Virus record (IMG/VR): IMGVR_UViG_3300020202_000033
Coordinates: 1 to 44,132 of that record
Strand: one strand, 5' to 3'
DNA length: 44,132 nucleotides
Source of the DNA: a virus
Position numbers and translations under genes: made by a program. A model generated the notes under the pieces. That model searched no databases and had not been told where the DNA came from. It was given only the letters and a program-made list of their open reading frames with translations. Shown piece after piece: positions 1 through 44,132 of this stretch (within the stretch, counting starts at the first letter, position 1; each line of letters begins with the position of its first letter).

Positions 1-43
1 GTGGGCACCATCTCGGATGCGACTGCGGCGGCACGCGAGACGG
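1..43. repeat. 43-bp terminal direct repeat (left copy), contig closure
   Basis: Bases 1-43 are identical to bases 44090-44132. A zinc-finger gene that starts at 43786 continues in frame through the junction to its stop at 125, so the overlap marks a circular assembly rather than two separate ends. The short length is typical of an assembler overlap. It gives no information about the physical ends of the virion DNA. Confidence 0.95.
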
Positions 44-125
44 GCTGCACTCGTGTCGCACGTTCGTACAAGCCATCGAGAGCGGACGCGCCGCGCTCGC
101 GGCCTGGAGGACCGGAGGAAGATGA
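1..125 (+). CDS. C2H2 zinc-finger-like protein, 3' end (continues from 43786..44132)
   Basis: This is the C-terminal part of a 142-aa protein that begins at GTG 43786 and crosses the circular junction. In this window it is read in the frame beginning at base 3 and stops at TGA 123-125. The part seen here carries a short Cys-Asp-Cys run followed by an Ala- and Arg-rich tail. Its stop overlaps the start of the next gene (ATGA at 122-125), which suggests translational coupling. The zinc-finger motif itself is in the other half, near the N-terminus. Function is unknown. Confidence 0.8.
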   Translation, partial: GHHLGCDCGGTRDGLHSCRTFVQAIESGRAALAAWRTGGR

Positions 126-247
126 AAAGCCCCGCAGAAGCGTTGACGCTGCTGCTCGTGATCGGCACGTTCGGCCTGGGCTGCATCGTCGGGTACGTGG
201 GATCGCTCCTCGCACGCCTGCTGCGGAAGTGGCTCGCTAGGCCGTAG
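122..247 (+). CDS. small single-pass membrane protein, 41 aa
   Basis: ATG at 122 overlaps the TGA of the preceding zinc-finger gene. GGAGGA lies just upstream inside that gene. The protein has a polar N-terminus, one hydrophobic helix at about residues 8-30 rich in Leu, Gly and Val, and a basic C-terminus (RKWLAR), predicting one membrane span with the C-terminus in the cytoplasm. Its size and shape would suit a small lysis or membrane accessory protein, but no family is recognised. It converges with the minus-strand late genes and overlaps the last of them by 11 bases. Confidence 0.65.
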   Translation: MKSPAEALTLLLVIGTFGLGCIVGYVGSLLARLLRKWLARP

Positions 248-392
248 CGCCCATGCTCCCGCCCTTGGGCTTCTTGTTCCCGAGCTTCCGGATCCGCTCC
301 GGCTCGGCTTGACGCTTCGGCGCCGGCTTCGCAGGGCTGGGCCGCACGAGACGCGAGAGATCGACCGTACGGCGGTTCTTGATGTCGCTCAT
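237..392 (-). CDS. small basic protein, 51 aa
   Basis: ATG at 392 overlaps the stop of the upstream gene (ATGA), and an AGGAG ribosome site precedes it. The 51-aa product is rich in Lys, Arg and Pro (for example LVRPSPAKPAPKRQAEPERI) with no membrane segment, so it may bind nucleic acid or be a minor structural tail piece. It is the last gene of the long minus-strand late operon and runs convergently into the small plus-strand membrane gene. No family is recognised. Confidence 0.6.
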   Translation of the reverse strand: MSDIKNRRTVDLSRLVRPSPAKPAPKRQAEPERIRKLGNKKPKGGSMGATA

Positions 393-958
393 CCTGCGAA
401 GCTCCTGCGGATGTATCCGCTCGACGTGGACGTGCCCTCGGCCTTGACGCCGCGGTTGGCACCGGGCAGAGCCTGAGTGAGACGGCCGGGGACGTGGCGC
501 AGCAGGCTGCGCTTGCGCGCCGCTCCCGAGCCGATGAGCAGCGGGTTGTCCTCCGCCCCGAGAGCCGCCGCGAGAGCGGCGAGCGTCTCGGGGTCGGGCT
601 CGGGGGTCACGCCGGTGCCCGGCTGACGCACGGGCGGAGGCATTCCGGGGAACGGGTCGCCGCCCCCACCGATCCCGCCGCCTCCCGGGGCGCGCTGCGA
701 GCGCGAGCCGTGGAAGCCCGGCGGGACGCCGTTGATCGTGATGTCGCGGTCGGGGTTGCCGGAGATCGAGGCGCCTTGCTGCTGGATCAGCAGGAGCTGG
801 AGCAGCTCCCACAGGCTCATCCCGTCTTCCTGCGGGAGCTGATCGAGAGGGCTAGCGAGGGCCAGCGGGTTGATCCCGCCCGGGCCCATCATCGCGGGCA
901 GGCTCCCGACGCCACCGGCATTCGCGCCGCGCGCTCCGCCGCTACGAGTTGCTCTCAT
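389..958 (-). CDS. Gly/Pro/Leu-rich hypothetical protein, 189 aa
   Basis: The start at 958 was chosen because GGAGAG lies just upstream; an open frame extends further 5' but in the shadow of the SPFH gene. The protein has a Gly/Ala-rich N-terminus, a hydrophobic Leu/Gln stretch near residues 49-60 (SLWELLQLLLIQQQ), a Gly/Pro-rich centre and an acidic segment (PEPDPETLAALAAALGAED). It overlaps the SPFH gene by 17 bases, so the two are probably co-translated. It could be a partner or a virion protein. No homologue is recognised. Confidence 0.65.
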   Translation of the reverse strand: MRATRSGGARGANAGGVGSLPAMMGPGGINPLALASPLDQLPQEDGMSLWELLQLLLIQQQGASISGNPDRDITINGVPPGFHGSRSQRAPGGGGIGGGGDPFPGMPPPVRQPGTGVTPEPDPETLAALAAALGAEDNPLLIGSGAARKRSLLRHVPGRLTQALPGANRGVKAEGTSTSSGYIRRSFAG

Positions 959-1511
959 GGGATCTCTCCAGGGTGATCGAGGCTGGCAGGCCGGCGATGC
1001 AGAGGACGGTTGCGGGGGCGAAGTCGGTGAGGCGGGCCTTGATGACGTGGACGCCGTAGGGCTCCAGCTCGCGCTGGCAGGCACGGGTGAGGCGGCGGCG
1101 GATGGAAGGGCGGCCGAGACGCAGTGCGTCGTACGTGCTCGAAGTGACGACCCGCTCGATGGCTGCGGTAGCGACGTCGTCGATCGCGGAGAACGCGTTC
1201 TCCTTCTCGGCCAGGAATGCAACCACGTCCGTGACCTCGTACTCACACAGCCCGGAGGCCAGGACGGGGACGTTGTCGAGGGTGACGAGCTTCTGCTCGG
1301 TCAGGTTCAACACCTGCCCGACCACGGAGGTCTTCTCCACCGGCGTGACGATCGGCCAGTAGATGTGCAGCCCTCCAGGACCGAGAGGTACGGAGGTCTT
1401 CCCGCAGGGGTACTTGACCGCAGCCTCTGAGGGTTTCAGGACGAGGAGGCGGGGTGCCCAGGAGGCTAGCCACTGGATGGCTTCGCCAAGCAGGCCAAGG
1501 ATGTTGACCAT
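942..1511 (-). CDS. SPFH/Band 7 (stomatin-prohibitin) domain protein, 189 aa
   Basis: The N-terminus (residues 1-25) is hydrophobic and could lie in the membrane. It is followed by the typical SPFH pattern of alternating beta strands (GGLHIYWPIVTPVEK, then LNLTEQKLVTLDNVPVLASG) and a helical C-terminus with an ERV...TYDALRLGRPSI segment. SPFH proteins form large oligomeric rings at membranes in bacteria. One in a T7-like phage is uncommon. ATG 1511 has AGGAG at a suitable distance. It lies at the end of the late operon next to a lipoprotein, so a role at the host envelope is plausible but inferred. Confidence 0.8.
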   Translation of the reverse strand: MVNILGLLGEAIQWLASWAPRLLVLKPSEAAVKYPCGKTSVPLGPGGLHIYWPIVTPVEKTSVVGQVLNLTEQKLVTLDNVPVLASGLCEYEVTDVVAFLAEKENAFSAIDDVATAAIERVVTSSTYDALRLGRPSIRRRLTRACQRELEPYGVHVIKARLTDFAPATVLCIAGLPASITLERSHESNS

Positions 1512-1599
1512 GCTTGAACACTCCTAGAATCCACCTGGACCCTGCTAGAAACCTGTTGTCTACCTGTCTAGCTCTCCCCGTCCTCTCCCATCCTGTCCA

Positions 1600-1998
1600 T
1601 CAAAGCTCGACGAGGTAGGAATAGACTTCCGAGTAGGCCACTCCCCAGGCTGCCCCGTGGCTCCCAGCGAAGCGGGAACCTGCCTGCCAGGAGAGCACGT
1701 GGGCCAGCTCGTGGATCCAGGTCGCGACCTGGAGGTCTTGGTCGAGGTCGGGGTCGATGCGGACGATGAAGTTCCCGCAGCCATCGGACTCGGTCTCCCC
1801 CAGGCGGCTGACGTGGTCGAGGTCGACGAGGTAGAGTTGCACCGTGACGCCCGGGCGCAGGAGCGGGGCGCTGCGGGCGAGCGCGTCGTTGAGCGCGCTG
1901 TGCTCGCGGCTGACCGGGACCGGATTCGAGACTCGGGCGTGCGGGGTCGCGCAGGAGGCGAGGAGAGCGAGGCAGAGGGTTGAGATCAGGCGGAGCAC
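1600..1998 (-). CDS. lipoprotein with HExxH zinc metallopeptidase motif, 132 aa
   Basis: GTG at 1998 is chosen because AGGAGG lies 8 bases upstream and translation from it starts directly with a lipoprotein signal: a hydrophobic core, then the lipobox Leu-Ala-Ser-Cys with Cys16 as the acylation site. The zinc motif HELAH is at residues 96-100. His114 in the SHGAAWG segment is a likely third ligand. This HELAH...H-x-x-AWG arrangement occurs in small phage metallopeptidases. Location at the envelope is predicted. As no classical endolysin is visible, a part in lysis or entry is possible but unproven. The start codon lies 18 bases from a divergent plus-strand GTG. Confidence 0.8.
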   Translation of the reverse strand: MLRLISTLCLALLASCATPHARVSNPVPVSREHSALNDALARSAPLLRPGVTVQLYLVDLDHVSRLGETESDGCGNFIVRIDPDLDQDLQVATWIHELAHVLSWQAGSRFAGSHGAAWGVAYSEVYSYLVEL

Positions 1999-2015
1999 CG
2001 GGTAGCCTCCTGGGC

Positions 2016-2288
2016 GTGACGCACTTCGTATCAGCCGCGTGCCGGGGCGAGCACTGTGTGATGTGCAACGCACCTGCTACGCACAAGGCGGGCGAAGAGA
2101 TCCTTTCCGACGATCCGATGCCGGTCCGACACAACTTGACGGTCTACCTCTGCTGCCGGCACTTCGCGTGGATCTTCGCGCCAGCATCGGAATGCGCGTT
2201 CAAGGAGGCAGGTCGAGATGGATCCGGAGACGGTGGAGCGGGTGAAGGAGCTGGTACGGGAAGCGAACCACTGGAAAGCGGCACATGA
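2016..2288 (+). CDS. small cysteine-rich phage protein (CxxC, CCxHF), about 90 aa
   Basis: The product contains two likely zinc-ligand pairs, HCVMCN and YLCCRHF, spaced by a DDP-x(2)-VRHNLT segment. I recognise this as a recurring family of uncharacterised phage proteins that usually begin as this one does (THFVSAAC), hence GTG 2016; the alternative ATG is at 2061. No good ribosome site precedes the GTG. The last 24 residues are translated from DNA that also encodes the next gene in another frame (71-base overlap) and are probably not conserved. First gene of a plus-strand cassette inside the minus-strand late region. Confidence 0.7.
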   Translation: MTHFVSAACRGEHCVMCNAPATHKAGEEILSDDPMPVRHNLTVYLCCRHFAWIFAPASECAFKEAGRDGSGDGGAGEGAGTGSEPLESGT

Positions 2289-2532
2289 CAATATGGTCAT
2301 GCGCAACGCGCTTCTGCGGCAGCGGCCGGACCTTCCCATAGAGCGAATACAGGCGTACGAGCGGGTTACACGCGAGCTGGACAGGTTGCAGGGGATCGAG
2401 AACGCGCTGCTGGACTATCTGGCTGCCCTAGCGCGCGACGAGAAGGAAGCTATCCGGAACACGTGGGCACACGTGGTGCGCTTGATTGTGGGCCAGCGAA
2501 GCGAGGATGCGCATGGAACCCGACGTTCGTAA
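2218..2532 (+). CDS. coiled-coil hypothetical protein, 104 aa
   Basis: ATG 2218 is preceded by AAGGAGG at good spacing. The protein is mostly helical and charged, with heptad-like stretches (ETVERVKELVREANHWKAAH and later RVTRELDRLQGIENALLDY), so it probably forms a coiled coil. No enzyme motif is visible. It overlaps its neighbours at both ends (71 and 20 bases), typical of a tightly packed phage operon. The family is not recognised. Function is unknown. Confidence 0.7.
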   Translation: MDPETVERVKELVREANHWKAAHDNMVMRNALLRQRPDLPIERIQAYERVTRELDRLQGIENALLDYLAALARDEKEAIRNTWAHVVRLIVGQRSEDAHGTRRS

Positions 2533-2740
2533 CGTGGTCGACCATCAGCCGCCGCCGCTACTGGATTGGCCGTGTGCGCGGTGCAAGGCCGTGTTCAAGA
2601 CGATCCTCGCGCGCGACTTCCACTCCTACCGCGAGCACGGCACCGAGCCCGGTCAGACCATCACCGAAACGTCCGATTCTGAGCAAGCCAGCTCGGCAGC
2701 CGCGCCGGCTGAGACTTCAAGCGAGACGCCGAAGCAATGA
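2513..2740 (+). CDS. C2H2-like zinc-finger protein, 75 aa
   Basis: ATG 2513 follows a GAGG site. The core is a C2H2-type finger, CARCKAVFKTILARDFHSYR followed by Glu-His, and the C-terminal third is low in complexity (Ser, Thr, Glu, Ala). The finger closely resembles that of the protein crossing the contig ends (CLICGRRFSSLMDRDIHSHL then Glu-His), so the two are probably paralogues. The 3' end converges with the large terminase gene and overlaps it by 80 bases, so the two transcripts would be antisense there. Role unknown, perhaps DNA or protein binding. Confidence 0.7.
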   Translation: MEPDVRNVVDHQPPPLLDWPCARCKAVFKTILARDFHSYREHGTEPGQTITETSDSEQASSAAAPAETSSETPKQ

Positions 2741-4355
2741 ACTTCCGGATGCCCTCGTCGGACTGGCGCAACAGGCGGTCGCGCATGGCCTTGTCGACCT
2801 CGCGGCCCATCTGATCCGTCCAATACTTGACGCCGATGGCGAGCACGTCGACGCGGTCGTCGAAGCGCAGCGAGCCGCGGTCCCGCGTCAGCCGGCTCAT
2901 CTGGTAGAAGAGCTGATAGGCGAGCTGATGCTCCGCGCTGACACCCTGCCGCACGCGCTGATCCGCCTGGATGACCTTGGGGTCGACGACCAGCCGGTGC
3001 TGCGACATGACCGGCTCTAGCGTGTCGATGATCCGCGCTTCCTTCTGCGTGTAGTGCTTGACCTCTTCGACAACGCAGGGGTAGATCCGCTGCAAGTGCG
3101 GCTTGAGCAGCTCGGAGAACATGCCGTCGCCGAAGTTGGTCTCGACGACGATCTTGTTGACCTTGTGGTGCTTGGCGCGCTCGGCGAGCATCTCCAGCGT
3201 CGCGGGCTCGTAGCCACCGACGACGCCGCTCAGCTCGGGCAGGAAGAGCTGGCCGTTGAGCATCTTGAGGATGCAGTAGCCAGTCTCGTTCGTGCCGCGG
3301 CCCGAGGGGTCGATCGCGAGCACGGAGCCCTGATACGGGACCATCGCGCCCACGCGCGCGAGCGGGCGGTAGAAGCGGTCGCCGTTGAAGCCGACGCAGG
3401 GCAGGTCGCGCATCTCCAGCTCGGGCGAGCGGCCCCACACGATCTTTTCCGGCGCGACGTCGGGGTGGACGTCCATGATCGCGAGGTCGGAGAGCTTGAG
3501 CGGGTAGCGGTCCTGATCGCTCAGGCGCGTGTCCAGCATGAACTGGAGCGCAAAGCCGGCGCGTCCGTACGACGCCTCCCGCTCCATGAGGTCGAACTCG
3601 TTGAACCGCTTGGGGTCGGTCGGCTTGCCGCTGAGCGAGGCGTCCTTGCCCAGGTGCGTACGGATGATCGGCGCGAGCGCGGTGCCGTACACGCCAGCCT
3701 GCTCCGGGGTCGGGTAGCGGGCGGGCCAGATCCGCCGCTCGTAGCCGCGCTCGGCGAGCAGGTTGTAGATCGACTGCTCGGTCTGCGGCGTGCCCAGGAA
3801 GGTGACGATCCCGCCCGGCTTGATGATCGCGTCGCACTCCTTGATCGACTCCTGGAGCTTCTCGCGCATCAGGGTCGTCGCCGAGTTGTTCGTGACCTCG
3901 ACGTCGTCGCAGATGATGTCGCTGGCGCGGGAGCCGGTGATCTGGCTGTTGATCCCCAGGCTCTTCACGCTAGGCGCATGGCTCACGGGGGCCGGCGCGA
4001 CGTCGAACGAAATCTTCGAGTTGCGCTGATGGTCCAGCGGGCGCAGGTGCTGGAAGATGTCGATCTCTTGAATGAGGCGCAGGGCAAAGGTCGAGAAGTC
4101 GTCCGCGCGCTGCTTCGAGGCCGACAGGATCAGGAACTGCCGAGTCGGGTCCTTGCGCAGGCAGTCGACGGTGTAGGTCGACGCGATCCAGCTCTTGCCC
4201 ACGCCACGGAACGCCTCGATGACGCGACGTCGGGGTCCGTGTTGGAACCAGTGCGCAAGGTCGTACTGGATGTCGGTCGGCGGAGGGAGGCCGAGCTTCT
4301 TCCAGACGTAGCAGAGCACGTTCCGAAAGTCGTCGAGCTGATCGACTGTTGACAA
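2661..4355 (-). CDS. terL: terminase large subunit (T7 gp19-like), 564 aa
   Basis: Packages the phage genome into proheads. The N-terminal ATPase shows a Walker A motif at residues 47-56 (EAFRGVGKSW) and Walker B at 146-153 (DIICDDVE). The RNase H-like nuclease follows, with Asp349 in DPSGRGTNETGY and Glu405 in VVETNFGDG as likely metal ligands. Length matches T7 gp19 (586 aa). The start is TTG 4355 with GGGAG upstream. It is separated from the small terminase gene by a plus-strand cassette, an unusual interruption of the T7 order. Confidence 0.95.
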   Translation of the reverse strand: MSTVDQLDDFRNVLCYVWKKLGLPPPTDIQYDLAHWFQHGPRRRVIEAFRGVGKSWIASTYTVDCLRKDPTRQFLILSASKQRADDFSTFALRLIQEIDIFQHLRPLDHQRNSKISFDVAPAPVSHAPSVKSLGINSQITGSRASDIICDDVEVTNNSATTLMREKLQESIKECDAIIKPGGIVTFLGTPQTEQSIYNLLAERGYERRIWPARYPTPEQAGVYGTALAPIIRTHLGKDASLSGKPTDPKRFNEFDLMEREASYGRAGFALQFMLDTRLSDQDRYPLKLSDLAIMDVHPDVAPEKIVWGRSPELEMRDLPCVGFNGDRFYRPLARVGAMVPYQGSVLAIDPSGRGTNETGYCILKMLNGQLFLPELSGVVGGYEPATLEMLAERAKHHKVNKIVVETNFGDGMFSELLKPHLQRIYPCVVEEVKHYTQKEARIIDTLEPVMSQHRLVVDPKVIQADQRVRQGVSAEHQLAYQLFYQMSRLTRDRGSLRFDDRVDVLAIGVKYWTDQMGREVDKAMRDRLLRQSDEGIRKFIASASRLKSQPARLPSWLAQNRTFR

Positions 4356-4463
4356 GCGGTGCTCCCTAGTTTGGAATGAACGCGGCGGGGATGTTCCCGA
4401 CTATGCAAGGAGAGTCAGGTGGCCCGAGTACAGAGAAGAAGAGTCGTGACCCGAGGAGGAGTG

Positions 4464-4904
4464 ATGGACATCGCGGCACCCGCGCGCACGAAGCACGTTG
4501 CCAATGGGCGTGTGCCTACGGAGCTTCCTACGGCGAAGACGCATGTGGATGCGCCGCCGAAGAAGCGTGGGCGCGGTCCCAACCGGCCCAAGGAAGTGCA
4601 GCTCGCTGAGCTGGAGGCCAAGATCGCGGCCATCAAGGCGCAGATCGCGGCTGAGTCGCGGCCGACGTCAGAGGCAGAGAAGGACGGGCTGCGGATCGCG
4701 GCACTGCTGCGCAAGGCGATGGCAAAGGCGGAGGCCGATCAGGCATCTGATTTCCGCCATGTGCTGCACGCGTCCTACAATTCGCTGCATGCGTACTTCA
4801 TCCGCGAGAACATCCCGCTGCCGAAGGCGCGCGCGCCGAAGGGGAAGATGTCCAACGCGGCCAAGGCGCTGCTCAGCGCCGCGCATGCGGAGCAGGGTAC
4901 GTAG
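4464..4904 (+). CDS. basic, helical DNA-binding-like protein, 146 aa
   Basis: The N-terminal part has an AT-hook-like basic patch (PPKKRGRGPNRPKEV) followed by a helical segment (LAELEAKIAAIKAQIA) that may form a coiled coil. The middle contains a conserved-looking SDFRHVLHASYNSLHAYF region. ATG 4464 follows GAGGAGG at close spacing; GTG 4419 with AAGGAGAG is an equally good alternative that adds 15 basic residues. It is divergent from the large terminase gene and may bind DNA or RNA. The family is not recognised. Confidence 0.65.
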   Translation: MDIAAPARTKHVANGRVPTELPTAKTHVDAPPKKRGRGPNRPKEVQLAELEAKIAAIKAQIAAESRPTSEAEKDGLRIAALLRKAMAKAEADQASDFRHVLHASYNSLHAYFIRENIPLPKARAPKGKMSNAAKALLSAAHAEQGT

Positions 4905-5216
4905 ATGGCCGAGATCGCCACGCTCGGCTACAACCGGGCCGATCTGAGCTTCCACGTCTCACCCCTCCCCCACTGCCGGGAGTGCGGGCTGAGCATGATC
5001 GGCCCGGCGACGCTGGAGTTTCATGCGTCCTTCGTCGCCATCATCGGGCGACACCCGCTCGTTGAGGAGTTGGTGAATGCCAACGCACAAGAGCGGTACG
5101 CCGCGGCGTACTCGCAAGACGGCGCTGCGATCGTCAAGGCCGTGGGGGAGTACACGAAGGGCCTCGTCGACGAGTTCGCGCGGAGGCACGGACTGACCTA
5201 CAGGCCGATCCTCTAG
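4905..5216 (+). CDS. small zinc-finger-like protein, 103 aa
   Basis: ATG 4905 follows the upstream stop without a gap. Residues 24-27 are CREC, and His residues follow at about 40 and 50 (EFHASFVAIIGRH), a possible C2H2 zinc site. It recalls the two other plus-strand zinc-finger proteins of this genome, though spacing differs. The C-terminal half is helical with a GEYTKGLVDEFARRHG segment. It converges with the small terminase gene and overlaps it by 4 bases. No function can be assigned. Confidence 0.65.
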   Translation: MAEIATLGYNRADLSFHVSPLPHCRECGLSMIGPATLEFHASFVAIIGRHPLVEELVNANAQERYAAAYSQDGAAIVKAVGEYTKGLVDEFARRHGLTYRPIL

Positions 5217-5452
5217 CCGTCCTGGGCATCGCGGAGCGGCGGCTCTTCCGGAACGAAGGGCAGCCGCTCCGTGAGCTGATAGATGGGCGTGCCCTTCGCC
5301 GGCTTGGCGGTGATGTCGTTGTCGCGCAGGAGGGCCCGCGCTACGCCCAGGTCCGCCGCGGTGGCCTCGCCGGATTCGATCTTGCGGAGAAGCTCGCGCA
5401 CGGTCTTGTCGTGGAGCTGAGCGAGCAGGTCGTCACTCGATGAGCCAAGCAT
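5213..5452 (-). CDS. terS: terminase small subunit (T7 gp18-like), 79 aa
   Basis: The segment LLRKIESGEATAADLGVARA followed by LLRDNDI matches the typical pattern of short T7-like terminase small subunits (a helix, a SGE-x-TAADL turn, then a F/L-L-x-DN-x-I helix), and the tail ends LTERLPFVPEE as in that family. Length is close to T7 gp18 (89 aa). It recognises concatemeric DNA and delivers it to the large subunit. It overlaps the upstream paralogue gene by 20 bases. Confidence 0.75.
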   Translation of the reverse strand: MLGSSSDDLLAQLHDKTVRELLRKIESGEATAADLGVARALLRDNDITAKPAKGTPIYQLTERLPFVPEEPPLRDAQDG

Positions 5453-5765
5453 CGACGGTGCCTCCCCCGTTCTGAGCCGCCGAGACGATGCGCATCTGTG
5501 GGAAGAGCTGGACGACCTCAGCGTAGGTCAGCCCCCCGTTGGGGTCGGTGTCGAAGTCGGCATCGACGAAGCTCGTCAGCGTGAACCAGCCGCAGAGCGA
5601 GCTGGCGCGGCCTTGGACGAGCAGGCCAGTGCCCCAGCCCACCGTATCCGCGCTGCGCTTCGCCTGGACAATGCCGGTTTCGTCCTTGCTCCGCTGGCAG
5701 TGAACGACTTCGCTGTTGGTAGTGCCGTCCGGCGCGGCCGTCAGCATTCGGGTCGTTTTCGACAT
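5433..5765 (-). CDS. tandem paralogue 3, small beta-rich protein, 110 aa
   Basis: The most diverged of three adjacent paralogues. Shared landmarks are VVHCQRSKDETGI near the N-terminus, a QGRAS segment, VVQLFPQMRI and the terminal WLIE. It carries an insertion of about ten residues in the middle (DADFDTDPNGGLTYAEV). The predicted beta-rich, Gly/Thr-rich composition and the position between holin and terminase suggest a minor virion or capsid-decoration protein, but that is inference. Confidence 0.75.
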   Translation of the reverse strand: MSKTTRMLTAAPDGTTNSEVVHCQRSKDETGIVQAKRSADTVGWGTGLLVQGRASSLCGWFTLTSFVDADFDTDPNGGLTYAEVVQLFPQMRIVSAAQNGGGTVDAWLIE

Positions 5766-5769
5766 GGGG

Positions 5770-6084
5770 TCACTCCACGAGCCAGCAGTTGAGGGACGGG
5801 GTCGTTCCGCCCACGGCGATGACGTCGATCCGCATCTGCGGGAAGAGCGCCACGATCGCGGCCCCGACGCCGGCCACGAGTTCCACGTCCGTGATTTCGT
5901 CGACCACGTACATGGGCGCGTTACTGTCGGCGCGGCCCATCAGGCGGACCGTACAGGTGTTCGAGCCTCCGCCCGTGAGCTGGACTACGAACAGGCCGGC
6001 CTCGTCCTTGCGGCGCGAGCAGTGGACGATCGCGCTGTTGCCGGCGACGGCCTGATTGACGATGAGATGAGTCTGCTGGGCCAT
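5770..6084 (-). CDS. tandem paralogue 2, small beta-rich protein, 104 aa
   Basis: Middle copy of three tandem paralogues. Landmarks: IVHCSRRKDEAGLFVVQLTG, MGRADSNAPMYVV, IVALFPQMRI and the terminal CWLVE. It starts with ATG 6084 and ends four bases before the next start, so the three copies form one tightly packed block. No signal peptide or membrane segment is present. Function is unknown; a structural role is plausible from its neighbours. Confidence 0.75.
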   Translation of the reverse strand: MAQQTHLIVNQAVAGNSAIVHCSRRKDEAGLFVVQLTGGGSNTCTVRLMGRADSNAPMYVVDEITDVELVAGVGAAIVALFPQMRIDVIAVGGTTPSLNCWLVE

Positions 6085-6087
6085 TAG

Positions 6088-6393
6088 TCACTCCACGAGC
6101 CACGCGTTGGCATTGCCCGACGTGACCTCGGACGCGTTTGCCCGCATCTGCGGGAACAGAGGAACGGCCACGGCCGCGGTGCCGCCGACGAGGTCCCCCT
6201 CGTTCAGCGTGGCGATCGTGTACCACGGTGCGTTCTCGTCGGCCCGACCCTCGCAGCGAATGGTCGCGTCGGGCGTGCCGCCGGTGATGCGGATTTGGAA
6301 GATTCCCGTCTCGTCCGCGTTGCGCTGCGGGTGGACAATGGAACTCTGCCCGGCCACGGACTGGCCGTTCAAAAGGCGATGCGAGCGAGCCAT
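6088..6393 (-). CDS. tandem paralogue 1, small beta-rich protein, 101 aa
   Basis: First-transcribed copy of the trio. Landmarks: IVHPQRNADETGIFQIRITG, EGRADENAPWYTI, AVPLFPQMRA and the terminal AWLVE. Its ATG (6393) overlaps the stop of the holin-like gene by one base. The repeated motif set across three adjacent genes shows two local duplications followed by divergence. It is unlike any T7 gene at this position. Probably a virion surface or accessory protein; this is inferred only from position and beta-rich composition. Confidence 0.75.
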   Translation of the reverse strand: MARSHRLLNGQSVAGQSSIVHPQRNADETGIFQIRITGGTPDATIRCEGRADENAPWYTIATLNEGDLVGGTAAVAVPLFPQMRANASEVTSGNANAWLVE

Positions 6394-6602
6394 TAGACCC
6401 CCAGCAGTTTGAATCCGTAGGCTGCCACCACGCCGATGGCCGCGGCGGCGCCGAGAACCCAGGAGCGATACCGCTCCAGTGCGGCGACACGCTCGGTGAT
6501 GCCTTCGACCTTCTGTTCCAGCCCGCCGATCCGGAAAATGAGCGCGTCGAGCTTGCCTTCCAAGCGGCCGACCGCGATGAGCAGCGTTTCCTCGGATTCC
6601 AT
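6393..6602 (-). CDS. XhlA-like holin or holin-associated protein, 69 aa
   Basis: The N-terminal two thirds form a clear coiled coil (GRLEGKLDALIFRIGGLEQ and following heptads). It is followed by RYRSWVLGAAAAIGVVAAYG, a single membrane segment near residues 45-65, and a short tail. This matches the XhlA haemolysin/holin-associated layout. ATG 6602 overlaps the tail fibre stop (TGATG) and has GGAGG upstream. T7 also places its holin (gp17.5) right after the tail fibre gene, which supports a lysis role. Confidence 0.75.
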   Translation of the reverse strand: MESEETLLIAVGRLEGKLDALIFRIGGLEQKVEGITERVAALERYRSWVLGAAAAIGVVAAYGFKLLGV

Positions 6603-7852
6603 CAGGCGAGCCTCCGAATCACTGCGTAGCACCCACCCGCAAACGAGCCGTTGCTCTGATTGGTAGGGATGACGACCCCGACTCCGACTGCGGCGTTGTT
6701 GCGCATGCGAAGGGCGACGCGCTGTCCGGCCGTGACGGTCAAGACGATCGCGCCCTGGATCGTCATCTTCGCATTGACATCGAGCGTGACGCCCGGACCG
6801 TCGTTCAAGTGAACCACCGTGCCAGTGTCGTTCGTGACAGCCCAGCGCGGATTGGCTTGATCGGTCGGGTCGCTGTTCGACCACAGAATGTGAAACTCAA
6901 GCGAGTAGGTACCGGCCACATCGAACTGGAAGTAGTTACCGCCGCCAGTGCTGATGAGTCCCGACTGATTGTGGGACGACATCAAGATCGGGCCGTAGCG
7001 CCCGATCGTGCCGCTGGAGTCGGTCAACCACGTGCCACTCGTGTTGTCCGGGAGCGCCGAGCCGTTGAAGCGGTAGTACCCGACGTTGTTGAAGAGGGCC
7101 TCGACGGTGTCCACGCGGGTGTCGAGCGACACGTCGGCCGCTTGCAGTGCGGTGATCGCCGGGTTGGCCGACAGGTCGATGAGCTGCCCACTCGCCGCGG
7201 GGTAGCCGGACGCGCCCATCGCCGGCACGTTTCCGTTCGCAACGCCGACCGTCTTGAGCGCGGCGTCGCCCAGGCCAAGATGCGTCCGCATCTGCGAAGG
7301 CGTACGGACGGCCCACGCGCCGCCAGTGACGGCGAGGCCGGAGTCGTTGTCTGCCCCGGAGACGGACGGCAGGTTGCCGGAACTGATGACGGCCGCGTCG
7401 AGATCCTGCTTGCGGACGGCGTCCGCGGCGAGCGTGGGGGCGCCCAGGTTCTTGATCTTGAGGCCCTCGGCGTCCCACACGCCCGAGCCGTCGGTCGCGA
7501 GGGGCAGAGCAGTGTCCGCCCCGTCGAACGCTTCCTGAACGATGTACAGAAGCTGGAGGTCGGCCGTGTCCATGTTGGACTCGGTCACAACCGACCCCGA
7601 TGCCCAATCGACTAGCCGGTCCGCGGCCGTCTTCGGGGTCTCCCGGTTGATGTAGATTTGGTCGCCGTTCACGATCGTCGGGTTGATGATCGTGAGCTGC
7701 GTGCCGGCGCCGTTGATCGTGTAGTCGGTCGTGATCGTCTTCTGAACGCCGTTGACCTTGAGCTTGACGTGGGCTTGCGCAAGGAACGGGAACGGGATCG
7801 TGTAAATCTGAGTCCCCGCCACGCCCACATAGGTGACATTTGCGAGAGCCAT
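6602..7852 (-). CDS. tail fibre protein (T7 gp17-like N-terminus), 416 aa
   Basis: The first 130 residues match the T7 tail fibre N-terminal domain that attaches the fibre to the tail (YTIPFPFLAQAHVKLKVNGV, then ITTDYTINGAGTQLTI and NGDQIYINRETP). The middle has an Ala-rich stretch with short coiled-coil-like heptads (LQAADVSLDTRVDTVEALFN). The C-terminal 150 residues are beta-rich with a TGGGNYFQFDVAGTYSLEFH segment, probably a C1q/TNF-like receptor-binding head. It is shorter than T7 gp17 (553 aa). It determines host attachment. Confidence 0.9.
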   Translation of the reverse strand: MALANVTYVGVAGTQIYTIPFPFLAQAHVKLKVNGVQKTITTDYTINGAGTQLTIINPTIVNGDQIYINRETPKTAADRLVDWASGSVVTESNMDTADLQLLYIVQEAFDGADTALPLATDGSGVWDAEGLKIKNLGAPTLAADAVRKQDLDAAVISSGNLPSVSGADNDSGLAVTGGAWAVRTPSQMRTHLGLGDAALKTVGVANGNVPAMGASGYPAASGQLIDLSANPAITALQAADVSLDTRVDTVEALFNNVGYYRFNGSALPDNTSGTWLTDSSGTIGRYGPILMSSHNQSGLISTGGGNYFQFDVAGTYSLEFHILWSNSDPTDQANPRWAVTNDTGTVVHLNDGPGVTLDVNAKMTIQGAIVLTVTAGQRVALRMRNNAAVGVGVVIPTNQSNGSFAGGCYAVIRRLA

Positions 7853-7886
7853 CTATAGAACCTCGTGCCGGGGACTCAGGGACAGA

Positions 7887-8423
7887 TCACTCGTTGACGT
7901 TCGCGACCTTCTCGAACATGATGGTCGACTTCGCCTTGCAGTTGCCGGTCGTGGCGGCCGTGCCGAGCGCGGCGCGGACGACGACGTACTTGGCGACGGA
8001 GAACGTCAGCAGGATGTCGATCGGGATGCGCGCCTGATTGACGACCTCGCCGGAAGCGGTGCCAAGCAGCGTGACGGGGTGCGCCTCGTAGTGGAGCGTG
8101 GTCGAACCCGAGCTGACCTCGTCGGTGAGCGCGGCCTTGACGATGGCGGCGGTCGACGCGTGCGTGTTCGTCAGAATGATGAACCCGCGGACGCGCCACG
8201 TGCCCGGCCCGACGAGCACGCCCTTGTTGGTCGCGGCGTCGAGCGTCAGCGCGCCCTTCGTGTTGTGCGCGGACGCGGCGAACGAGGCGGCGGGCGTGAT
8301 CTTGTTGCCGGCCGCCTGATACCACGTGCCCGCCGTATCGACGACGAGCGCCTGATCCGTCAGACGCAGCTCCGCGGTGACAGGCCACATCGGGGCCTGC
8401 GTGTTCTTCTCCAGATGCTTCAT
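7887..8423 (-). CDS. beta-rich virion-associated protein, 178 aa
   Basis: No signal peptide. The sequence alternates short hydrophobic strands with Thr/Ala/Gly turns (GTWRVRGFIILTNTHAST and IPIDILLTFSVAKYVVVRAA), as in jelly-roll or fibre-head domains. It sits between the gp16-like internal virion protein and the tail fibre, where T7 has no gene. A role as a second fibre component or adaptor is likely but inferred. It starts four bases after the stop of the upstream gene. Confidence 0.7.
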   Translation of the reverse strand: MKHLEKNTQAPMWPVTAELRLTDQALVVDTAGTWYQAAGNKITPAASFAASAHNTKGALTLDAATNKGVLVGPGTWRVRGFIILTNTHASTAAIVKAALTDEVSSGSTTLHYEAHPVTLLGTASGEVVNQARIPIDILLTFSVAKYVVVRAALGTAATTGNCKAKSTIMFEKVANVNE

Positions 8424-8426
8424 GCT

Positions 8427-11400
8427 CTACTCCGTCAGTTGTCGGGGGTCTTTGCCCAAGGCCAGTTGCCGCTTCGTGCGGTAGAACTGACGGTCGAGGG
8501 CGGCCAGCTCGGGGAATTCCCGCAAGAGCTGGCGCCACGCCGCCCTGCGGTAGTCTTGAACGATCCCGCTCACGATCGGGATTCGGGGGCTGTCGAACTC
8601 GGGCGTGCTGACCGGCGAGAGCTTCTGATACTCCGCCGAGCGAATCGTCTTGCGCAGTGCCGCCTTGAGCGTCTTGCCGCCGATCTTGACTTCGCCGTGC
8701 AGCTCGCCCCAACGGTCGTATGCGGTTTGCCCGCTGGGCGAGCGCATCGCGCTGAGGTCGATCCCGTTCTGGATGGCCTTCGGCGGAGTGAAGCCGTGGC
8801 CGAGAGTGCCAAGCTCCTTCGCGACCTCCGTGTCGTTGACGCTGCGGTACGCGACCGGCATCAGGAAGTCCGCGAAGTAGCCGACCGTGTCCGCGCCCAG
8901 CGCGCGCACGCGGTTGATGGGCTCGCCCAGCACGTTGCGCATGGGCGGAAGGTTGTCGCTCAGGCCCGGCACGCGGGACATGGCGGCATCCAGCAGGGAG
9001 CGAACCTCGCGCGTCGACTCGTCCCCCGCGGGCAGCGTGAGCTGCGACACGGCGCTCGGCACGAAGGAGGCCGCGTACCGTTGCAGGATCTTCGGGACCT
9101 TGGCGCCGGGGTCCTCAAGCGCTTCGACGATGTTCCCCAGGCCGGTGAGGTAGCTCTTGTTGGTGAAGTTGTTCGCGAAGGCGACGACGACCGCGTTGGC
9201 AAGGCTCTCCGCCGTGCTCTGATCCTCGGCCGAAGCGTTGCGCGCGTACTCGCCGATGTCCGCGAACGTGCCGAGCAGCGTCGCGAACGGGTCGATCCGG
9301 GCGTAGCTGATGTAGCCCGTGTCCGTCTTGAACGAGTACGGCATCCAGCCGGCTTGCTCCAGGATCTTGCGCTGCTCGGGATCCTTCGGGCCGCGGCCCG
9401 TGATCTGCCCGTTGGTCGCAAGGTGGAAGCCCCAGGCGGCCATACTGACCCCGGCCGAGATCCGGCCGAGCGCGTCGGCCTTGCGGCGCGGATCGTTGCC
9501 GAGCGCGTCGAGCACGAGGCGGCGCTTCGAGCTTTCGAGCACCTTGGCCGCGTCCCCGAAGGTGATCGCGTGCAGGGCCTGGACCGCGCCGATCGCGTCG
9601 ACCCGCTGGCCGGTGAACTTCGCGATGTTGATCGGCGTGCGGACGAAAGGCATCACGAGGCGCAGGAAGGGGTGCGCGTTGACCGCGTTCTGCACCGTGG
9701 CGCTGATCGTTCCCGGCGTGAGGGCGCGCGTGAACGTGACCTCCTCGGCGTGGTCGAGCGCGAACTTCGAGAGCGCGCTCAGCGTCGGATCGTGATTCTT
9801 CTTGACGTACTCGCGCGCGAAGTCGCGGATCTTCGGCGGGCTCTTGATGCCCTTCTTGGTCGCCTCGTCCAGGCCGCGCTTGTAGAGCTGTTGGCTGCTG
9901 TACGCCTGCCCCTGGTAGATCAGCTTGTCCATCTGATCCGCCACGTAGCCGGGGACGCTGTCAGGCGGGATGCCCTTGCGGACCGCCTCGCGCATGAGCT
10001 TCGAGCGCGCGCTCGCGCGGTAGTTCATCTGCTTGATGAACTCGTCCGTGCCGCTCAGGATGTGCGCCGGCAGGCGGACGATGCGCCCGGTGAAGTCGAT
10101 CGCGCGGCCCGTCGTGCTGTCCGCATCGACATTGAACGTGCGCGCCTGGATCGCACGCGTGTCGCGGGCCGGGACGTCCCCGACACGGGCGAACGGGTCG
10201 AGCAGGTTCTCATTGCTCTTGATGGCGATGGCCGCCATCCGCAGCGCCTCGGGCGCCGCCGTGATGAGCCCGGTCAGCTCGTGCGCGGCGTCCGCGAAGA
10301 CCTCGGCGTACGCCTTGCTCGCGGCACGGTCTCCGCGAGCGCCAGCAAGCGCGTGCTGGAGCCCGGCCCCGAACATCGACTCCAGCGGCCGGTAGATCGA
10401 CGTCATCACGCCGCCCAGGCCGTTGACAACCATCGTCTTCGAGCCGCTGAGGATCGCGTTGATCCAGTATTCGTTGACGACGTTGAAGAAGCGGCGCGAG
10501 CTGCTCGCCATCGCGATCTTCGTGGCCGCCGCGGCACCCTCCGTCCCGCCCTTCGAGAGCGCGAGCTTGAGCTGCCCCGCGAGCTTCACGAGCGCGTCCG
10601 CGCCGCCAGCGTTCTGGATCTCGCGCGCGATCGTCTCCTGCGCGTCGTCGAGCAGGTCCGCGGTCGAGACCATCTGCCGCGTCTCGATGCGGTTCGCGCC
10701 CAGGCCCCGGCCTTGTTCCGCCAGGAGGCCCTTCACGCCCGCGACGAGGTCCGCGTACGTCTCGGCCATCTCCTTGACTTCGAGCAGCGCCGCGTTGGCG
10801 GGCTGGCCGGCGATCTGCGGTTTGAGCGCCTCGTCGAGCTTGCCAGCCAGAGCGTCGCCATAGCCGAGCATGAGGGACTTCATCGCCCGGATCTCGGCGT
10901 TGATCCGCGGCAGGCTTGCGTTCAGCGCGCCGACCCGGCGTTGAACCGTGCGCATCAGGGACTGGCCGTCCCCGCCCGCGTGGACGATGTCGCGCAGGGC
11001 CTTCCAGGACGCGTCGTCGAGCTGCTCGAAGGTCTGCGCTTGGAGGTTCTCGACGCCTTCCTCCATCGTCTCTTTGAAGAGATCCTCGTAGGTGCGGATC
11101 AGCTCCATCGCCCGCTCGGGGCCCTTGAAACGCGAGAGGTTGAGCTTGGCCTTGGTGAGGGCCAGCTCCAGCTTTTCGCTCTTCGAGAGCTTGCGCGGGT
11201 TGAGCGCGGCCGTGCTGGCGTCGTTGGGAACGCCCGAAGCGTCCTCCATGCGCGCCATGCGATCGTCGAGCTGCGCCTTGATCTTGCCGATGTCCTCGTC
11301 TTCGAGGCCCAGGTGGCGGAGCAGGGACTCCTGCTTGGGGACACGGCGGACGTCGCCGACCGCGGGGACCTCGATATCGCCGATTCGCAGTCCGAGCCCC

Positions 11401-12359
11401 TCGTTGCCGAGCAGCTCCATCTCGGCCAAGGGGTCGCCCTGGCCTTCGAGCTCGCGCATGCTGCGCTTGCCGCTCTCGAACTCTTCGGTGAGCTGGATCT
11501 CCTTCTCGACGGCCGAGAAGACCTCGGAGGGATCGACCGCCTCGCCGCGCGCCGCACGCTCCAAGGCGTCGTCGAGCTGCTTGGGCGGCACGGCCGCATC
11601 CATCGCGGCCTGGACTTCTTCGGGGCCCGCACCCGCGGCCCGCGCAGCACGGCCAGCCTTGAGCGCCTTGACGCCCAGCAGGACCGCGTCGGTGAAGAGG
11701 CCGAGGCCGATGCCCTCGACGGCCGCCTTCGCGCGGCCGAACAGCTCCGGGTCGCTGTCGTCGGCCGCGAGGAACTCCGTAATCGGGTTCGCGAGGGCCG
11801 GGTACTCGTTCAGGATGTTCGAGAGCCGGGCCTCGTGCCCGTCGAACACGGCGAAGTCCGCCGCCGCACCAGCGACCGCGGCCCGCGTGCCGGCGAGCGC
11901 GCGCGCCTTGCCGACCTGCCCGGCAGCGCGCAGCGCCTGCTCGGCCTTGGTCGTAAGGTTGATCGTGCGCCCGACGCGTCCGGCCTTTCCGAGCCAGCCG
12001 ACGACGGGCAGGAAGCCGGCGCCGAAGTTGACGACGCTCTCGACGATGCCGCCAACCGCGGTCTTGCTCTCGCCGAAGAGGCGCTTGTTGTAGTCCGGCA
12101 GCGCGCCGCCGACGAGCGTGTCGCCTAGTCCGTAGAGGTCTTGGGCGGCCCCTTCAAGACCGCGGACAGGAGCGAGAGCGACATCGCCGAGTGCCGAGAG
12201 GAAGCCGCCGCCTTCTTGTCCTTGCTGGGCTTCCTGATCTTCTCCGAAAGGGGAAGCGGGCCGACCTTGCCCAGCGGATGCTTGATCTTCATTCTTGCTC
12301 CCGATGAAAAGATCCCGTCTTCGTTCGGCCTTGAGTTGCTCGAAATCGAAGTTAGGCAT
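8427..12359 (-). CDS. internal virion / DNA ejection protein (T7 gp16-like position), 1310 aa
   Basis: Its length (T7 gp16 is 1318 aa) and position after the gp15 equivalent identify it as the large ejection protein. A Gly/Ala-rich amphipathic region lies near residues 80-170. The region WINAILSGSKTMVVNGLGGV followed by helical repeats is typical of the large polyvalent-type proteins found in many podophages. No lytic transglycosylase signature is visible at the N-terminus, unlike T7 gp16. It is expected to form the trans-envelope channel during infection. Start ATG 12359 overlaps the upstream stop by 8 bases. Confidence 0.8.
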   Translation of the reverse strand: MPNFDFEQLKAERRRDLFIGSKNEDQASAGQGRPASPFGEDQEAQQGQEGGGFLSALGDVALAPVRGLEGAAQDLYGLGDTLVGGALPDYNKRLFGESKTAVGGIVESVVNFGAGFLPVVGWLGKAGRVGRTINLTTKAEQALRAAGQVGKARALAGTRAAVAGAAADFAVFDGHEARLSNILNEYPALANPITEFLAADDSDPELFGRAKAAVEGIGLGLFTDAVLLGVKALKAGRAARAAGAGPEEVQAAMDAAVPPKQLDDALERAARGEAVDPSEVFSAVEKEIQLTEEFESGKRSMRELEGQGDPLAEMELLGNEGLGLRIGDIEVPAVGDVRRVPKQESLLRHLGLEDEDIGKIKAQLDDRMARMEDASGVPNDASTAALNPRKLSKSEKLELALTKAKLNLSRFKGPERAMELIRTYEDLFKETMEEGVENLQAQTFEQLDDASWKALRDIVHAGGDGQSLMRTVQRRVGALNASLPRINAEIRAMKSLMLGYGDALAGKLDEALKPQIAGQPANAALLEVKEMAETYADLVAGVKGLLAEQGRGLGANRIETRQMVSTADLLDDAQETIAREIQNAGGADALVKLAGQLKLALSKGGTEGAAAATKIAMASSSRRFFNVVNEYWINAILSGSKTMVVNGLGGVMTSIYRPLESMFGAGLQHALAGARGDRAASKAYAEVFADAAHELTGLITAAPEALRMAAIAIKSNENLLDPFARVGDVPARDTRAIQARTFNVDADSTTGRAIDFTGRIVRLPAHILSGTDEFIKQMNYRASARSKLMREAVRKGIPPDSVPGYVADQMDKLIYQGQAYSSQQLYKRGLDEATKKGIKSPPKIRDFAREYVKKNHDPTLSALSKFALDHAEEVTFTRALTPGTISATVQNAVNAHPFLRLVMPFVRTPINIAKFTGQRVDAIGAVQALHAITFGDAAKVLESSKRRLVLDALGNDPRRKADALGRISAGVSMAAWGFHLATNGQITGRGPKDPEQRKILEQAGWMPYSFKTDTGYISYARIDPFATLLGTFADIGEYARNASAEDQSTAESLANAVVVAFANNFTNKSYLTGLGNIVEALEDPGAKVPKILQRYAASFVPSAVSQLTLPAGDESTREVRSLLDAAMSRVPGLSDNLPPMRNVLGEPINRVRALGADTVGYFADFLMPVAYRSVNDTEVAKELGTLGHGFTPPKAIQNGIDLSAMRSPSGQTAYDRWGELHGEVKIGGKTLKAALRKTIRSAEYQKLSPVSTPEFDSPRIPIVSGIVQDYRRAAWRQLLREFPELAALDRQFYRTKRQLALGKDPRQLTE

Positions 12360-15135
12360 CCGTCCTCACACGGGCGATGGCGTCGAGCTGATGCTTGACA
12401 AATTCGCGTTCCTGATCCGGGTTCTCCGCGTCGATTCCAATACGGGCCAGGATTGCCTTCCACTTGGCAGGCTCACGCTGCGCCATGAAATTGAGCTGCG
12501 TCTCGGACTCGAACACCGGCGTGGTGTACGGATTGAACTTGACGCCCTTGATCGGAACCTTCTTCGGGGTGATGAGTTCGCGCAGGCGGGCGGCCTCCTT
12601 GTGGTAGGAGGAGCTGAGGCCGCCTAGCTCGATCGCGTTCTGATACCACTTGAGTTCGCGCTCGGCCTTCTCGCGCACGGACGCGGGGCGTTCGACGGTG
12701 ATTTCGTCGGCGAGCAGGAACTCCGGCTTCATGCCGACCATCGAGTACATCGCTGCGACGGCCTCGCCTTGTTCCTTCGGGCTGAGGTTGGCGTCGCTCA
12801 GGATGCGCCCGGTCTCGATGGCGGCCTTGTTGACGACCTCGTCGCGCGGGACCTTGCCGAAGCGCGACAGCGTCCAGTGGCCAGAGACGTGGTCCGCGTA
12901 CATCTCATAGAACGACGGCGAGACGTGCGGGTTGCGCGGCAGGAACGTGGAGTTCTTCGTGACTCCCTGCCCGCTGCGGAGCGCCTTGGCGAACGCGTCC
13001 GAGTTGTCGCGGTCGAGGTTGCGTTCCTGCTGGCCCTCGATCGCCTTGAGCGGCTCCTCGCCCTTGCTGACGCGCTTGGCCGCGTCCTTGATCTCGCTGC
13101 CGGCCGCGGACTGCATCTCCTTGTCCAGCTCGCTGAGGATGCCGCGCCAGCGGTGCGGGAGCTGCGCCGGGGGCGTGTTGGGCAGGACTTCGTCGAGGCG
13201 GTTGTTGGCCGCCGTGTAGAACTTGTCCGTCAGCAGGCTGCGCAGGGAATCGGCGTCGAAGCCCTCCAGACCCGAGTTCGCCACGGCGCGGTCGATGCTG
13301 TCGAGCACCCGGCGCGACTCCGGCGCCTCGAAGAGATCCTTACGGCTCTGCGCCTCGTCGTTCATGGCGCGAGCGGCGGCCACCTGCTCCGCGGTCAGAT
13401 CGCCCTGGTACGCGGCGATGAGGTCGTCGGCCGGCAGGCGCTGGCGGTTGAGCTTCGCAAGCTCGGAGTCGAACTGCGTCTGCTTGGCGCGGATCTCCGT
13501 CTCGCGCAGGCGCATCGCCTCCATGACCTTCTGCCCGCGCTCGCGGACGAAGGCGCGGCGCGCAGCGTTTGCGTTCGGCTGGCCGCGCGTGGCGCGGACG
13601 ACCTCCTCAACCTCCTCGTCGAACTGCTGCACGAGGCTGTCGTAGAATTCGTCGTGCTTGGCCTGCACTTCCGCCGGGAAGCCTTGCAGCCGGCGGCCCT
13701 GAGCGATGCGCGAGCGGTAGTCCTGGTAGATGGTCGTCTGCTCCATTTCCGGAGCGATGTCTTCGGCCTCCCGGATCTTCTCCAGGTAGGTCGCGTAGTC
13801 GCGGCCGGAGATGGCCGTCGCGTCGTCGTAGAGGGCGGCGTCCAGCATCGCGCGGGCGCCCTTCGTATCGCGGCGCGCGAGCATGACGTCGACCGCGTCG
13901 GTAACGGAGCGGTCGCTGCTCTTCGTATTCTGGAGCGTGTTCTTGTAGTCGCGCAGCCACTCCGCCGCGACCCCGCCGTACTCGCCGAACTCGGTGTCGC
14001 CCGCGATCTTCTCGCGCAGGAGGTCGTACGCGCGTTCGACGCTCCCCCCCTTCTCGTGCTCCTCCAACAGGACCGGCAGCAGCTCGCGCTGCGCCTTGTC
14101 GATCGCGGCCTGCTTCTTCCGGTCCCGCCCGCGGTACTCCTCGTCCTCGTCCTGGTCCTTCTGGCGCTCGTACTGGCGCTTGAGCTCCTTGAGGCGCAGG
14201 CTCGCGCTCGCGTCCTCGCCGAGCTTCACGCCGCCGATCTGGAGTTCTTCTGCGTCCTCGATCAGGCGGATGGCGGTCTCCGCGTCCCCGCCCGCGCGCT
14301 TGTCCGCGGCCTGCGCGAACGCGGCCTCGAAGGCTTCCAGCGCGAGCCCGCGCGGGTCGCTGACGTTCTTCGCGTGGACTTCCTTGGAGATGAACTCCGT
14401 GAGCTGCGCGCGGTCCTCGTCCGTCACCTGGGCGAGGTTGGTCCACGCCCCGATCCGCTGCGTCATGTCGTTGCGCAGCAGCGTGCGGTGGCGCTCCCGA
14501 ACGGCCGAGGTCCGCTCCGCCGCCACCTTGCCGGTGAACTCGTCGTCGATCTGCTGCCGCAGCTCGGCCGCCGTCTGCGCGCCGTAGTGGTTGCGCAGCG
14601 CGACGTTGCCGGCGAGCTTCTCGAACTCCTCCGCCATGATGGCCTGCGGGTCGGCCGGCTCGGCGGGGAGGCCGTTCTCACCGTCCACGATCGTGGTCGC
14701 CTCGGCCATCCGGGCGAAGACCGCGTCGCGATAAGCGCCCATGACGGTGCGCGCGCTCGCCTGCGAGAACCCGATCTGGAAGAGCGGCGAGGCGGCCTCG
14801 TCGAGCTTGCCCTCGGCGATCAGCTTCTGGAACGCGGCCTGCGTGGACTTGCGCGCCTCTTCCGGCGTCTTCGCCGCGAGCTGCGCCTCGTTCACTTCCT
14901 TGACGAGGTCGGGGTTGTTCGTAGCGAACTGGATCCCCTTCTCGATCTTGCGCTCGCGCTCCCCGGCGGCCATCTCCTGCTGCAAGCCGCGCAGCGACTC
15001 GCTCAGCGGCGAGAAGTCGACAAGGGCTTGGAGTTCGGGACCGGCGAGGTTCGGGCGGTAGTACGTATCGACGGGGGCGGCGACCGGCGCCAGCTCGGCC
15101 GGCCGGCGCAGATCCCCAACCTGTTGACGCGGCAT
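12352..15135 (-). CDS. internal virion protein (T7 gp15-like position), 927 aa
   Basis: Highly helical and charged throughout, with early segment LSESLRGLQQEMAAGERERK, the pattern seen near the N-terminus of gp15-like internal proteins. Larger than T7 gp15 (747 aa). It lies between the gp14- and gp16-like genes, as in T7, and should be ejected into the host to help build the DNA translocation tube. No enzymatic motif is recognised. The identification rests on composition, order and size. Confidence 0.8.
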   Translation of the reverse strand: MPRQQVGDLRRPAELAPVAAPVDTYYRPNLAGPELQALVDFSPLSESLRGLQQEMAAGERERKIEKGIQFATNNPDLVKEVNEAQLAAKTPEEARKSTQAAFQKLIAEGKLDEAASPLFQIGFSQASARTVMGAYRDAVFARMAEATTIVDGENGLPAEPADPQAIMAEEFEKLAGNVALRNHYGAQTAAELRQQIDDEFTGKVAAERTSAVRERHRTLLRNDMTQRIGAWTNLAQVTDEDRAQLTEFISKEVHAKNVSDPRGLALEAFEAAFAQAADKRAGGDAETAIRLIEDAEELQIGGVKLGEDASASLRLKELKRQYERQKDQDEDEEYRGRDRKKQAAIDKAQRELLPVLLEEHEKGGSVERAYDLLREKIAGDTEFGEYGGVAAEWLRDYKNTLQNTKSSDRSVTDAVDVMLARRDTKGARAMLDAALYDDATAISGRDYATYLEKIREAEDIAPEMEQTTIYQDYRSRIAQGRRLQGFPAEVQAKHDEFYDSLVQQFDEEVEEVVRATRGQPNANAARRAFVRERGQKVMEAMRLRETEIRAKQTQFDSELAKLNRQRLPADDLIAAYQGDLTAEQVAAARAMNDEAQSRKDLFEAPESRRVLDSIDRAVANSGLEGFDADSLRSLLTDKFYTAANNRLDEVLPNTPPAQLPHRWRGILSELDKEMQSAAGSEIKDAAKRVSKGEEPLKAIEGQQERNLDRDNSDAFAKALRSGQGVTKNSTFLPRNPHVSPSFYEMYADHVSGHWTLSRFGKVPRDEVVNKAAIETGRILSDANLSPKEQGEAVAAMYSMVGMKPEFLLADEITVERPASVREKAERELKWYQNAIELGGLSSSYHKEAARLRELITPKKVPIKGVKFNPYTTPVFESETQLNFMAQREPAKWKAILARIGIDAENPDQEREFVKHQLDAIARVRTDA

Positions 15136-15145
15136 GCCCTACCTC

Positions 15146-15718
15146 TCAGTCGAACTCGAAGGACTTGGACTGCTTGTTGTACGAGGTCGCGTCGTCGAAG
15201 CCCTGGAGGGCCGAGCCGCCAATCCCGAGCAGCAGGCCGAACAGGTTGGGCTTCTGCGCAGGCACGGCGAGCGTCGACACGATCCGGCCGTAGGTCTGCG
15301 ACTGGATCGCTTCGCCCTCACGCTCGAACTGCGCCTCGTTCAGGCGCTGGCCGTGCAGGACGCTGGATTGGTACTCCAGCTCCTGCCGCGAGAAGTCGGA
15401 GAGCAGTGCGTCCACGGAGCCCCCGCCGACGCCCGCCTCGCCGGCCGCCACGCGCGCCGCGCCACGCGCCATGACAGCGTCCCGCGCGACTTCGTTGATG
15501 GCCTGGGCCGCCTTGGCGCGTTCTTCCTGCCGGCGCTGTGCCAGGGCCGCGTACGCAGCGAGGCCGCTCTTCGTGGCCTGCTCCGTGTTGAGCGAGTGGA
15601 TCTGCTCCTGCCACTTGTTGGTCGCCTTGGCGTTAGCCTTCTGCTGCATGAAGCCGAAGACTTGGCCCCCGGCCTGTAGCCCCGCGGAGGCCACAGTCAT
15701 CGACACCGGGTCACACAT
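15146..15718 (-). CDS. internal virion protein (T7 gp14-like), 190 aa
   Basis: Begins MCDPVSMTVASAGLQAGGQV, the characteristic start of gp14-like internal core proteins. A long Ala/Gln/Glu-rich helix follows (QATKSGLAAYAALAQRRQEE), and a hydrophobic Gly-rich segment near residues 160-175 (LFGLLLGIGGSALQGF) may insert in the outer membrane. Length agrees with T7 gp14 (196 aa). The start overlaps the stop of the gp13-position gene by 8 bases. Confidence 0.9.
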   Translation of the reverse strand: MCDPVSMTVASAGLQAGGQVFGFMQQKANAKATNKWQEQIHSLNTEQATKSGLAAYAALAQRRQEERAKAAQAINEVARDAVMARGAARVAAGEAGVGGGSVDALLSDFSRQELEYQSSVLHGQRLNEAQFEREGEAIQSQTYGRIVSTLAVPAQKPNLFGLLLGIGGSALQGFDDATSYNKQSKSFEFD

Positions 15719-16214
15719 GCGGAACGAGCCTCACGAAGGTGTAGAAAGGCAGCCGATACGCGCCAACCTGCTCCTCGGCGATGAACGTGAACCCCAGCCA
15801 CTTGAGCCAGCGGATGTGAACCTCGTTGCGGGCGTCCACCCGGTTGGTGAGGAAGTCGTAGCCCTCGCTCAGGCGGTCCAGCCAGTCGCGGGAGTGACGC
15901 AGGAACGGGCGCGAGAACATCTGCATGTCCTCCGTCCCGAGCAGCCAGACCACGCCGACATCGAGCCCCATCTCCTTGGTCGGGACCGTCCCGAAGATGG
16001 CAGCGGGCGTGCCCTTGTGGAGCACGGTCAAGCAGGGCTTGCTGTGCGCGACACCGGCGAGCAGCGCGTCGACCGGGGTGTGCCCATTGGCGTCGACCTC
16101 CAGGCGGTCGGCGTAGCGCATGCCCCGCGCCACGGGCCCGACGTCGTCCCACTCGGTGGGCCGCACGGTCAGCCCTGCGTGCGGGTACTCCTTGAGGTAT
16201 AGGTTGCTTCCCAT
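15711..16214 (-). CDS. GNAT-like protein at the T7 gp13 position, 167 aa
   Basis: The sequence has the layout of a phage GNAT-fold protein (TVRPTEWDDVGPVARGMRYA, then a TVLHKGTPAAIFGTVP strand pair and a C-terminal HIRWLKWLGFTFIAEEQVGA segment). Proteins of this fold occur at the gp13 position of many T7-like phages. Catalytic acetyl transfer is not certain because the acetyl-CoA loop is not obvious. It overlaps the tail tube B gene by 46 bases. It is probably needed for virion assembly. Confidence 0.8.
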   Translation of the reverse strand: MGSNLYLKEYPHAGLTVRPTEWDDVGPVARGMRYADRLEVDANGHTPVDALLAGVAHSKPCLTVLHKGTPAAIFGTVPTKEMGLDVGVVWLLGTEDMQMFSRPFLRHSRDWLDRLSEGYDFLTNRVDARNEVHIRWLKWLGFTFIAEEQVGAYRLPFYTFVRLVPHV

Positions 16215-18934
16215 TCGAGGCTCAGGAGGTTGCTCGGGAGGGGCGAGTCGTTCTGGACTTCGACCGTCACTTGGTCAGCCTTGCTCATCACGCCGAACGA
16301 GAACTCGCCGGACTCGATCGGAAGCTCGCCCAGGACGTACTGCTGCGAGCCGAGCACCTGCCCACTGAACTCGTGCGTGTAGGTGTCGCGGTAGCGCGGG
16401 CTGACGAGCACCTTGAAGTAGCTGGAGCGGTCGTAGACGAGCAGCCCGCGACGGATCTGCAAGCGCCCGGAGGCCACGATGCGGCTGCCGTTGCCGGACG
16501 ACGCCCGCAAGGTCGGCTCGCTGAACCGGAACTTCTTCGTGTACTTCTCGCCGATCCAGAGCGCGGTCGTGCGGTGATCGCCGAAGACGGTCAGCTTGTG
16601 AGAGCCCGAGACGGCCGTGTCCGTGGCGAGCACGGTGAGGTTGGCCCCGCCGTTGTTCGGCGCGGTGCAGCGGGTCACAACCTGCATGGTCGCGCCGGCC
16701 GCGATGTCGTACGGGAGGGTAAACGTGGTCTTGTTGTTGACCCCGTCGTAGACAATCGCCGTGGCCTGCGCGTTCGTGATGCGCCGGTCCAGGTACGTGA
16801 GATAGCCGGCGTTCGTGTCCACGAGGCCGGACCCGATCTCCATCTTCTCCAGGAACAGGCCCTGCGCCCGCTGGATGACGAGATAGAGGACGTTCTCGAT
16901 GAACGCGACGCCCTGGACCCCGGAGCCGCTACCGAAGGTGTAGGTCGACCACGCGCTTTGCACCTTCTGCTGGCCGGCCCAATAGAACTTGTAGATGTAG
17001 AGCGTGGTCCGGTCGCCCTTGGCGAGCACGCAGAGCACGTCTTCCAGCGTCGTGGCCGTCAGCTCGGCGACCTCGCCCAGGATGTACTTCGGCACGGGCG
17101 AGGTCAGATCGTCCGTGTCGAACGCGGCGCGCGAGTCGAGCGGGACGATCTCCCGCACGCCCGAGTAGGAGCCGCGCTTGTAGGCGAAGAAGACGCCCCG
17201 GCCGCTCGGCACTGGACGCGGGAGCGCGAAGTTCTCGAACTCCAGGACCGGGACGATGGAGACCGACTTCGGCGTCAGCGTCGGCTCGCCCGTGAGGACG
17301 AATTGCGTCCGGTCGCTGAACAGAAGCAGGCGCTCGTCGAAGGGGATAGCGGAGTTGAGCACGGCCACGCTCGTGTGCGCGGCGGCCGAGTCGATCGGGT
17401 CCGAGTCGACGACGGCGACGAGCGTGGTCCGCCAGAAGTTGAAGTACCGCCCGGCCTCGCTGAGGATGACGTTCTCGCCAGAGAGCACGCCGAGGCGGTT
17501 CTTGAAGAAGAAGATATCCCGGATGGTGTCGCCGACGAAGCTCAGGTTGGGAACGAGCGTCGAGTCGCCGATCGCCTTGTCCGTCCACGCGACCGGGCCC
17601 CACTCGAAATACTTCTGGCTCGGGGTCCCGGTCACGGTGCCGGCGAGGTCGTCCGTCTTGCGGACGAGCTGATGCGGCATCGTCGTGGCGTTGTACTTGT
17701 ACGGCTGGCTGTAGTCGATCGATTCCTGCCAGTACCCGTCGCCGAAGGACGCCGCCGTGTTGGCGACGAACTTGAGGATGTAGTCGTCCTCGTTCTCGGC
17801 CGTCTCGCCGCGGACGCGGACCTTGTAGCCGTCCTGGCACACGAGCGGAAGGTCGGTCGGCTGCTTGACGCTGTGATTGATCGCGACGAGCGCATCGGTC
17901 GCGCCGGAGGTCGCCTCCATCGTGTCGATCGCGGTGGCGCCGGTGACGCGGACGACGGCCCCGGTGCGGGTCGCGGTCCAGTCCGCGTGCGCGTCGATCT
18001 CGCGGCGGAACCACTCGGCAATCGCCTCGGTGTCGATCGACTCCAGGACGGGGAAGGACTCATAGGTCCCGTTCGTCGCGGTCGCGGTCACGGTGACGAG
18101 GGCGGCCTCGGTCAGCATGCCGATCTCGATCTTGACCTTCTGCTCGGAGCCGTAGCACTCCACGTTCGCCCCGGCGCTCATCGCGATGCGGAGCTTGCCG
18201 GCGATCGTGGCGGCGGGGTCCCCGACTGCACCGGTGACGCTGTACGTGCCGTGCGAAGCGGTCGCGCCAGCGGTACCGACCGTGACCGTCCACTGCTGCC
18301 CGACCGTGCCGGGCGACGTGATGTTCAGCACCCACATATCGGTGTTGAACTCGGTCGGGTCGCCGTTGTAGTTGGTGCCCGTCCAGGTGTGGACGCGGAA
18401 GGTCTGCGCGCTACCGCCGGACTTCTTGAGGGTGATGTTGTACGGGGTGTCGTACTCGCCCGCGCGAACGAAGACGAAGGCGTGCGCGGCCGACGTGTCC
18501 GCCGCGGTCGTGGCCGCGTCCATGAGGACCGTCTTCGTGCGATTGGCCACGAACGTGTAGTCGGCAACCGTCAGCGCGCGGTAGTTCTCAGGAGCCCCGG
18601 AGAGGTAGGAGAAGTCCGGGGTGTAGAGCGGGGCAGTGGGGCCCTTGACCGGGATCGAGACCCCGGCCGTGTCGAAGACCTTGACGTCTCCCGCGCGCAG
18701 GACGACGAGGTACCGCTCCGCTGAGTCGCGGTTGATCGGGTGGATCTTCGCGTCGCCCGCCGAGCCGTTGATGATCTTCGCGACGTGCTGCGTCGGGTGG
18801 CGCTTGACGAGCCCGTCGACCACGGAGGAGAACGCGTTCTCTTGCAGCTCGCCCTGCGAGGGCAGGCGCAGCGCCTCCGGCTGCTGGCTCACGCCCTGGA
18901 TCAGGCTCGGAACCGGGATCGAGACGAGCGCCAT
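16169..18934 (-). CDS. tail tubular protein B (T7 gp12-like), 921 aa
   Basis: Starts ALVSIPVPSLIQGVSQQPEA, the signature opening of gp12 homologues (VSQQPxxxR-type). It is followed by QENAFSSVVDGLVKRHPT, also diagnostic. A central RDIFFFKNRLGVLSGENVIL segment and a C-terminal GSRIVASGRLQIRRGLLVYD region are also typical. It forms the nozzle of the short tail. At 921 aa it is longer than T7 gp12 (794 aa), with extra beta domains near residues 180-330. ATG overlaps the tail tube A stop (TGATG). Confidence 0.95.
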   Translation of the reverse strand: MALVSIPVPSLIQGVSQQPEALRLPSQGELQENAFSSVVDGLVKRHPTQHVAKIINGSAGDAKIHPINRDSAERYLVVLRAGDVKVFDTAGVSIPVKGPTAPLYTPDFSYLSGAPENYRALTVADYTFVANRTKTVLMDAATTAADTSAAHAFVFVRAGEYDTPYNITLKKSGGSAQTFRVHTWTGTNYNGDPTEFNTDMWVLNITSPGTVGQQWTVTVGTAGATASHGTYSVTGAVGDPAATIAGKLRIAMSAGANVECYGSEQKVKIEIGMLTEAALVTVTATATNGTYESFPVLESIDTEAIAEWFRREIDAHADWTATRTGAVVRVTGATAIDTMEATSGATDALVAINHSVKQPTDLPLVCQDGYKVRVRGETAENEDDYILKFVANTAASFGDGYWQESIDYSQPYKYNATTMPHQLVRKTDDLAGTVTGTPSQKYFEWGPVAWTDKAIGDSTLVPNLSFVGDTIRDIFFFKNRLGVLSGENVILSEAGRYFNFWRTTLVAVVDSDPIDSAAAHTSVAVLNSAIPFDERLLLFSDRTQFVLTGEPTLTPKSVSIVPVLEFENFALPRPVPSGRGVFFAYKRGSYSGVREIVPLDSRAAFDTDDLTSPVPKYILGEVAELTATTLEDVLCVLAKGDRTTLYIYKFYWAGQQKVQSAWSTYTFGSGSGVQGVAFIENVLYLVIQRAQGLFLEKMEIGSGLVDTNAGYLTYLDRRITNAQATAIVYDGVNNKTTFTLPYDIAAGATMQVVTRCTAPNNGGANLTVLATDTAVSGSHKLTVFGDHRTTALWIGEKYTKKFRFSEPTLRASSGNGSRIVASGRLQIRRGLLVYDRSSYFKVLVSPRYRDTYTHEFSGQVLGSQQYVLGELPIESGEFSFGVMSKADQVTVEVQNDSPLPSNLLSLEWEATYTSRSTRTQG

Positions 18935-19530
18935 CAGCTACTCCGCGGACGGGGGTAGACGCGGTCCAGCACGTGCGGGAGGTTGTCCAGGTACGTGTAG
19001 TCGCCCGTCAGCCCCTCGTGCCGGCGGAGGTCCGCCAAGGCGAGCTGCTCGTCCCGCAGGTTGTACTGATGATGCTCACGCGCCCCGAGCACGCGGTCCT
19101 GAAAGACGCGCGCGGCGCGGGCGGTGATGTACTTGCGCGCAGCCTCGGGGAGGTCGGTGAAGGCGAGTAGGTAGACGACGTCGCACTTGACCTGCGCGGT
19201 GAAGGTGTAGGAGTGCTCGACGAGGTCGTAGAGCTTCGACCCGCGCTGCGTGATGTCCTTCGTCGGGGCGTTCGCGCGCGTGACGTCGATGCGGATGATG
19301 TTGGTCGGGACCTCGATCTCGTTGCTGACGTTTGGGGTCAGAACGACGTCGAACTCGGTGTTGAAGTGCCAGCCGACCGACTGCACCTGCTTGTCGACCT
19401 CGTCGAGAATCGCAATGGCCATCGCGACGTCCGCGGTGGCGTTGCCCGTGATGGAGCTGACCGGCGCCTCGCCGATGGCCGAGAGCATCGTGTTGACGGC
19501 TTCCAGCTTCGTCGTGGCGAGAATGGTCAT
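18934..19530 (-). CDS. tail tubular protein A (T7 gp11-like), 198 aa
   Basis: Contains the family landmarks LEAVNTMLSAIGEAPVSSI at the N-terminus, DEVDKQVQSVGWHFNTE, and RKYITARAARVFQDRVLGA in the C-terminal half. Length equals T7 gp11 (196 aa). It forms the gatekeeper ring between portal and nozzle. It is the first gene after the intrinsic terminator that follows the capsid gene, as in T7. Confidence 0.95.
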   Translation of the reverse strand: MTILATTKLEAVNTMLSAIGEAPVSSITGNATADVAMAIAILDEVDKQVQSVGWHFNTEFDVVLTPNVSNEIEVPTNIIRIDVTRANAPTKDITQRGSKLYDLVEHSYTFTAQVKCDVVYLLAFTDLPEAARKYITARAARVFQDRVLGAREHHQYNLRDEQLALADLRRHEGLTGDYTYLDNLPHVLDRVYPRPRSS

Positions 19531-19546
19531 GGCTCCTCCGTGTACG

Positions 19547-19588
19547 AAAAGGCGGGGGCCTCCCAGCGGCGATTGCCAGGAGGCCCCC
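19547..19588 (-). terminator. intrinsic terminator after the capsid gene (T7 T-phi position)
   Basis: A perfect 10-bp stem, GGGGGCCTCC at 19554-19563 and its complement at 19579-19588, with a 15-base loop. On the minus strand it is followed closely by TTTT (19547-19550). It lies just downstream of the major capsid gene, exactly where T7 has its T-phi terminator. It should reduce transcription into the tail genes relative to the capsid. Confidence 0.85.
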
Positions 19589-19621
19589 GGATTCGGCTGG
19601 GCTAATTCAGCCGAAGGGACA

Positions 19622-20614
19622 TCACGCGACCTTGAGTTCGATCGCGCACTCGGGACGCAGGATCCCGTGGCCCATCGCGTACTTCGCGACCATCAGGTGG
19701 CCCTGCATCTCGATCTTGTACTCGGACTCCATCGCGAGGTCCATCAGCTTGACGGTACCGATCGCCGACTTGTGGAAGACGACGCCAGCCGTGTTCGTGA
19801 AGTCCCCGTGGTACGTGTTGCTGTTGCTCGGGCCCGTCTCGGCGGCGATGTTCGTGCTCGGCAGGTTGTTGCTCTTGACGATCTGGATACCAGCCGCCTT
19901 GAACACCGTACCGTCCGCGAAGATACCGTTGCCGTCGTTGCCGAAGTCGCGGTTCAGGAGATCCTGTTCCTTGACGAGGTTGTAGTACATCGCCGGGGTG
20001 ACGACGACGTAGCGATCGTTCTCCGGGACGTCCTGCTCGTCGAGCTTCTGCGCGGCCGAGAAGATGGCCGCGAGGAGATCGGCGCCTGACGTGCGAAGGT
20101 TCGCGTTCGTGATCGAAGCGCCGTCGAAGCCGGTCTGTCCGGCAACGGTGATGGTCTTCGTCGCGCGCGCGGCCAGGATCGCGACCTGGAGCACGGTCTT
20201 GTCGAACTTCTTGGCGAGCGCCCGGCCCAGCTCTTCCGTGTAGATGGAGCGGACGTCGTAGTGGTTGACCATCTCGTCCCAGCGCGAGATCATCGTGCTC
20301 GCCAGCAGCGTGTTGTCCACGCCGATGACGCGCTCGGCGTGCGCGATCTGGCTCAGGTACCCGCTCGCGGCGATCGTGATGTCGTCGCCGATCGCGTGGT
20401 ACTTGGCCGTCGCCTTGCCGGTAGCCGGGAACTGAGCCGACTTGCCGTGTTGAATGGTCCGCATCAGGTGCAGATCCTTCGCGACGGAGGCGGTCTCGAA
20501 CATGGTCAGAACTTCACCAGCGAACTTCTTGAGGAAGAGCGTGGTGTCGTTCGCGTAGGAACCTCCCGTGTTCTGGGATTGGCCCAGACGAGAGAACGTG
20601 GTTTCGGCGGCCAT
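19622..20614 (-). CDS. major capsid protein (T7 gp10-like), 330 aa
   Basis: HK97-fold capsid protein of the gp10 family. Landmarks are LFLKKFAGEVLTMFETASVA near the N-terminus, SAQFPATGKATAKYHAIGDD, DNTLLASTMISRWDEMVNHY and C-terminal MVAKYAMGHGILRPECAIEL. Length is close to T7 gp10A (345 aa). ATG 20614 has AAGGAGG upstream. A 154-base gap without a gene precedes it, a probable location for a late promoter. Confidence 0.96.
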   Translation of the reverse strand: MAAETTFSRLGQSQNTGGSYANDTTLFLKKFAGEVLTMFETASVAKDLHLMRTIQHGKSAQFPATGKATAKYHAIGDDITIAASGYLSQIAHAERVIGVDNTLLASTMISRWDEMVNHYDVRSIYTEELGRALAKKFDKTVLQVAILAARATKTITVAGQTGFDGASITNANLRTSGADLLAAIFSAAQKLDEQDVPENDRYVVVTPAMYYNLVKEQDLLNRDFGNDGNGIFADGTVFKAAGIQIVKSNNLPSTNIAAETGPSNSNTYHGDFTNTAGVVFHKSAIGTVKLMDLAMESEYKIEMQGHLMVAKYAMGHGILRPECAIELKVA

Positions 20615-20768
20615 TGCGTGGCCTCCTTGTGGAAAGGGGTTGCGTGTCGGGTCTGCCGACCGACGCGAACCGCTCAGACCACACGCTGAGTAACCGCGAG
20701 TTGTCCGCCGTAGCGGGCTCGGCTCAGCATTGCGTCGAGACGATTAGCTCGTCGTGCGCTGTGCGGGA
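20615..20768 (-). promoter_or_regulatory. untranslated region upstream of the capsid gene
   Basis: This is the longest gene-free stretch within the structural operon on the minus strand. It ends in a strong ribosome site (AAGGAGG) before the capsid ATG. T7 places its strongest late promoter (phi10) here. The recognition sequence of this phage's own RNA polymerase cannot be deduced by eye, so no exact promoter is marked. Confidence 0.35.
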
Positions 20769-21131
20769 CTACCCGCGCAGTGGATCGTGGGGGGTGGGCG
20801 CGACAGCTTGGACAAGCTGCACACGCGTCTTGTTGCGGCGGCGATTCAGTTCGTACATGCCGGCCGCGGTGCTGAGAATGGAGAAGGCTCCGGCCACAGC
20901 CGCGCCCTTCCAGTCGCCTTCTTCGAGCCGATCGGCAACGGCTTGACGTTGCGCAAGCGGTTTGTCGATCGCCTCGACCATTGCCAAATCGACGTTGGCG
21001 ATCTCGGACTCGGTGAGGACGCCGTCGCTGCGCGCTTCGCTCCAGGTGGACGAGAGGCGCTCCGCGGCCCCGGTGCTCGCGCAGCCGGCGGCGAAGAATG
21101 ACAGGCCAAGGCAGAGGAATCGCGCGTGCAT
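20769..21131 (-). CDS. phage lipoprotein with a C-terminal hydrophobic segment, 120 aa
   Basis: The N-terminus has a signal peptide ending in the lipobox Phe-Ala-Ala-Gly-Cys (Cys17), so the mature protein should be a lipoprotein. Residues about 74-92 (GAAVAGAFSILSTAAGMYEL) form a Gly/Ala-rich helix that could enter or touch a membrane. GAGGG precedes ATG 21131. It lies between scaffold and capsid, where T7 has no gene. It could alter the host envelope, for example in superinfection exclusion, or act as a spanin-like part; neither is shown. Confidence 0.7.
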   Translation of the reverse strand: MHARFLCLGLSFFAAGCASTGAAERLSSTWSEARSDGVLTESEIANVDLAMVEAIDKPLAQRQAVADRLEEGDWKGAAVAGAFSILSTAAGMYELNRRRNKTRVQLVQAVAPTPHDPLRG

Positions 21132-21138
21132 GGGGCCC

Positions 21139-21894
21139 TCAGAAGATGTTCGAGCTGGCGAGCCGGGCTTCGACGTCGGCGCGGAACGCGGGGTCGGTCT
21201 TGTAGCGGGGGTTCTTCATGTCCGCGATCATCTCGGCCTTGCTGCGGTACGGCGCGGTGCCGCTGCTGCTCGCGGGCTGACCCTGGATGAGCCGCGGCGC
21301 GGAGCCGCGTTGGCGCGTGTACTGCGCGTGCAGGCCCTGCACGGCGAGCAGCGCGGTGTTGAGGTCGCCCGACTCGACGGTGCGGTTGTAGGCGAGCGCC
21401 TGCTCGCGGGTGAGGCCGGTGGCGGCCCACTCCATCATCGCGGTGTACTCGTCCTGCCCGCCGACGACCTCGAAGACGGTCGCGAGCTTCTGCGACGCGC
21501 TCGCGCGCAGGCCCTCGACGTACTGATCGACGAGCTGCCGGGGGAAGCCCTTGCCTTCGAGCAGCTTGTAGGACTCGTCGGTGAGCGCGCCCTGCTGCGC
21601 CAGCTCGGTGTTGAAGCGGGTCAGCTCGTCGTCCGTGAGCGAGCCGGGCGTGGTCGGCTGTTCGACCGGCGGCTGCTCGGTGGCGCCCTCCGCGGGCTTC
21701 TCCGGCGCGCGCTGACCGAACTTGGACTCCAGCGCCTGATAGGCTGCCGCGAGGTCTTCCGGGCTCTTGAACTTCTCCGGCAGCCAGCCGGGGCGCTGCG
21801 CCTCCGGGGCCGGCTGACCCCCCTGGGCGGGCACGGGCGGCGCGTTCTGGTCGGTCGGAGGAGTCGTGATCTGGACCTGTTGGAAACCGCTCAA
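21139..21894 (-). CDS. capsid assembly scaffold protein (T7 gp9-like), 251 aa
   Basis: Pro/Gln-rich N-terminus followed by GWLPEKFKSPEDLAAAYQAL, the hallmark of podophage scaffolds, then a helical acidic body and a C-terminal domain with YKTDPAFRADVEARLASSNI. Located between portal and capsid, as in T7. The start is TTG 21894, with GGGAG inside the end of the portal gene. It directs prohead assembly and leaves before packaging. Confidence 0.92.
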   Translation of the reverse strand: MSGFQQVQITTPPTDQNAPPVPAQGGQPAPEAQRPGWLPEKFKSPEDLAAAYQALESKFGQRAPEKPAEGATEQPPVEQPTTPGSLTDDELTRFNTELAQQGALTDESYKLLEGKGFPRQLVDQYVEGLRASASQKLATVFEVVGGQDEYTAMMEWAATGLTREQALAYNRTVESGDLNTALLAVQGLHAQYTRQRGSAPRLIQGQPASSSGTAPYRSKAEMIADMKNPRYKTDPAFRADVEARLASSNIF

Positions 21895-21897
21895 GCG

Positions 21898-23436
21898 TTA
21901 CGCTCCCTGTTCGGGTTGGGCGGCGGCCTGCTGCATCATGCTGCCGGCCTGCCGCGTGACTTCGGGCCCGAGCGTCTCGACGAGCTGCATCTGCTGCTGC
22001 TGCGCACGCGCGGACTGGACCTCCTCCTCGCTGCGGAGGAGATCCTTGACGTTGACCCCGGCCGCCACGAAGACGCGCCGGACGCCCTCGCCGGTGTTCA
22101 GGTACTCCAGGGCGCCCTGGCCGAAGAGCTGTTGCGCCGCCGCGGCAGCGGTCGACAGGCGGGTCAGCTCGTGACCGCGGCCGAGCGCGTCGATCCCGGT
22201 GAGGATCGCGGGGCTGACGGACTTCGGCAGGGCCTGGATCTTCTTCGCCTTCTGGAGCTGCGCGAGCAGGCGGCGCACGAGCGGGAGTTGGAAGTCCTGG
22301 CTCAGGACGGAGTACACGCCGCCGAGCGTGTCCTCCAGCTCCTGCGCCATGTAGCGGATCTCCTCCGCAGTGACGCGCTCGGCTTGACGCTGGATCGCGG
22401 TGTTGAGCAGGAACGCGAACTCAAGCCGCCCCTCGATCTTCGACATCGTCTCGTAGGCGATGCGGAAATCGGCGTGCTTCTCCAGTGCCAGCACGTGGAC
22501 GTCGTCCCTGTTGCCGATCGCGAAGCCGCAGTTGGGCTTGGTCGCAAGGTCGCGCTCCTGCGTGAACCCGTTCGGCGCGAGCAGGAAGAGCACGCGCGCG
22601 GCGGCGGCCGAGCCCTCGACGATCGCTTGGCTCAGGCCCTCCAGAGACTGGAGGTCGCCGTAATACTCCTCGACGTGCCCGCGGCCGTACGCCTCGCCCG
22701 CGACGTGCGAGAAGCGCAGCGGGATGTAGGGCATCGACTCGGTCGTGTACGTGCCCTCGCTGCCCGGCACCGTCTTGCCGGCGATCTCCTGGCGGACCTT
22801 GGAGCGGTCGGGGCCGGTGCGGCACACGTGCGTGAAGACGTCCACGGTGCGCTCGCGGCTCTCGGGCATGTCCCGGATCAGCGCCTGCACGGCGGCCGGG
22901 AGCATCACCGGGGAGACGCACTCCTTCGTGACGATCGTTTCCACGTTCCCCATCGGGTCGCGGTCGACGACGTAGTTCGAGAGCGGGAAGAAGCGCATCC
23001 CGCCCTCGTCGGGCAGGTAGGCGAGACCGTTGCCGGTGACGACGGCATGCTTGAGGCACTCGAAGACGCGGGGCCGCATGGCCGACGTCTCGAACTCCGA
23101 CATCACGCTGCGCTCAACGGAGCTGAGCGACGCCTCGACCTCGCTCTGCGCGGTGCCGACCTGCGCAATCTGTGCGAGCATCTGCTCGGCGACGACGAGC
23201 CGGAAGAACGGGGTGTTCGGGGGAAAGAGCGAGAGCAGGAGCTTCGACGCGAGGTTGTTGACGCCGCGGGCGCCGACGCCCTGGAACGGCGTGGCGAAGC
23301 GCGTATGCGCGCCCTCCCCCTCGAACGGCACGAGACTCGGAATCGTGAGCTGAGCCGCATCGCGAGCGCGGTCCAGGAAGGGCTTCCGCTTGGTCTCTAG
23401 CTCGGTGTAGAGACTCCGGGCGCTCTTCGTGGTCAT
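21898..23436 (-). CDS. portal protein (T7 gp8-like head-tail connector), 512 aa
   Basis: Landmarks of the gp8 family are present: TKRKPFLDRARDAAQLTIPS, ATPFQGVGARGVNNLASKLL, LFPPNTPFFRL, and the C-terminal AEEIRYMAQELEDTLGGVYS. ATG 23436 follows GAGGA; a longer frame upstream adds only 13 atypical residues. Length agrees with T7 gp8 (536 aa). It forms the dodecameric ring through which DNA is packaged. It is separated from the genes upstream by a tRNA-like gene and a hairpin. Confidence 0.95.
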   Translation of the reverse strand: MTTKSARSLYTELETKRKPFLDRARDAAQLTIPSLVPFEGEGAHTRFATPFQGVGARGVNNLASKLLLSLFPPNTPFFRLVVAEQMLAQIAQVGTAQSEVEASLSSVERSVMSEFETSAMRPRVFECLKHAVVTGNGLAYLPDEGGMRFFPLSNYVVDRDPMGNVETIVTKECVSPVMLPAAVQALIRDMPESRERTVDVFTHVCRTGPDRSKVRQEIAGKTVPGSEGTYTTESMPYIPLRFSHVAGEAYGRGHVEEYYGDLQSLEGLSQAIVEGSAAAARVLFLLAPNGFTQERDLATKPNCGFAIGNRDDVHVLALEKHADFRIAYETMSKIEGRLEFAFLLNTAIQRQAERVTAEEIRYMAQELEDTLGGVYSVLSQDFQLPLVRRLLAQLQKAKKIQALPKSVSPAILTGIDALGRGHELTRLSTAAAAAQQLFGQGALEYLNTGEGVRRVFVAAGVNVKDLLRSEEEVQSARAQQQQMQLVETLGPEVTRQAGSMMQQAAAQPEQGA

Positions 23437-23452
23437 GCAGTCCTCGCGTTGT

Positions 23453-23484
23453 GAAAGATGCGGGGCAGGAACCACCTGCCCCGC
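23453..23484 (-). terminator. hairpin between the tRNA and portal gene, terminator-like
   Basis: A perfect 10-bp stem, GCGGGGCAGG at 23460-23469 and its complement at 23475-23484, with a 5-base loop. On the minus strand it is followed by ATCTTTC, a weak U-tract. It could stop transcription after the tRNA or protect its 3' end before processing. As the portal gene lies just downstream, a promoter should then follow, or termination must be partial. Confidence 0.55.
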
Positions 23485-23518
23485 GCAGCGCCATGCACCT
23501 ATGACGGTCCGTGAAAGG

Positions 23519-23605
23519 AACCCCAGGAAGGACTTGAACCTTCAACCTCCTGCGCCGCTCAGAGCCGGCCGCGGGCAGTCGCTCTATCCGTTGAGCTACC
23601 GGGGC
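23519..23605 (-). tRNA. tRNA-like gene with an enlarged anticodon arm, 87 nt
   Basis: Read on the minus strand, a 7-bp acceptor stem pairs with two G-U wobbles, the D arm is perfect (GCTC/GAGC with loop AACGGATA), and the T arm is perfect (GAAGG-TTCAAGT-CCTTC). The anticodon stem ACTGC/GCAGG pairs at four of five positions but encloses 21 nt instead of 7. The extra 14 nt include a second stem (CCGC/GCGG). No anticodon can be assigned with confidence. The CCA end is not encoded. It may be a tRNA-Arg relative, a degenerate tRNA, or one with a small insertion. Confidence 0.6.
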
Positions 23606-23610
23606 GTGTG

Positions 23611-23790
23611 CTAGGGCACGTTGACGTTGAGCGGGATCTTGAGCTGGCTCGTACCCAGCTTGCCGGCCTTCGACTGCGCGGCCTTGAGGGCGGGATCCTG
23701 CTCGATCTTCTGGAGCGTGGCTTCCGGCGCCGCGGGCGGCGGAGCTGCCGGGGGCGGCGGCTTCGGGATCTTGGGCTGGCTGACGCACAT
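23611..23790 (-). CDS. small proline-rich podophage protein, 59 aa
   Basis: Starts MCVSQPKIPKPPPPAAPPPA and ends in SQLKIPLNVNVP. Small proteins with a Pro-rich start and a final GTS-x-L-x-IPLN motif occur beside the portal gene in many T7-like phages and resemble T7 gp7.3, a tail assembly and adsorption protein. ATG 23790 follows AAGGAG at 8 bases. It is probably a minor virion protein. Confidence in being real is high; in function, moderate. Confidence 0.75.
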   Translation of the reverse strand: MCVSQPKIPKPPPPAAPPPAAPEATLQKIEQDPALKAAQSKAGKLGTSQLKIPLNVNVP

Positions 23791-23792
23791 GG

Positions 23793-24002
23793 TCACGGCT
23801 CCTTGACGTGGAAGAGGCTCTCCTGCTCTTGGCGTCGGTGCTGCTCTTGCAGCCAGTCGACGAGCCTCCGCGCTCCGGCCTTCATCCAGATTTCCCGCTC
23901 TGTCTCGGTGGGGCTAGGGCACCTGTGGGGGTACCGCTTGTCTAGCTCGTCGAGGAGCGGTTTGGGAATGTGAGGCACTCTCGTAATTCCCATAGCGTCC
24001 AC
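23793..24002 (-). CDS. small conserved podophage protein, 69 aa
   Basis: Core sequence IPKPLLDELDKRYPHRCPS followed by TEREIWMKAGARRLVDWL recalls a short family found upstream of the portal gene in T7-like phages. GTG 24002 is chosen because GGAGGG lies 7 bases upstream; ATG 23993 is an alternative lacking such a site. The start overlaps the stop of the pyrophosphohydrolase-like gene. It may be a virion component like T7 gp6.7, but this is inferred from position. Confidence 0.7.
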   Translation of the reverse strand: MDAMGITRVPHIPKPLLDELDKRYPHRCPSPTETEREIWMKAGARRLVDWLQEQHRRQEQESLFHVKEP

Positions 24003-24373
24003 TAAACACCCTCCGGCATGTCGTTCAGATGCGCCGGCAGCTTGCCAGTGCGGATCTTTTCCTCGGTGTGGACATAGGCGAAGCAGTTCCAGGCAGCTGC
24101 GATGAGATGGTCTTCGGCGCGGTCGCCGGCCAGCCACGCGTTCAGGTGCCGCATCGCGCTGTCGACGTACCGGGAGAGCGGCTGCCCTTTCTCCCAATTC
24201 CGGTCACCGTACTTGAGGGCCCCGGCCTCGTACTGCTGCGCGAGGCGCCGCAGCGCGATCGGCGAGACGAGGTCGAAGCGCCCCTTGCCCTGCCGCGTGT
24301 CGCGCCGCGAGCCAGTGTCGAACTCCTCCCGCGCGCCGCTGTCCTTGACAACGAACTCAGGTCCCCCGCTCAA
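24002..24373 (-). CDS. dATP/dGTP pyrophosphohydrolase-like protein (DUF5664/MazG-like), 123 aa
   Basis: The segment GKGRFDLVSPIALRRLAQQY followed by EAGALKYGDRNWEKGQPLSR is the hallmark of the dATP/dGTP diphosphohydrolase N-terminal (DUF5664) family. HTEEKI near the C-terminus is also typical. The all-alpha MazG-like fold hydrolyses nucleotides to monophosphates. The S-2L enzyme MazZ, used with PurZ to make 2-aminoadenine DNA, is related, but no PurZ is present here. The start is TTG 24373 with GGAGGG, overlapping the upstream stop (TTGA). Likely role: nucleotide pool control or replacement-base chemistry. Confidence 0.8.
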   Translation of the reverse strand: MSGGPEFVVKDSGAREEFDTGSRRDTRQGKGRFDLVSPIALRRLAQQYEAGALKYGDRNWEKGQPLSRYVDSAMRHLNAWLAGDRAEDHLIAAAWNCFAYVHTEEKIRTGKLPAHLNDMPEGV

Positions 24374-24615
24374 GCTGCCCTCCGCTTCCGCGCCGCCTCT
24401 GCCCGCCGCGTCGCCCGGTTGCCGCCGGCCTTGAAGGTGCGCGACGCGCCGAGCCGGAACTCCCGGTCTGACTCGACTTGCAGGCGCCAGCGCACGTACT
24501 GCCGGAAGAACGCGCGCTTGTCCTTCGGACCGCGCTTGATGCCCCGCACGTAAGCGTGCCACGCCAGCGTGCCGACCCGCGGCGCGACCGCCCCAACCGT
24601 CAACTCGGCTTCCAC
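24370..24615 (-). CDS. small basic hypothetical protein, 81 aa
   Basis: Rich in Arg and Lys (RGIKRGPKDKRAFFRQYVRW and a C-terminal NRATRRAEAARKRRAA tail), suggesting contact with nucleic acid. GTG 24615 has GGAGAG upstream; TTG 24603, overlapping the exonuclease stop as TTGA, is an alternative start. It lies between the exonuclease and nucleotide hydrolase genes. No family is recognised. Confidence 0.6.
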   Translation of the reverse strand: MEAELTVGAVAPRVGTLAWHAYVRGIKRGPKDKRAFFRQYVRWRLQVESDREFRLGASRTFKAGGNRATRRAEAARKRRAA

Positions 24616-25355
24616 AGCTTGACCTCTCCAGTGGCCTTGACGTACTCCCCAGCCCGCAGGACGCGCGCGAGCCGCGCCTGCAACAGTGCATCCTCCTCCG
24701 TCTTCCCCGCCTTCTTGAACGCAGCGACGACCACGTCCCAATACAGCGCGCCATCGGGGGCCTCGTCGAGCAGCCGCGCCGCCCGCTTGGGCCCGATCCC
24801 AGGGCAGCCCGGGTACCCGTCCGTCGCGTCGCCGCACAGCGTCAGCATCCAGTGCTGATGATTGGCGTCCAGCTCGGTGATCTGCTGGATGCCGTCGTCC
24901 GGACGGCCAGGGTTGTAGAGCCAGCCAGGCACGGAGCGCAGATCCTTGTCCGTGCTGACAATGATGCGCGTGCCCTTGATCTTCGTGCCCGTGGCGAGCA
25001 TGCCGAGCACGTCGTCCGCCTCCAGGCGCGGGCACTCCATCGTCTTGTAGACGGTCTGCACGTACTCGCGGACCTCGGCGAAGACCACCGGCTTGCGCCC
25101 GCGCTTGGCCTTGTAGGTAGGGCACAGCTCCTTGCGGAAGTTGGCCTTGCGGTCGCTCAGGGCGAGGATGCACGCATCCGCCTTGAGCGTGTCCATCAGC
25201 TCCGCGACCTCCGAGTCCACCTGCTGCTTGGCGGCGCGGGCATCGCCCGTGATCGTCCACTGATCGGGCTCCCATTCCGTCGCCACTTCCGCGGCGGCAG
25301 CAGCCCGATGGACGAGGATGTCGGCGTCGATCAGAAGTGTCGTAGGCTCAGGCAT
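24600..25355 (-). CDS. 5'-3' exonuclease (T7 gp6-like, FEN superfamily), 251 aa
   Basis: Shows the FEN-type acidic residues in order: LLIDADILVHRAA (residues 7-19), LEADDVLGMLAT, VSTDKDLRSVPGWL, and the helix-hairpin-helix segment GDATDGYPGCPGIGPKRAAR. It removes RNA primers, degrades host DNA and helps recombination in T7. ATG 25355 overlaps the LAGLIDADG gene by 8 bases. Length is somewhat below T7 gp6 (300 aa). Confidence 0.93.
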   Translation of the reverse strand: MPEPTTLLIDADILVHRAAAAAEVATEWEPDQWTITGDARAAKQQVDSEVAELMDTLKADACILALSDRKANFRKELCPTYKAKRGRKPVVFAEVREYVQTVYKTMECPRLEADDVLGMLATGTKIKGTRIIVSTDKDLRSVPGWLYNPGRPDDGIQQITELDANHQHWMLTLCGDATDGYPGCPGIGPKRAARLLDEAPDGALYWDVVVAAFKKAGKTEEDALLQARLARVLRAGEYVKATGEVKLWKPS

Positions 25356-25863
25356 AGACGATCCGTTTCAAGTGTTTCAGCTCGCGGAGTAGGGCGGCGC
25401 GCATGGCGCTGCGGGCCGGGTAGCGGTGGGCTAGAAGCAGGATCTCGGCTTGCCGGCGCTTCTCCCGAAGGAGGGGAAGAGTGGCTCGGCAGACGGCTCG
25501 GGCCTGATCGCCGCAGACAGTCCATTGGTAGTGCCGGCGGGCTCGCGGATTGCGCGATGACACCACACGCACCGATCCACCGAACTGCTCCGCGAGCGCA
25601 TGCAGTGTCCAGGGAAACGTGTTGCTGACGGACACCCGCGGCGTGGAGCTACACTCAAAGCACCCCTCGCCATCCAGGAAGCCGGCCACGTATCCGATCG
25701 CCAGCGCATCAGTGAGTCGCGGCCCAGGTGTTTCCGATTCGAGCGTCTCCGTCGAGGGGGCATCGGAAGCCCAATCGAGCGGCGGTGTCCCGGATGGCTT
25801 GAACGGCCAGCTCGGCAGCGAGGGGAGCGAGGTCGTCGCGGACCTCGGCTTGGATCTCGTCAT
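25348..25863 (-). CDS. LAGLIDADG-type homing endonuclease-like protein, up to 171 aa
   Basis: Residues 58-69 read YVAGFLDGEGCF, a single LAGLIDADG motif, followed by a beta-alpha layout (VSVSNTFPWTLHALAEQFGG, then HYQWTVCGDQARAVCRATLP) typical of small one-motif enzymes that act as dimers. The first 50 residues overlap the end of the DNA polymerase gene in another frame and look unlike a real domain. No ATG, GTG or TTG lies closer to the motif, so initiation at ATG 25863 or by another route is unclear. Probably a mobile free-standing endonuclease. Confidence 0.75.
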   Translation of the reverse strand: MTRSKPRSATTSLPSLPSWPFKPSGTPPLDWASDAPSTETLESETPGPRLTDALAIGYVAGFLDGEGCFECSSTPRVSVSNTFPWTLHALAEQFGGSVRVVSSRNPRARRHYQWTVCGDQARAVCRATLPLLREKRRQAEILLLAHRYPARSAMRAALLRELKHLKRIVYA

Positions 25864-27454
25864 GGATGTGCGCCACCTGCCGGTACTCCCGGCCGTCCTG
25901 GAACCCGCGAGCTTCCATCAGCTCGTGAAAGATCACCGTGGCCTGCTTCATCACGATGGCTCCGGCCGACTGGAGGAGCGTGTTCAGCGCGGCGTGGGCG
26001 GAGCGCACGGTCAGCCAGCGCCCGTCGAGGCCGCGCAGCTTCCCGCGCAGGCGGACGCGCTTGGCGATCTCCAGCTTGAGGCGCTTGAGGCCCGGCGTGC
26101 GCGCCATGAACCGCTGCTTGAGCAGCTTGCCCTGGCGCTCGCCCTTGCCGACGATGGAGCCGAGCTTCTCGTCGCCGGCCCCGTAGAGGAACGCGTAGAT
26201 GAAGGTCTTCGCCGCGTCGCGCGTGGGCAGGCCGGCCGCCTCCTGATTGACCGTGTGCGGGTCGCCGGTCGTGACGACCTGGATGTACGCGCCCTCGTCG
26301 TACATCGCGAGGTAGTGCGCGAAGCAGCGCAGCTCCAAGCCCTTCGCGTCCGCCCCCACAAGCAGGAACCCGGGCGCCGCCTTGAATAGCGCGCGGCACT
26401 CCTTCCCGTACGGGGCCCGGTTCGCCGGCACCTGCGCCACGTTCGGCCCGCTGTGCGTGCAGCGCCCGGTGACGGCCCCGTTGTGATTGACGCGCCCGTG
26501 GATCCGGCCATCCGGCTTGACGAGCGAGAGCCACGCCTGCTTACCCTCGATGAGCTGGGCAAGGCGCTTCTGCACCATGAACCGCTCGTCCAGGAGCTTC
26601 GCCTCGGGCCACTCCAGCGGGGCGAGCACGGCCTCGTCGACCTGCGGCTTGCCCTCCGGCGTGAAGCGCGAGGGCTTCCAGCCGCGCCGCTCGATCAGGT
26701 GCTTCGCGATGTGGTCCCGCGACTGCACGTTGAAGGGGACGATCTTCGTCTTCTCGATCTGCCGCTTCGGGGTCCGGTAGCGGACCTCGAAGGCTGGGAT
26801 CATCCTGGACAGCTCCGTGTCCAGCTCCGCCCGGCGGGCCTGGAGCCGCGCGGCGAGGCGCTCCGCGGCCGGCACGTCGAAGAGGAACCCGTTGCGCTCC
26901 TGCTGCGCGATGCGGGCAGCGAAGGCGTGCTCCAGCTCGAACGCCTGCTCGGCCGTGTTGGTCGCGAGGATGTGCTCCCACAGCGCGGCCGTCACGAGCG
27001 TGTCCTGCACGCAATAGGCGAGCATCTCCTCGCTGAACTCGGCCCAATCCGTCCGCTCCCCGAAGTCGCCCTTGTAGACGCCCAGGCGGTGGCCCCACGC
27101 GGCGAGCGAGTGCCGACCGGCGTAGCGCATCGGAAAGGCGCAACCCCGGCGGGCCCGTGCGAAGTCCTGATCCTTGACGTCGGGCCAGATCAGGCGCGCG
27201 CTCACGAGCGTGTCACGCAGCTTGGCCGCAGGGCGCCAGCCCGGGTGCCGCTTCTGCAAGGCCGGCACGTCGAACTCGACCGCGTTGTGCCCGATCAGCA
27301 GGTCGAACGTGTCGAGGTAGCGCAGTCCGCCCTGGATCTCAGCCTCCCGGAACGGGACGACCTCCCCATCCGCCGTGCGGATGACAAGGCAATGCACGCG
27401 GGTCATCGCATCGAGAAGGCCGTCCGTCTCGATGTCGAAGAAGGCGGTTCTCAA
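25709..27454 (-). CDS. DNA polymerase, family A (T7 gp5-like), 581 aa
   Basis: Replicative polymerase with a 3'-5' exonuclease domain (Asp7 and Glu9 in FFDIETDGLLD; IGHNAVEFDVPAL) and the polymerase motifs A (GADAKGLELRCFAHY), B (AAKTFIYAFLYGAGDEKLG) and C (His-Asp-Glu at 531-533). The end, ARIGNTWAATH, matches the T7 polymerase end, so the C-terminus is intact. It is shorter than T7 gp5 (704 aa), and a thioredoxin-binding insertion is not evident. The start is TTG 27454, overlapping the upstream stop as TTGA. Confidence 0.95.
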   Translation of the reverse strand: MRTAFFDIETDGLLDAMTRVHCLVIRTADGEVVPFREAEIQGGLRYLDTFDLLIGHNAVEFDVPALQKRHPGWRPAAKLRDTLVSARLIWPDVKDQDFARARRGCAFPMRYAGRHSLAAWGHRLGVYKGDFGERTDWAEFSEEMLAYCVQDTLVTAALWEHILATNTAEQAFELEHAFAARIAQQERNGFLFDVPAAERLAARLQARRAELDTELSRMIPAFEVRYRTPKRQIEKTKIVPFNVQSRDHIAKHLIERRGWKPSRFTPEGKPQVDEAVLAPLEWPEAKLLDERFMVQKRLAQLIEGKQAWLSLVKPDGRIHGRVNHNGAVTGRCTHSGPNVAQVPANRAPYGKECRALFKAAPGFLLVGADAKGLELRCFAHYLAMYDEGAYIQVVTTGDPHTVNQEAAGLPTRDAAKTFIYAFLYGAGDEKLGSIVGKGERQGKLLKQRFMARTPGLKRLKLEIAKRVRLRGKLRGLDGRWLTVRSAHAALNTLLQSAGAIVMKQATVIFHELMEARGFQDGREYRQVAHIHDEIQAEVRDDLAPLAAELAVQAIRDTAARLGFRCPLDGDARIGNTWAATH

Positions 27455-27636
27455 GACTCCCCGCCCCGCAGCCGGCGCCCGACCTTGCACAGGCACGGCG
27501 TCACACGGATGACCTCGCCGACGCGGCGCATGAACTCGATCCAGGCCAGGACATGGCCCTGCGAGTACTCCCCGTCCTCATCGGGCGGAGCGGCGGGCAG
27601 CGTGTGGATCCCGGTATCGCGGCAGTTGCGGCACAT
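27451..27636 (-). CDS. small zinc-ribbon-like protein, 61 aa
   Basis: Starts MCRNCRDTGIHTL and ends near PCLCKVGRRLRGG, two Cys pairs (CxxC and CxC) that could hold one zinc ion. The middle is helical (VLAWIEFMRRVGEVIRV). It sits between primase-helicase and DNA polymerase with one- to four-base overlaps at both ends, so it is probably made with the replication proteins. Function is unknown. Confidence 0.7.
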   Translation of the reverse strand: MCRNCRDTGIHTLPAAPPDEDGEYSQGHVLAWIEFMRRVGEVIRVTPCLCKVGRRLRGGES

Positions 27637-29258
27637 CAGAAGGAGCCCTCTTCCGCAGTCGCCAGCTCCAAGCCCATGTCCGTCTCGGTCAGCCGCCCGG
27701 TGTCCCGGTCGTAGCGCATGTACCCGGCCACGCCCGTGTCTCCCGTCCACCGGCACTTGAGGACTCGCACCGTGGACAGGTGGCGCGTCTCCTCGTCCTG
27801 CTGATTGCGCTCAATGGCGATGATCGTGTGACTGAGCTGCGCGATGCCGCCCGAGCCACGCAGGTCGCGCATCGCGACGGGCCGGCCCTCCTCGTGCGGC
27901 TTGCCCTCGCCGCGGTTCAGGTGGACGACGAGGACGATCACGGCCCCGGTCTCCTGCGCGAGGCTCGCGAGGCGCGTCATTACGACGTCGATCGCCTTGC
28001 GCTCGTCGTCCGTGTCGATCCCGCTGACGACGATGGACAGGTGATCGAGGAAGATCAGCGAGCAGCCCAGCCCGCGGATCATGTAGCGGATCCGGGAGAG
28101 CAGATTGTCGGACTCCAGCGAGCCAAAGTGATCGTAGAAGGCAACCTTGTCGCAGAGCTTCTCGAACTCGGCGCGCAGCGTGGCGGAGTCGACGGCGTTC
28201 GGGTCCAGGTGGAGCGGCTTGTTGAGCGCGATCGACAGCAGGCCCTGCGCACTGCGCTTGACGGGCTCTTCCAGCGCGATGTACCCGACCCGCTCGCCGG
28301 CCGAGATCGCCGCGTAAGCGACCTCCTTGCAGAGGGTCGACTTGCCGCTGCCGGTGCCGGCCGCGAAGGTGACAAGCTCCCCGCCGCGCATGCCGCGGGT
28401 CTTGCCGTTCAGCCCGCCGTGCGGGAACAGGATCGAGGACTGCGGCTCCTCCTTCGTGAGGTACGCCCACACGTCTTCGCCAGTGATGATCCCGTCCGGG
28501 CGGTAGCTCTTCGCGCCCCAAATCGCGTCGATGACCTCGGAGCCGCGGCCGGCCACGAGCATCTCGTTGGCATCCTTGAGCGGCAGCGTGGCGATCTTCG
28601 CCCGACCGGGGGAGAGCAGCGCGGCGCATTCCTTCGCAGCGGCTCGACCCTCCTCGTCCGTGTCGAACATGAAGATGACCTCCTCGAACAGCTCCAGCCA
28701 TTCGAGGGATTTCTGAATGGACTTCTTCGCCCCGCCTGCGCCGTTCGGGACGGACACCACCGGCCACTTGTTGGACTGGAGCTGCGACACGCTGAGCGCG
28801 TCGATTTCGCCCTCGGTGATGACGATCTTCCGGCCGCCGTCGCGCCACAGGTGCTCGCCGAATAGGCCGGCCTGCTTCGGCTCGCCTACCCACGAGAAGC
28901 TCTTGTCGGGGAACCGCAGCTTCTGAGCGACGAGCGCGCCGTTGCGCGTCCGGTAGGGCGCGACCTGCACGGGCCGTCCGCCGTACCGGCCCACGCCGTA
29001 GCCAAACTTTTCGCACGTGGCGTCGGTGATCTCCCGCTTGGGGAGCCCGCGCACTTCGTACTCTTCGAGCAGGGATGCACTCACGCAGTCGGCCTCTTCT
29101 TGGCGGCGGGTTGCCCCGCCCGAGCTGTGCGCTTCGCACTTGTGGCAGTACGTGTGTCCGTCGGAATACAGAGCATTCGCGTCGGACGAGCCACAGCTCG
29201 GGCAGGGACAGTGCCCTACGAAATCACTTGCGGGCGGAGAAGTTCGCGAGGTACGCAT
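27636..29258 (-). CDS. primase-helicase (T7 gp4-like), 540 aa
   Basis: The N-terminal zinc-binding domain has Cys19, Cys22, Cys38 and Cys41. The TOPRIM primase core shows ITEGEIDALSV (147-157) and FDTDEEG (198-204). The RecA-like helicase has Walker A AAGTGSGKSTL (299-309), IFLDHLSIVVSG as Walker B, and CRWTGDTGVAGYMRYD near the end. It unwinds DNA and primes lagging-strand synthesis. Size matches T7 gp4A (566 aa). The start overlaps the nuclease gene by 35 bases. Confidence 0.95.
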   Translation of the reverse strand: MRTSRTSPPASDFVGHCPCPSCGSSDANALYSDGHTYCHKCEAHSSGGATRRQEEADCVSASLLEEYEVRGLPKREITDATCEKFGYGVGRYGGRPVQVAPYRTRNGALVAQKLRFPDKSFSWVGEPKQAGLFGEHLWRDGGRKIVITEGEIDALSVSQLQSNKWPVVSVPNGAGGAKKSIQKSLEWLELFEEVIFMFDTDEEGRAAAKECAALLSPGRAKIATLPLKDANEMLVAGRGSEVIDAIWGAKSYRPDGIITGEDVWAYLTKEEPQSSILFPHGGLNGKTRGMRGGELVTFAAGTGSGKSTLCKEVAYAAISAGERVGYIALEEPVKRSAQGLLSIALNKPLHLDPNAVDSATLRAEFEKLCDKVAFYDHFGSLESDNLLSRIRYMIRGLGCSLIFLDHLSIVVSGIDTDDERKAIDVVMTRLASLAQETGAVIVLVVHLNRGEGKPHEEGRPVAMRDLRGSGGIAQLSHTIIAIERNQQDEETRHLSTVRVLKCRWTGDTGVAGYMRYDRDTGRLTETDMGLELATAEEGSF

Positions 29259-29565
29259 TGACGAAGGCGTCCGAATCCTTGAGCGGGAAGACGACGAGCC
29301 ACTCGCCCTCGTCTTCTCGCATCAGCACTACCGGGAACTCGGTCGGCTGCCTGTCGCGCTGCGCCTGCTTCACGAAGTCCGTCGCGGGAATGCGCTTGAT
29401 GCGCTTGACCTCGACGTGCGCGTTCGGCAGAGCGTCGAGCAGATCCGCGGAATAGCTTCCATTGGCCTGCCCGGCGCGGATGCACTTGTGCGCGTGCCAG
29501 TACTCCCGGACCGCGTCCCTCGCGTCTCGCTCCCCGCGGGCCCCCTTGTCGCGGCTGTTGACCAT
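29224..29565 (-). CDS. PD-(D/E)XK nuclease, Holliday junction resolvase-like, 113 aa
   Basis: GARGERDARDAVREYW, then SADLLDALPNAHVEVKRIKR with Asp41 and the Glu52-x-Lys54 pair, is the layout of small PD-(D/E)XK resolvases. It takes the place of T7 endonuclease I (gp3), which clears branched DNA and helps degrade host DNA. ATG 29565 overlaps the stop of the small membrane gene upstream (TGATG). Confidence 0.8.
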   Translation of the reverse strand: MVNSRDKGARGERDARDAVREYWHAHKCIRAGQANGSYSADLLDALPNAHVEVKRIKRIPATDFVKQAQRDRQPTEFPVVLMREDEGEWLVVFPLKDSDAFVNAYLANFSARK

Positions 29566-29702
29566 CAGTCGACACGGTCGATGTCCAGCGGGAAGCTGCC
29601 GAGCGCGCGGCCGATGACCAGCACGATCACGGCGGCCAGCGCGGTCACAGTCGTGGCGAGCACCCGCCACCAAGTCAGGGCACCCTCAGCCAGCCCGCGC
29701 AT
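29565..29702 (-). CDS. small membrane protein, 45 aa
   Basis: ATG 29702 comes directly after the SSB stop codon, with AGGAGG inside the SSB end at good spacing. The product has one strongly hydrophobic helix at about residues 13-36 (VLATTVTALAAVIVLVIGRA) between a short N-terminus with two Trp and an acidic end (FPLDIDRVD). The tight coupling on both sides supports a real gene. Role unknown; an early membrane factor is possible. Confidence 0.7.
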   Translation of the reverse strand: MRGLAEGALTWWRVLATTVTALAAVIVLVIGRALGSFPLDIDRVD

Positions 29703-30326
29703 CTAGAAGTCCTCCTCGTCTTCGCCCGCCGCGTCCTTGCCCCCCGCCACGGCGGCCGTCTCCTCCGCCGCGGTGAACCCGTCCTCGACCCCGAACCCGT
29801 AGGCGGTCGCGTCGTTGCCGGGCGCGACGAGTTCGAGCACCTGCACGGCCTTGAGCCACAGGCTCACGCCGACCCCGAGCGCCGTGTACCAGGGATGCAC
29901 GAGGCACGAGACGCGGATGCGGCTCCCGCCCCCCACGATCGCGCTCATCGGCTTGAGCGCGGCGTCGAAGAGCGCCGGGCGCTGCTCGAAGGGATCGCCC
30001 TTCTTCGGCTTGACCTTCGCGAGCAGCGAGAACTTGATGTCGATCTCGCCCGTCTCCTCGCCGGTCACGTCGTTGACGACGGGCTTGTACGGCAGGGCCC
30101 CGCGCTTGAGGGTCTTCTTCTTCTCCTCCAGCAGGCACTGCTGGTACTTGCGCTCCAACGCCTCGTCGATCGCGGCGATGAAGGGCGCGGCCTCGTCGCG
30201 CGGGAGGCGGAGAGTCACCTTGTACTCCCCATTCTCCGGCTTCCATCGGTAGTCCGGAGAGTTGAGCCGCGGCCAGATCGCCGTGCCGATCGGACTCGTG
30301 AGTTGCTGCTTCTTTTTCGTTGCCAT
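29703..30326 (-). CDS. single-stranded DNA-binding protein (T7 gp2.5-like), 207 aa
   Basis: Contains a beta-barrel region (TAIWPRLNSPDYRWKPENGE, then YKVTLRLPRDEAAPFIAAID) and the typical highly acidic tail ending in an aromatic residue (AGEDEEDF), which in gp2.5 contacts polymerase and helicase. Length is near T7 gp2.5 (232 aa). It coats exposed single strands and coordinates replication and recombination. It is the first replication gene after the RNA polymerase gene. Confidence 0.9.
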   Translation of the reverse strand: MATKKKQQLTSPIGTAIWPRLNSPDYRWKPENGEYKVTLRLPRDEAAPFIAAIDEALERKYQQCLLEEKKKTLKRGALPYKPVVNDVTGEETGEIDIKFSLLAKVKPKKGDPFEQRPALFDAALKPMSAIVGGGSRIRVSCLVHPWYTALGVGVSLWLKAVQVLELVAPGNDATAYGFGVEDGFTAAEETAAVAGGKDAAGEDEEDF

Positions 30327-30333
30327 GCCTGCC

Positions 30334-32748
30334 TTACGCGAAGAAGTAATCGGACCGCCGCAGCGAGTTCACATCCAAGCTGCCACTCGGCGGGACCGAA
30401 GGAATCGTTGCGCTGGGCCCAAGGTGGAGTTGGACCTCTTCGCGGAAGCGTTCGAGCAGGTTGTCGCTGAACATCTCCGCGTACACGTCCCGAAGCGTCG
30501 CCGCCATGAGCGGCGCGTCCACGCACGTGACTCCGTACGAGTCGTGGATCATCGAGAAGGACTCGATGCCACGCTCGCGCGCGAGGTTGACAGTCTTCGC
30601 CAGTGCTGCCGCATCCAGCGAATGCACGAAGTTGGGGCTGATGCCGTTGACTTGGCGACGGCGATCGAGCTTGTCGAGTTCTTCCCGCAGGCTGTGCTTG
30701 CGGACCGTGTCGCCTAGCACCGTCGTGATGCGGCAGGTCCGGTACGCGTGATACGCCTGCTTGACCGGGAACCCGCTCGGGCTCGTCCACCGGACCGGGA
30801 TGTTGGCCTCGTTGCAGAGCCGCGCCACCTGCTGGAGCCAGGACATGCAGGTCCGCGCCGACACCACCGTCTCCCCGATCGCGTCCCACACGAGCGACGC
30901 GAGGTAGAGGCACGGCTGCCACGAGTTGGGACCCCACGGCCGAACGCCGCGCGTGCTGGCCTCCGCGCGGTACCACTCCGTGACGTACCGCTGACAGGAG
31001 TACCGCGTCCCGCCGTACGGCAGGACCATCACGGGCCGCTTGGTCGCGGCACGCGGCAGCCGCCCGCCGACGAAGTCCAGCCACGCCTGAGAGACCGCGT
31101 CCCCACGCGCCACGAGCTTGGCCGTGACGAGGTCCGCGACGTCTTGGTAGATGTCGCGCGGCGCGTCCGAGGGCGTGCAGTTGGTCGCGGCGCCGCCGAT
31201 CGGATCGCGCAGCAGCAGGGAGAAGATTTGCAGCCCGTTGTTGCTGCCATCGAGCGCGACCGGCAGGCGGGTAAGGAAGGTCTCCCCGCGCGCGAGGGCG
31301 TCCTTGTATGCGCCCCACTCCAGGCAGAAGGCGAGGAACTCCCAGGGCTTCGAGGCGCCCTCCCACCAACGGTGTTCGAGCGGGTCGTGATGGACGGCGA
31401 GGATCTCGCTCTCGTGCAGGTAGACCCAGGCAAGGCGCTCGTCGAACGAGACCTTGTCCACGCCGAAGCAGTTCGCGCCGTGGATGCCGAGCCAGCGCAC
31501 GTGCTCCGGCGACGTCATCGGCCGGCCCTCGGCGAACCGCAGCAGCCCGCGCGCTTGCGACTGGCCCTGCGGTTGGAGGAAGTACGGGACCGGGTACAGC
31601 CGGCCGCGGAAATCCGCCTGCCACGGGAAGTAAAACGTCTCGCCCAGGAACTGCCTCGCCATGAAGAGCGTCTTCGCAGTCAGCAGGCGCTGGCTGCGGC
31701 AGGCCACGTTCGCCGCGTAGACACCGGCGGCGTCGCGACGCCACTGCTTGCGCGCGTCCTCGTCCTCGCCGATGTTGTCCGGCTTGGGCGGGAGCTTCGC
31801 GTCCTCGCGGCTGGCCATGTCGGCGACCGCGAGCCCGGCTTCCCAGCAGTGTTCCATGACCTGGAACACGTCGGGGTTGATCTCCCAGGCCGTGGCCTGC
31901 AACGTGTTGACCGCGTCGTAGACCTCCGGCATGTCGCACTCGGCGACCTCCGCTAGGTACCGGCGGTCGGGGCTCTTGATGAGCGGCTGCCGCCGCACGA
32001 TGTTGCTGTGGTATCCCCCGTCGAACGGGTTGTCCCAGCTCTGCGGAACGATCAGCGTCGGAAGGTAGAAGGGGAAAAGCGCCTGATGCTCTTCGTTCGA
32101 TTGCTCCAGCCAGCGGAGCGTGTCTTCGGTTGCGACGACGACATCCCGCGCTTTTCCCCCGTTCCCACAGTTACGGATCTCGATCAGGCCCGTAGCGTCC
32201 CGCAGCATCTCCAACAGCAGCGCGCCGACACGGAACTTGACGCGCTTGGTCCACGGCTCGAAGCCGAGTTCCGCCTTGTTCGACACGCCGCGGAAAACCT
32301 TCTTCCGATGACTCGTGCTCGACGCTTTCGTCTGCCGCTTGAGGCGCAGGAAGAGATTCTTGTCGTGCTCCAGGATGTACCGGCAGCGGGCCTCGTCCTC
32401 CATCGTGCGGCCGATGTGGTAGGCCGTATTCACGAAGCTCCGCTCCGCCGAGATCGAATCCAGGATCACCCGCGCAGCGAGAAGAGCAGTGACCGGGGCG
32501 CTGAGCTGTTGGATGTACGCGACCGCGACATGGCGCCGCCCGGGTCCGCCCGTCTCGGCAGTTTTGGCGAACGCCTCGATGGCGTCCGTCATCTTCCCAA
32601 CCGCCTCGCGAAGCAGATACCGGCCCGCGGCCGTAGTGCTTTCGCGGTGCTTCGCGCGGGCCTTGTTTGCCTTCGCCGCGTAGCGTTGCGATCCCAGCTC
32701 GACCATCAATTTCTCGATGGCCATCTGCTCCTCGGTGAAGTGGCGCAT
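30334..32748 (-). CDS. single-subunit DNA-directed RNA polymerase (T7 gp1-like), 804 aa
   Basis: All key residues align with T7: Asp500 in VALDGSNNGLQIF (T7 Asp537), Lys570 in ATKRPVMVLPYGG (Lys631) with Tyr578 (Tyr639), and Asp736 in MIHDSYGV (Asp812). The C-terminus YFFA matches the T7 FAFA foot. ATG 32748 was chosen because it overlaps the upstream stop (TGATG); a longer frame adds out-of-frame shadow sequence. It transcribes the phage's own genes. Its promoter sequence here is unknown. Shorter than T7 (883 aa), mainly at the N-terminus. Confidence 0.97.
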   Translation of the reverse strand: MRHFTEEQMAIEKLMVELGSQRYAAKANKARAKHRESTTAAGRYLLREAVGKMTDAIEAFAKTAETGGPGRRHVAVAYIQQLSAPVTALLAARVILDSISAERSFVNTAYHIGRTMEDEARCRYILEHDKNLFLRLKRQTKASSTSHRKKVFRGVSNKAELGFEPWTKRVKFRVGALLLEMLRDATGLIEIRNCGNGGKARDVVVATEDTLRWLEQSNEEHQALFPFYLPTLIVPQSWDNPFDGGYHSNIVRRQPLIKSPDRRYLAEVAECDMPEVYDAVNTLQATAWEINPDVFQVMEHCWEAGLAVADMASREDAKLPPKPDNIGEDEDARKQWRRDAAGVYAANVACRSQRLLTAKTLFMARQFLGETFYFPWQADFRGRLYPVPYFLQPQGQSQARGLLRFAEGRPMTSPEHVRWLGIHGANCFGVDKVSFDERLAWVYLHESEILAVHHDPLEHRWWEGASKPWEFLAFCLEWGAYKDALARGETFLTRLPVALDGSNNGLQIFSLLLRDPIGGAATNCTPSDAPRDIYQDVADLVTAKLVARGDAVSQAWLDFVGGRLPRAATKRPVMVLPYGGTRYSCQRYVTEWYRAEASTRGVRPWGPNSWQPCLYLASLVWDAIGETVVSARTCMSWLQQVARLCNEANIPVRWTSPSGFPVKQAYHAYRTCRITTVLGDTVRKHSLREELDKLDRRRQVNGISPNFVHSLDAAALAKTVNLARERGIESFSMIHDSYGVTCVDAPLMAATLRDVYAEMFSDNLLERFREEVQLHLGPSATIPSVPPSGSLDVNSLRRSDYFFA

Positions 32749-33275
32749 CAGAACAGCTCGTTGAAGCGCGCGAGGAACTTTTCCTTCGCCTTGAGCGGCT
32801 CCCAGCCGCTTGCGATGCGCCACGTGGCCGGCTTGTGGAGCAATCCCCACGTCTGCGGCGGATCCTTCATCAGGTCCCGCATCTCCGTAGCGAGGGCAAC
32901 CCCATCGGCCTCGCGGATGGCGGCGGCGTGATCCGACCAGTCGATCCCGTATTTGTCCCCGATGACGAGTTGGATCGCGCGCTCGATCTGCCGATAGAAC
33001 TGGAGTTCAGGAAGGTGCTTGATCGGCGTCGGCAGGTCCACGCAGTAGGCTTCGGCCGCGTCGTGGAGAAGCAGCGCCAGCGCGTGTTTCGGATCGCAGA
33101 TCGAGGACGTGAGAACGCTATGCTGCGCGACGCTGTAGAACTGATCTCCGTGCCCGCTGAATCGACACTGATGCGCGAGGGCGTGTGCGATGTCGCCGAT
33201 GCGGATGTCCTCGGCGCGCGGCTCGGTCGGGAAGAATTGCCCGCCGGAGTAGGTTTGCAGCCAGGGCTTCAACAC
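32748..33275 (-). CDS. HD-domain phosphohydrolase, 175 aa
   Basis: The HD signature is clear: an early His (QHS in YSVAQHSVL), the His-Asp pair in LALLLHDAAEAYCVDLPTPI and a distal Asp (IREADGVALATE). This is the common phage family of nucleotide hydrolases related to YfbR 5'-deoxynucleotidases. DatZ-type dATP hydrolases also use this fold, but nothing here proves that activity. The start is GTG 33275 with GGGGG upstream. It probably adjusts the nucleotide pool early in infection. Confidence 0.85.
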   Translation of the reverse strand: MLKPWLQTYSGGQFFPTEPRAEDIRIGDIAHALAHQCRFSGHGDQFYSVAQHSVLTSSICDPKHALALLLHDAAEAYCVDLPTPIKHLPELQFYRQIERAIQLVIGDKYGIDWSDHAAAIREADGVALATEMRDLMKDPPQTWGLLHKPATWRIASGWEPLKAKEKFLARFNELF

Positions 33276-33571
33276 TAGTGAATGCCCCCAGCGGTGTTCC
33301 GAATCGCGGCGAGCTTGTCCTGCAAATCATGCAACTTGTCCCGCTGCTCGTTGAAGATGCGATACCAAGCCGTGCTCGCGCGGCGGAGATTCTCTTCGGC
33401 CTCCCGCCGTTCCCCTTCCTCGACGCCGCGCACATGGCGAAGATGCGCGTTCTCCGCGAGCAGGGACTCACGATCCCGCGTGACGTACCCCAAGGCATTG
33501 CGGACCGTGTCGCGCTCTTCCCGGAGCAGCCGGACGTAATCCCCCAACCACTTCTTCGTCGTCGTTCCCAA
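33275..33571 (-). CDS. coiled-coil early protein, 98 aa
   Basis: First gene of the long minus-strand operon. The start is TTG 33571, with GGGGGAAA 4 to 6 bases upstream. The protein is almost wholly helical and charged (LREERDTVRNALGYVTRDRE, EEGERREAEENLRRAS) and probably forms a long coiled coil. No catalytic motif. As the first early gene it could act on the host, but function is unknown. Confidence 0.7.
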   Translation of the reverse strand: MGTTTKKWLGDYVRLLREERDTVRNALGYVTRDRESLLAENAHLRHVRGVEEGERREAEENLRRASTAWYRIFNEQRDKLHDLQDKLAAIRNTAGGIH

Positions 33572-33648
33572 TCGGTTTCCCCCGTGCCGCCTGCCGGGCG
33601 ACGGAGAAACGTATCCCGTGGAGCCGAGCTACCGATTTGCATTGTTGC

Positions 33649-33679
33649 GGGTCCCCCGCGGGTACCCCGCTGGGTACCC
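33649..33679. repeat. GGGTACCC-type repeats left of the attP core
   Basis: Three near copies in direct order: GGGTCCCCC at 33649-33657 (degenerate), GGGTACCCC at 33660-33668 and GGGTACCC at 33672-33679. Matching copies lie to the right of the tRNA-like core. Short direct repeats on both sides of an attP core are usual integrase arm sites, so this is a plausible arm region. It could also hold regulator sites. Confidence 0.55.
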
Positions 33680-33747
33680 TTCGGGCCGCTACAGCACCGC
33701 AAAACCGCCCGGAAACCCCATCCAGCGGCCACGCAGGGCCTGCGTTG

Positions 33748-33796
33748 CGGCCTCCGGAGCCGAAGGTTGTGGGTTCGAGTCCCACCGGGCGTACCA
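33748..33796 (+). other. candidate attP core: 3' half of a tRNA-Arg(CCG)
   Basis: The sequence reads as a tRNA from the anticodon stem to the CCA end: anticodon loop CTCCGGA (33752-33758, anticodon CCG), variable loop, perfect T arm GTGGG-TTCGAGT-CCCAC (33769-33785), acceptor 3' strand CGGGCGT, then ACCA. There is no D arm and no matching 5' acceptor strand, so it is not a gene. Pairing of the anticodon stem fails at its outermost pair (33747 with 33763), marking the likely left edge of host identity. A tyrosine recombinase lies 1 kb away. Integration would restore the host tRNA gene. Confidence 0.8.
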
Positions 33797-33821
33797 CTTA
33801 CAACGTGCTGTCGCTGCGGCA

Positions 33822-33847
33822 CTTGCGCGCCTGAACGGCTGCGCAAG
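33822..33847. other. inverted repeat CTTGCGC/GCGCAAG right of the attP core
   Basis: A perfect 7-bp inverted repeat, 33822-33828 and 33841-33847, separated by 12 bases. It lies between the tRNA-like core and the right GGGTACCC pair. It may be a site for an accessory protein, a regulator, or a transcript hairpin. No further evidence. Confidence 0.35.
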
Positions 33848-33860
33848 AACGTCCCGCATC

Positions 33861-33889
33861 TTGGCTCGGGTACCCCGCTCGGGTACCCT
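33861..33889 (+). promoter_or_regulatory. sigma70-like promoter of the plus-strand integrase operon, nearly leaderless
   Basis: TTGGCT (33861-33866), 17-base spacer, TACCCT (33884-33889). The start codon of the first gene (33898) lies 8 bases beyond the -10 element, where transcription should begin, and there is no ribosome site. The spacer and -10 box contain the two right-hand GGGTACCC repeats (33868-33876 and 33881-33888), so a protein binding these would cover the promoter. Confidence 0.5.
33868..33888. repeat. GGGTACCC repeat pair right of the attP core
   Basis: GGGTACCCC at 33868-33876 and GGGTACCC at 33881-33888, 13 bases apart, mirroring the pair at 33660 and 33672 (12 bases apart). 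Together they frame the tRNA-like core at about equal distances. They may be integrase arm sites, operator sites for the overlapping promoter, or both. Confidence 0.55.
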
Positions 33890-33897
33890 TAGCCAAC

Positions 33898-34161
33898 ATG
33901 AGCGACACGCTACGACTCGAAGCAGGGCGCATCTACCTCGACGGCTTCGGCGAGGAGCGCCACGTGATGGGCCCCGCGAAGACCGAACAGACGCCAGGGG
34001 CGCGGGTCTTCTGGACCAGGGAAGGAAGCTGGTACCGGGAGGACGGCGCACACAGGTTTGTCTCCCGAGACGGGCCCCACTACTACATCGACGACCATCC
34101 GTGCAACCTCGTCTCCGAGGCGCCCGGCGACCCGTACGCGAAAACGGACGGTGCGCGATGA
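33898..34161 (+). CDS. hypothetical phage protein, 87 aa
   Basis: Begins SDTLRLEAGRIYLDGFGEER and contains a WTREGSWYREDGAHRF segment and a C-terminal DHPCNLVSEAPG, a pattern common in small uncharacterised phage proteins. There is no ribosome site before ATG 33898, and the predicted transcription start lies within a few bases of it, so translation may be leaderless. First gene of the operon that ends in the integrase. Confidence 0.7.
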   Translation: MSDTLRLEAGRIYLDGFGEERHVMGPAKTEQTPGARVFWTREGSWYREDGAHRFVSRDGPHYYIDDHPCNLVSEAPGDPYAKTDGAR

Positions 34162-34346
34162 CTGGCACCGGCTGGCTCGGCGCGCTGTCCGTCGCCTGTG
34201 TGGTCTTCTGGTACTACCAATGGCAGCAGTGGCGCGCCATCGAGCGCCTTGCGCGCCTTGGCGGCGCACTCGAAACCAAGGTCGGCTTCCTGGAGCAGAA
34301 GGTTCTCGCCCTAGAGCTGGAGCTGTCGAACCGGGGGCCGCAATGA
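34158..34346 (+). CDS. small membrane-anchored coiled-coil protein, 62 aa
   Basis: ATG 34158 overlaps the upstream stop (ATGA). Residues about 5-20 (GWLGALSVACVVFWYY) form a membrane anchor and the rest is a helical coiled-coil stretch (LGGALETKVGFLEQKVLALE). Likely an inner-membrane protein with a cytoplasmic helix. Role unknown. Confidence 0.65.
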   Translation: MTGTGWLGALSVACVVFWYYQWQQWRAIERLARLGGALETKVGFLEQKVLALELELSNRGPQ

Positions 34347-34525
34347 GCGACCCTTCCGCCCCGCTCCGTTGGTGGGCCCGTACCTCCGAGATCCTGTGGA
34401 TGGGCCCCTATGACAGCGCCGAAGCCGCATGGCGAGCGGTGCTCGGCTACAACGGCACGCCGGTCAATTCCGCCATCGTGTGGTGTTCCCGCGAGGACCC
34501 GCGCGTCCTGGATGGGCAGAAATGA
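34343..34525 (+). CDS. small hypothetical protein, 60 aa
   Basis: ATG 34343 overlaps the upstream stop (ATGA). Aromatic-rich: WWARTSEILWMGPYDSAEAA is followed by a WRAVLGYN segment. The pattern of a W-x-GPYDSAEAA turn followed by a helix is seen in small phage proteins of unknown function. The minus-strand protein at 36929 has a similar YRAGPFTHEWQARRWA segment and may be distantly related. No function is assigned. Confidence 0.65.
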   Translation: MSDPSAPLRWWARTSEILWMGPYDSAEAAWRAVLGYNGTPVNSAIVWCSREDPRVLDGQK

Positions 34526-34881
34526 GCGACGACCTCGGCTACTACATCCTCGACAAGCGCGGCCGGCCTCGCCGCATCCGCGACGCCCGCCGCTGGGGCC
34601 GATGGATGGCGACCGCTGATCGCCGCGTCGATCGGACAACGATCGAGGGCTTCACGGTCTCCACGGTATTCCTTGGGATGGATCACAGTTTCGGCGAGCA
34701 ACTCCTGCCGGTCCTATACGAAACGATGGTATTCGGCCCCTCGAAGCGGGGCCGCGACTTCGCCATGCGCCGCTATTGCACGCGCGGTGCGGCCATCAAG
34801 GGGCACCACGAGATGGTCGCCGAGGTCCGCGCCGCGCTCGGTATTCCCCAAGAGAAGCACCATGAAACCCCCGAAGCGTAA
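34522..34881 (+). CDS. conserved phage protein of unknown function, 119 aa
   Basis: The core VSTVFLGMDHSFGEQLLPVL followed by YETMVFG and a C-terminal GHHEMVAEVRAALG belongs to a frequent phage family in which a VSTVFLGLDH-FG motif precedes LFETMVFG and a final GH-x-x-MV. Its function is unknown. ATG 34522 overlaps the upstream stop, and the 3' end overlaps the integrase start by 20 bases, so it is translated together with the integrase. Confidence 0.75.
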   Translation: MSDDLGYYILDKRGRPRRIRDARRWGRWMATADRRVDRTTIEGFTVSTVFLGMDHSFGEQLLPVLYETMVFGPSKRGRDFAMRRYCTRGAAIKGHHEMVAEVRAALGIPQEKHHETPEA

Positions 34882-35947
34882 GTTCACCGGCATCAAGCGC
34901 GGTTTTACCGGCGGCGCCTGGAAATGGCGCGCCTGCTTCAAGCTCGACGGCCGCCAGCTCGTCGGCCAGTACCGCGAGGAGCAGGCCGAAGCCTTCGCCG
35001 ACTACGAGCGCCTGCGCGAGAGTGGCGGGCAGGAACCCGTCGAAATTCGGACACTCGGGCAGGCCCTTGCCCGCGTCGAAGCGGACCTTCTGGAACGCGG
35101 AAAGGAAGGCGAAGCGCGGCGGAGCTTCAAGTCCCGGCGCGACTTCCTGCTCAGCTTTTGGGACGGCGAGAGCACCCTCGCGAAGATCGACGCCCGCGAG
35201 ATCGAGTGGATGATCGCGAAGGCGCAGGCCGCCGGGCGCCACGCGAATACCCTCGCGACGAAGGATCTCCCGCTGCTCGCCCGCTGCTACGTGGCGGCCG
35301 GACTGCCCAACCCGCTGATCGCGTTGCGCGAGGCCAAGCGGCTGCCGAAAAAGGTCAAGCCCGAGGTCGAATTCTTCACAGCGGACGAGGTCCGCGACGT
35401 CATCGCCCGGATCCGCGCCTACCCCGCGCGGGAGCAGGACCATCACGCGGACCTCTTCGAATTCATGCTCATGTCCGGCGTTCGGGCCAGCGAGCTGGGA
35501 CGGATCAAGGCGAGCGACGTCAACATGCGGGCGCGCACGATCCGCATCGACCCGAAGGTCGACGAGCAGCCGCGCAAGGCCCGTATCAGCGACCCGATGG
35601 TCCCCATCGTCAACCGCCTCGTCGACCGCGCGCGAGCGAAGGGCCGCGACGGCTTCCTTGTCCCGGACGGGATGAACTACATCGTCCGACTCTGCCAGCG
35701 GTGGCAGAAACGGATCGGCGAGCCGCGCCTATGCGGGCGCGTCCTACGGCACACGGCCGTCACGCTCTACCTGCAAGCCGGCGGCACGCTGCCGGAGGCC
35801 GCCGCCTTCGCCGGCCACGCGCTGATGACGACCACGAACCGCTATGCCCACGCGCTGCGGGACCGCGAGGGCGCGGGCGCAGAGCGGCTCGGGAAGCTGC
35901 TCAGGCGGGCCGCTTCCGGCGACGCCCCGCATCCGGCTGGCGGATGA
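34862..35947 (+). CDS. int: tyrosine recombinase / integrase 1, 361 aa
   Basis: The catalytic domain shows Arg208 (MSGVRASELGRIKASDV), Arg296 (GRVLRHTAVT), His319 (FAGHALMTTT) and Tyr328 (TNRYAH). The residue three before Arg296, normally His, is Arg293. The N-terminal 60 residues contain an AP2-like arm-binding region (KFTGIKRGFTGGAWKWRACF) and a SAM-like core-binding domain follows. It lies about 1 kb from the tRNA-like attP core and is the likely enzyme for it. Its 3' end converges with the excisionase-like gene, overlapping by 47 bases. Confidence 0.9.
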   Translation: MKPPKRKFTGIKRGFTGGAWKWRACFKLDGRQLVGQYREEQAEAFADYERLRESGGQEPVEIRTLGQALARVEADLLERGKEGEARRSFKSRRDFLLSFWDGESTLAKIDAREIEWMIAKAQAAGRHANTLATKDLPLLARCYVAAGLPNPLIALREAKRLPKKVKPEVEFFTADEVRDVIARIRAYPAREQDHHADLFEFMLMSGVRASELGRIKASDVNMRARTIRIDPKVDEQPRKARISDPMVPIVNRLVDRARAKGRDGFLVPDGMNYIVRLCQRWQKRIGEPRLCGRVLRHTAVTLYLQAGGTLPEAAAFAGHALMTTTNRYAHALRDREGAGAERLGKLLRRAASGDAPHPAGG

Positions 35948-36155
35948 CCTTCTCCTCGGGGGCGCCGGATGAGAGCGGGCGCTCGGCCCGCCGCGCGATC
36001 CAGTTGTCGAAGTCGTCCTTCGACACGGCGCGATGCCGGGGCGAGAAGCGATGCACCGTGACGCCATCGGCGAGGAGCTGTCCGACGAGGACGCGGACGC
36101 TGATCCCCATGCGGGCCGCGGCGGCGCGCAGGGGCACGTATTCGGGCAGGTTCAT
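35901..36155 (-). CDS. excisionase-like / helix-turn-helix DNA-binding protein, 84 aa
   Basis: The region EYVPLRAAAARMGISVRVLV followed by LADGVTVHRFSPRHRAVSKD resembles a winged helix-turn-helix of the MerR/excisionase type (helix, turn, helix, then a wing with a basic RFSPRHR strand). The C-terminus is basic. It is the last gene of the minus-strand integrase 2 operon and overlaps the end of integrase 1 convergently, so reading one gene makes antisense RNA to the other. A role in directionality is likely but inferred. Confidence 0.65.
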   Translation of the reverse strand: MNLPEYVPLRAAAARMGISVRVLVGQLLADGVTVHRFSPRHRAVSKDDFDNWIARRAERPLSSGAPEEKVIRQPDAGRRRKRPA

Positions 36156-36430
36156 CGACGGGGCTCCAACTCTTCCGAGGCGGCGCGCAGATTGAGCGCA
36201 GTCGAGCACTGCGGGCACTGATTCTGGGTGCCGGCGTAGTCGCCGCGCTTGCCGGTCGCGCCGCACAGCGTGCGGTGCTGCCCGGGCACGAAGTAGTGCG
36301 CGATGGTCGTGCCGGAGAGGTACCACCACCCGCTGACGGTGTTCGCCATGTCGTAGCTCCGTTGAAGGTGCGCCAGGGAGCGGCGCAAGACGTCGATGAT
36401 GCTCTTCGGGATGATCGGGTCGTCGATCAC
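36152..36430 (-). CDS. hypothetical protein with Cys pairs, 92 aa
   Basis: Starts MIDDPIIPKSIIDVLRRSLA and has a WWYLSGTTIAHYFVPGQ segment followed by Cys residues (RTLCGATGKR and NQCPQCSTA) that may bind zinc. The stop overlaps the start of the excisionase-like gene (ATGA), so the two are co-translated. No recognised family. Confidence 0.65.
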   Translation of the reverse strand: MIDDPIIPKSIIDVLRRSLAHLQRSYDMANTVSGWWYLSGTTIAHYFVPGQHRTLCGATGKRGDYAGTQNQCPQCSTALNLRAASEELEPRR

Positions 36431-36972
36431 TTGCTGCCTCGCAAGCTCGCAATGGCCAGATCCAGGCAGTCGCGGGAGTGCAGCAGCGTGGCGCTGAGGT
36501 CGATCTCTGGAATCGTGTGGCGGACCGACGAAATGGCTTGCACGGCGAGCGCCATCTGTTCGCGCTGCTGACGCAGGAGCGCGTCAACCCGTTCCTGCGC
36601 GTACAGCTCCGCCACCATGACCGCATGCTGCACGTACTCCTCCGGCGCGCAGGTCAGCGCGGCCGTCATGCGATCCGCGAGCGTCAGCCCGGCAAGCGTC
36701 GGGCCAGGGGCCGGCGCTTCCTTCGGCGCCTTGCGTTGGTCCAGGTTGATCTGCTGGCAGACTGACGGCCGCCCGGCTTTCAGCCACTCAGCGACGAGGT
36801 AGCCTAGCTCTTCGCTCGGCGCGGTGCCGACATCCGCGCTGCGCGCGCGGACCCAGTACTTGAGGCCCTCGGGATAGCGGTCCGGGGGCGTATCGCTGTA
36901 GCGCAGCCACTCGGCGTGCGCCGGCTCGTCAAGATCGTGGGGCAGGGTTGAGGCGGGGGCGGCGTTGTTCAT
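36427..36972 (-). CDS. hypothetical protein, 181 aa
   Basis: ATG 36972 is the likely start. The N-terminal half is polar with LSxTPPDRYPEGLKYWVRAR-like spacing. The C-terminal half is helical (YVQHAVMVAELYAQERVDAL, then LRQQREQMALAVQAI), probably a coiled coil. The end overlaps the next gene by four bases. No enzyme motif or signal peptide is visible. Function is unknown. Confidence 0.65.
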   Translation of the reverse strand: MNNAAPASTLPHDLDEPAHAEWLRYSDTPPDRYPEGLKYWVRARSADVGTAPSEELGYLVAEWLKAGRPSVCQQINLDQRKAPKEAPAPGPTLAGLTLADRMTAALTCAPEEYVQHAVMVAELYAQERVDALLRQQREQMALAVQAISSVRHTIPEIDLSATLLHSRDCLDLAIASLRGSK

Positions 36973-37162
36973 CGTGTTGGGGCTGGACTTGAGCCTCCAC
37001 AGCGGCATCGGCCGGAAGATGCTGGACCGCCCAGCGCCGCGCCTGCCACTCGTGCGTGAACGGCCCGGCACGGTAGATGCCATGATGGAAAACAGCCCAG
37101 CTCCGAGGTTCGCTCGTAGCCGGGCTGCCCCAAGGACTCCCACCACACACGGGACCGATCAC
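36929..37162 (-). CDS. small hypothetical protein, up to 77 aa
   Basis: The central segment SWAVFHHGIYRAGPFTHEWQ followed by ARRWAVQHLP looks like a compact alpha/beta fold seen in other small phage proteins, including a similar segment in the 60-aa protein at 34343. The start is uncertain (GTG 37162 or GTG 37150). It overlaps the next gene by 44 bases. Function unknown. Confidence 0.5.
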   Translation of the reverse strand: MIGPVCGGSPWGSPATSEPRSWAVFHHGIYRAGPFTHEWQARRWAVQHLPADAAVEAQVQPQHDEQRRPRLNPAPRS

Positions 37163-37198
37163 ACGCTCAGCATCGGACGATCGGCCCCGGGACTTGAG

Positions 37199-37450
37199 CT
37201 AGACGGAGCGCTGCGCCAGCCAGAACAGCGTGCCGGTGAGCGCGACGCCGATCCCCGCCCATGCAGCGGCGACGAGGACGAGCGCGCGACCGGACCGCTC
37301 AAGGGCCTTCTCGATGCGCACTACAAGCGCCGTGTTCTGCTCGCGCCAAGCGTCTTGCAGACTGCGCAGCGTGGCTAGGTCGGACTGGATCGCGCGGTGC
37401 AGCGACACGCCTTCAAGGTTCTCTCCCTCGGTCGGCTTCAAGAGTTGCAT
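37199..37450 (-). CDS. coiled-coil plus membrane-anchor protein, 83 aa
   Basis: ATG 37450 has GAGGTAG upstream. The first 55 residues are helical and charged (HRAIQSDLATLRSLQDAWRE, then VVRIEKALERSG); a single membrane helix follows (ALVLVAAAWAGIGVALTGTL, about residues 56-77). The arrangement resembles the XhlA-like holin of this phage. In the lysogeny-linked operon it might act at the membrane, for example in exclusion. No direct evidence. Confidence 0.7.
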   Translation of the reverse strand: MQLLKPTEGENLEGVSLHRAIQSDLATLRSLQDAWREQNTALVVRIEKALERSGRALVLVAAAWAGIGVALTGTLFWLAQRSV

Positions 37451-37453
37451 GGG

Positions 37454-37570
37454 CTACCTCGTCAAGCAGTAGAGGACGATCAACAGCCCCGCCACGAAGG
37501 CGAAGCCACGGAACTCCTCTTCGGCGCCGATCGAGTAGCACTTGAGCAAGAAGCGGTTCAGAAGGTTCAT
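37454..37570 (-). CDS. small membrane protein, 38 aa
   Basis: ATG 37570 overlaps the stop of the upstream gene (ATGA), and AAGGAG lies 11 bases before it. The product has one hydrophobic segment at the C-terminal end (FAFVAGLLIVLYCLT). It ends three bases before the next gene starts. The tight packing supports translation. No function is recognised. Confidence 0.55.
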   Translation of the reverse strand: MNLLNRFLLKCYSIGAEEEFRGFAFVAGLLIVLYCLTR

Positions 37571-37854
37571 CGGCTCACGTACTCCTTGGCCGGGTCGCCA
37601 CTCGGCCGACGCCGCCCGCTGCTCGGGTGACGCATCCAGCCGTCCGGCTCGCCCCGGCCGTCCCAGGTGAAGCAGGCAGCGACCGCTACCTCCGCATCGT
37701 CGTATCACCAACCGTCGTCGTAGAAGGATGACGACACCGAGCCAATCACAAGCCTCGCGCGGTGGAACGTGAGTTCGTACACCCACAGCCCGCGGTCCGG
37801 CGACAAGTCCCGCAAGCGCCGGAATGCAAGGAGCCCCTCGAACTCACCCGGCAT
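37567..37854 (-). pseudogene. phage protein interrupted by one in-frame TGA (49 + 45 codons)
   Basis: From ATG 37854 the frame reads 49 codons with a RGLWVYELTFHRARLVIGSV core to FYDDGW, then TGA (37705-37707), then continues in the same frame for 45 codons (YDDAEVAVAACFTWDGRGEP, later GRRRPSGDPAKEYVSR) to a TGA at 37567. Both halves look like parts of one known phage family in which the GDPAKEY end follows a DDGW-(C/W)-Y region. The TGA replaces a Cys or Trp codon. TGA is a normal stop elsewhere here. So this is a nonsense mutation, stop readthrough, or a sequencing error. Confidence 0.75.
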
Positions 37855-38038
37855 GAGGATTCGGGCCCTTCCACTGCCAGCAGTCGTCGTGATAGACCAG
37901 CTCGGTACCGCAACGGTCGCAGGTCTTCTCCTCCCCGTCCTGCGGTTCCTTCCCAGCGCTGGATAGTGCCAGGAAGGCGAAGCAACAGCGGAACAGCCCG
38001 CCCGGCCGATAGCGGAACGGGACGCGCTCCAGCTCCAT
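37844..38038 (-). CDS. zinc-ribbon protein, 64 aa
   Basis: ATG 38038 overlaps the integrase 2 stop (TGATG) and has GGAGG upstream. A hydrophobic patch near residues 15-27 (LFRCCFAFLALSS) is followed by a zinc knuckle, CDRCGTELVYHDDCWQW. The 3' end overlaps the interrupted gene by 11 bases. It may bind nucleic acid or a protein partner of the recombinase. The family is not recognised. Confidence 0.7.
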   Translation of the reverse strand: MELERVPFRYRPGGLFRCCFAFLALSSAGKEPQDGEEKTCDRCGTELVYHDDCWQWKGPNPHAG

Positions 38039-38895
38039 CAGCCCGCCTCCAGCAGCTTGCGCGCTGCCGCGAGGTCGACGTCGGACGCGTGCGCATAGCG
38101 CATGGTCGTGGCGACGCGCGCGTGCCCCATCCATCGCTGCACGGTCGGGATGGAGGCGCCACGCTGGACGAGCCGGGTTGCGCAGGTGTGACGCAGGGCG
38201 TGCGGGACGAACTCCGGGTCGTCCTCCAGACCGAGCGCCGCGCGTGCGGCCGCGAAATGTGTTTGAAAGGTGCGGGCCGGCATGTGCGCGAAGGGCCCGC
38301 GGGCCGAGCCTCGCACGGTCGACATCCCGACCAGCTCGCGCCGCGCTCGGTCCGTGAGTGGCACCGTCCGCGGTTTCCCGCCCTTGGTCTTCGGCAGGCG
38401 GATGAACGCCTTGGCCGGCGGGTACAGCGTGATGTCGGACCACGGCCTCCCCAACAACTCAGCAAGGCGGAGGCCGGTGTCCAACAGGACGATGCAGATG
38501 GCGCGCGAGTCCGACAAGTGAGCACGTTCTAGCCAGTCCAGCAGTGCCGCCTCTTCGACCTCGTCGAGCACGCGTTCGCGCGGCTCGGGCTCCACAAGGT
38601 GCGGAATGTGGATCCGCTTCTCGACGTGCCCTCCGTTCAGCGCGTGCGTCAGCATCAGGCTCAGCGCGCCGAGCTTGCGGTTGACCGTGCTCGTCGCGTT
38701 GCCCTTCCGCTTGAGCGTGAGCACCAGCCGCTGGACGTCGTCCGCGGTGAGCTTCGCCACAGGCATCTCGGGGCCGAGCAGCTCGACCACCTGCGCCGAG
38801 TTGCGCATGGCGGTGTCCTCCGCCTTGCTGCCGCGCCACGATAGCTCGTAGGTGCGCAGCCGCAGGTCGGCCAGGGTCATCGGTGTGGGCTTCAT
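38038..38895 (-). CDS. tyrosine recombinase / integrase 2, 285 aa
   Basis: Complete catalytic set: Arg143 (DTGLRLAELLG), Lys171 (PKTKGGKPRTV), His232 and Arg235 (PHALRHTCAT), His258 (WMGHARVATT) and Tyr267 (TMRYAHA). The N-terminus is a short core-binding SAM-like domain with no arm-binding domain, as in XerC/D-like and simple phage enzymes. ATG 38895 lies at the predicted transcription start. It is clearly different from integrase 1. Its own attachment site is not identified. First gene of the minus-strand operon. Confidence 0.9.
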   Translation of the reverse strand: MKPTPMTLADLRLRTYELSWRGSKAEDTAMRNSAQVVELLGPEMPVAKLTADDVQRLVLTLKRKGNATSTVNRKLGALSLMLTHALNGGHVEKRIHIPHLVEPEPRERVLDEVEEAALLDWLERAHLSDSRAICIVLLDTGLRLAELLGRPWSDITLYPPAKAFIRLPKTKGGKPRTVPLTDRARRELVGMSTVRGSARGPFAHMPARTFQTHFAAARAALGLEDDPEFVPHALRHTCATRLVQRGASIPTVQRWMGHARVATTMRYAHASDVDLAAARKLLEAG

Positions 38896-38901
38896 GCCAT
38901 C

Positions 38902-38930
38902 ACCGTAGCGCGCGTGGCGCGAGAGTGCAA
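38902..38930 (-). promoter_or_regulatory. sigma70-like promoter of the integrase 2 operon, leaderless
   Basis: On the minus strand: TTGCAC (38930-38925), 17-base spacer, TACGGT (38907-38902). The integrase ATG (38895) is the seventh base downstream of the -10 box, the usual start point, so the mRNA would begin at the AUG with no ribosome site. The -35 box sits inside a perfect palindrome (38917-38939), a likely operator. Confidence 0.55.
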
Positions 38931-38939
38931 GTCTCGCGC
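38917..38939. promoter_or_regulatory. palindromic operator candidate 1
   Basis: GCGCGAGA, 7-base spacer GTGCAAG, TCTCGCGC: a perfect 8-bp inverted repeat over the -35 box of the integrase 2 promoter. A near-identical palindrome lies at 39452-39476 before the DUF932 gene. Repetition at two promoters suggests one regulator controls both. Confidence 0.6.
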
Positions 38940-39104
38940 GTGGGAAGAGGACCGCCGGGCACGCCGCTGCTCGTTCGCGGGACACCACTCCTAGCTGCGC
39001 GCGCCCGTCCCTTGGCGCAGCGCCACTACACCGTTCCCCCTCGGTGCGCGACAGCGCCCCGGCGGTCCGCGGTGTGTGTCGGCTAGCTAGCCGGGCGAAC
39101 TGGA

Positions 39105-39174
39105 GGAAAAGGCAGGAGCCGGCCCCATCAGGAAGGAGAGCCGGCCCCTGCCACACACACAAGGCTGCGAGCGT
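39105..39174 (-). ncRNA. candidate small antisense RNA with a GU-rich tail
   Basis: A minus-strand promoter (39207-39179) would start a transcript near 39174 that runs into an intrinsic terminator at 39152-39107, giving about 70 nt. Its 5' tail of about 20 nt contains GCCUUGUGUGUGUGG. This is exactly complementary over 14 nt (CACACACACAAGGC) to the leaders of the DUF932 gene and the 208-aa gene, covering their AAGG. The form is like that of GcvB, whose GU-rich region binds CA-rich targets. No coding capacity is evident. Expression is unproven; the plus-strand copy could instead be a leader relic. Confidence 0.45.
39107..39152 (-). terminator. intrinsic terminator on the minus strand
   Basis: GGCAGG-A-GCCGGC at 39111-39123 pairs with GCCGGC-C-CCTGCC at 39140-39152, 12 base pairs with one mismatch and a 16-base loop. 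On the minus strand it is followed by TTTT (39110-39107). There is no T-run on the plus side. It closes the candidate small RNA, and no minus-strand gene lies just upstream to need it otherwise. Confidence 0.65.
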
Positions 39175-39178
39175 CCTT

Positions 39179-39207
39179 ATAGTACCCGGCCCTTGCACCC
39201 CGGGCAA
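39179..39207 (-). promoter_or_regulatory. sigma70-like promoter of the candidate small RNA
   Basis: On the minus strand: TTGCCC (39207-39202), exactly 17 bases, TACTAT (39184-39179). The match is good for a GC-rich genome. Transcription would start near 39174 and end at the hairpin about 65 bases on. The plus strand here also reads TATAGT (39178-39183), so a plus-strand promoter cannot be excluded, but it lacks a -35 box. Confidence 0.45.
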
Positions 39208-39216
39208 GCCGCCTCG

Positions 39217-39242
39217 ATCAGAGCGGCTAATCAGAGCGGCTA
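39217..39242. repeat. 13-bp tandem direct repeat
   Basis: ATCAGAGCGGCTA occurs twice without a gap (39217-39229 and 39230-39242) in the gene-free region before the DUF932 operon. It could be a protein-binding repeat or the result of slippage. No other copy was seen. Confidence 0.6.
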
Positions 39243-39356
39243 ACCGGCGCGCGCGGGCGCGCTGGCGGGCGTGGGCGCGCAGGCGCGGGCACGCGCGTCC
39301 GGGCGTGCGCAGGCCCGCGTGGGTGCGGGCGTGGGCGGGCGCGCATGCGCGCGCGA
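39243..39356. other. very GC-rich low-complexity tract in the gap 38896-39537
   Basis: About 110 bases made almost only of G and C with many GCGC and GGGCG units and alternating purine-pyrimidine runs, which can adopt unusual structures such as Z-DNA. Frames that cross it give only Arg/Ala/Gly-rich nonsense. The 640-base gap around it (38896-39537) holds two promoters, two palindromes, the small-RNA candidate and this tract, and no convincing gene. Confidence 0.5.
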
Positions 39357-39451
39357 GTACCACTACGGCGGCGCGCGGGACGGAAGGAACGCGCTTTTCC
39401 TGCTCTCCGCCGATTGCCAGTGCCGATCCGTTTCCCGCTACTGGCGGAGAC

Positions 39452-39476
39452 GGCGCGAGAGTGCTAGTCTTGCGCC
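39452..39476. promoter_or_regulatory. palindromic operator candidate 2 with extended -10
   Basis: GGCGCGAGA, spacer GTGCTAG, TCTTGCGCC: a 9-bp inverted repeat with one mismatch, matching the palindrome at 38917-38939. Its centre reads TGCTAGTCT on the plus strand, a plausible extended -10 promoter for the DUF932 gene 60 bases downstream. A repressor bound here would cover the promoter. The -35 region is poor. Confidence 0.5.
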
Positions 39477-39510
39477 ACGGTCGCGCGCACTCCGCGCGGG
39501 GCCGGCAGTC

Positions 39511-39530
39511 ACACACACACACACACAAGG
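39511..39530 (+). promoter_or_regulatory. (AC)8-AAGG leader of the DUF932 gene
   Basis: Eight AC units followed by AAGG, then CAACCCA and the ATG at 39538. The AAGG is the only ribosome-site candidate. The identical (AC)8AAGGCAA block precedes the gene at 40676. CA repeats near the start codon are known to raise translation in E. coli. The block is complementary to the tail of the candidate small RNA. Confidence 0.7.
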
Positions 39531-39537
39531 CAACCCA

Positions 39538-40557
39538 ATGGCTCACGAGATCACTTCTACGGACGGCATGGTACTGGCGGGCGCGCCCGCTTGGCACGGG
39601 CTCGGAACGGTCGTCGCGCAGGCGCCGTCCACGGTCGGCGCGCTTGAGATCGCGGGCCTCGGCTGGCACGTGGAGAAATGGCCGATCCGCGCGCACGGCG
39701 AAGGCGCCCGCGACGGGCTGGTCTTGGACGCAACGTCGCACGTTGCGACGGTCCGCTCCGACACTCGCACGGTTCTCGGCGTCGTCGGCGAGGACTACTC
39801 GCCGTTGCAGAATCGCGAGCTGGCCGAATTGATCGACTCACTCGCGGCGGAGGGCGCGATCCCGCGCGCGGAGTCGGCCGGCTCATTGCGCGGAGGTAGG
39901 AACGTGTTTTTCCTGATCCAAACGGCGAGTTTTGCCTTGTGCGGAGACGACGACGTTCAAGCGTTTACGCTGTTCGCCAATGCGCACGATGGCACGGCGT
40001 GTTTCCGCGCGTTCGGAACGTCGGTCCGCGTCTGCTGCAAGAACACGCTAAACGCGGCGCTTCGTGCGGGAGAGCGGAGCGGAGTCAAACTCCGCCATAC
40101 CGGCGACCTTTCGGCCCGCGTCCGCGCCGCCAAAGGCGCGCTTGGGATCCTCGGGAAGCGCGCGGCCGAGTTCCAAGAAGCGGCCCGCAGGCTCGCGGCG
40201 GCGCCGATCCGGCGCGAAGGGCTCGAATCGTTCTTCGCGGCCGTCTACCAGCGTGCCTACGGGCCGATCCCGGTCCGCCCGACGACGGCCGTGGAAGAAC
40301 GGGCGCGCGACAAGGCGGCCCGCATCATCGGCCAGTGGACGGCCAACATGGAGAGCCCGCGGCAAACGAGGTTCAACACGCGTGGCACGATGTGGGCTGC
40401 GCTGCAATCCGTGACGGATTGGGCAGACCACGCTCGCACGGTCCGTACGTCGTCGCTGGAGCGCGACGCGAAGGCGGCGCGAGTGCATTCCAATCTGTTC
40501 GGCTCGTCCGCGGAGTTCAAGGCGGACGCGCTCGAATTGGCACTAGTGGCGGTTTGA
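39538..40557 (+). CDS. DUF932 domain protein, 339 aa
   Basis: Typical DUF932 (phage/plasmid TIGR03299-like) features: an N-terminal APAWHGLGTVV, then VVGEDYSPLQNRELAELIDS, the central GGRNVFFLIQTASF, and RVCCKNTLNAALRAG. The biochemical role of the family is not established; members are frequent on plasmids and phages. ATG 39538 follows the (AC)8-AAGG leader; a longer frame upstream crosses low-complexity DNA and is rejected. A hairpin lies just after the gene. Confidence 0.9.
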   Translation: MAHEITSTDGMVLAGAPAWHGLGTVVAQAPSTVGALEIAGLGWHVEKWPIRAHGEGARDGLVLDATSHVATVRSDTRTVLGVVGEDYSPLQNRELAELIDSLAAEGAIPRAESAGSLRGGRNVFFLIQTASFALCGDDDVQAFTLFANAHDGTACFRAFGTSVRVCCKNTLNAALRAGERSGVKLRHTGDLSARVRAAKGALGILGKRAAEFQEAARRLAAAPIRREGLESFFAAVYQRAYGPIPVRPTTAVEERARDKAARIIGQWTANMESPRQTRFNTRGTMWAALQSVTDWADHARTVRTSSLERDAKAARVHSNLFGSSAEFKADALELALVAV

Positions 40558-40569
40558 CGCCGAAACGCG

Positions 40570-40591
40570 CGGGCCGCTACAGTGCGGCCCG
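40570..40591 (+). terminator. hairpin after the DUF932 gene, possible weak terminator
   Basis: CGGGCCGC (40570-40577), loop TACAGT, GCGGCCCG (40584-40591): a perfect 8-bp stem followed by TTGCG rather than a U-run. It may pause or partly stop transcription, or protect the upstream mRNA. The loop also reads as a -10 box 18 bases after TTGACG (40554-40559), so a promoter here is possible. Confidence 0.45.
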
Positions 40592-40648
40592 TTGCGTCTC
40601 CGGGTAGCTCCCGGGCTGAGGAGGCTAGGCACGGTCGCGCCGTGCGAG

Positions 40649-40668
40649 ACACACACACACACACAAGG
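40649..40668 (+). promoter_or_regulatory. (AC)8-AAGG leader of the 208-aa gene
   Basis: Same (AC)8AAGGCAA block as before the DUF932 gene, followed by AGCA and the ATG at 40676. A small hairpin (GCACGG-TCGCG-CCGTGC, 40630-40646) lies just before it. The block is conserved between two unrelated genes over 1 kb apart while the flanking DNA differs, so it is likely to be functional. Confidence 0.7.
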
Positions 40669-40675
40669 CAAAGCA

Positions 40676-41302
40676 ATGGGACAGTATTGGATGGTCGTCA
40701 ATCTGGATAAGCGCGAGTTTGTCTGTCCGCACAAACTCGGCGCGGGGCTGAAGCTTCGGGAACAACTCGCGGCGCATCCTGGAACGGGCGCCGCGCTTCT
40801 CATCCTCTGCGCGGCGCAACGCGAGAAGCGCGGCGGAGGAGACTTTTATCTACGTGAGAACTGGCACGGGCCGGAACGCAAGTTCCCGGAGCACAACACG
40901 ACGCCGGGCCCGATGCCGGACGGACTGAGCGCGGAAGGCGTGGCCGAGCCTTACCCGACGCTCGCGGCCCGCACGATCGGACGATGGGCGGGCGACCGTA
41001 TCGCGCTCGTCGGCGACTACGCGGAGGATGCGGACCTCGCGCCGGAGCACAACGCGAGCACGATCTACGAGAAGTGCTCGGAGGAGACGGAGATCGTCTG
41101 GTCCCGCAAGAAGGCGGGCGCGTTGTTCCAGGACGCGACCGGCGGTCCGCATCACGGCATGTACGCGCACTCGCGCGTCGTCCGCCCGGCGGAGTTCCGC
41201 GACGTGTCGGACGACGTTGCGGCCGTGATCGAGCACGAACTACACGGGCGCTTCGCGGGCGACGGCTGGCGCGAGTGGAAACAGGCGGAGCGTGCCTTGT
41301 GA
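40676..41302 (+). CDS. uncharacterised conserved protein (GQYWMVVNLDKRE family), 208 aa
   Basis: Starts GQYWMVVNLDKREFVCPHKL, the signature opening of a widely distributed uncharacterised family. It has LAARTIGRWAGDRIALVGDY in the middle, also conserved there, and NASTIYEKCSEE after it. No catalytic motif is known. ATG 40676 follows the second (AC)8 leader. The stop overlaps the next start (GTGA). First gene of a five-gene operon of small proteins. Confidence 0.8.
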   Translation: MGQYWMVVNLDKREFVCPHKLGAGLKLREQLAAHPGTGAALLILCAAQREKRGGGDFYLRENWHGPERKFPEHNTTPGPMPDGLSAEGVAEPYPTLAARTIGRWAGDRIALVGDYAEDADLAPEHNASTIYEKCSEETEIVWSRKKAGALFQDATGGPHHGMYAHSRVVRPAEFRDVSDDVAAVIEHELHGRFAGDGWREWKQAERAL

Positions 41303-41481
41303 GCGTCGCCATTGAGAATCACGGGACCGTCGCGCTCGTCCGCCCACTGGACGACGACGCGCGCGCTTGGCTGGACGAGCATACCGCCGGCACATGGTGG
41401 GCGGGCGCGCTCGTCGTCGAGCCGCGCTACGTGGACGATCTCTTGTCCGGCTTCTGCGCGGACGGAGGCACGGTGCGATGA
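41299..41481 (+). CDS. small conserved phage/plasmid protein, 60 aa
   Basis: GTG 41299 overlaps the upstream stop (GTGA). The sequence VAIENHGTVALVRPLDDDAR and AGALVVEPRYVDDLLSGFCA belongs to a common short family of phages and integrative elements with an EPRYV-x-DL-x-x-G motif. Function is unknown. Such proteins often lie in small accessory operons like this one. Confidence 0.75.
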   Translation: MSVAIENHGTVALVRPLDDDARAWLDEHTAGTWWAGALVVEPRYVDDLLSGFCADGGTVR

Positions 41482-41588
41482 GCGAACGAATCGAGCGCGC
41501 GATCTACTGGCTGCTACTGGCACTCTTCGCGACGGTCGCGACGGTGCTACAGTGGCGCGGAGTGCAACGGCGGAGGATGCGACGATGA
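41478..41588 (+). CDS. small membrane protein, 36 aa
   Basis: ATG 41478 overlaps the upstream stop (ATGA) and its own stop overlaps the next ATG. The product has one membrane helix (AIYWLLLALFATVATVLQW) and a strongly basic C-terminus (RRRMRR), predicting the C-terminus in the cytoplasm. The coupled overlaps on both sides support expression. Function unknown. Confidence 0.65.
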   Translation: MSERIERAIYWLLLALFATVATVLQWRGVQRRRMRR

Positions 41589-41821
41589 ACCGATGGCAAC
41601 GGATCGAATTTCAAGACTACTTGCGCGCTTGCACGGATGCGCAAGTGCTCGGCGTGCTCCACAAGGAACGCGAGGCGGACCGCGAGGAGTACGTAGAGCT
41701 GGCAGAGATCGAGTGCGAGCGTCGCGGGCTCGATCCGCGGCCCGGGCCGATCGAGTGTGCCCACTGCGGACAGGCCAACACCCGGACCGACGACTGCGGA
41801 TGCTGGGAACGTCCCCGATGA
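41585..41821 (+). CDS. zinc-ribbon protein, 78 aa
   Basis: The N-terminal 45 residues are helical and acidic (ACTDAQVLGVLHKEREADRE). The C-terminus is a zinc knuckle, CAHCGQANTRTDDCGCW. ATG 41585 overlaps the previous stop and its stop overlaps the next start. It may bind RNA, DNA or the neighbouring zinc protein. The family is not recognised. Confidence 0.7.
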   Translation: MNRWQRIEFQDYLRACTDAQVLGVLHKEREADREEYVELAEIECERRGLDPRPGPIECAHCGQANTRTDDCGCWERPR

Positions 41822-42126
41822 ACCCGTGCGTCCACTGTGGCGCCCCGTGCGAGGCACTGGGCGAGGATCACTGCGGCAAGTGCTACCGGCGGCTTGGAGT
41901 GCAACCTCACCCGATGGCCCGCGCAATGATCGCGGACGCATGCGAGGCAGATCGGCTCGGCTTGACGTCCGAAGCGGCGGAGGTTGCGGGCGAGCTGCGC
42001 ACGGCGCCCGCCGTCCCGCTGCGCAAGTGCGCCGGCTGCGGCGCGGCCGTGACGCCGGAAAGCTGGCATCGGCTAGCCTCCGGTTGGCTCCTATGCGGCG
42101 CATGCTACTGGAGCGGTCCGCGCTAG
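41818..42126 (+). CDS. double zinc-ribbon protein, 102 aa
   Basis: Two zinc ribbons: CVHCGAPCEALGEDHCGKC at residues 4-22 and CAGCGAAVTPESWHRL followed by CGAC near residues 70-95, joined by a helical linker. It is the last gene of the (AC)8-leader operon. Its domain order recalls nucleic-acid-binding adaptor proteins, but no specific function is known. Confidence 0.7.
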   Translation: MNPCVHCGAPCEALGEDHCGKCYRRLGVQPHPMARAMIADACEADRLGLTSEAAEVAGELRTAPAVPLRKCAGCGAAVTPESWHRLASGWLLCGACYWSGPR

Positions 42127-42147
42127 CTTCCGCTCGCGCCCTTCCAT

Positions 42148-42182
42148 GCGGCCCGGCTCTCCCGTGCGGAGTGTCGGGCCGC
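42148..42182 (+). terminator. hairpin after the plus-strand operon, possible terminator
   Basis: GCGGCCCG (42148-42155) pairs with CGGGCCGC (42175-42182) across a 19-base loop, 22 bases after the last gene of the operon. It lacks a U-run, so termination would be weak or Rho-dependent. Confidence 0.4.
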
Positions 42183-42384
42183 TGCGCTTGGATGCGCAAG
42201 GGCGCGCAGTGTGGAGCACGGGCCGGCAGTGGAAGGCAGAGGCTGGCAGAGCGTGGCAGAGGCGAGGACCGCCTAGGATCGCGCAGGACGCGTCCGAGTC
42301 GAGTTTGACCTGATACCCTCGGAACCCGTCCGGACGCAAGGCGCGCAAGCCTGCGCAGCGGAGGAGGCAACGGCGAAAGCGCAC

Positions 42385-42470
42385 AGGGTAGCAAAGGCAA
42401 GCGAGCGCGATGCTCGCGAGCTAGCTACCCTGCCGGGCCGCAGCGTGGCGCGGGATACGCTATCCCGCGC
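42385..42470. other. structured inverted repeats in the gap 42127-42891
   Basis: Two strong structures stand side by side. The first is AGGGTAGC (42385-42392) with GCTACCCT (42424-42431), enclosing an inner GCGAGC/GCTCGC hairpin. The second is the perfect 10-bp repeat GCGCGGGATA/TATCCCGCGC (42448-42470) with a 3-base loop. The 765-base gap holds no convincing gene. It may be a replication origin, an attachment site for integrase 2, or a structured RNA. Confidence 0.45.
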
Positions 42471-42545
42471 AAGTGCAGCCGTTGTAGGCACTTAGGACGA
42501 TCTGCCGACGTTGCCCTCATTCTCAACGCGGCCGCGCGCCCGCGC

Positions 42546-42573
42546 TTGAAGGTCGCGCGCGCGAGGCTAAGTC
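42546..42573 (+). promoter_or_regulatory. weak sigma70-like promoter candidate
   Basis: TTGAAG (42546-42551), 16-base spacer, TAAGTC (42568-42573). It would yield an RNA of about 230 nt ending at the strong terminator at 42755-42812, without a clear open frame. Weak evidence, but it would explain why a strong terminator lies there. Confidence 0.3.
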
Positions 42574-42754
42574 CAGATCGGCAAAGCACTTACGGCGATT
42601 GCCTCGCGCGCGCCCTTATCCGCGCGCACGCGTGTTCCTGATGCCCCGCCGGGGGGGATCGGACAAACCTTCACGTTGGTGCAGGCGCTCAGATTTTTCT
42701 GGCAAAACCTCCGGGGGCGCCCTGTAGTCCACTGCGCAACGGGAGATGTCCTGC

Positions 42755-42812
42755 CGGCCCGCCGTGGGAGCTTCGACTTGAGCCGGAGCGTTGACCACGG
42801 CGGGCCGCTTTT
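42755..42812 (+). terminator. strong intrinsic terminator upstream of the secreted-protein gene
   Basis: A perfect 13-bp stem: 42755-42767 (CGGCCCGCCGTGG) pairs with 42795-42807, loop of 27 bases, followed by CTTTTCTCC (T-run 42809-42812). It ends any plus-strand transcript coming from the gap or from the operon upstream and isolates the secreted-protein gene. Confidence 0.8.
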
Positions 42813-42817
42813 CTCCG

Positions 42818-42846
42818 TTGCGGCTCCGGTAGTCCAGGGGTAGCGT
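42818..42846 (+). promoter_or_regulatory. sigma70-like promoter of the secreted-protein gene
   Basis: TTGCGG (42818-42823), exactly 17 bases, TAGCGT (42841-42846). It begins six bases after the T-run of the preceding terminator. Transcription would start near 42853, giving a leader of about 40 nt that contains a GGGCCC-TC-GGGCCC repeat and a GGAGA ribosome site. Confidence 0.5.
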
Positions 42847-42891
42847 CGAAGACGTCCGGGCCCTCGGGCCCACTACCACGGAGAACGACAG

Positions 42892-43665
42892 ATGCTCAAG
42901 CTCCTGCTCCCCCTCGTCCTGGCCACCCTCGCCCTCCCCGCCTCTGCTCAAAACACCTGGACCATCGACTACGGCGATCCGGCTGGGACGGGCACGGCGA
43001 CGACGCACATCGAGGTCGCGTACTACGACGGCCAAGGCAAGCTCCAGAAGAAGACCATCGGAGCCGCGTGCAGCTTCAACCCGAGCTTCACGCCGGCCAT
43101 GAAGCGCGAGGCGATGCAGAGCGCGATCAGCGCGGCAGCGAACGACCCGGCGAACACGGTCGGTGGGCAGCCCCTGATCGACACGGCCGGACTCGGCGAC
43201 GTGATGAACGTGGCTCCGCACGGCGACAACCCGTCGCACTTCACGGAGGCCAAGGTCAAGAAGGTCTCGACGAGCGATCAGAAGACCGGCGAGACGGACT
43301 CCATCACGAAGCCGGCGGGCTCGGGCCCAGGGCTCGGAGCGGTCGGCGTGGACGGAAACGTGCGCGGCTTCGCGGCGGCGACGACCGGGATGCAGAGCAG
43401 GGACCCGCAGGCGCTGCACTGGCAATCGCACTTCTACGTGCAGACCAACATGGGGTCGATCGACGTGCCGCTGCACAACGGGATGAGCCGGCTCGCCCTG
43501 CTCGAAGAGGTCCGAGCGGGCATCGTCTCGCTGGGCGGCGTGGCATGGCTCGACACGGATCGCGAGGTCGTGCTCGTCCTGCTCGACGGGGCGCCGATGA
43601 AGAGCCTGGGCGCCGGCTCGACGGATGACCTCTGCGCGGCTACCGTGGACGTGCTGGCCCCGTAG
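42892..43665 (+). CDS. secreted protein with Sec signal peptide, 257 aa (moron)
   Basis: Residues 1-19 are a classical signal peptide (MLKLLLPLVLATLALPASA, cleavage before Gln20). The mature part is Gly/Thr/Asp-rich, with GTGTATTHIEVAYYDGQGKL near its start and HWQSHFYVQTNMGSIDVPLH plus a DTDREVVLVLLDG stretch near the end. No catalytic motif is recognised. It has its own promoter and is bounded by intrinsic terminators, the usual build of a moron expressed from a prophage. It could alter the host surface or environment. GGAGA precedes ATG 42892. Confidence 0.8.
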   Translation: MLKLLLPLVLATLALPASAQNTWTIDYGDPAGTGTATTHIEVAYYDGQGKLQKKTIGAACSFNPSFTPAMKREAMQSAISAAANDPANTVGGQPLIDTAGLGDVMNVAPHGDNPSHFTEAKVKKVSTSDQKTGETDSITKPAGSGPGLGAVGVDGNVRGFAAATTGMQSRDPQALHWQSHFYVQTNMGSIDVPLHNGMSRLALLEEVRAGIVSLGGVAWLDTDREVVLVLLDGAPMKSLGAGSTDDLCAATVDVLAP

Positions 43666-43695
43666 CGGGCCGGTCGTTCTTTCCTGCTTGCAGGC

Positions 43696-43739
43696 CCGCC
43701 CTCCCCACCATGCTTCGGGCTCTCAGGGGAGGGCGGTTT
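43696..43739 (+). terminator. intrinsic terminator after the secreted-protein gene
   Basis: A perfect 11-bp stem, CCGCCCTCCCC (43696-43706) with GGGGAGGGCGG (43726-43736), loop of 19 bases, then TTTC. It lies 30 bases after the stop codon and separates this gene from the zinc-finger gene at 43786. Confidence 0.8.
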
Positions 43740-43785
43740 CACATCTGGCCGAGCTGCGCGCCCATCGCGCGCGGGAGGAGGGACG

Positions 43786-44132
43786 GTGAGCGAGCGCGAC
43801 TGCCTCATTTGCGGCCGGCGATTCTCGTCGCTGATGGACCGCGACATTCACTCGCACCTGGAGCACGCGACCCTGGCCGGATCGACGATCGCCCCCGAGT
43901 CCCGAGCGGGCGCGCAGGCGGGAGCGGTCGAGAGAGCGCTGGACAAACTCCACGAGTTTGTCGAGCCGACGCCGCTGCGGGCGCGCGCGGCTCTCAAGCC
44001 CATGATCGCCGCCGCCCGCGCCGAGCACGCGGCGCTGCGGGGCGCCCTGGAGCAGATCATCGAGAACTACGACGCGCGCGTAGGGGTTCGTGGGCACCAT
44101 CTCGGATGCGACTGCGGCGGCACGCGAGACGG
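43786..44132 (+). CDS. C2H2 zinc-finger-like protein, 5' part (continues at base 44)
   Basis: GTG 43786 follows a very strong ribosome site (GGAGGAGGG). The N-terminus carries a C2H2-type finger, CLICGRRFSSLMDRDIHSHL then Glu-His (residues 6-27), nearly the same as the finger in the 75-aa protein at 2513. A helical Ala-rich region follows (AGAVERALDKLHEFVEP, then AALKPMIAAARAEHAALRG). The frame crosses the contig junction and ends at base 125, giving 142 aa. Probably nucleic-acid or protein binding; unproven. Confidence 0.8.
   Translation, partial: MSERDCLICGRRFSSLMDRDIHSHLEHATLAGSTIAPESRAGAQAGAVERALDKLHEFVEPTPLRARAALKPMIAAARAEHAALRGALEQIIENYDARVGVRGHHLGCDCGGTRD
44090..44132. repeat. 43-bp terminal direct repeat (right copy)
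   Basis: Identical to bases 1-43. Joining the two copies restores an intact open frame, so the true genome length is about 44,089 bases if this is an assembly overlap. Confidence 0.95.

Follow-up and report, generated by a model that had tools for sequence, protein, structure and literature searches.

A phage genome in which the same AC-rich leader precedes two transcription units, while a shorter copy of it is found antisense to a GU-rich element on the minus strand, raises the question of whether the phage encodes a small RNA directed against its own leaders, as had been proposed in a preliminary description of this DNA. The whole stretch analysed, referred to as the window, has 44,132 bases (IMGVR_UViG_3300020202_000033) and corresponds to a T7-like phage genome with 67% G+C, whose ends carry a 43-nt exact direct repeat. 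Besides a single-subunit RNA polymerase, it contains genes for primase-helicase, DNA polymerase A, head-tail connector, tail proteins and a T7-type terminase. Two integrases are also present, which is unusual within a single T7-like phage. The landmarks outside the locus itself are:

30334-32850, minus strand: single-subunit RNA polymerase
33725-33797: tRNA-Arg-like 3' half with CCA, near one tyrosine integrase (attP-like part at about 33750-33797)
34862-35947, plus strand: tyrosine integrase 1
38038-38895, minus strand: tyrosine integrase 2 (int)

Among GenBank phages the nearest RNA polymerases, 38-39% identical, were those of Rhizobium phage Pasto and Desulfovibrio phage ProddE, with that of Pseudomonas phage LUZ100 slightly lower, and these three phages are likewise annotated with integrases. 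The tRNA-Arg-like half is probably attP. No exact genome match to the 46-nt tRNA-like 3' half was obtained, and a relaxed version of the pattern led to one Acidobacteria MAG contig, with 3 mismatches; this perhaps points to Acidobacteriota as the host, and is only a guess. No T7-like RNA polymerase was found in 193 genomes of the guessed host class in a search done without a positive control, and peptide-pattern searches of IMG/VR gave no close relatives of the DUF932, 40676 and RNA polymerase proteins. A tRNA-Ala (anticodon CGC; 23517-23605, minus strand) was observed just upstream of the head-tail connector gene.

The leaders and the genes that follow them are:

39511-39537, plus strand: leader 1, (AC)8 followed by AAGG (39527-39530) and a 7-nt spacer to the ATG of the DUF932 gene
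39538-40557, plus strand: target gene 1, encoding a DUF932 / TIGR03299 phage/plasmid-like protein of 339 aa (Pfam PF06067, TIGR03299, phrog_1221)
40554-40583, plus strand: promoter-like site TTGACG-N18-TACAGT, before the five-gene operon (9/12 matches)
40649-40675, plus strand: leader 2, (AC)8 followed by AAGG (40665-40668) and a 7-nt spacer to the ATG of the first operon gene
40676-41302, 41299-41481, 41478-41588, 41585-41821 and 41818-42126, plus strand: five genes of the target operon

In agreement with the preliminary description, (AC)8AAGGCAA was found at 39511-39533 and 40649-40671, ahead of the ATG codons of 39538 and 40676, along with a shorter third copy, (AC)4AAGGC, at 39153-39165; the five genes behind leader 2 are also real, neighbouring genes overlapping by 4 nt throughout 40676-42126. 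The sequence ACACACACAAGG is present exactly three times in the window, the mean in shuffled sequences being 0.09 even with one mismatch, and 14 nt (CACACACACAAGGC) are the same in all three copies, each of which is directly preceded by a GC-rich hairpin on the plus strand. The promoter-like site before the operon was the only one reaching the 9/12 threshold in 36000-44132. Comparisons with Pfam, TIGR and phrog found no family for the proteins of the operon, and the first of them (40676) had no homologues in phages, plasmids or 396 genomes, its predicted structure being uninformative (pLDDT 33). Two further features were observed around the leaders: a 24-nt near-palindrome, GGCGCGAGAGTGC(A/T)AGTCT(C/T)GCGC, of which int and the DUF932 gene each have a copy upstream (38916-38939 and 39452-39475), likely forming an operator pair for a phage repressor, and a 120-nt stretch of low-complexity GGGCG/GCGCG words between the minus-strand unit and leader 1 (39240-39360).

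ACA motifs before the Shine-Dalgarno sequence are proven enhancers, and the small RNA GcvB silences them through its GU-rich R1 region (PMC3879156). Both window leaders have the layout of such enhancers, with (AC)8 immediately before AAGG at a 7-nt spacing. The pattern (AC)6AAGG-N3..9-ATG was found in 33 IMG/VR contigs with 26 distinct N-termini, the ATG being located 6-9 nt after AAGG in 30 of the 33, while the control with AGT replacing ATG was found in 2 contigs that share one sequence, and the control with (GT)6AAGG and ATG in 1 contig. This difference indicates that AC beside a Shine-Dalgarno sequence is a recurrent phage leader, best read as an ACA-type translation enhancer. As a host trait the leader was discarded, with 3 matches versus 3 control matches in 396 Acidobacteriota genomes. 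Phage contigs whose flanks are identical differ in how many AC units they carry (27/18 in L059/L071, 10/9 in L062/L068 and 7/6 in L072/L082); AC repeats of phage leaders are thus hypervariable microsatellites directly at the ribosome-binding site. Exact (AC)5AAGGCA occurred elsewhere in IMG/VR in 43 stretches, with no clear leader among them, and Pasto (L047) carries (AC)5AAGGC at 609-623, in the untranslated early region of this closest named relative, with no start codon or terminator. When 24 whole AC-leader records (1.4 Mb) were inspected, an ATG was located within 3-10 nt of 26 of their 28 (AC)4AAGG sites, and at 11 nt for one more.

The minus-strand unit that contains the third copy is made up of the following elements:

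39179-39207, minus strand: promoter-like site TTGCCC-N17-TACTAT (TTGCCC 39207-39202, TACTAT 39184-39179; 8/12 matches)
39107-39173, minus strand: candidate antisense RNA of about 67 nt, with a 5' segment, the GU element and the terminator (predicted start point)
39151-39165, minus strand: GU pairing element GCCTTGTGTGTGTGG, 14 nt of it complementary to both leaders including AAGG
39107-39152, minus strand: intrinsic terminator (hairpin 39152-39111, TTTT 39110-39107), a 16-bp stem with no mismatch, G-U pairs included, and a 10-nt loop

A compact unit with a promoter-like site, a GU tail, a hairpin and TTTT is therefore present as had been described, with some amendments to its parts. The stem, given previously as 12 bp, extends to 16 bp when G-U pairs are counted. 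Of the promoter-terminator pair, the terminator stands up well, being the strongest in the window and directly abutting the GU element, whereas the promoter is weak, since sites of 8/12 quality number 23 in the window. The tail of about 20 nt is present in the sequence, but it is not predicted to be open: for the likely start sites, the 5' segment forms a small hairpin (-3.8 to -6.6 kcal/mol) that partly covers the GU run. No gene lies upstream of the unit on the minus strand, and Rfam gave no match at the gathering threshold in the region, nor any up to E = 1 in 38880-40720. The unit is located upstream of both leaders, more than 300 nt from leader 1 and 1.4 kb from leader 2, and overlaps neither target.

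The perfect 14-nt pairing between tail and leaders proposed earlier was borne out, extending in each leader across AC and AAGG. When all 40-nt segments of the genome outside the antisense strands of the leaders were ranked by complementarity to the two leaders, the unit had a mean of 14.0 and the next best 10.5, so that it stands out from every other part of the genome (0 of 29,235 other segments as good). The predicted energies of joint folding with the leaders were -19.5 and -19.4 kcal/mol, compared with -4.1 +/- 3.0 for 400 random partners (minimum -13.3), and the terminator was retained in the predicted joint fold with either leader. By a simple, structure-blind duplex score the two targets were not set apart from other start regions of this GC-rich genome, that of gene 21898 scoring equally, and the case thus rests on contiguous pairing and joint folding.

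An orphan unit of this kind was found in one of the 24 AC-leader records, that of phage G555 (IMGVR_UViG_3300038701_000611, L217), which had been fetched solely for its AC leader. G555 is a T7-like phage that encodes an integrase and shares its gene order with the window, showing 34% identity in the RNA polymerase (over 824 aa), 40% in the connector, 33-38% in tail proteins and 28% in the integrase. At 19654, on the other strand, it carries the same 15 letters as the window GU element (GCCTTGTGTGTGTGG) followed by ATGG, a perfect stem (12-14 bp) and CTTTC. The early region of G555 has three AC-led genes, besides a fourth gene whose leader has decayed; pairing of the unit with the leaders of the three extends over 13, 11 and 13 nt, none of 15,393 other segments being as good, and its GU element is mostly unpaired in the prediction (0.76-1.0). 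The unit immediately follows a late gene, between those for the scaffold and the major head and on their strand, and is not adjacent to int. Other observations in this genome were a tRNA-Ile just upstream of the major head gene, a tRNA-Leu beside the integrase, and a tandem array of about nine CCTTGAGGTG copies that precedes the early genes, at about 43100-43200.

A second case was provided by L139, L140 and G604, T7-like phages with 42% G+C and an integrase. In L139 and L140 about ten leaders on early genes, with no Shine-Dalgarno sequence, end in ACACACAAACACACTATG, and one element, TATATAGTGTGTTTG plus a terminator, lies behind late genes. Across the L139 group this appears as AACTTTGTTTGTGTTATATAGTGTGTTTG and a terminator with loop ATTGTGTGTTTT, behind the terminase and one further gene. 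Here ATAGTGTGTTTG and CAAACACACTAT are exactly complementary, and the match takes in two letters of the start codon, the first and the second; leaders and element differ in sequence from those of the window, yet match each other. The L139 segment was top-ranked for leader complementarity (0 of 19,771 others as good), and GTGTGTTTG is found on the strand of the element only at the element itself in the L139 and L140 records. The L139 element immediately follows the late gene on the same strand and is not adjacent to int. In the G604 homologue the terminator and its GU loop are retained while the 5' part has drifted, 79 segments being as good; including the terminator loop it came top by a small margin (8.75 versus 8.5), so that support from G604 for matched pairing is weak at best. 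It was also observed that nearly all early genes of L139, L140, L146 and L158 are AC-led, lack a Shine-Dalgarno sequence and have leaders ending in ACACACTATG. In AP013544, whose RNA polymerase is 43% identical to that of L139, the half examined had neither several AC leaders nor a GU unit, and most of about 50 T7-like records searched whole had neither leader nor unit.

The elements of the window, G555 and L139 thus each match the leader type of their own phage: several mRNAs are paired, and both partners have changed in match between lineages, as expected of a trans-acting small RNA. The co-variation of tail and leaders, suggested as a check in the preliminary description, was thus seen between lineages; searches for a close relative of the window phage gave none, which prevented tracing of the unit inside its own lineage. 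The finding of matched leader and GU-terminator pairs in two other lineages makes the antisense RNA reading better supported. The searches that led to both lineages were shaped by the window (through the leader in the case of G555, through the polymerase and a scan for the two elements in that of L139), and the ranks of the units are for that reason more telling than their prevalence. The IMG/VR records may moreover be fragments.

Other explanations for the locus have to be weighed against these data. Since AC with a Shine-Dalgarno sequence recurs alone in many phages, the leaders can be explained with no antisense RNA, as stand-alone translation enhancers, the third copy then being the relic leader of a lost gene. 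Nearly all phages with such leaders indeed lack an antisense copy, and the plus-strand hairpin before all three window copies would fit a relic. However, the third copy is followed by neither a start codon nor a usable reading frame, its hairpin has a T run on the minus side that makes it the best terminator of the window, and the arrangement of GU element plus terminator was found again in G555 and the L139 group, all of which leaves a relic with no regulatory RNA as an unlikely explanation. It seems quite improbable that the minus-strand promoter and terminator are an attenuated leader of int, where most transcripts would stop and some read on, complementarity to the AC leaders being secondary. 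On this strand int follows at a distance of 210 nt, and the site at 39207 is the sole minus-strand promoter-like site (8/12) between int and the DUF932 gene, but the palindrome at 38916-38939 is located just upstream of int, which may start there, this reading offers no explanation for a 14-nt match with two leaders, and the unit is not beside int in G555 and L139.

The leaders could also be bait or targets for host GU-rich small RNAs of the GcvB type, the phage unit being no regulator. There is precedent in that GcvB binds CA-rich sites via its GU-rich region and the phage mimic AgvB captures GcvB (PMC3879156, PMC4104026). AC leaders are no trait of Acidobacteriota, perhaps the host group, according to the genome counts given above; furthermore, the best complement of the leaders sits in the phage itself, and we regard this explanation as very improbable. 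As for an origin of the third copy by chance or by slippage of the AC microsatellite, the length variation of AC tracts between otherwise identical phages would agree with slippage, which does not generate the shared AAGGC. Chance is countered by the low expectation in shuffled sequences, and the place of the copy between promoter and terminator and its recurrence in other lineages would have to be coincidence, so that such an origin is hardly credible.

The reading that we favour, with a probability of roughly two in three, is that the window unit encodes a GU-type antisense RNA for its AC leaders. The 14-nt pairing, the joint folding and the recurrence in two T7-like lineages speak for the phage-encoded trans-acting RNA that had been postulated, while the weak promoter and the predicted partial folding of the tail speak against it. 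The open AC tract of each leader would act as an ACA-type enhancer joined to the Shine-Dalgarno sequence, favouring translation initiation. The minus-strand unit (39207-39107), presumably transcribed from its weak promoter, would give rise to an RNA of about 67 nt ending at the intrinsic terminator, and its GU element would pair over 14 nt with both leaders, masking enhancer and AAGG, so that one RNA would lower translation of the DUF932 gene and the five-gene operon together. An RNA lying on the AC tract and on the Shine-Dalgarno sequence or the start codon could block initiation on several mRNAs at once. Judging from its position, in the G555 and L139 lineages the RNA may be the end of a late transcript, and early genes would go off as late genes come on. 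The timing could correspond to a shut-off after the early phase or to maintenance of the lysogen: the location at the late-gene end in two other lineages suggests early-gene shut-off, the location between int and the DUF932 gene in the window makes a role in lysogeny possible, and the former appears at least as likely.

Among known systems, the candidate would probably belong with trans-acting base-pairing RNAs in the style of GcvB. It resembles GcvB in that the R1 GU-rich element of the latter pairs with AC/CA-rich enhancers at the ribosome-binding sites of several mRNAs (PMC3879156), and both window leaders have CA-rich sequence at this site. It differs in being phage-encoded and about 67 nt long, versus about 200 for GcvB, in having no match to the Rfam family (RF00022), in the position of the GU element directly against the terminator and in its apparent targets, which are of the phage only. 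AgvB, an anti-sRNA of Escherichia coli O157, is also a phage-encoded RNA with AC/GU pairing (PMC4104026), but its side of the pairing is AC and it captures a small RNA of the host, whereas the window RNA would carry the GU side and have phage mRNAs as targets. OOP of lambda (77 nt) and sar of P22 (68/69 nt), phage antisense RNAs that set the lysis-lysogeny decision, are similarly short and, by pairing with mRNAs of the phage, influence a developmental choice (PMC12197685); unlike them, the window unit has no overlap with its targets, and one RNA would reach two operons through a common leader sequence. A non-coding antisense RNA has been reported in LUZ100, an integrase-bearing T7-like phage with temperate features (PMC10134795), but it is opposite structural genes, and LUZ100 has neither AC leaders nor a GU unit. 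In the open-access literature searched, with partial coverage, we found no description of the arrangement of AC leaders with a GU element and terminator.

More tentatively, and on comparative sequence grounds that fall somewhat short of making it the probable case, integrase-bearing T7-like phages may have repeatedly evolved an AC-led early regulon shut off jointly by one GU-rich RNA set against a terminator, often at the end of a late gene, with leader and RNA drifting in step and each lineage having its own matched code. T7-like phages are thought to time the order of gene expression by transcription. If this arrangement is real, a T7-like branch would also use one small RNA against a whole set of early or lysogeny genes. 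It would also represent a simple and portable multi-gene off-switch, written in the GcvB-like pairing language of enteric bacteria, and would help explain the presence of length-hypervariable AC-repeat leaders at the starts of a number of phage genes.
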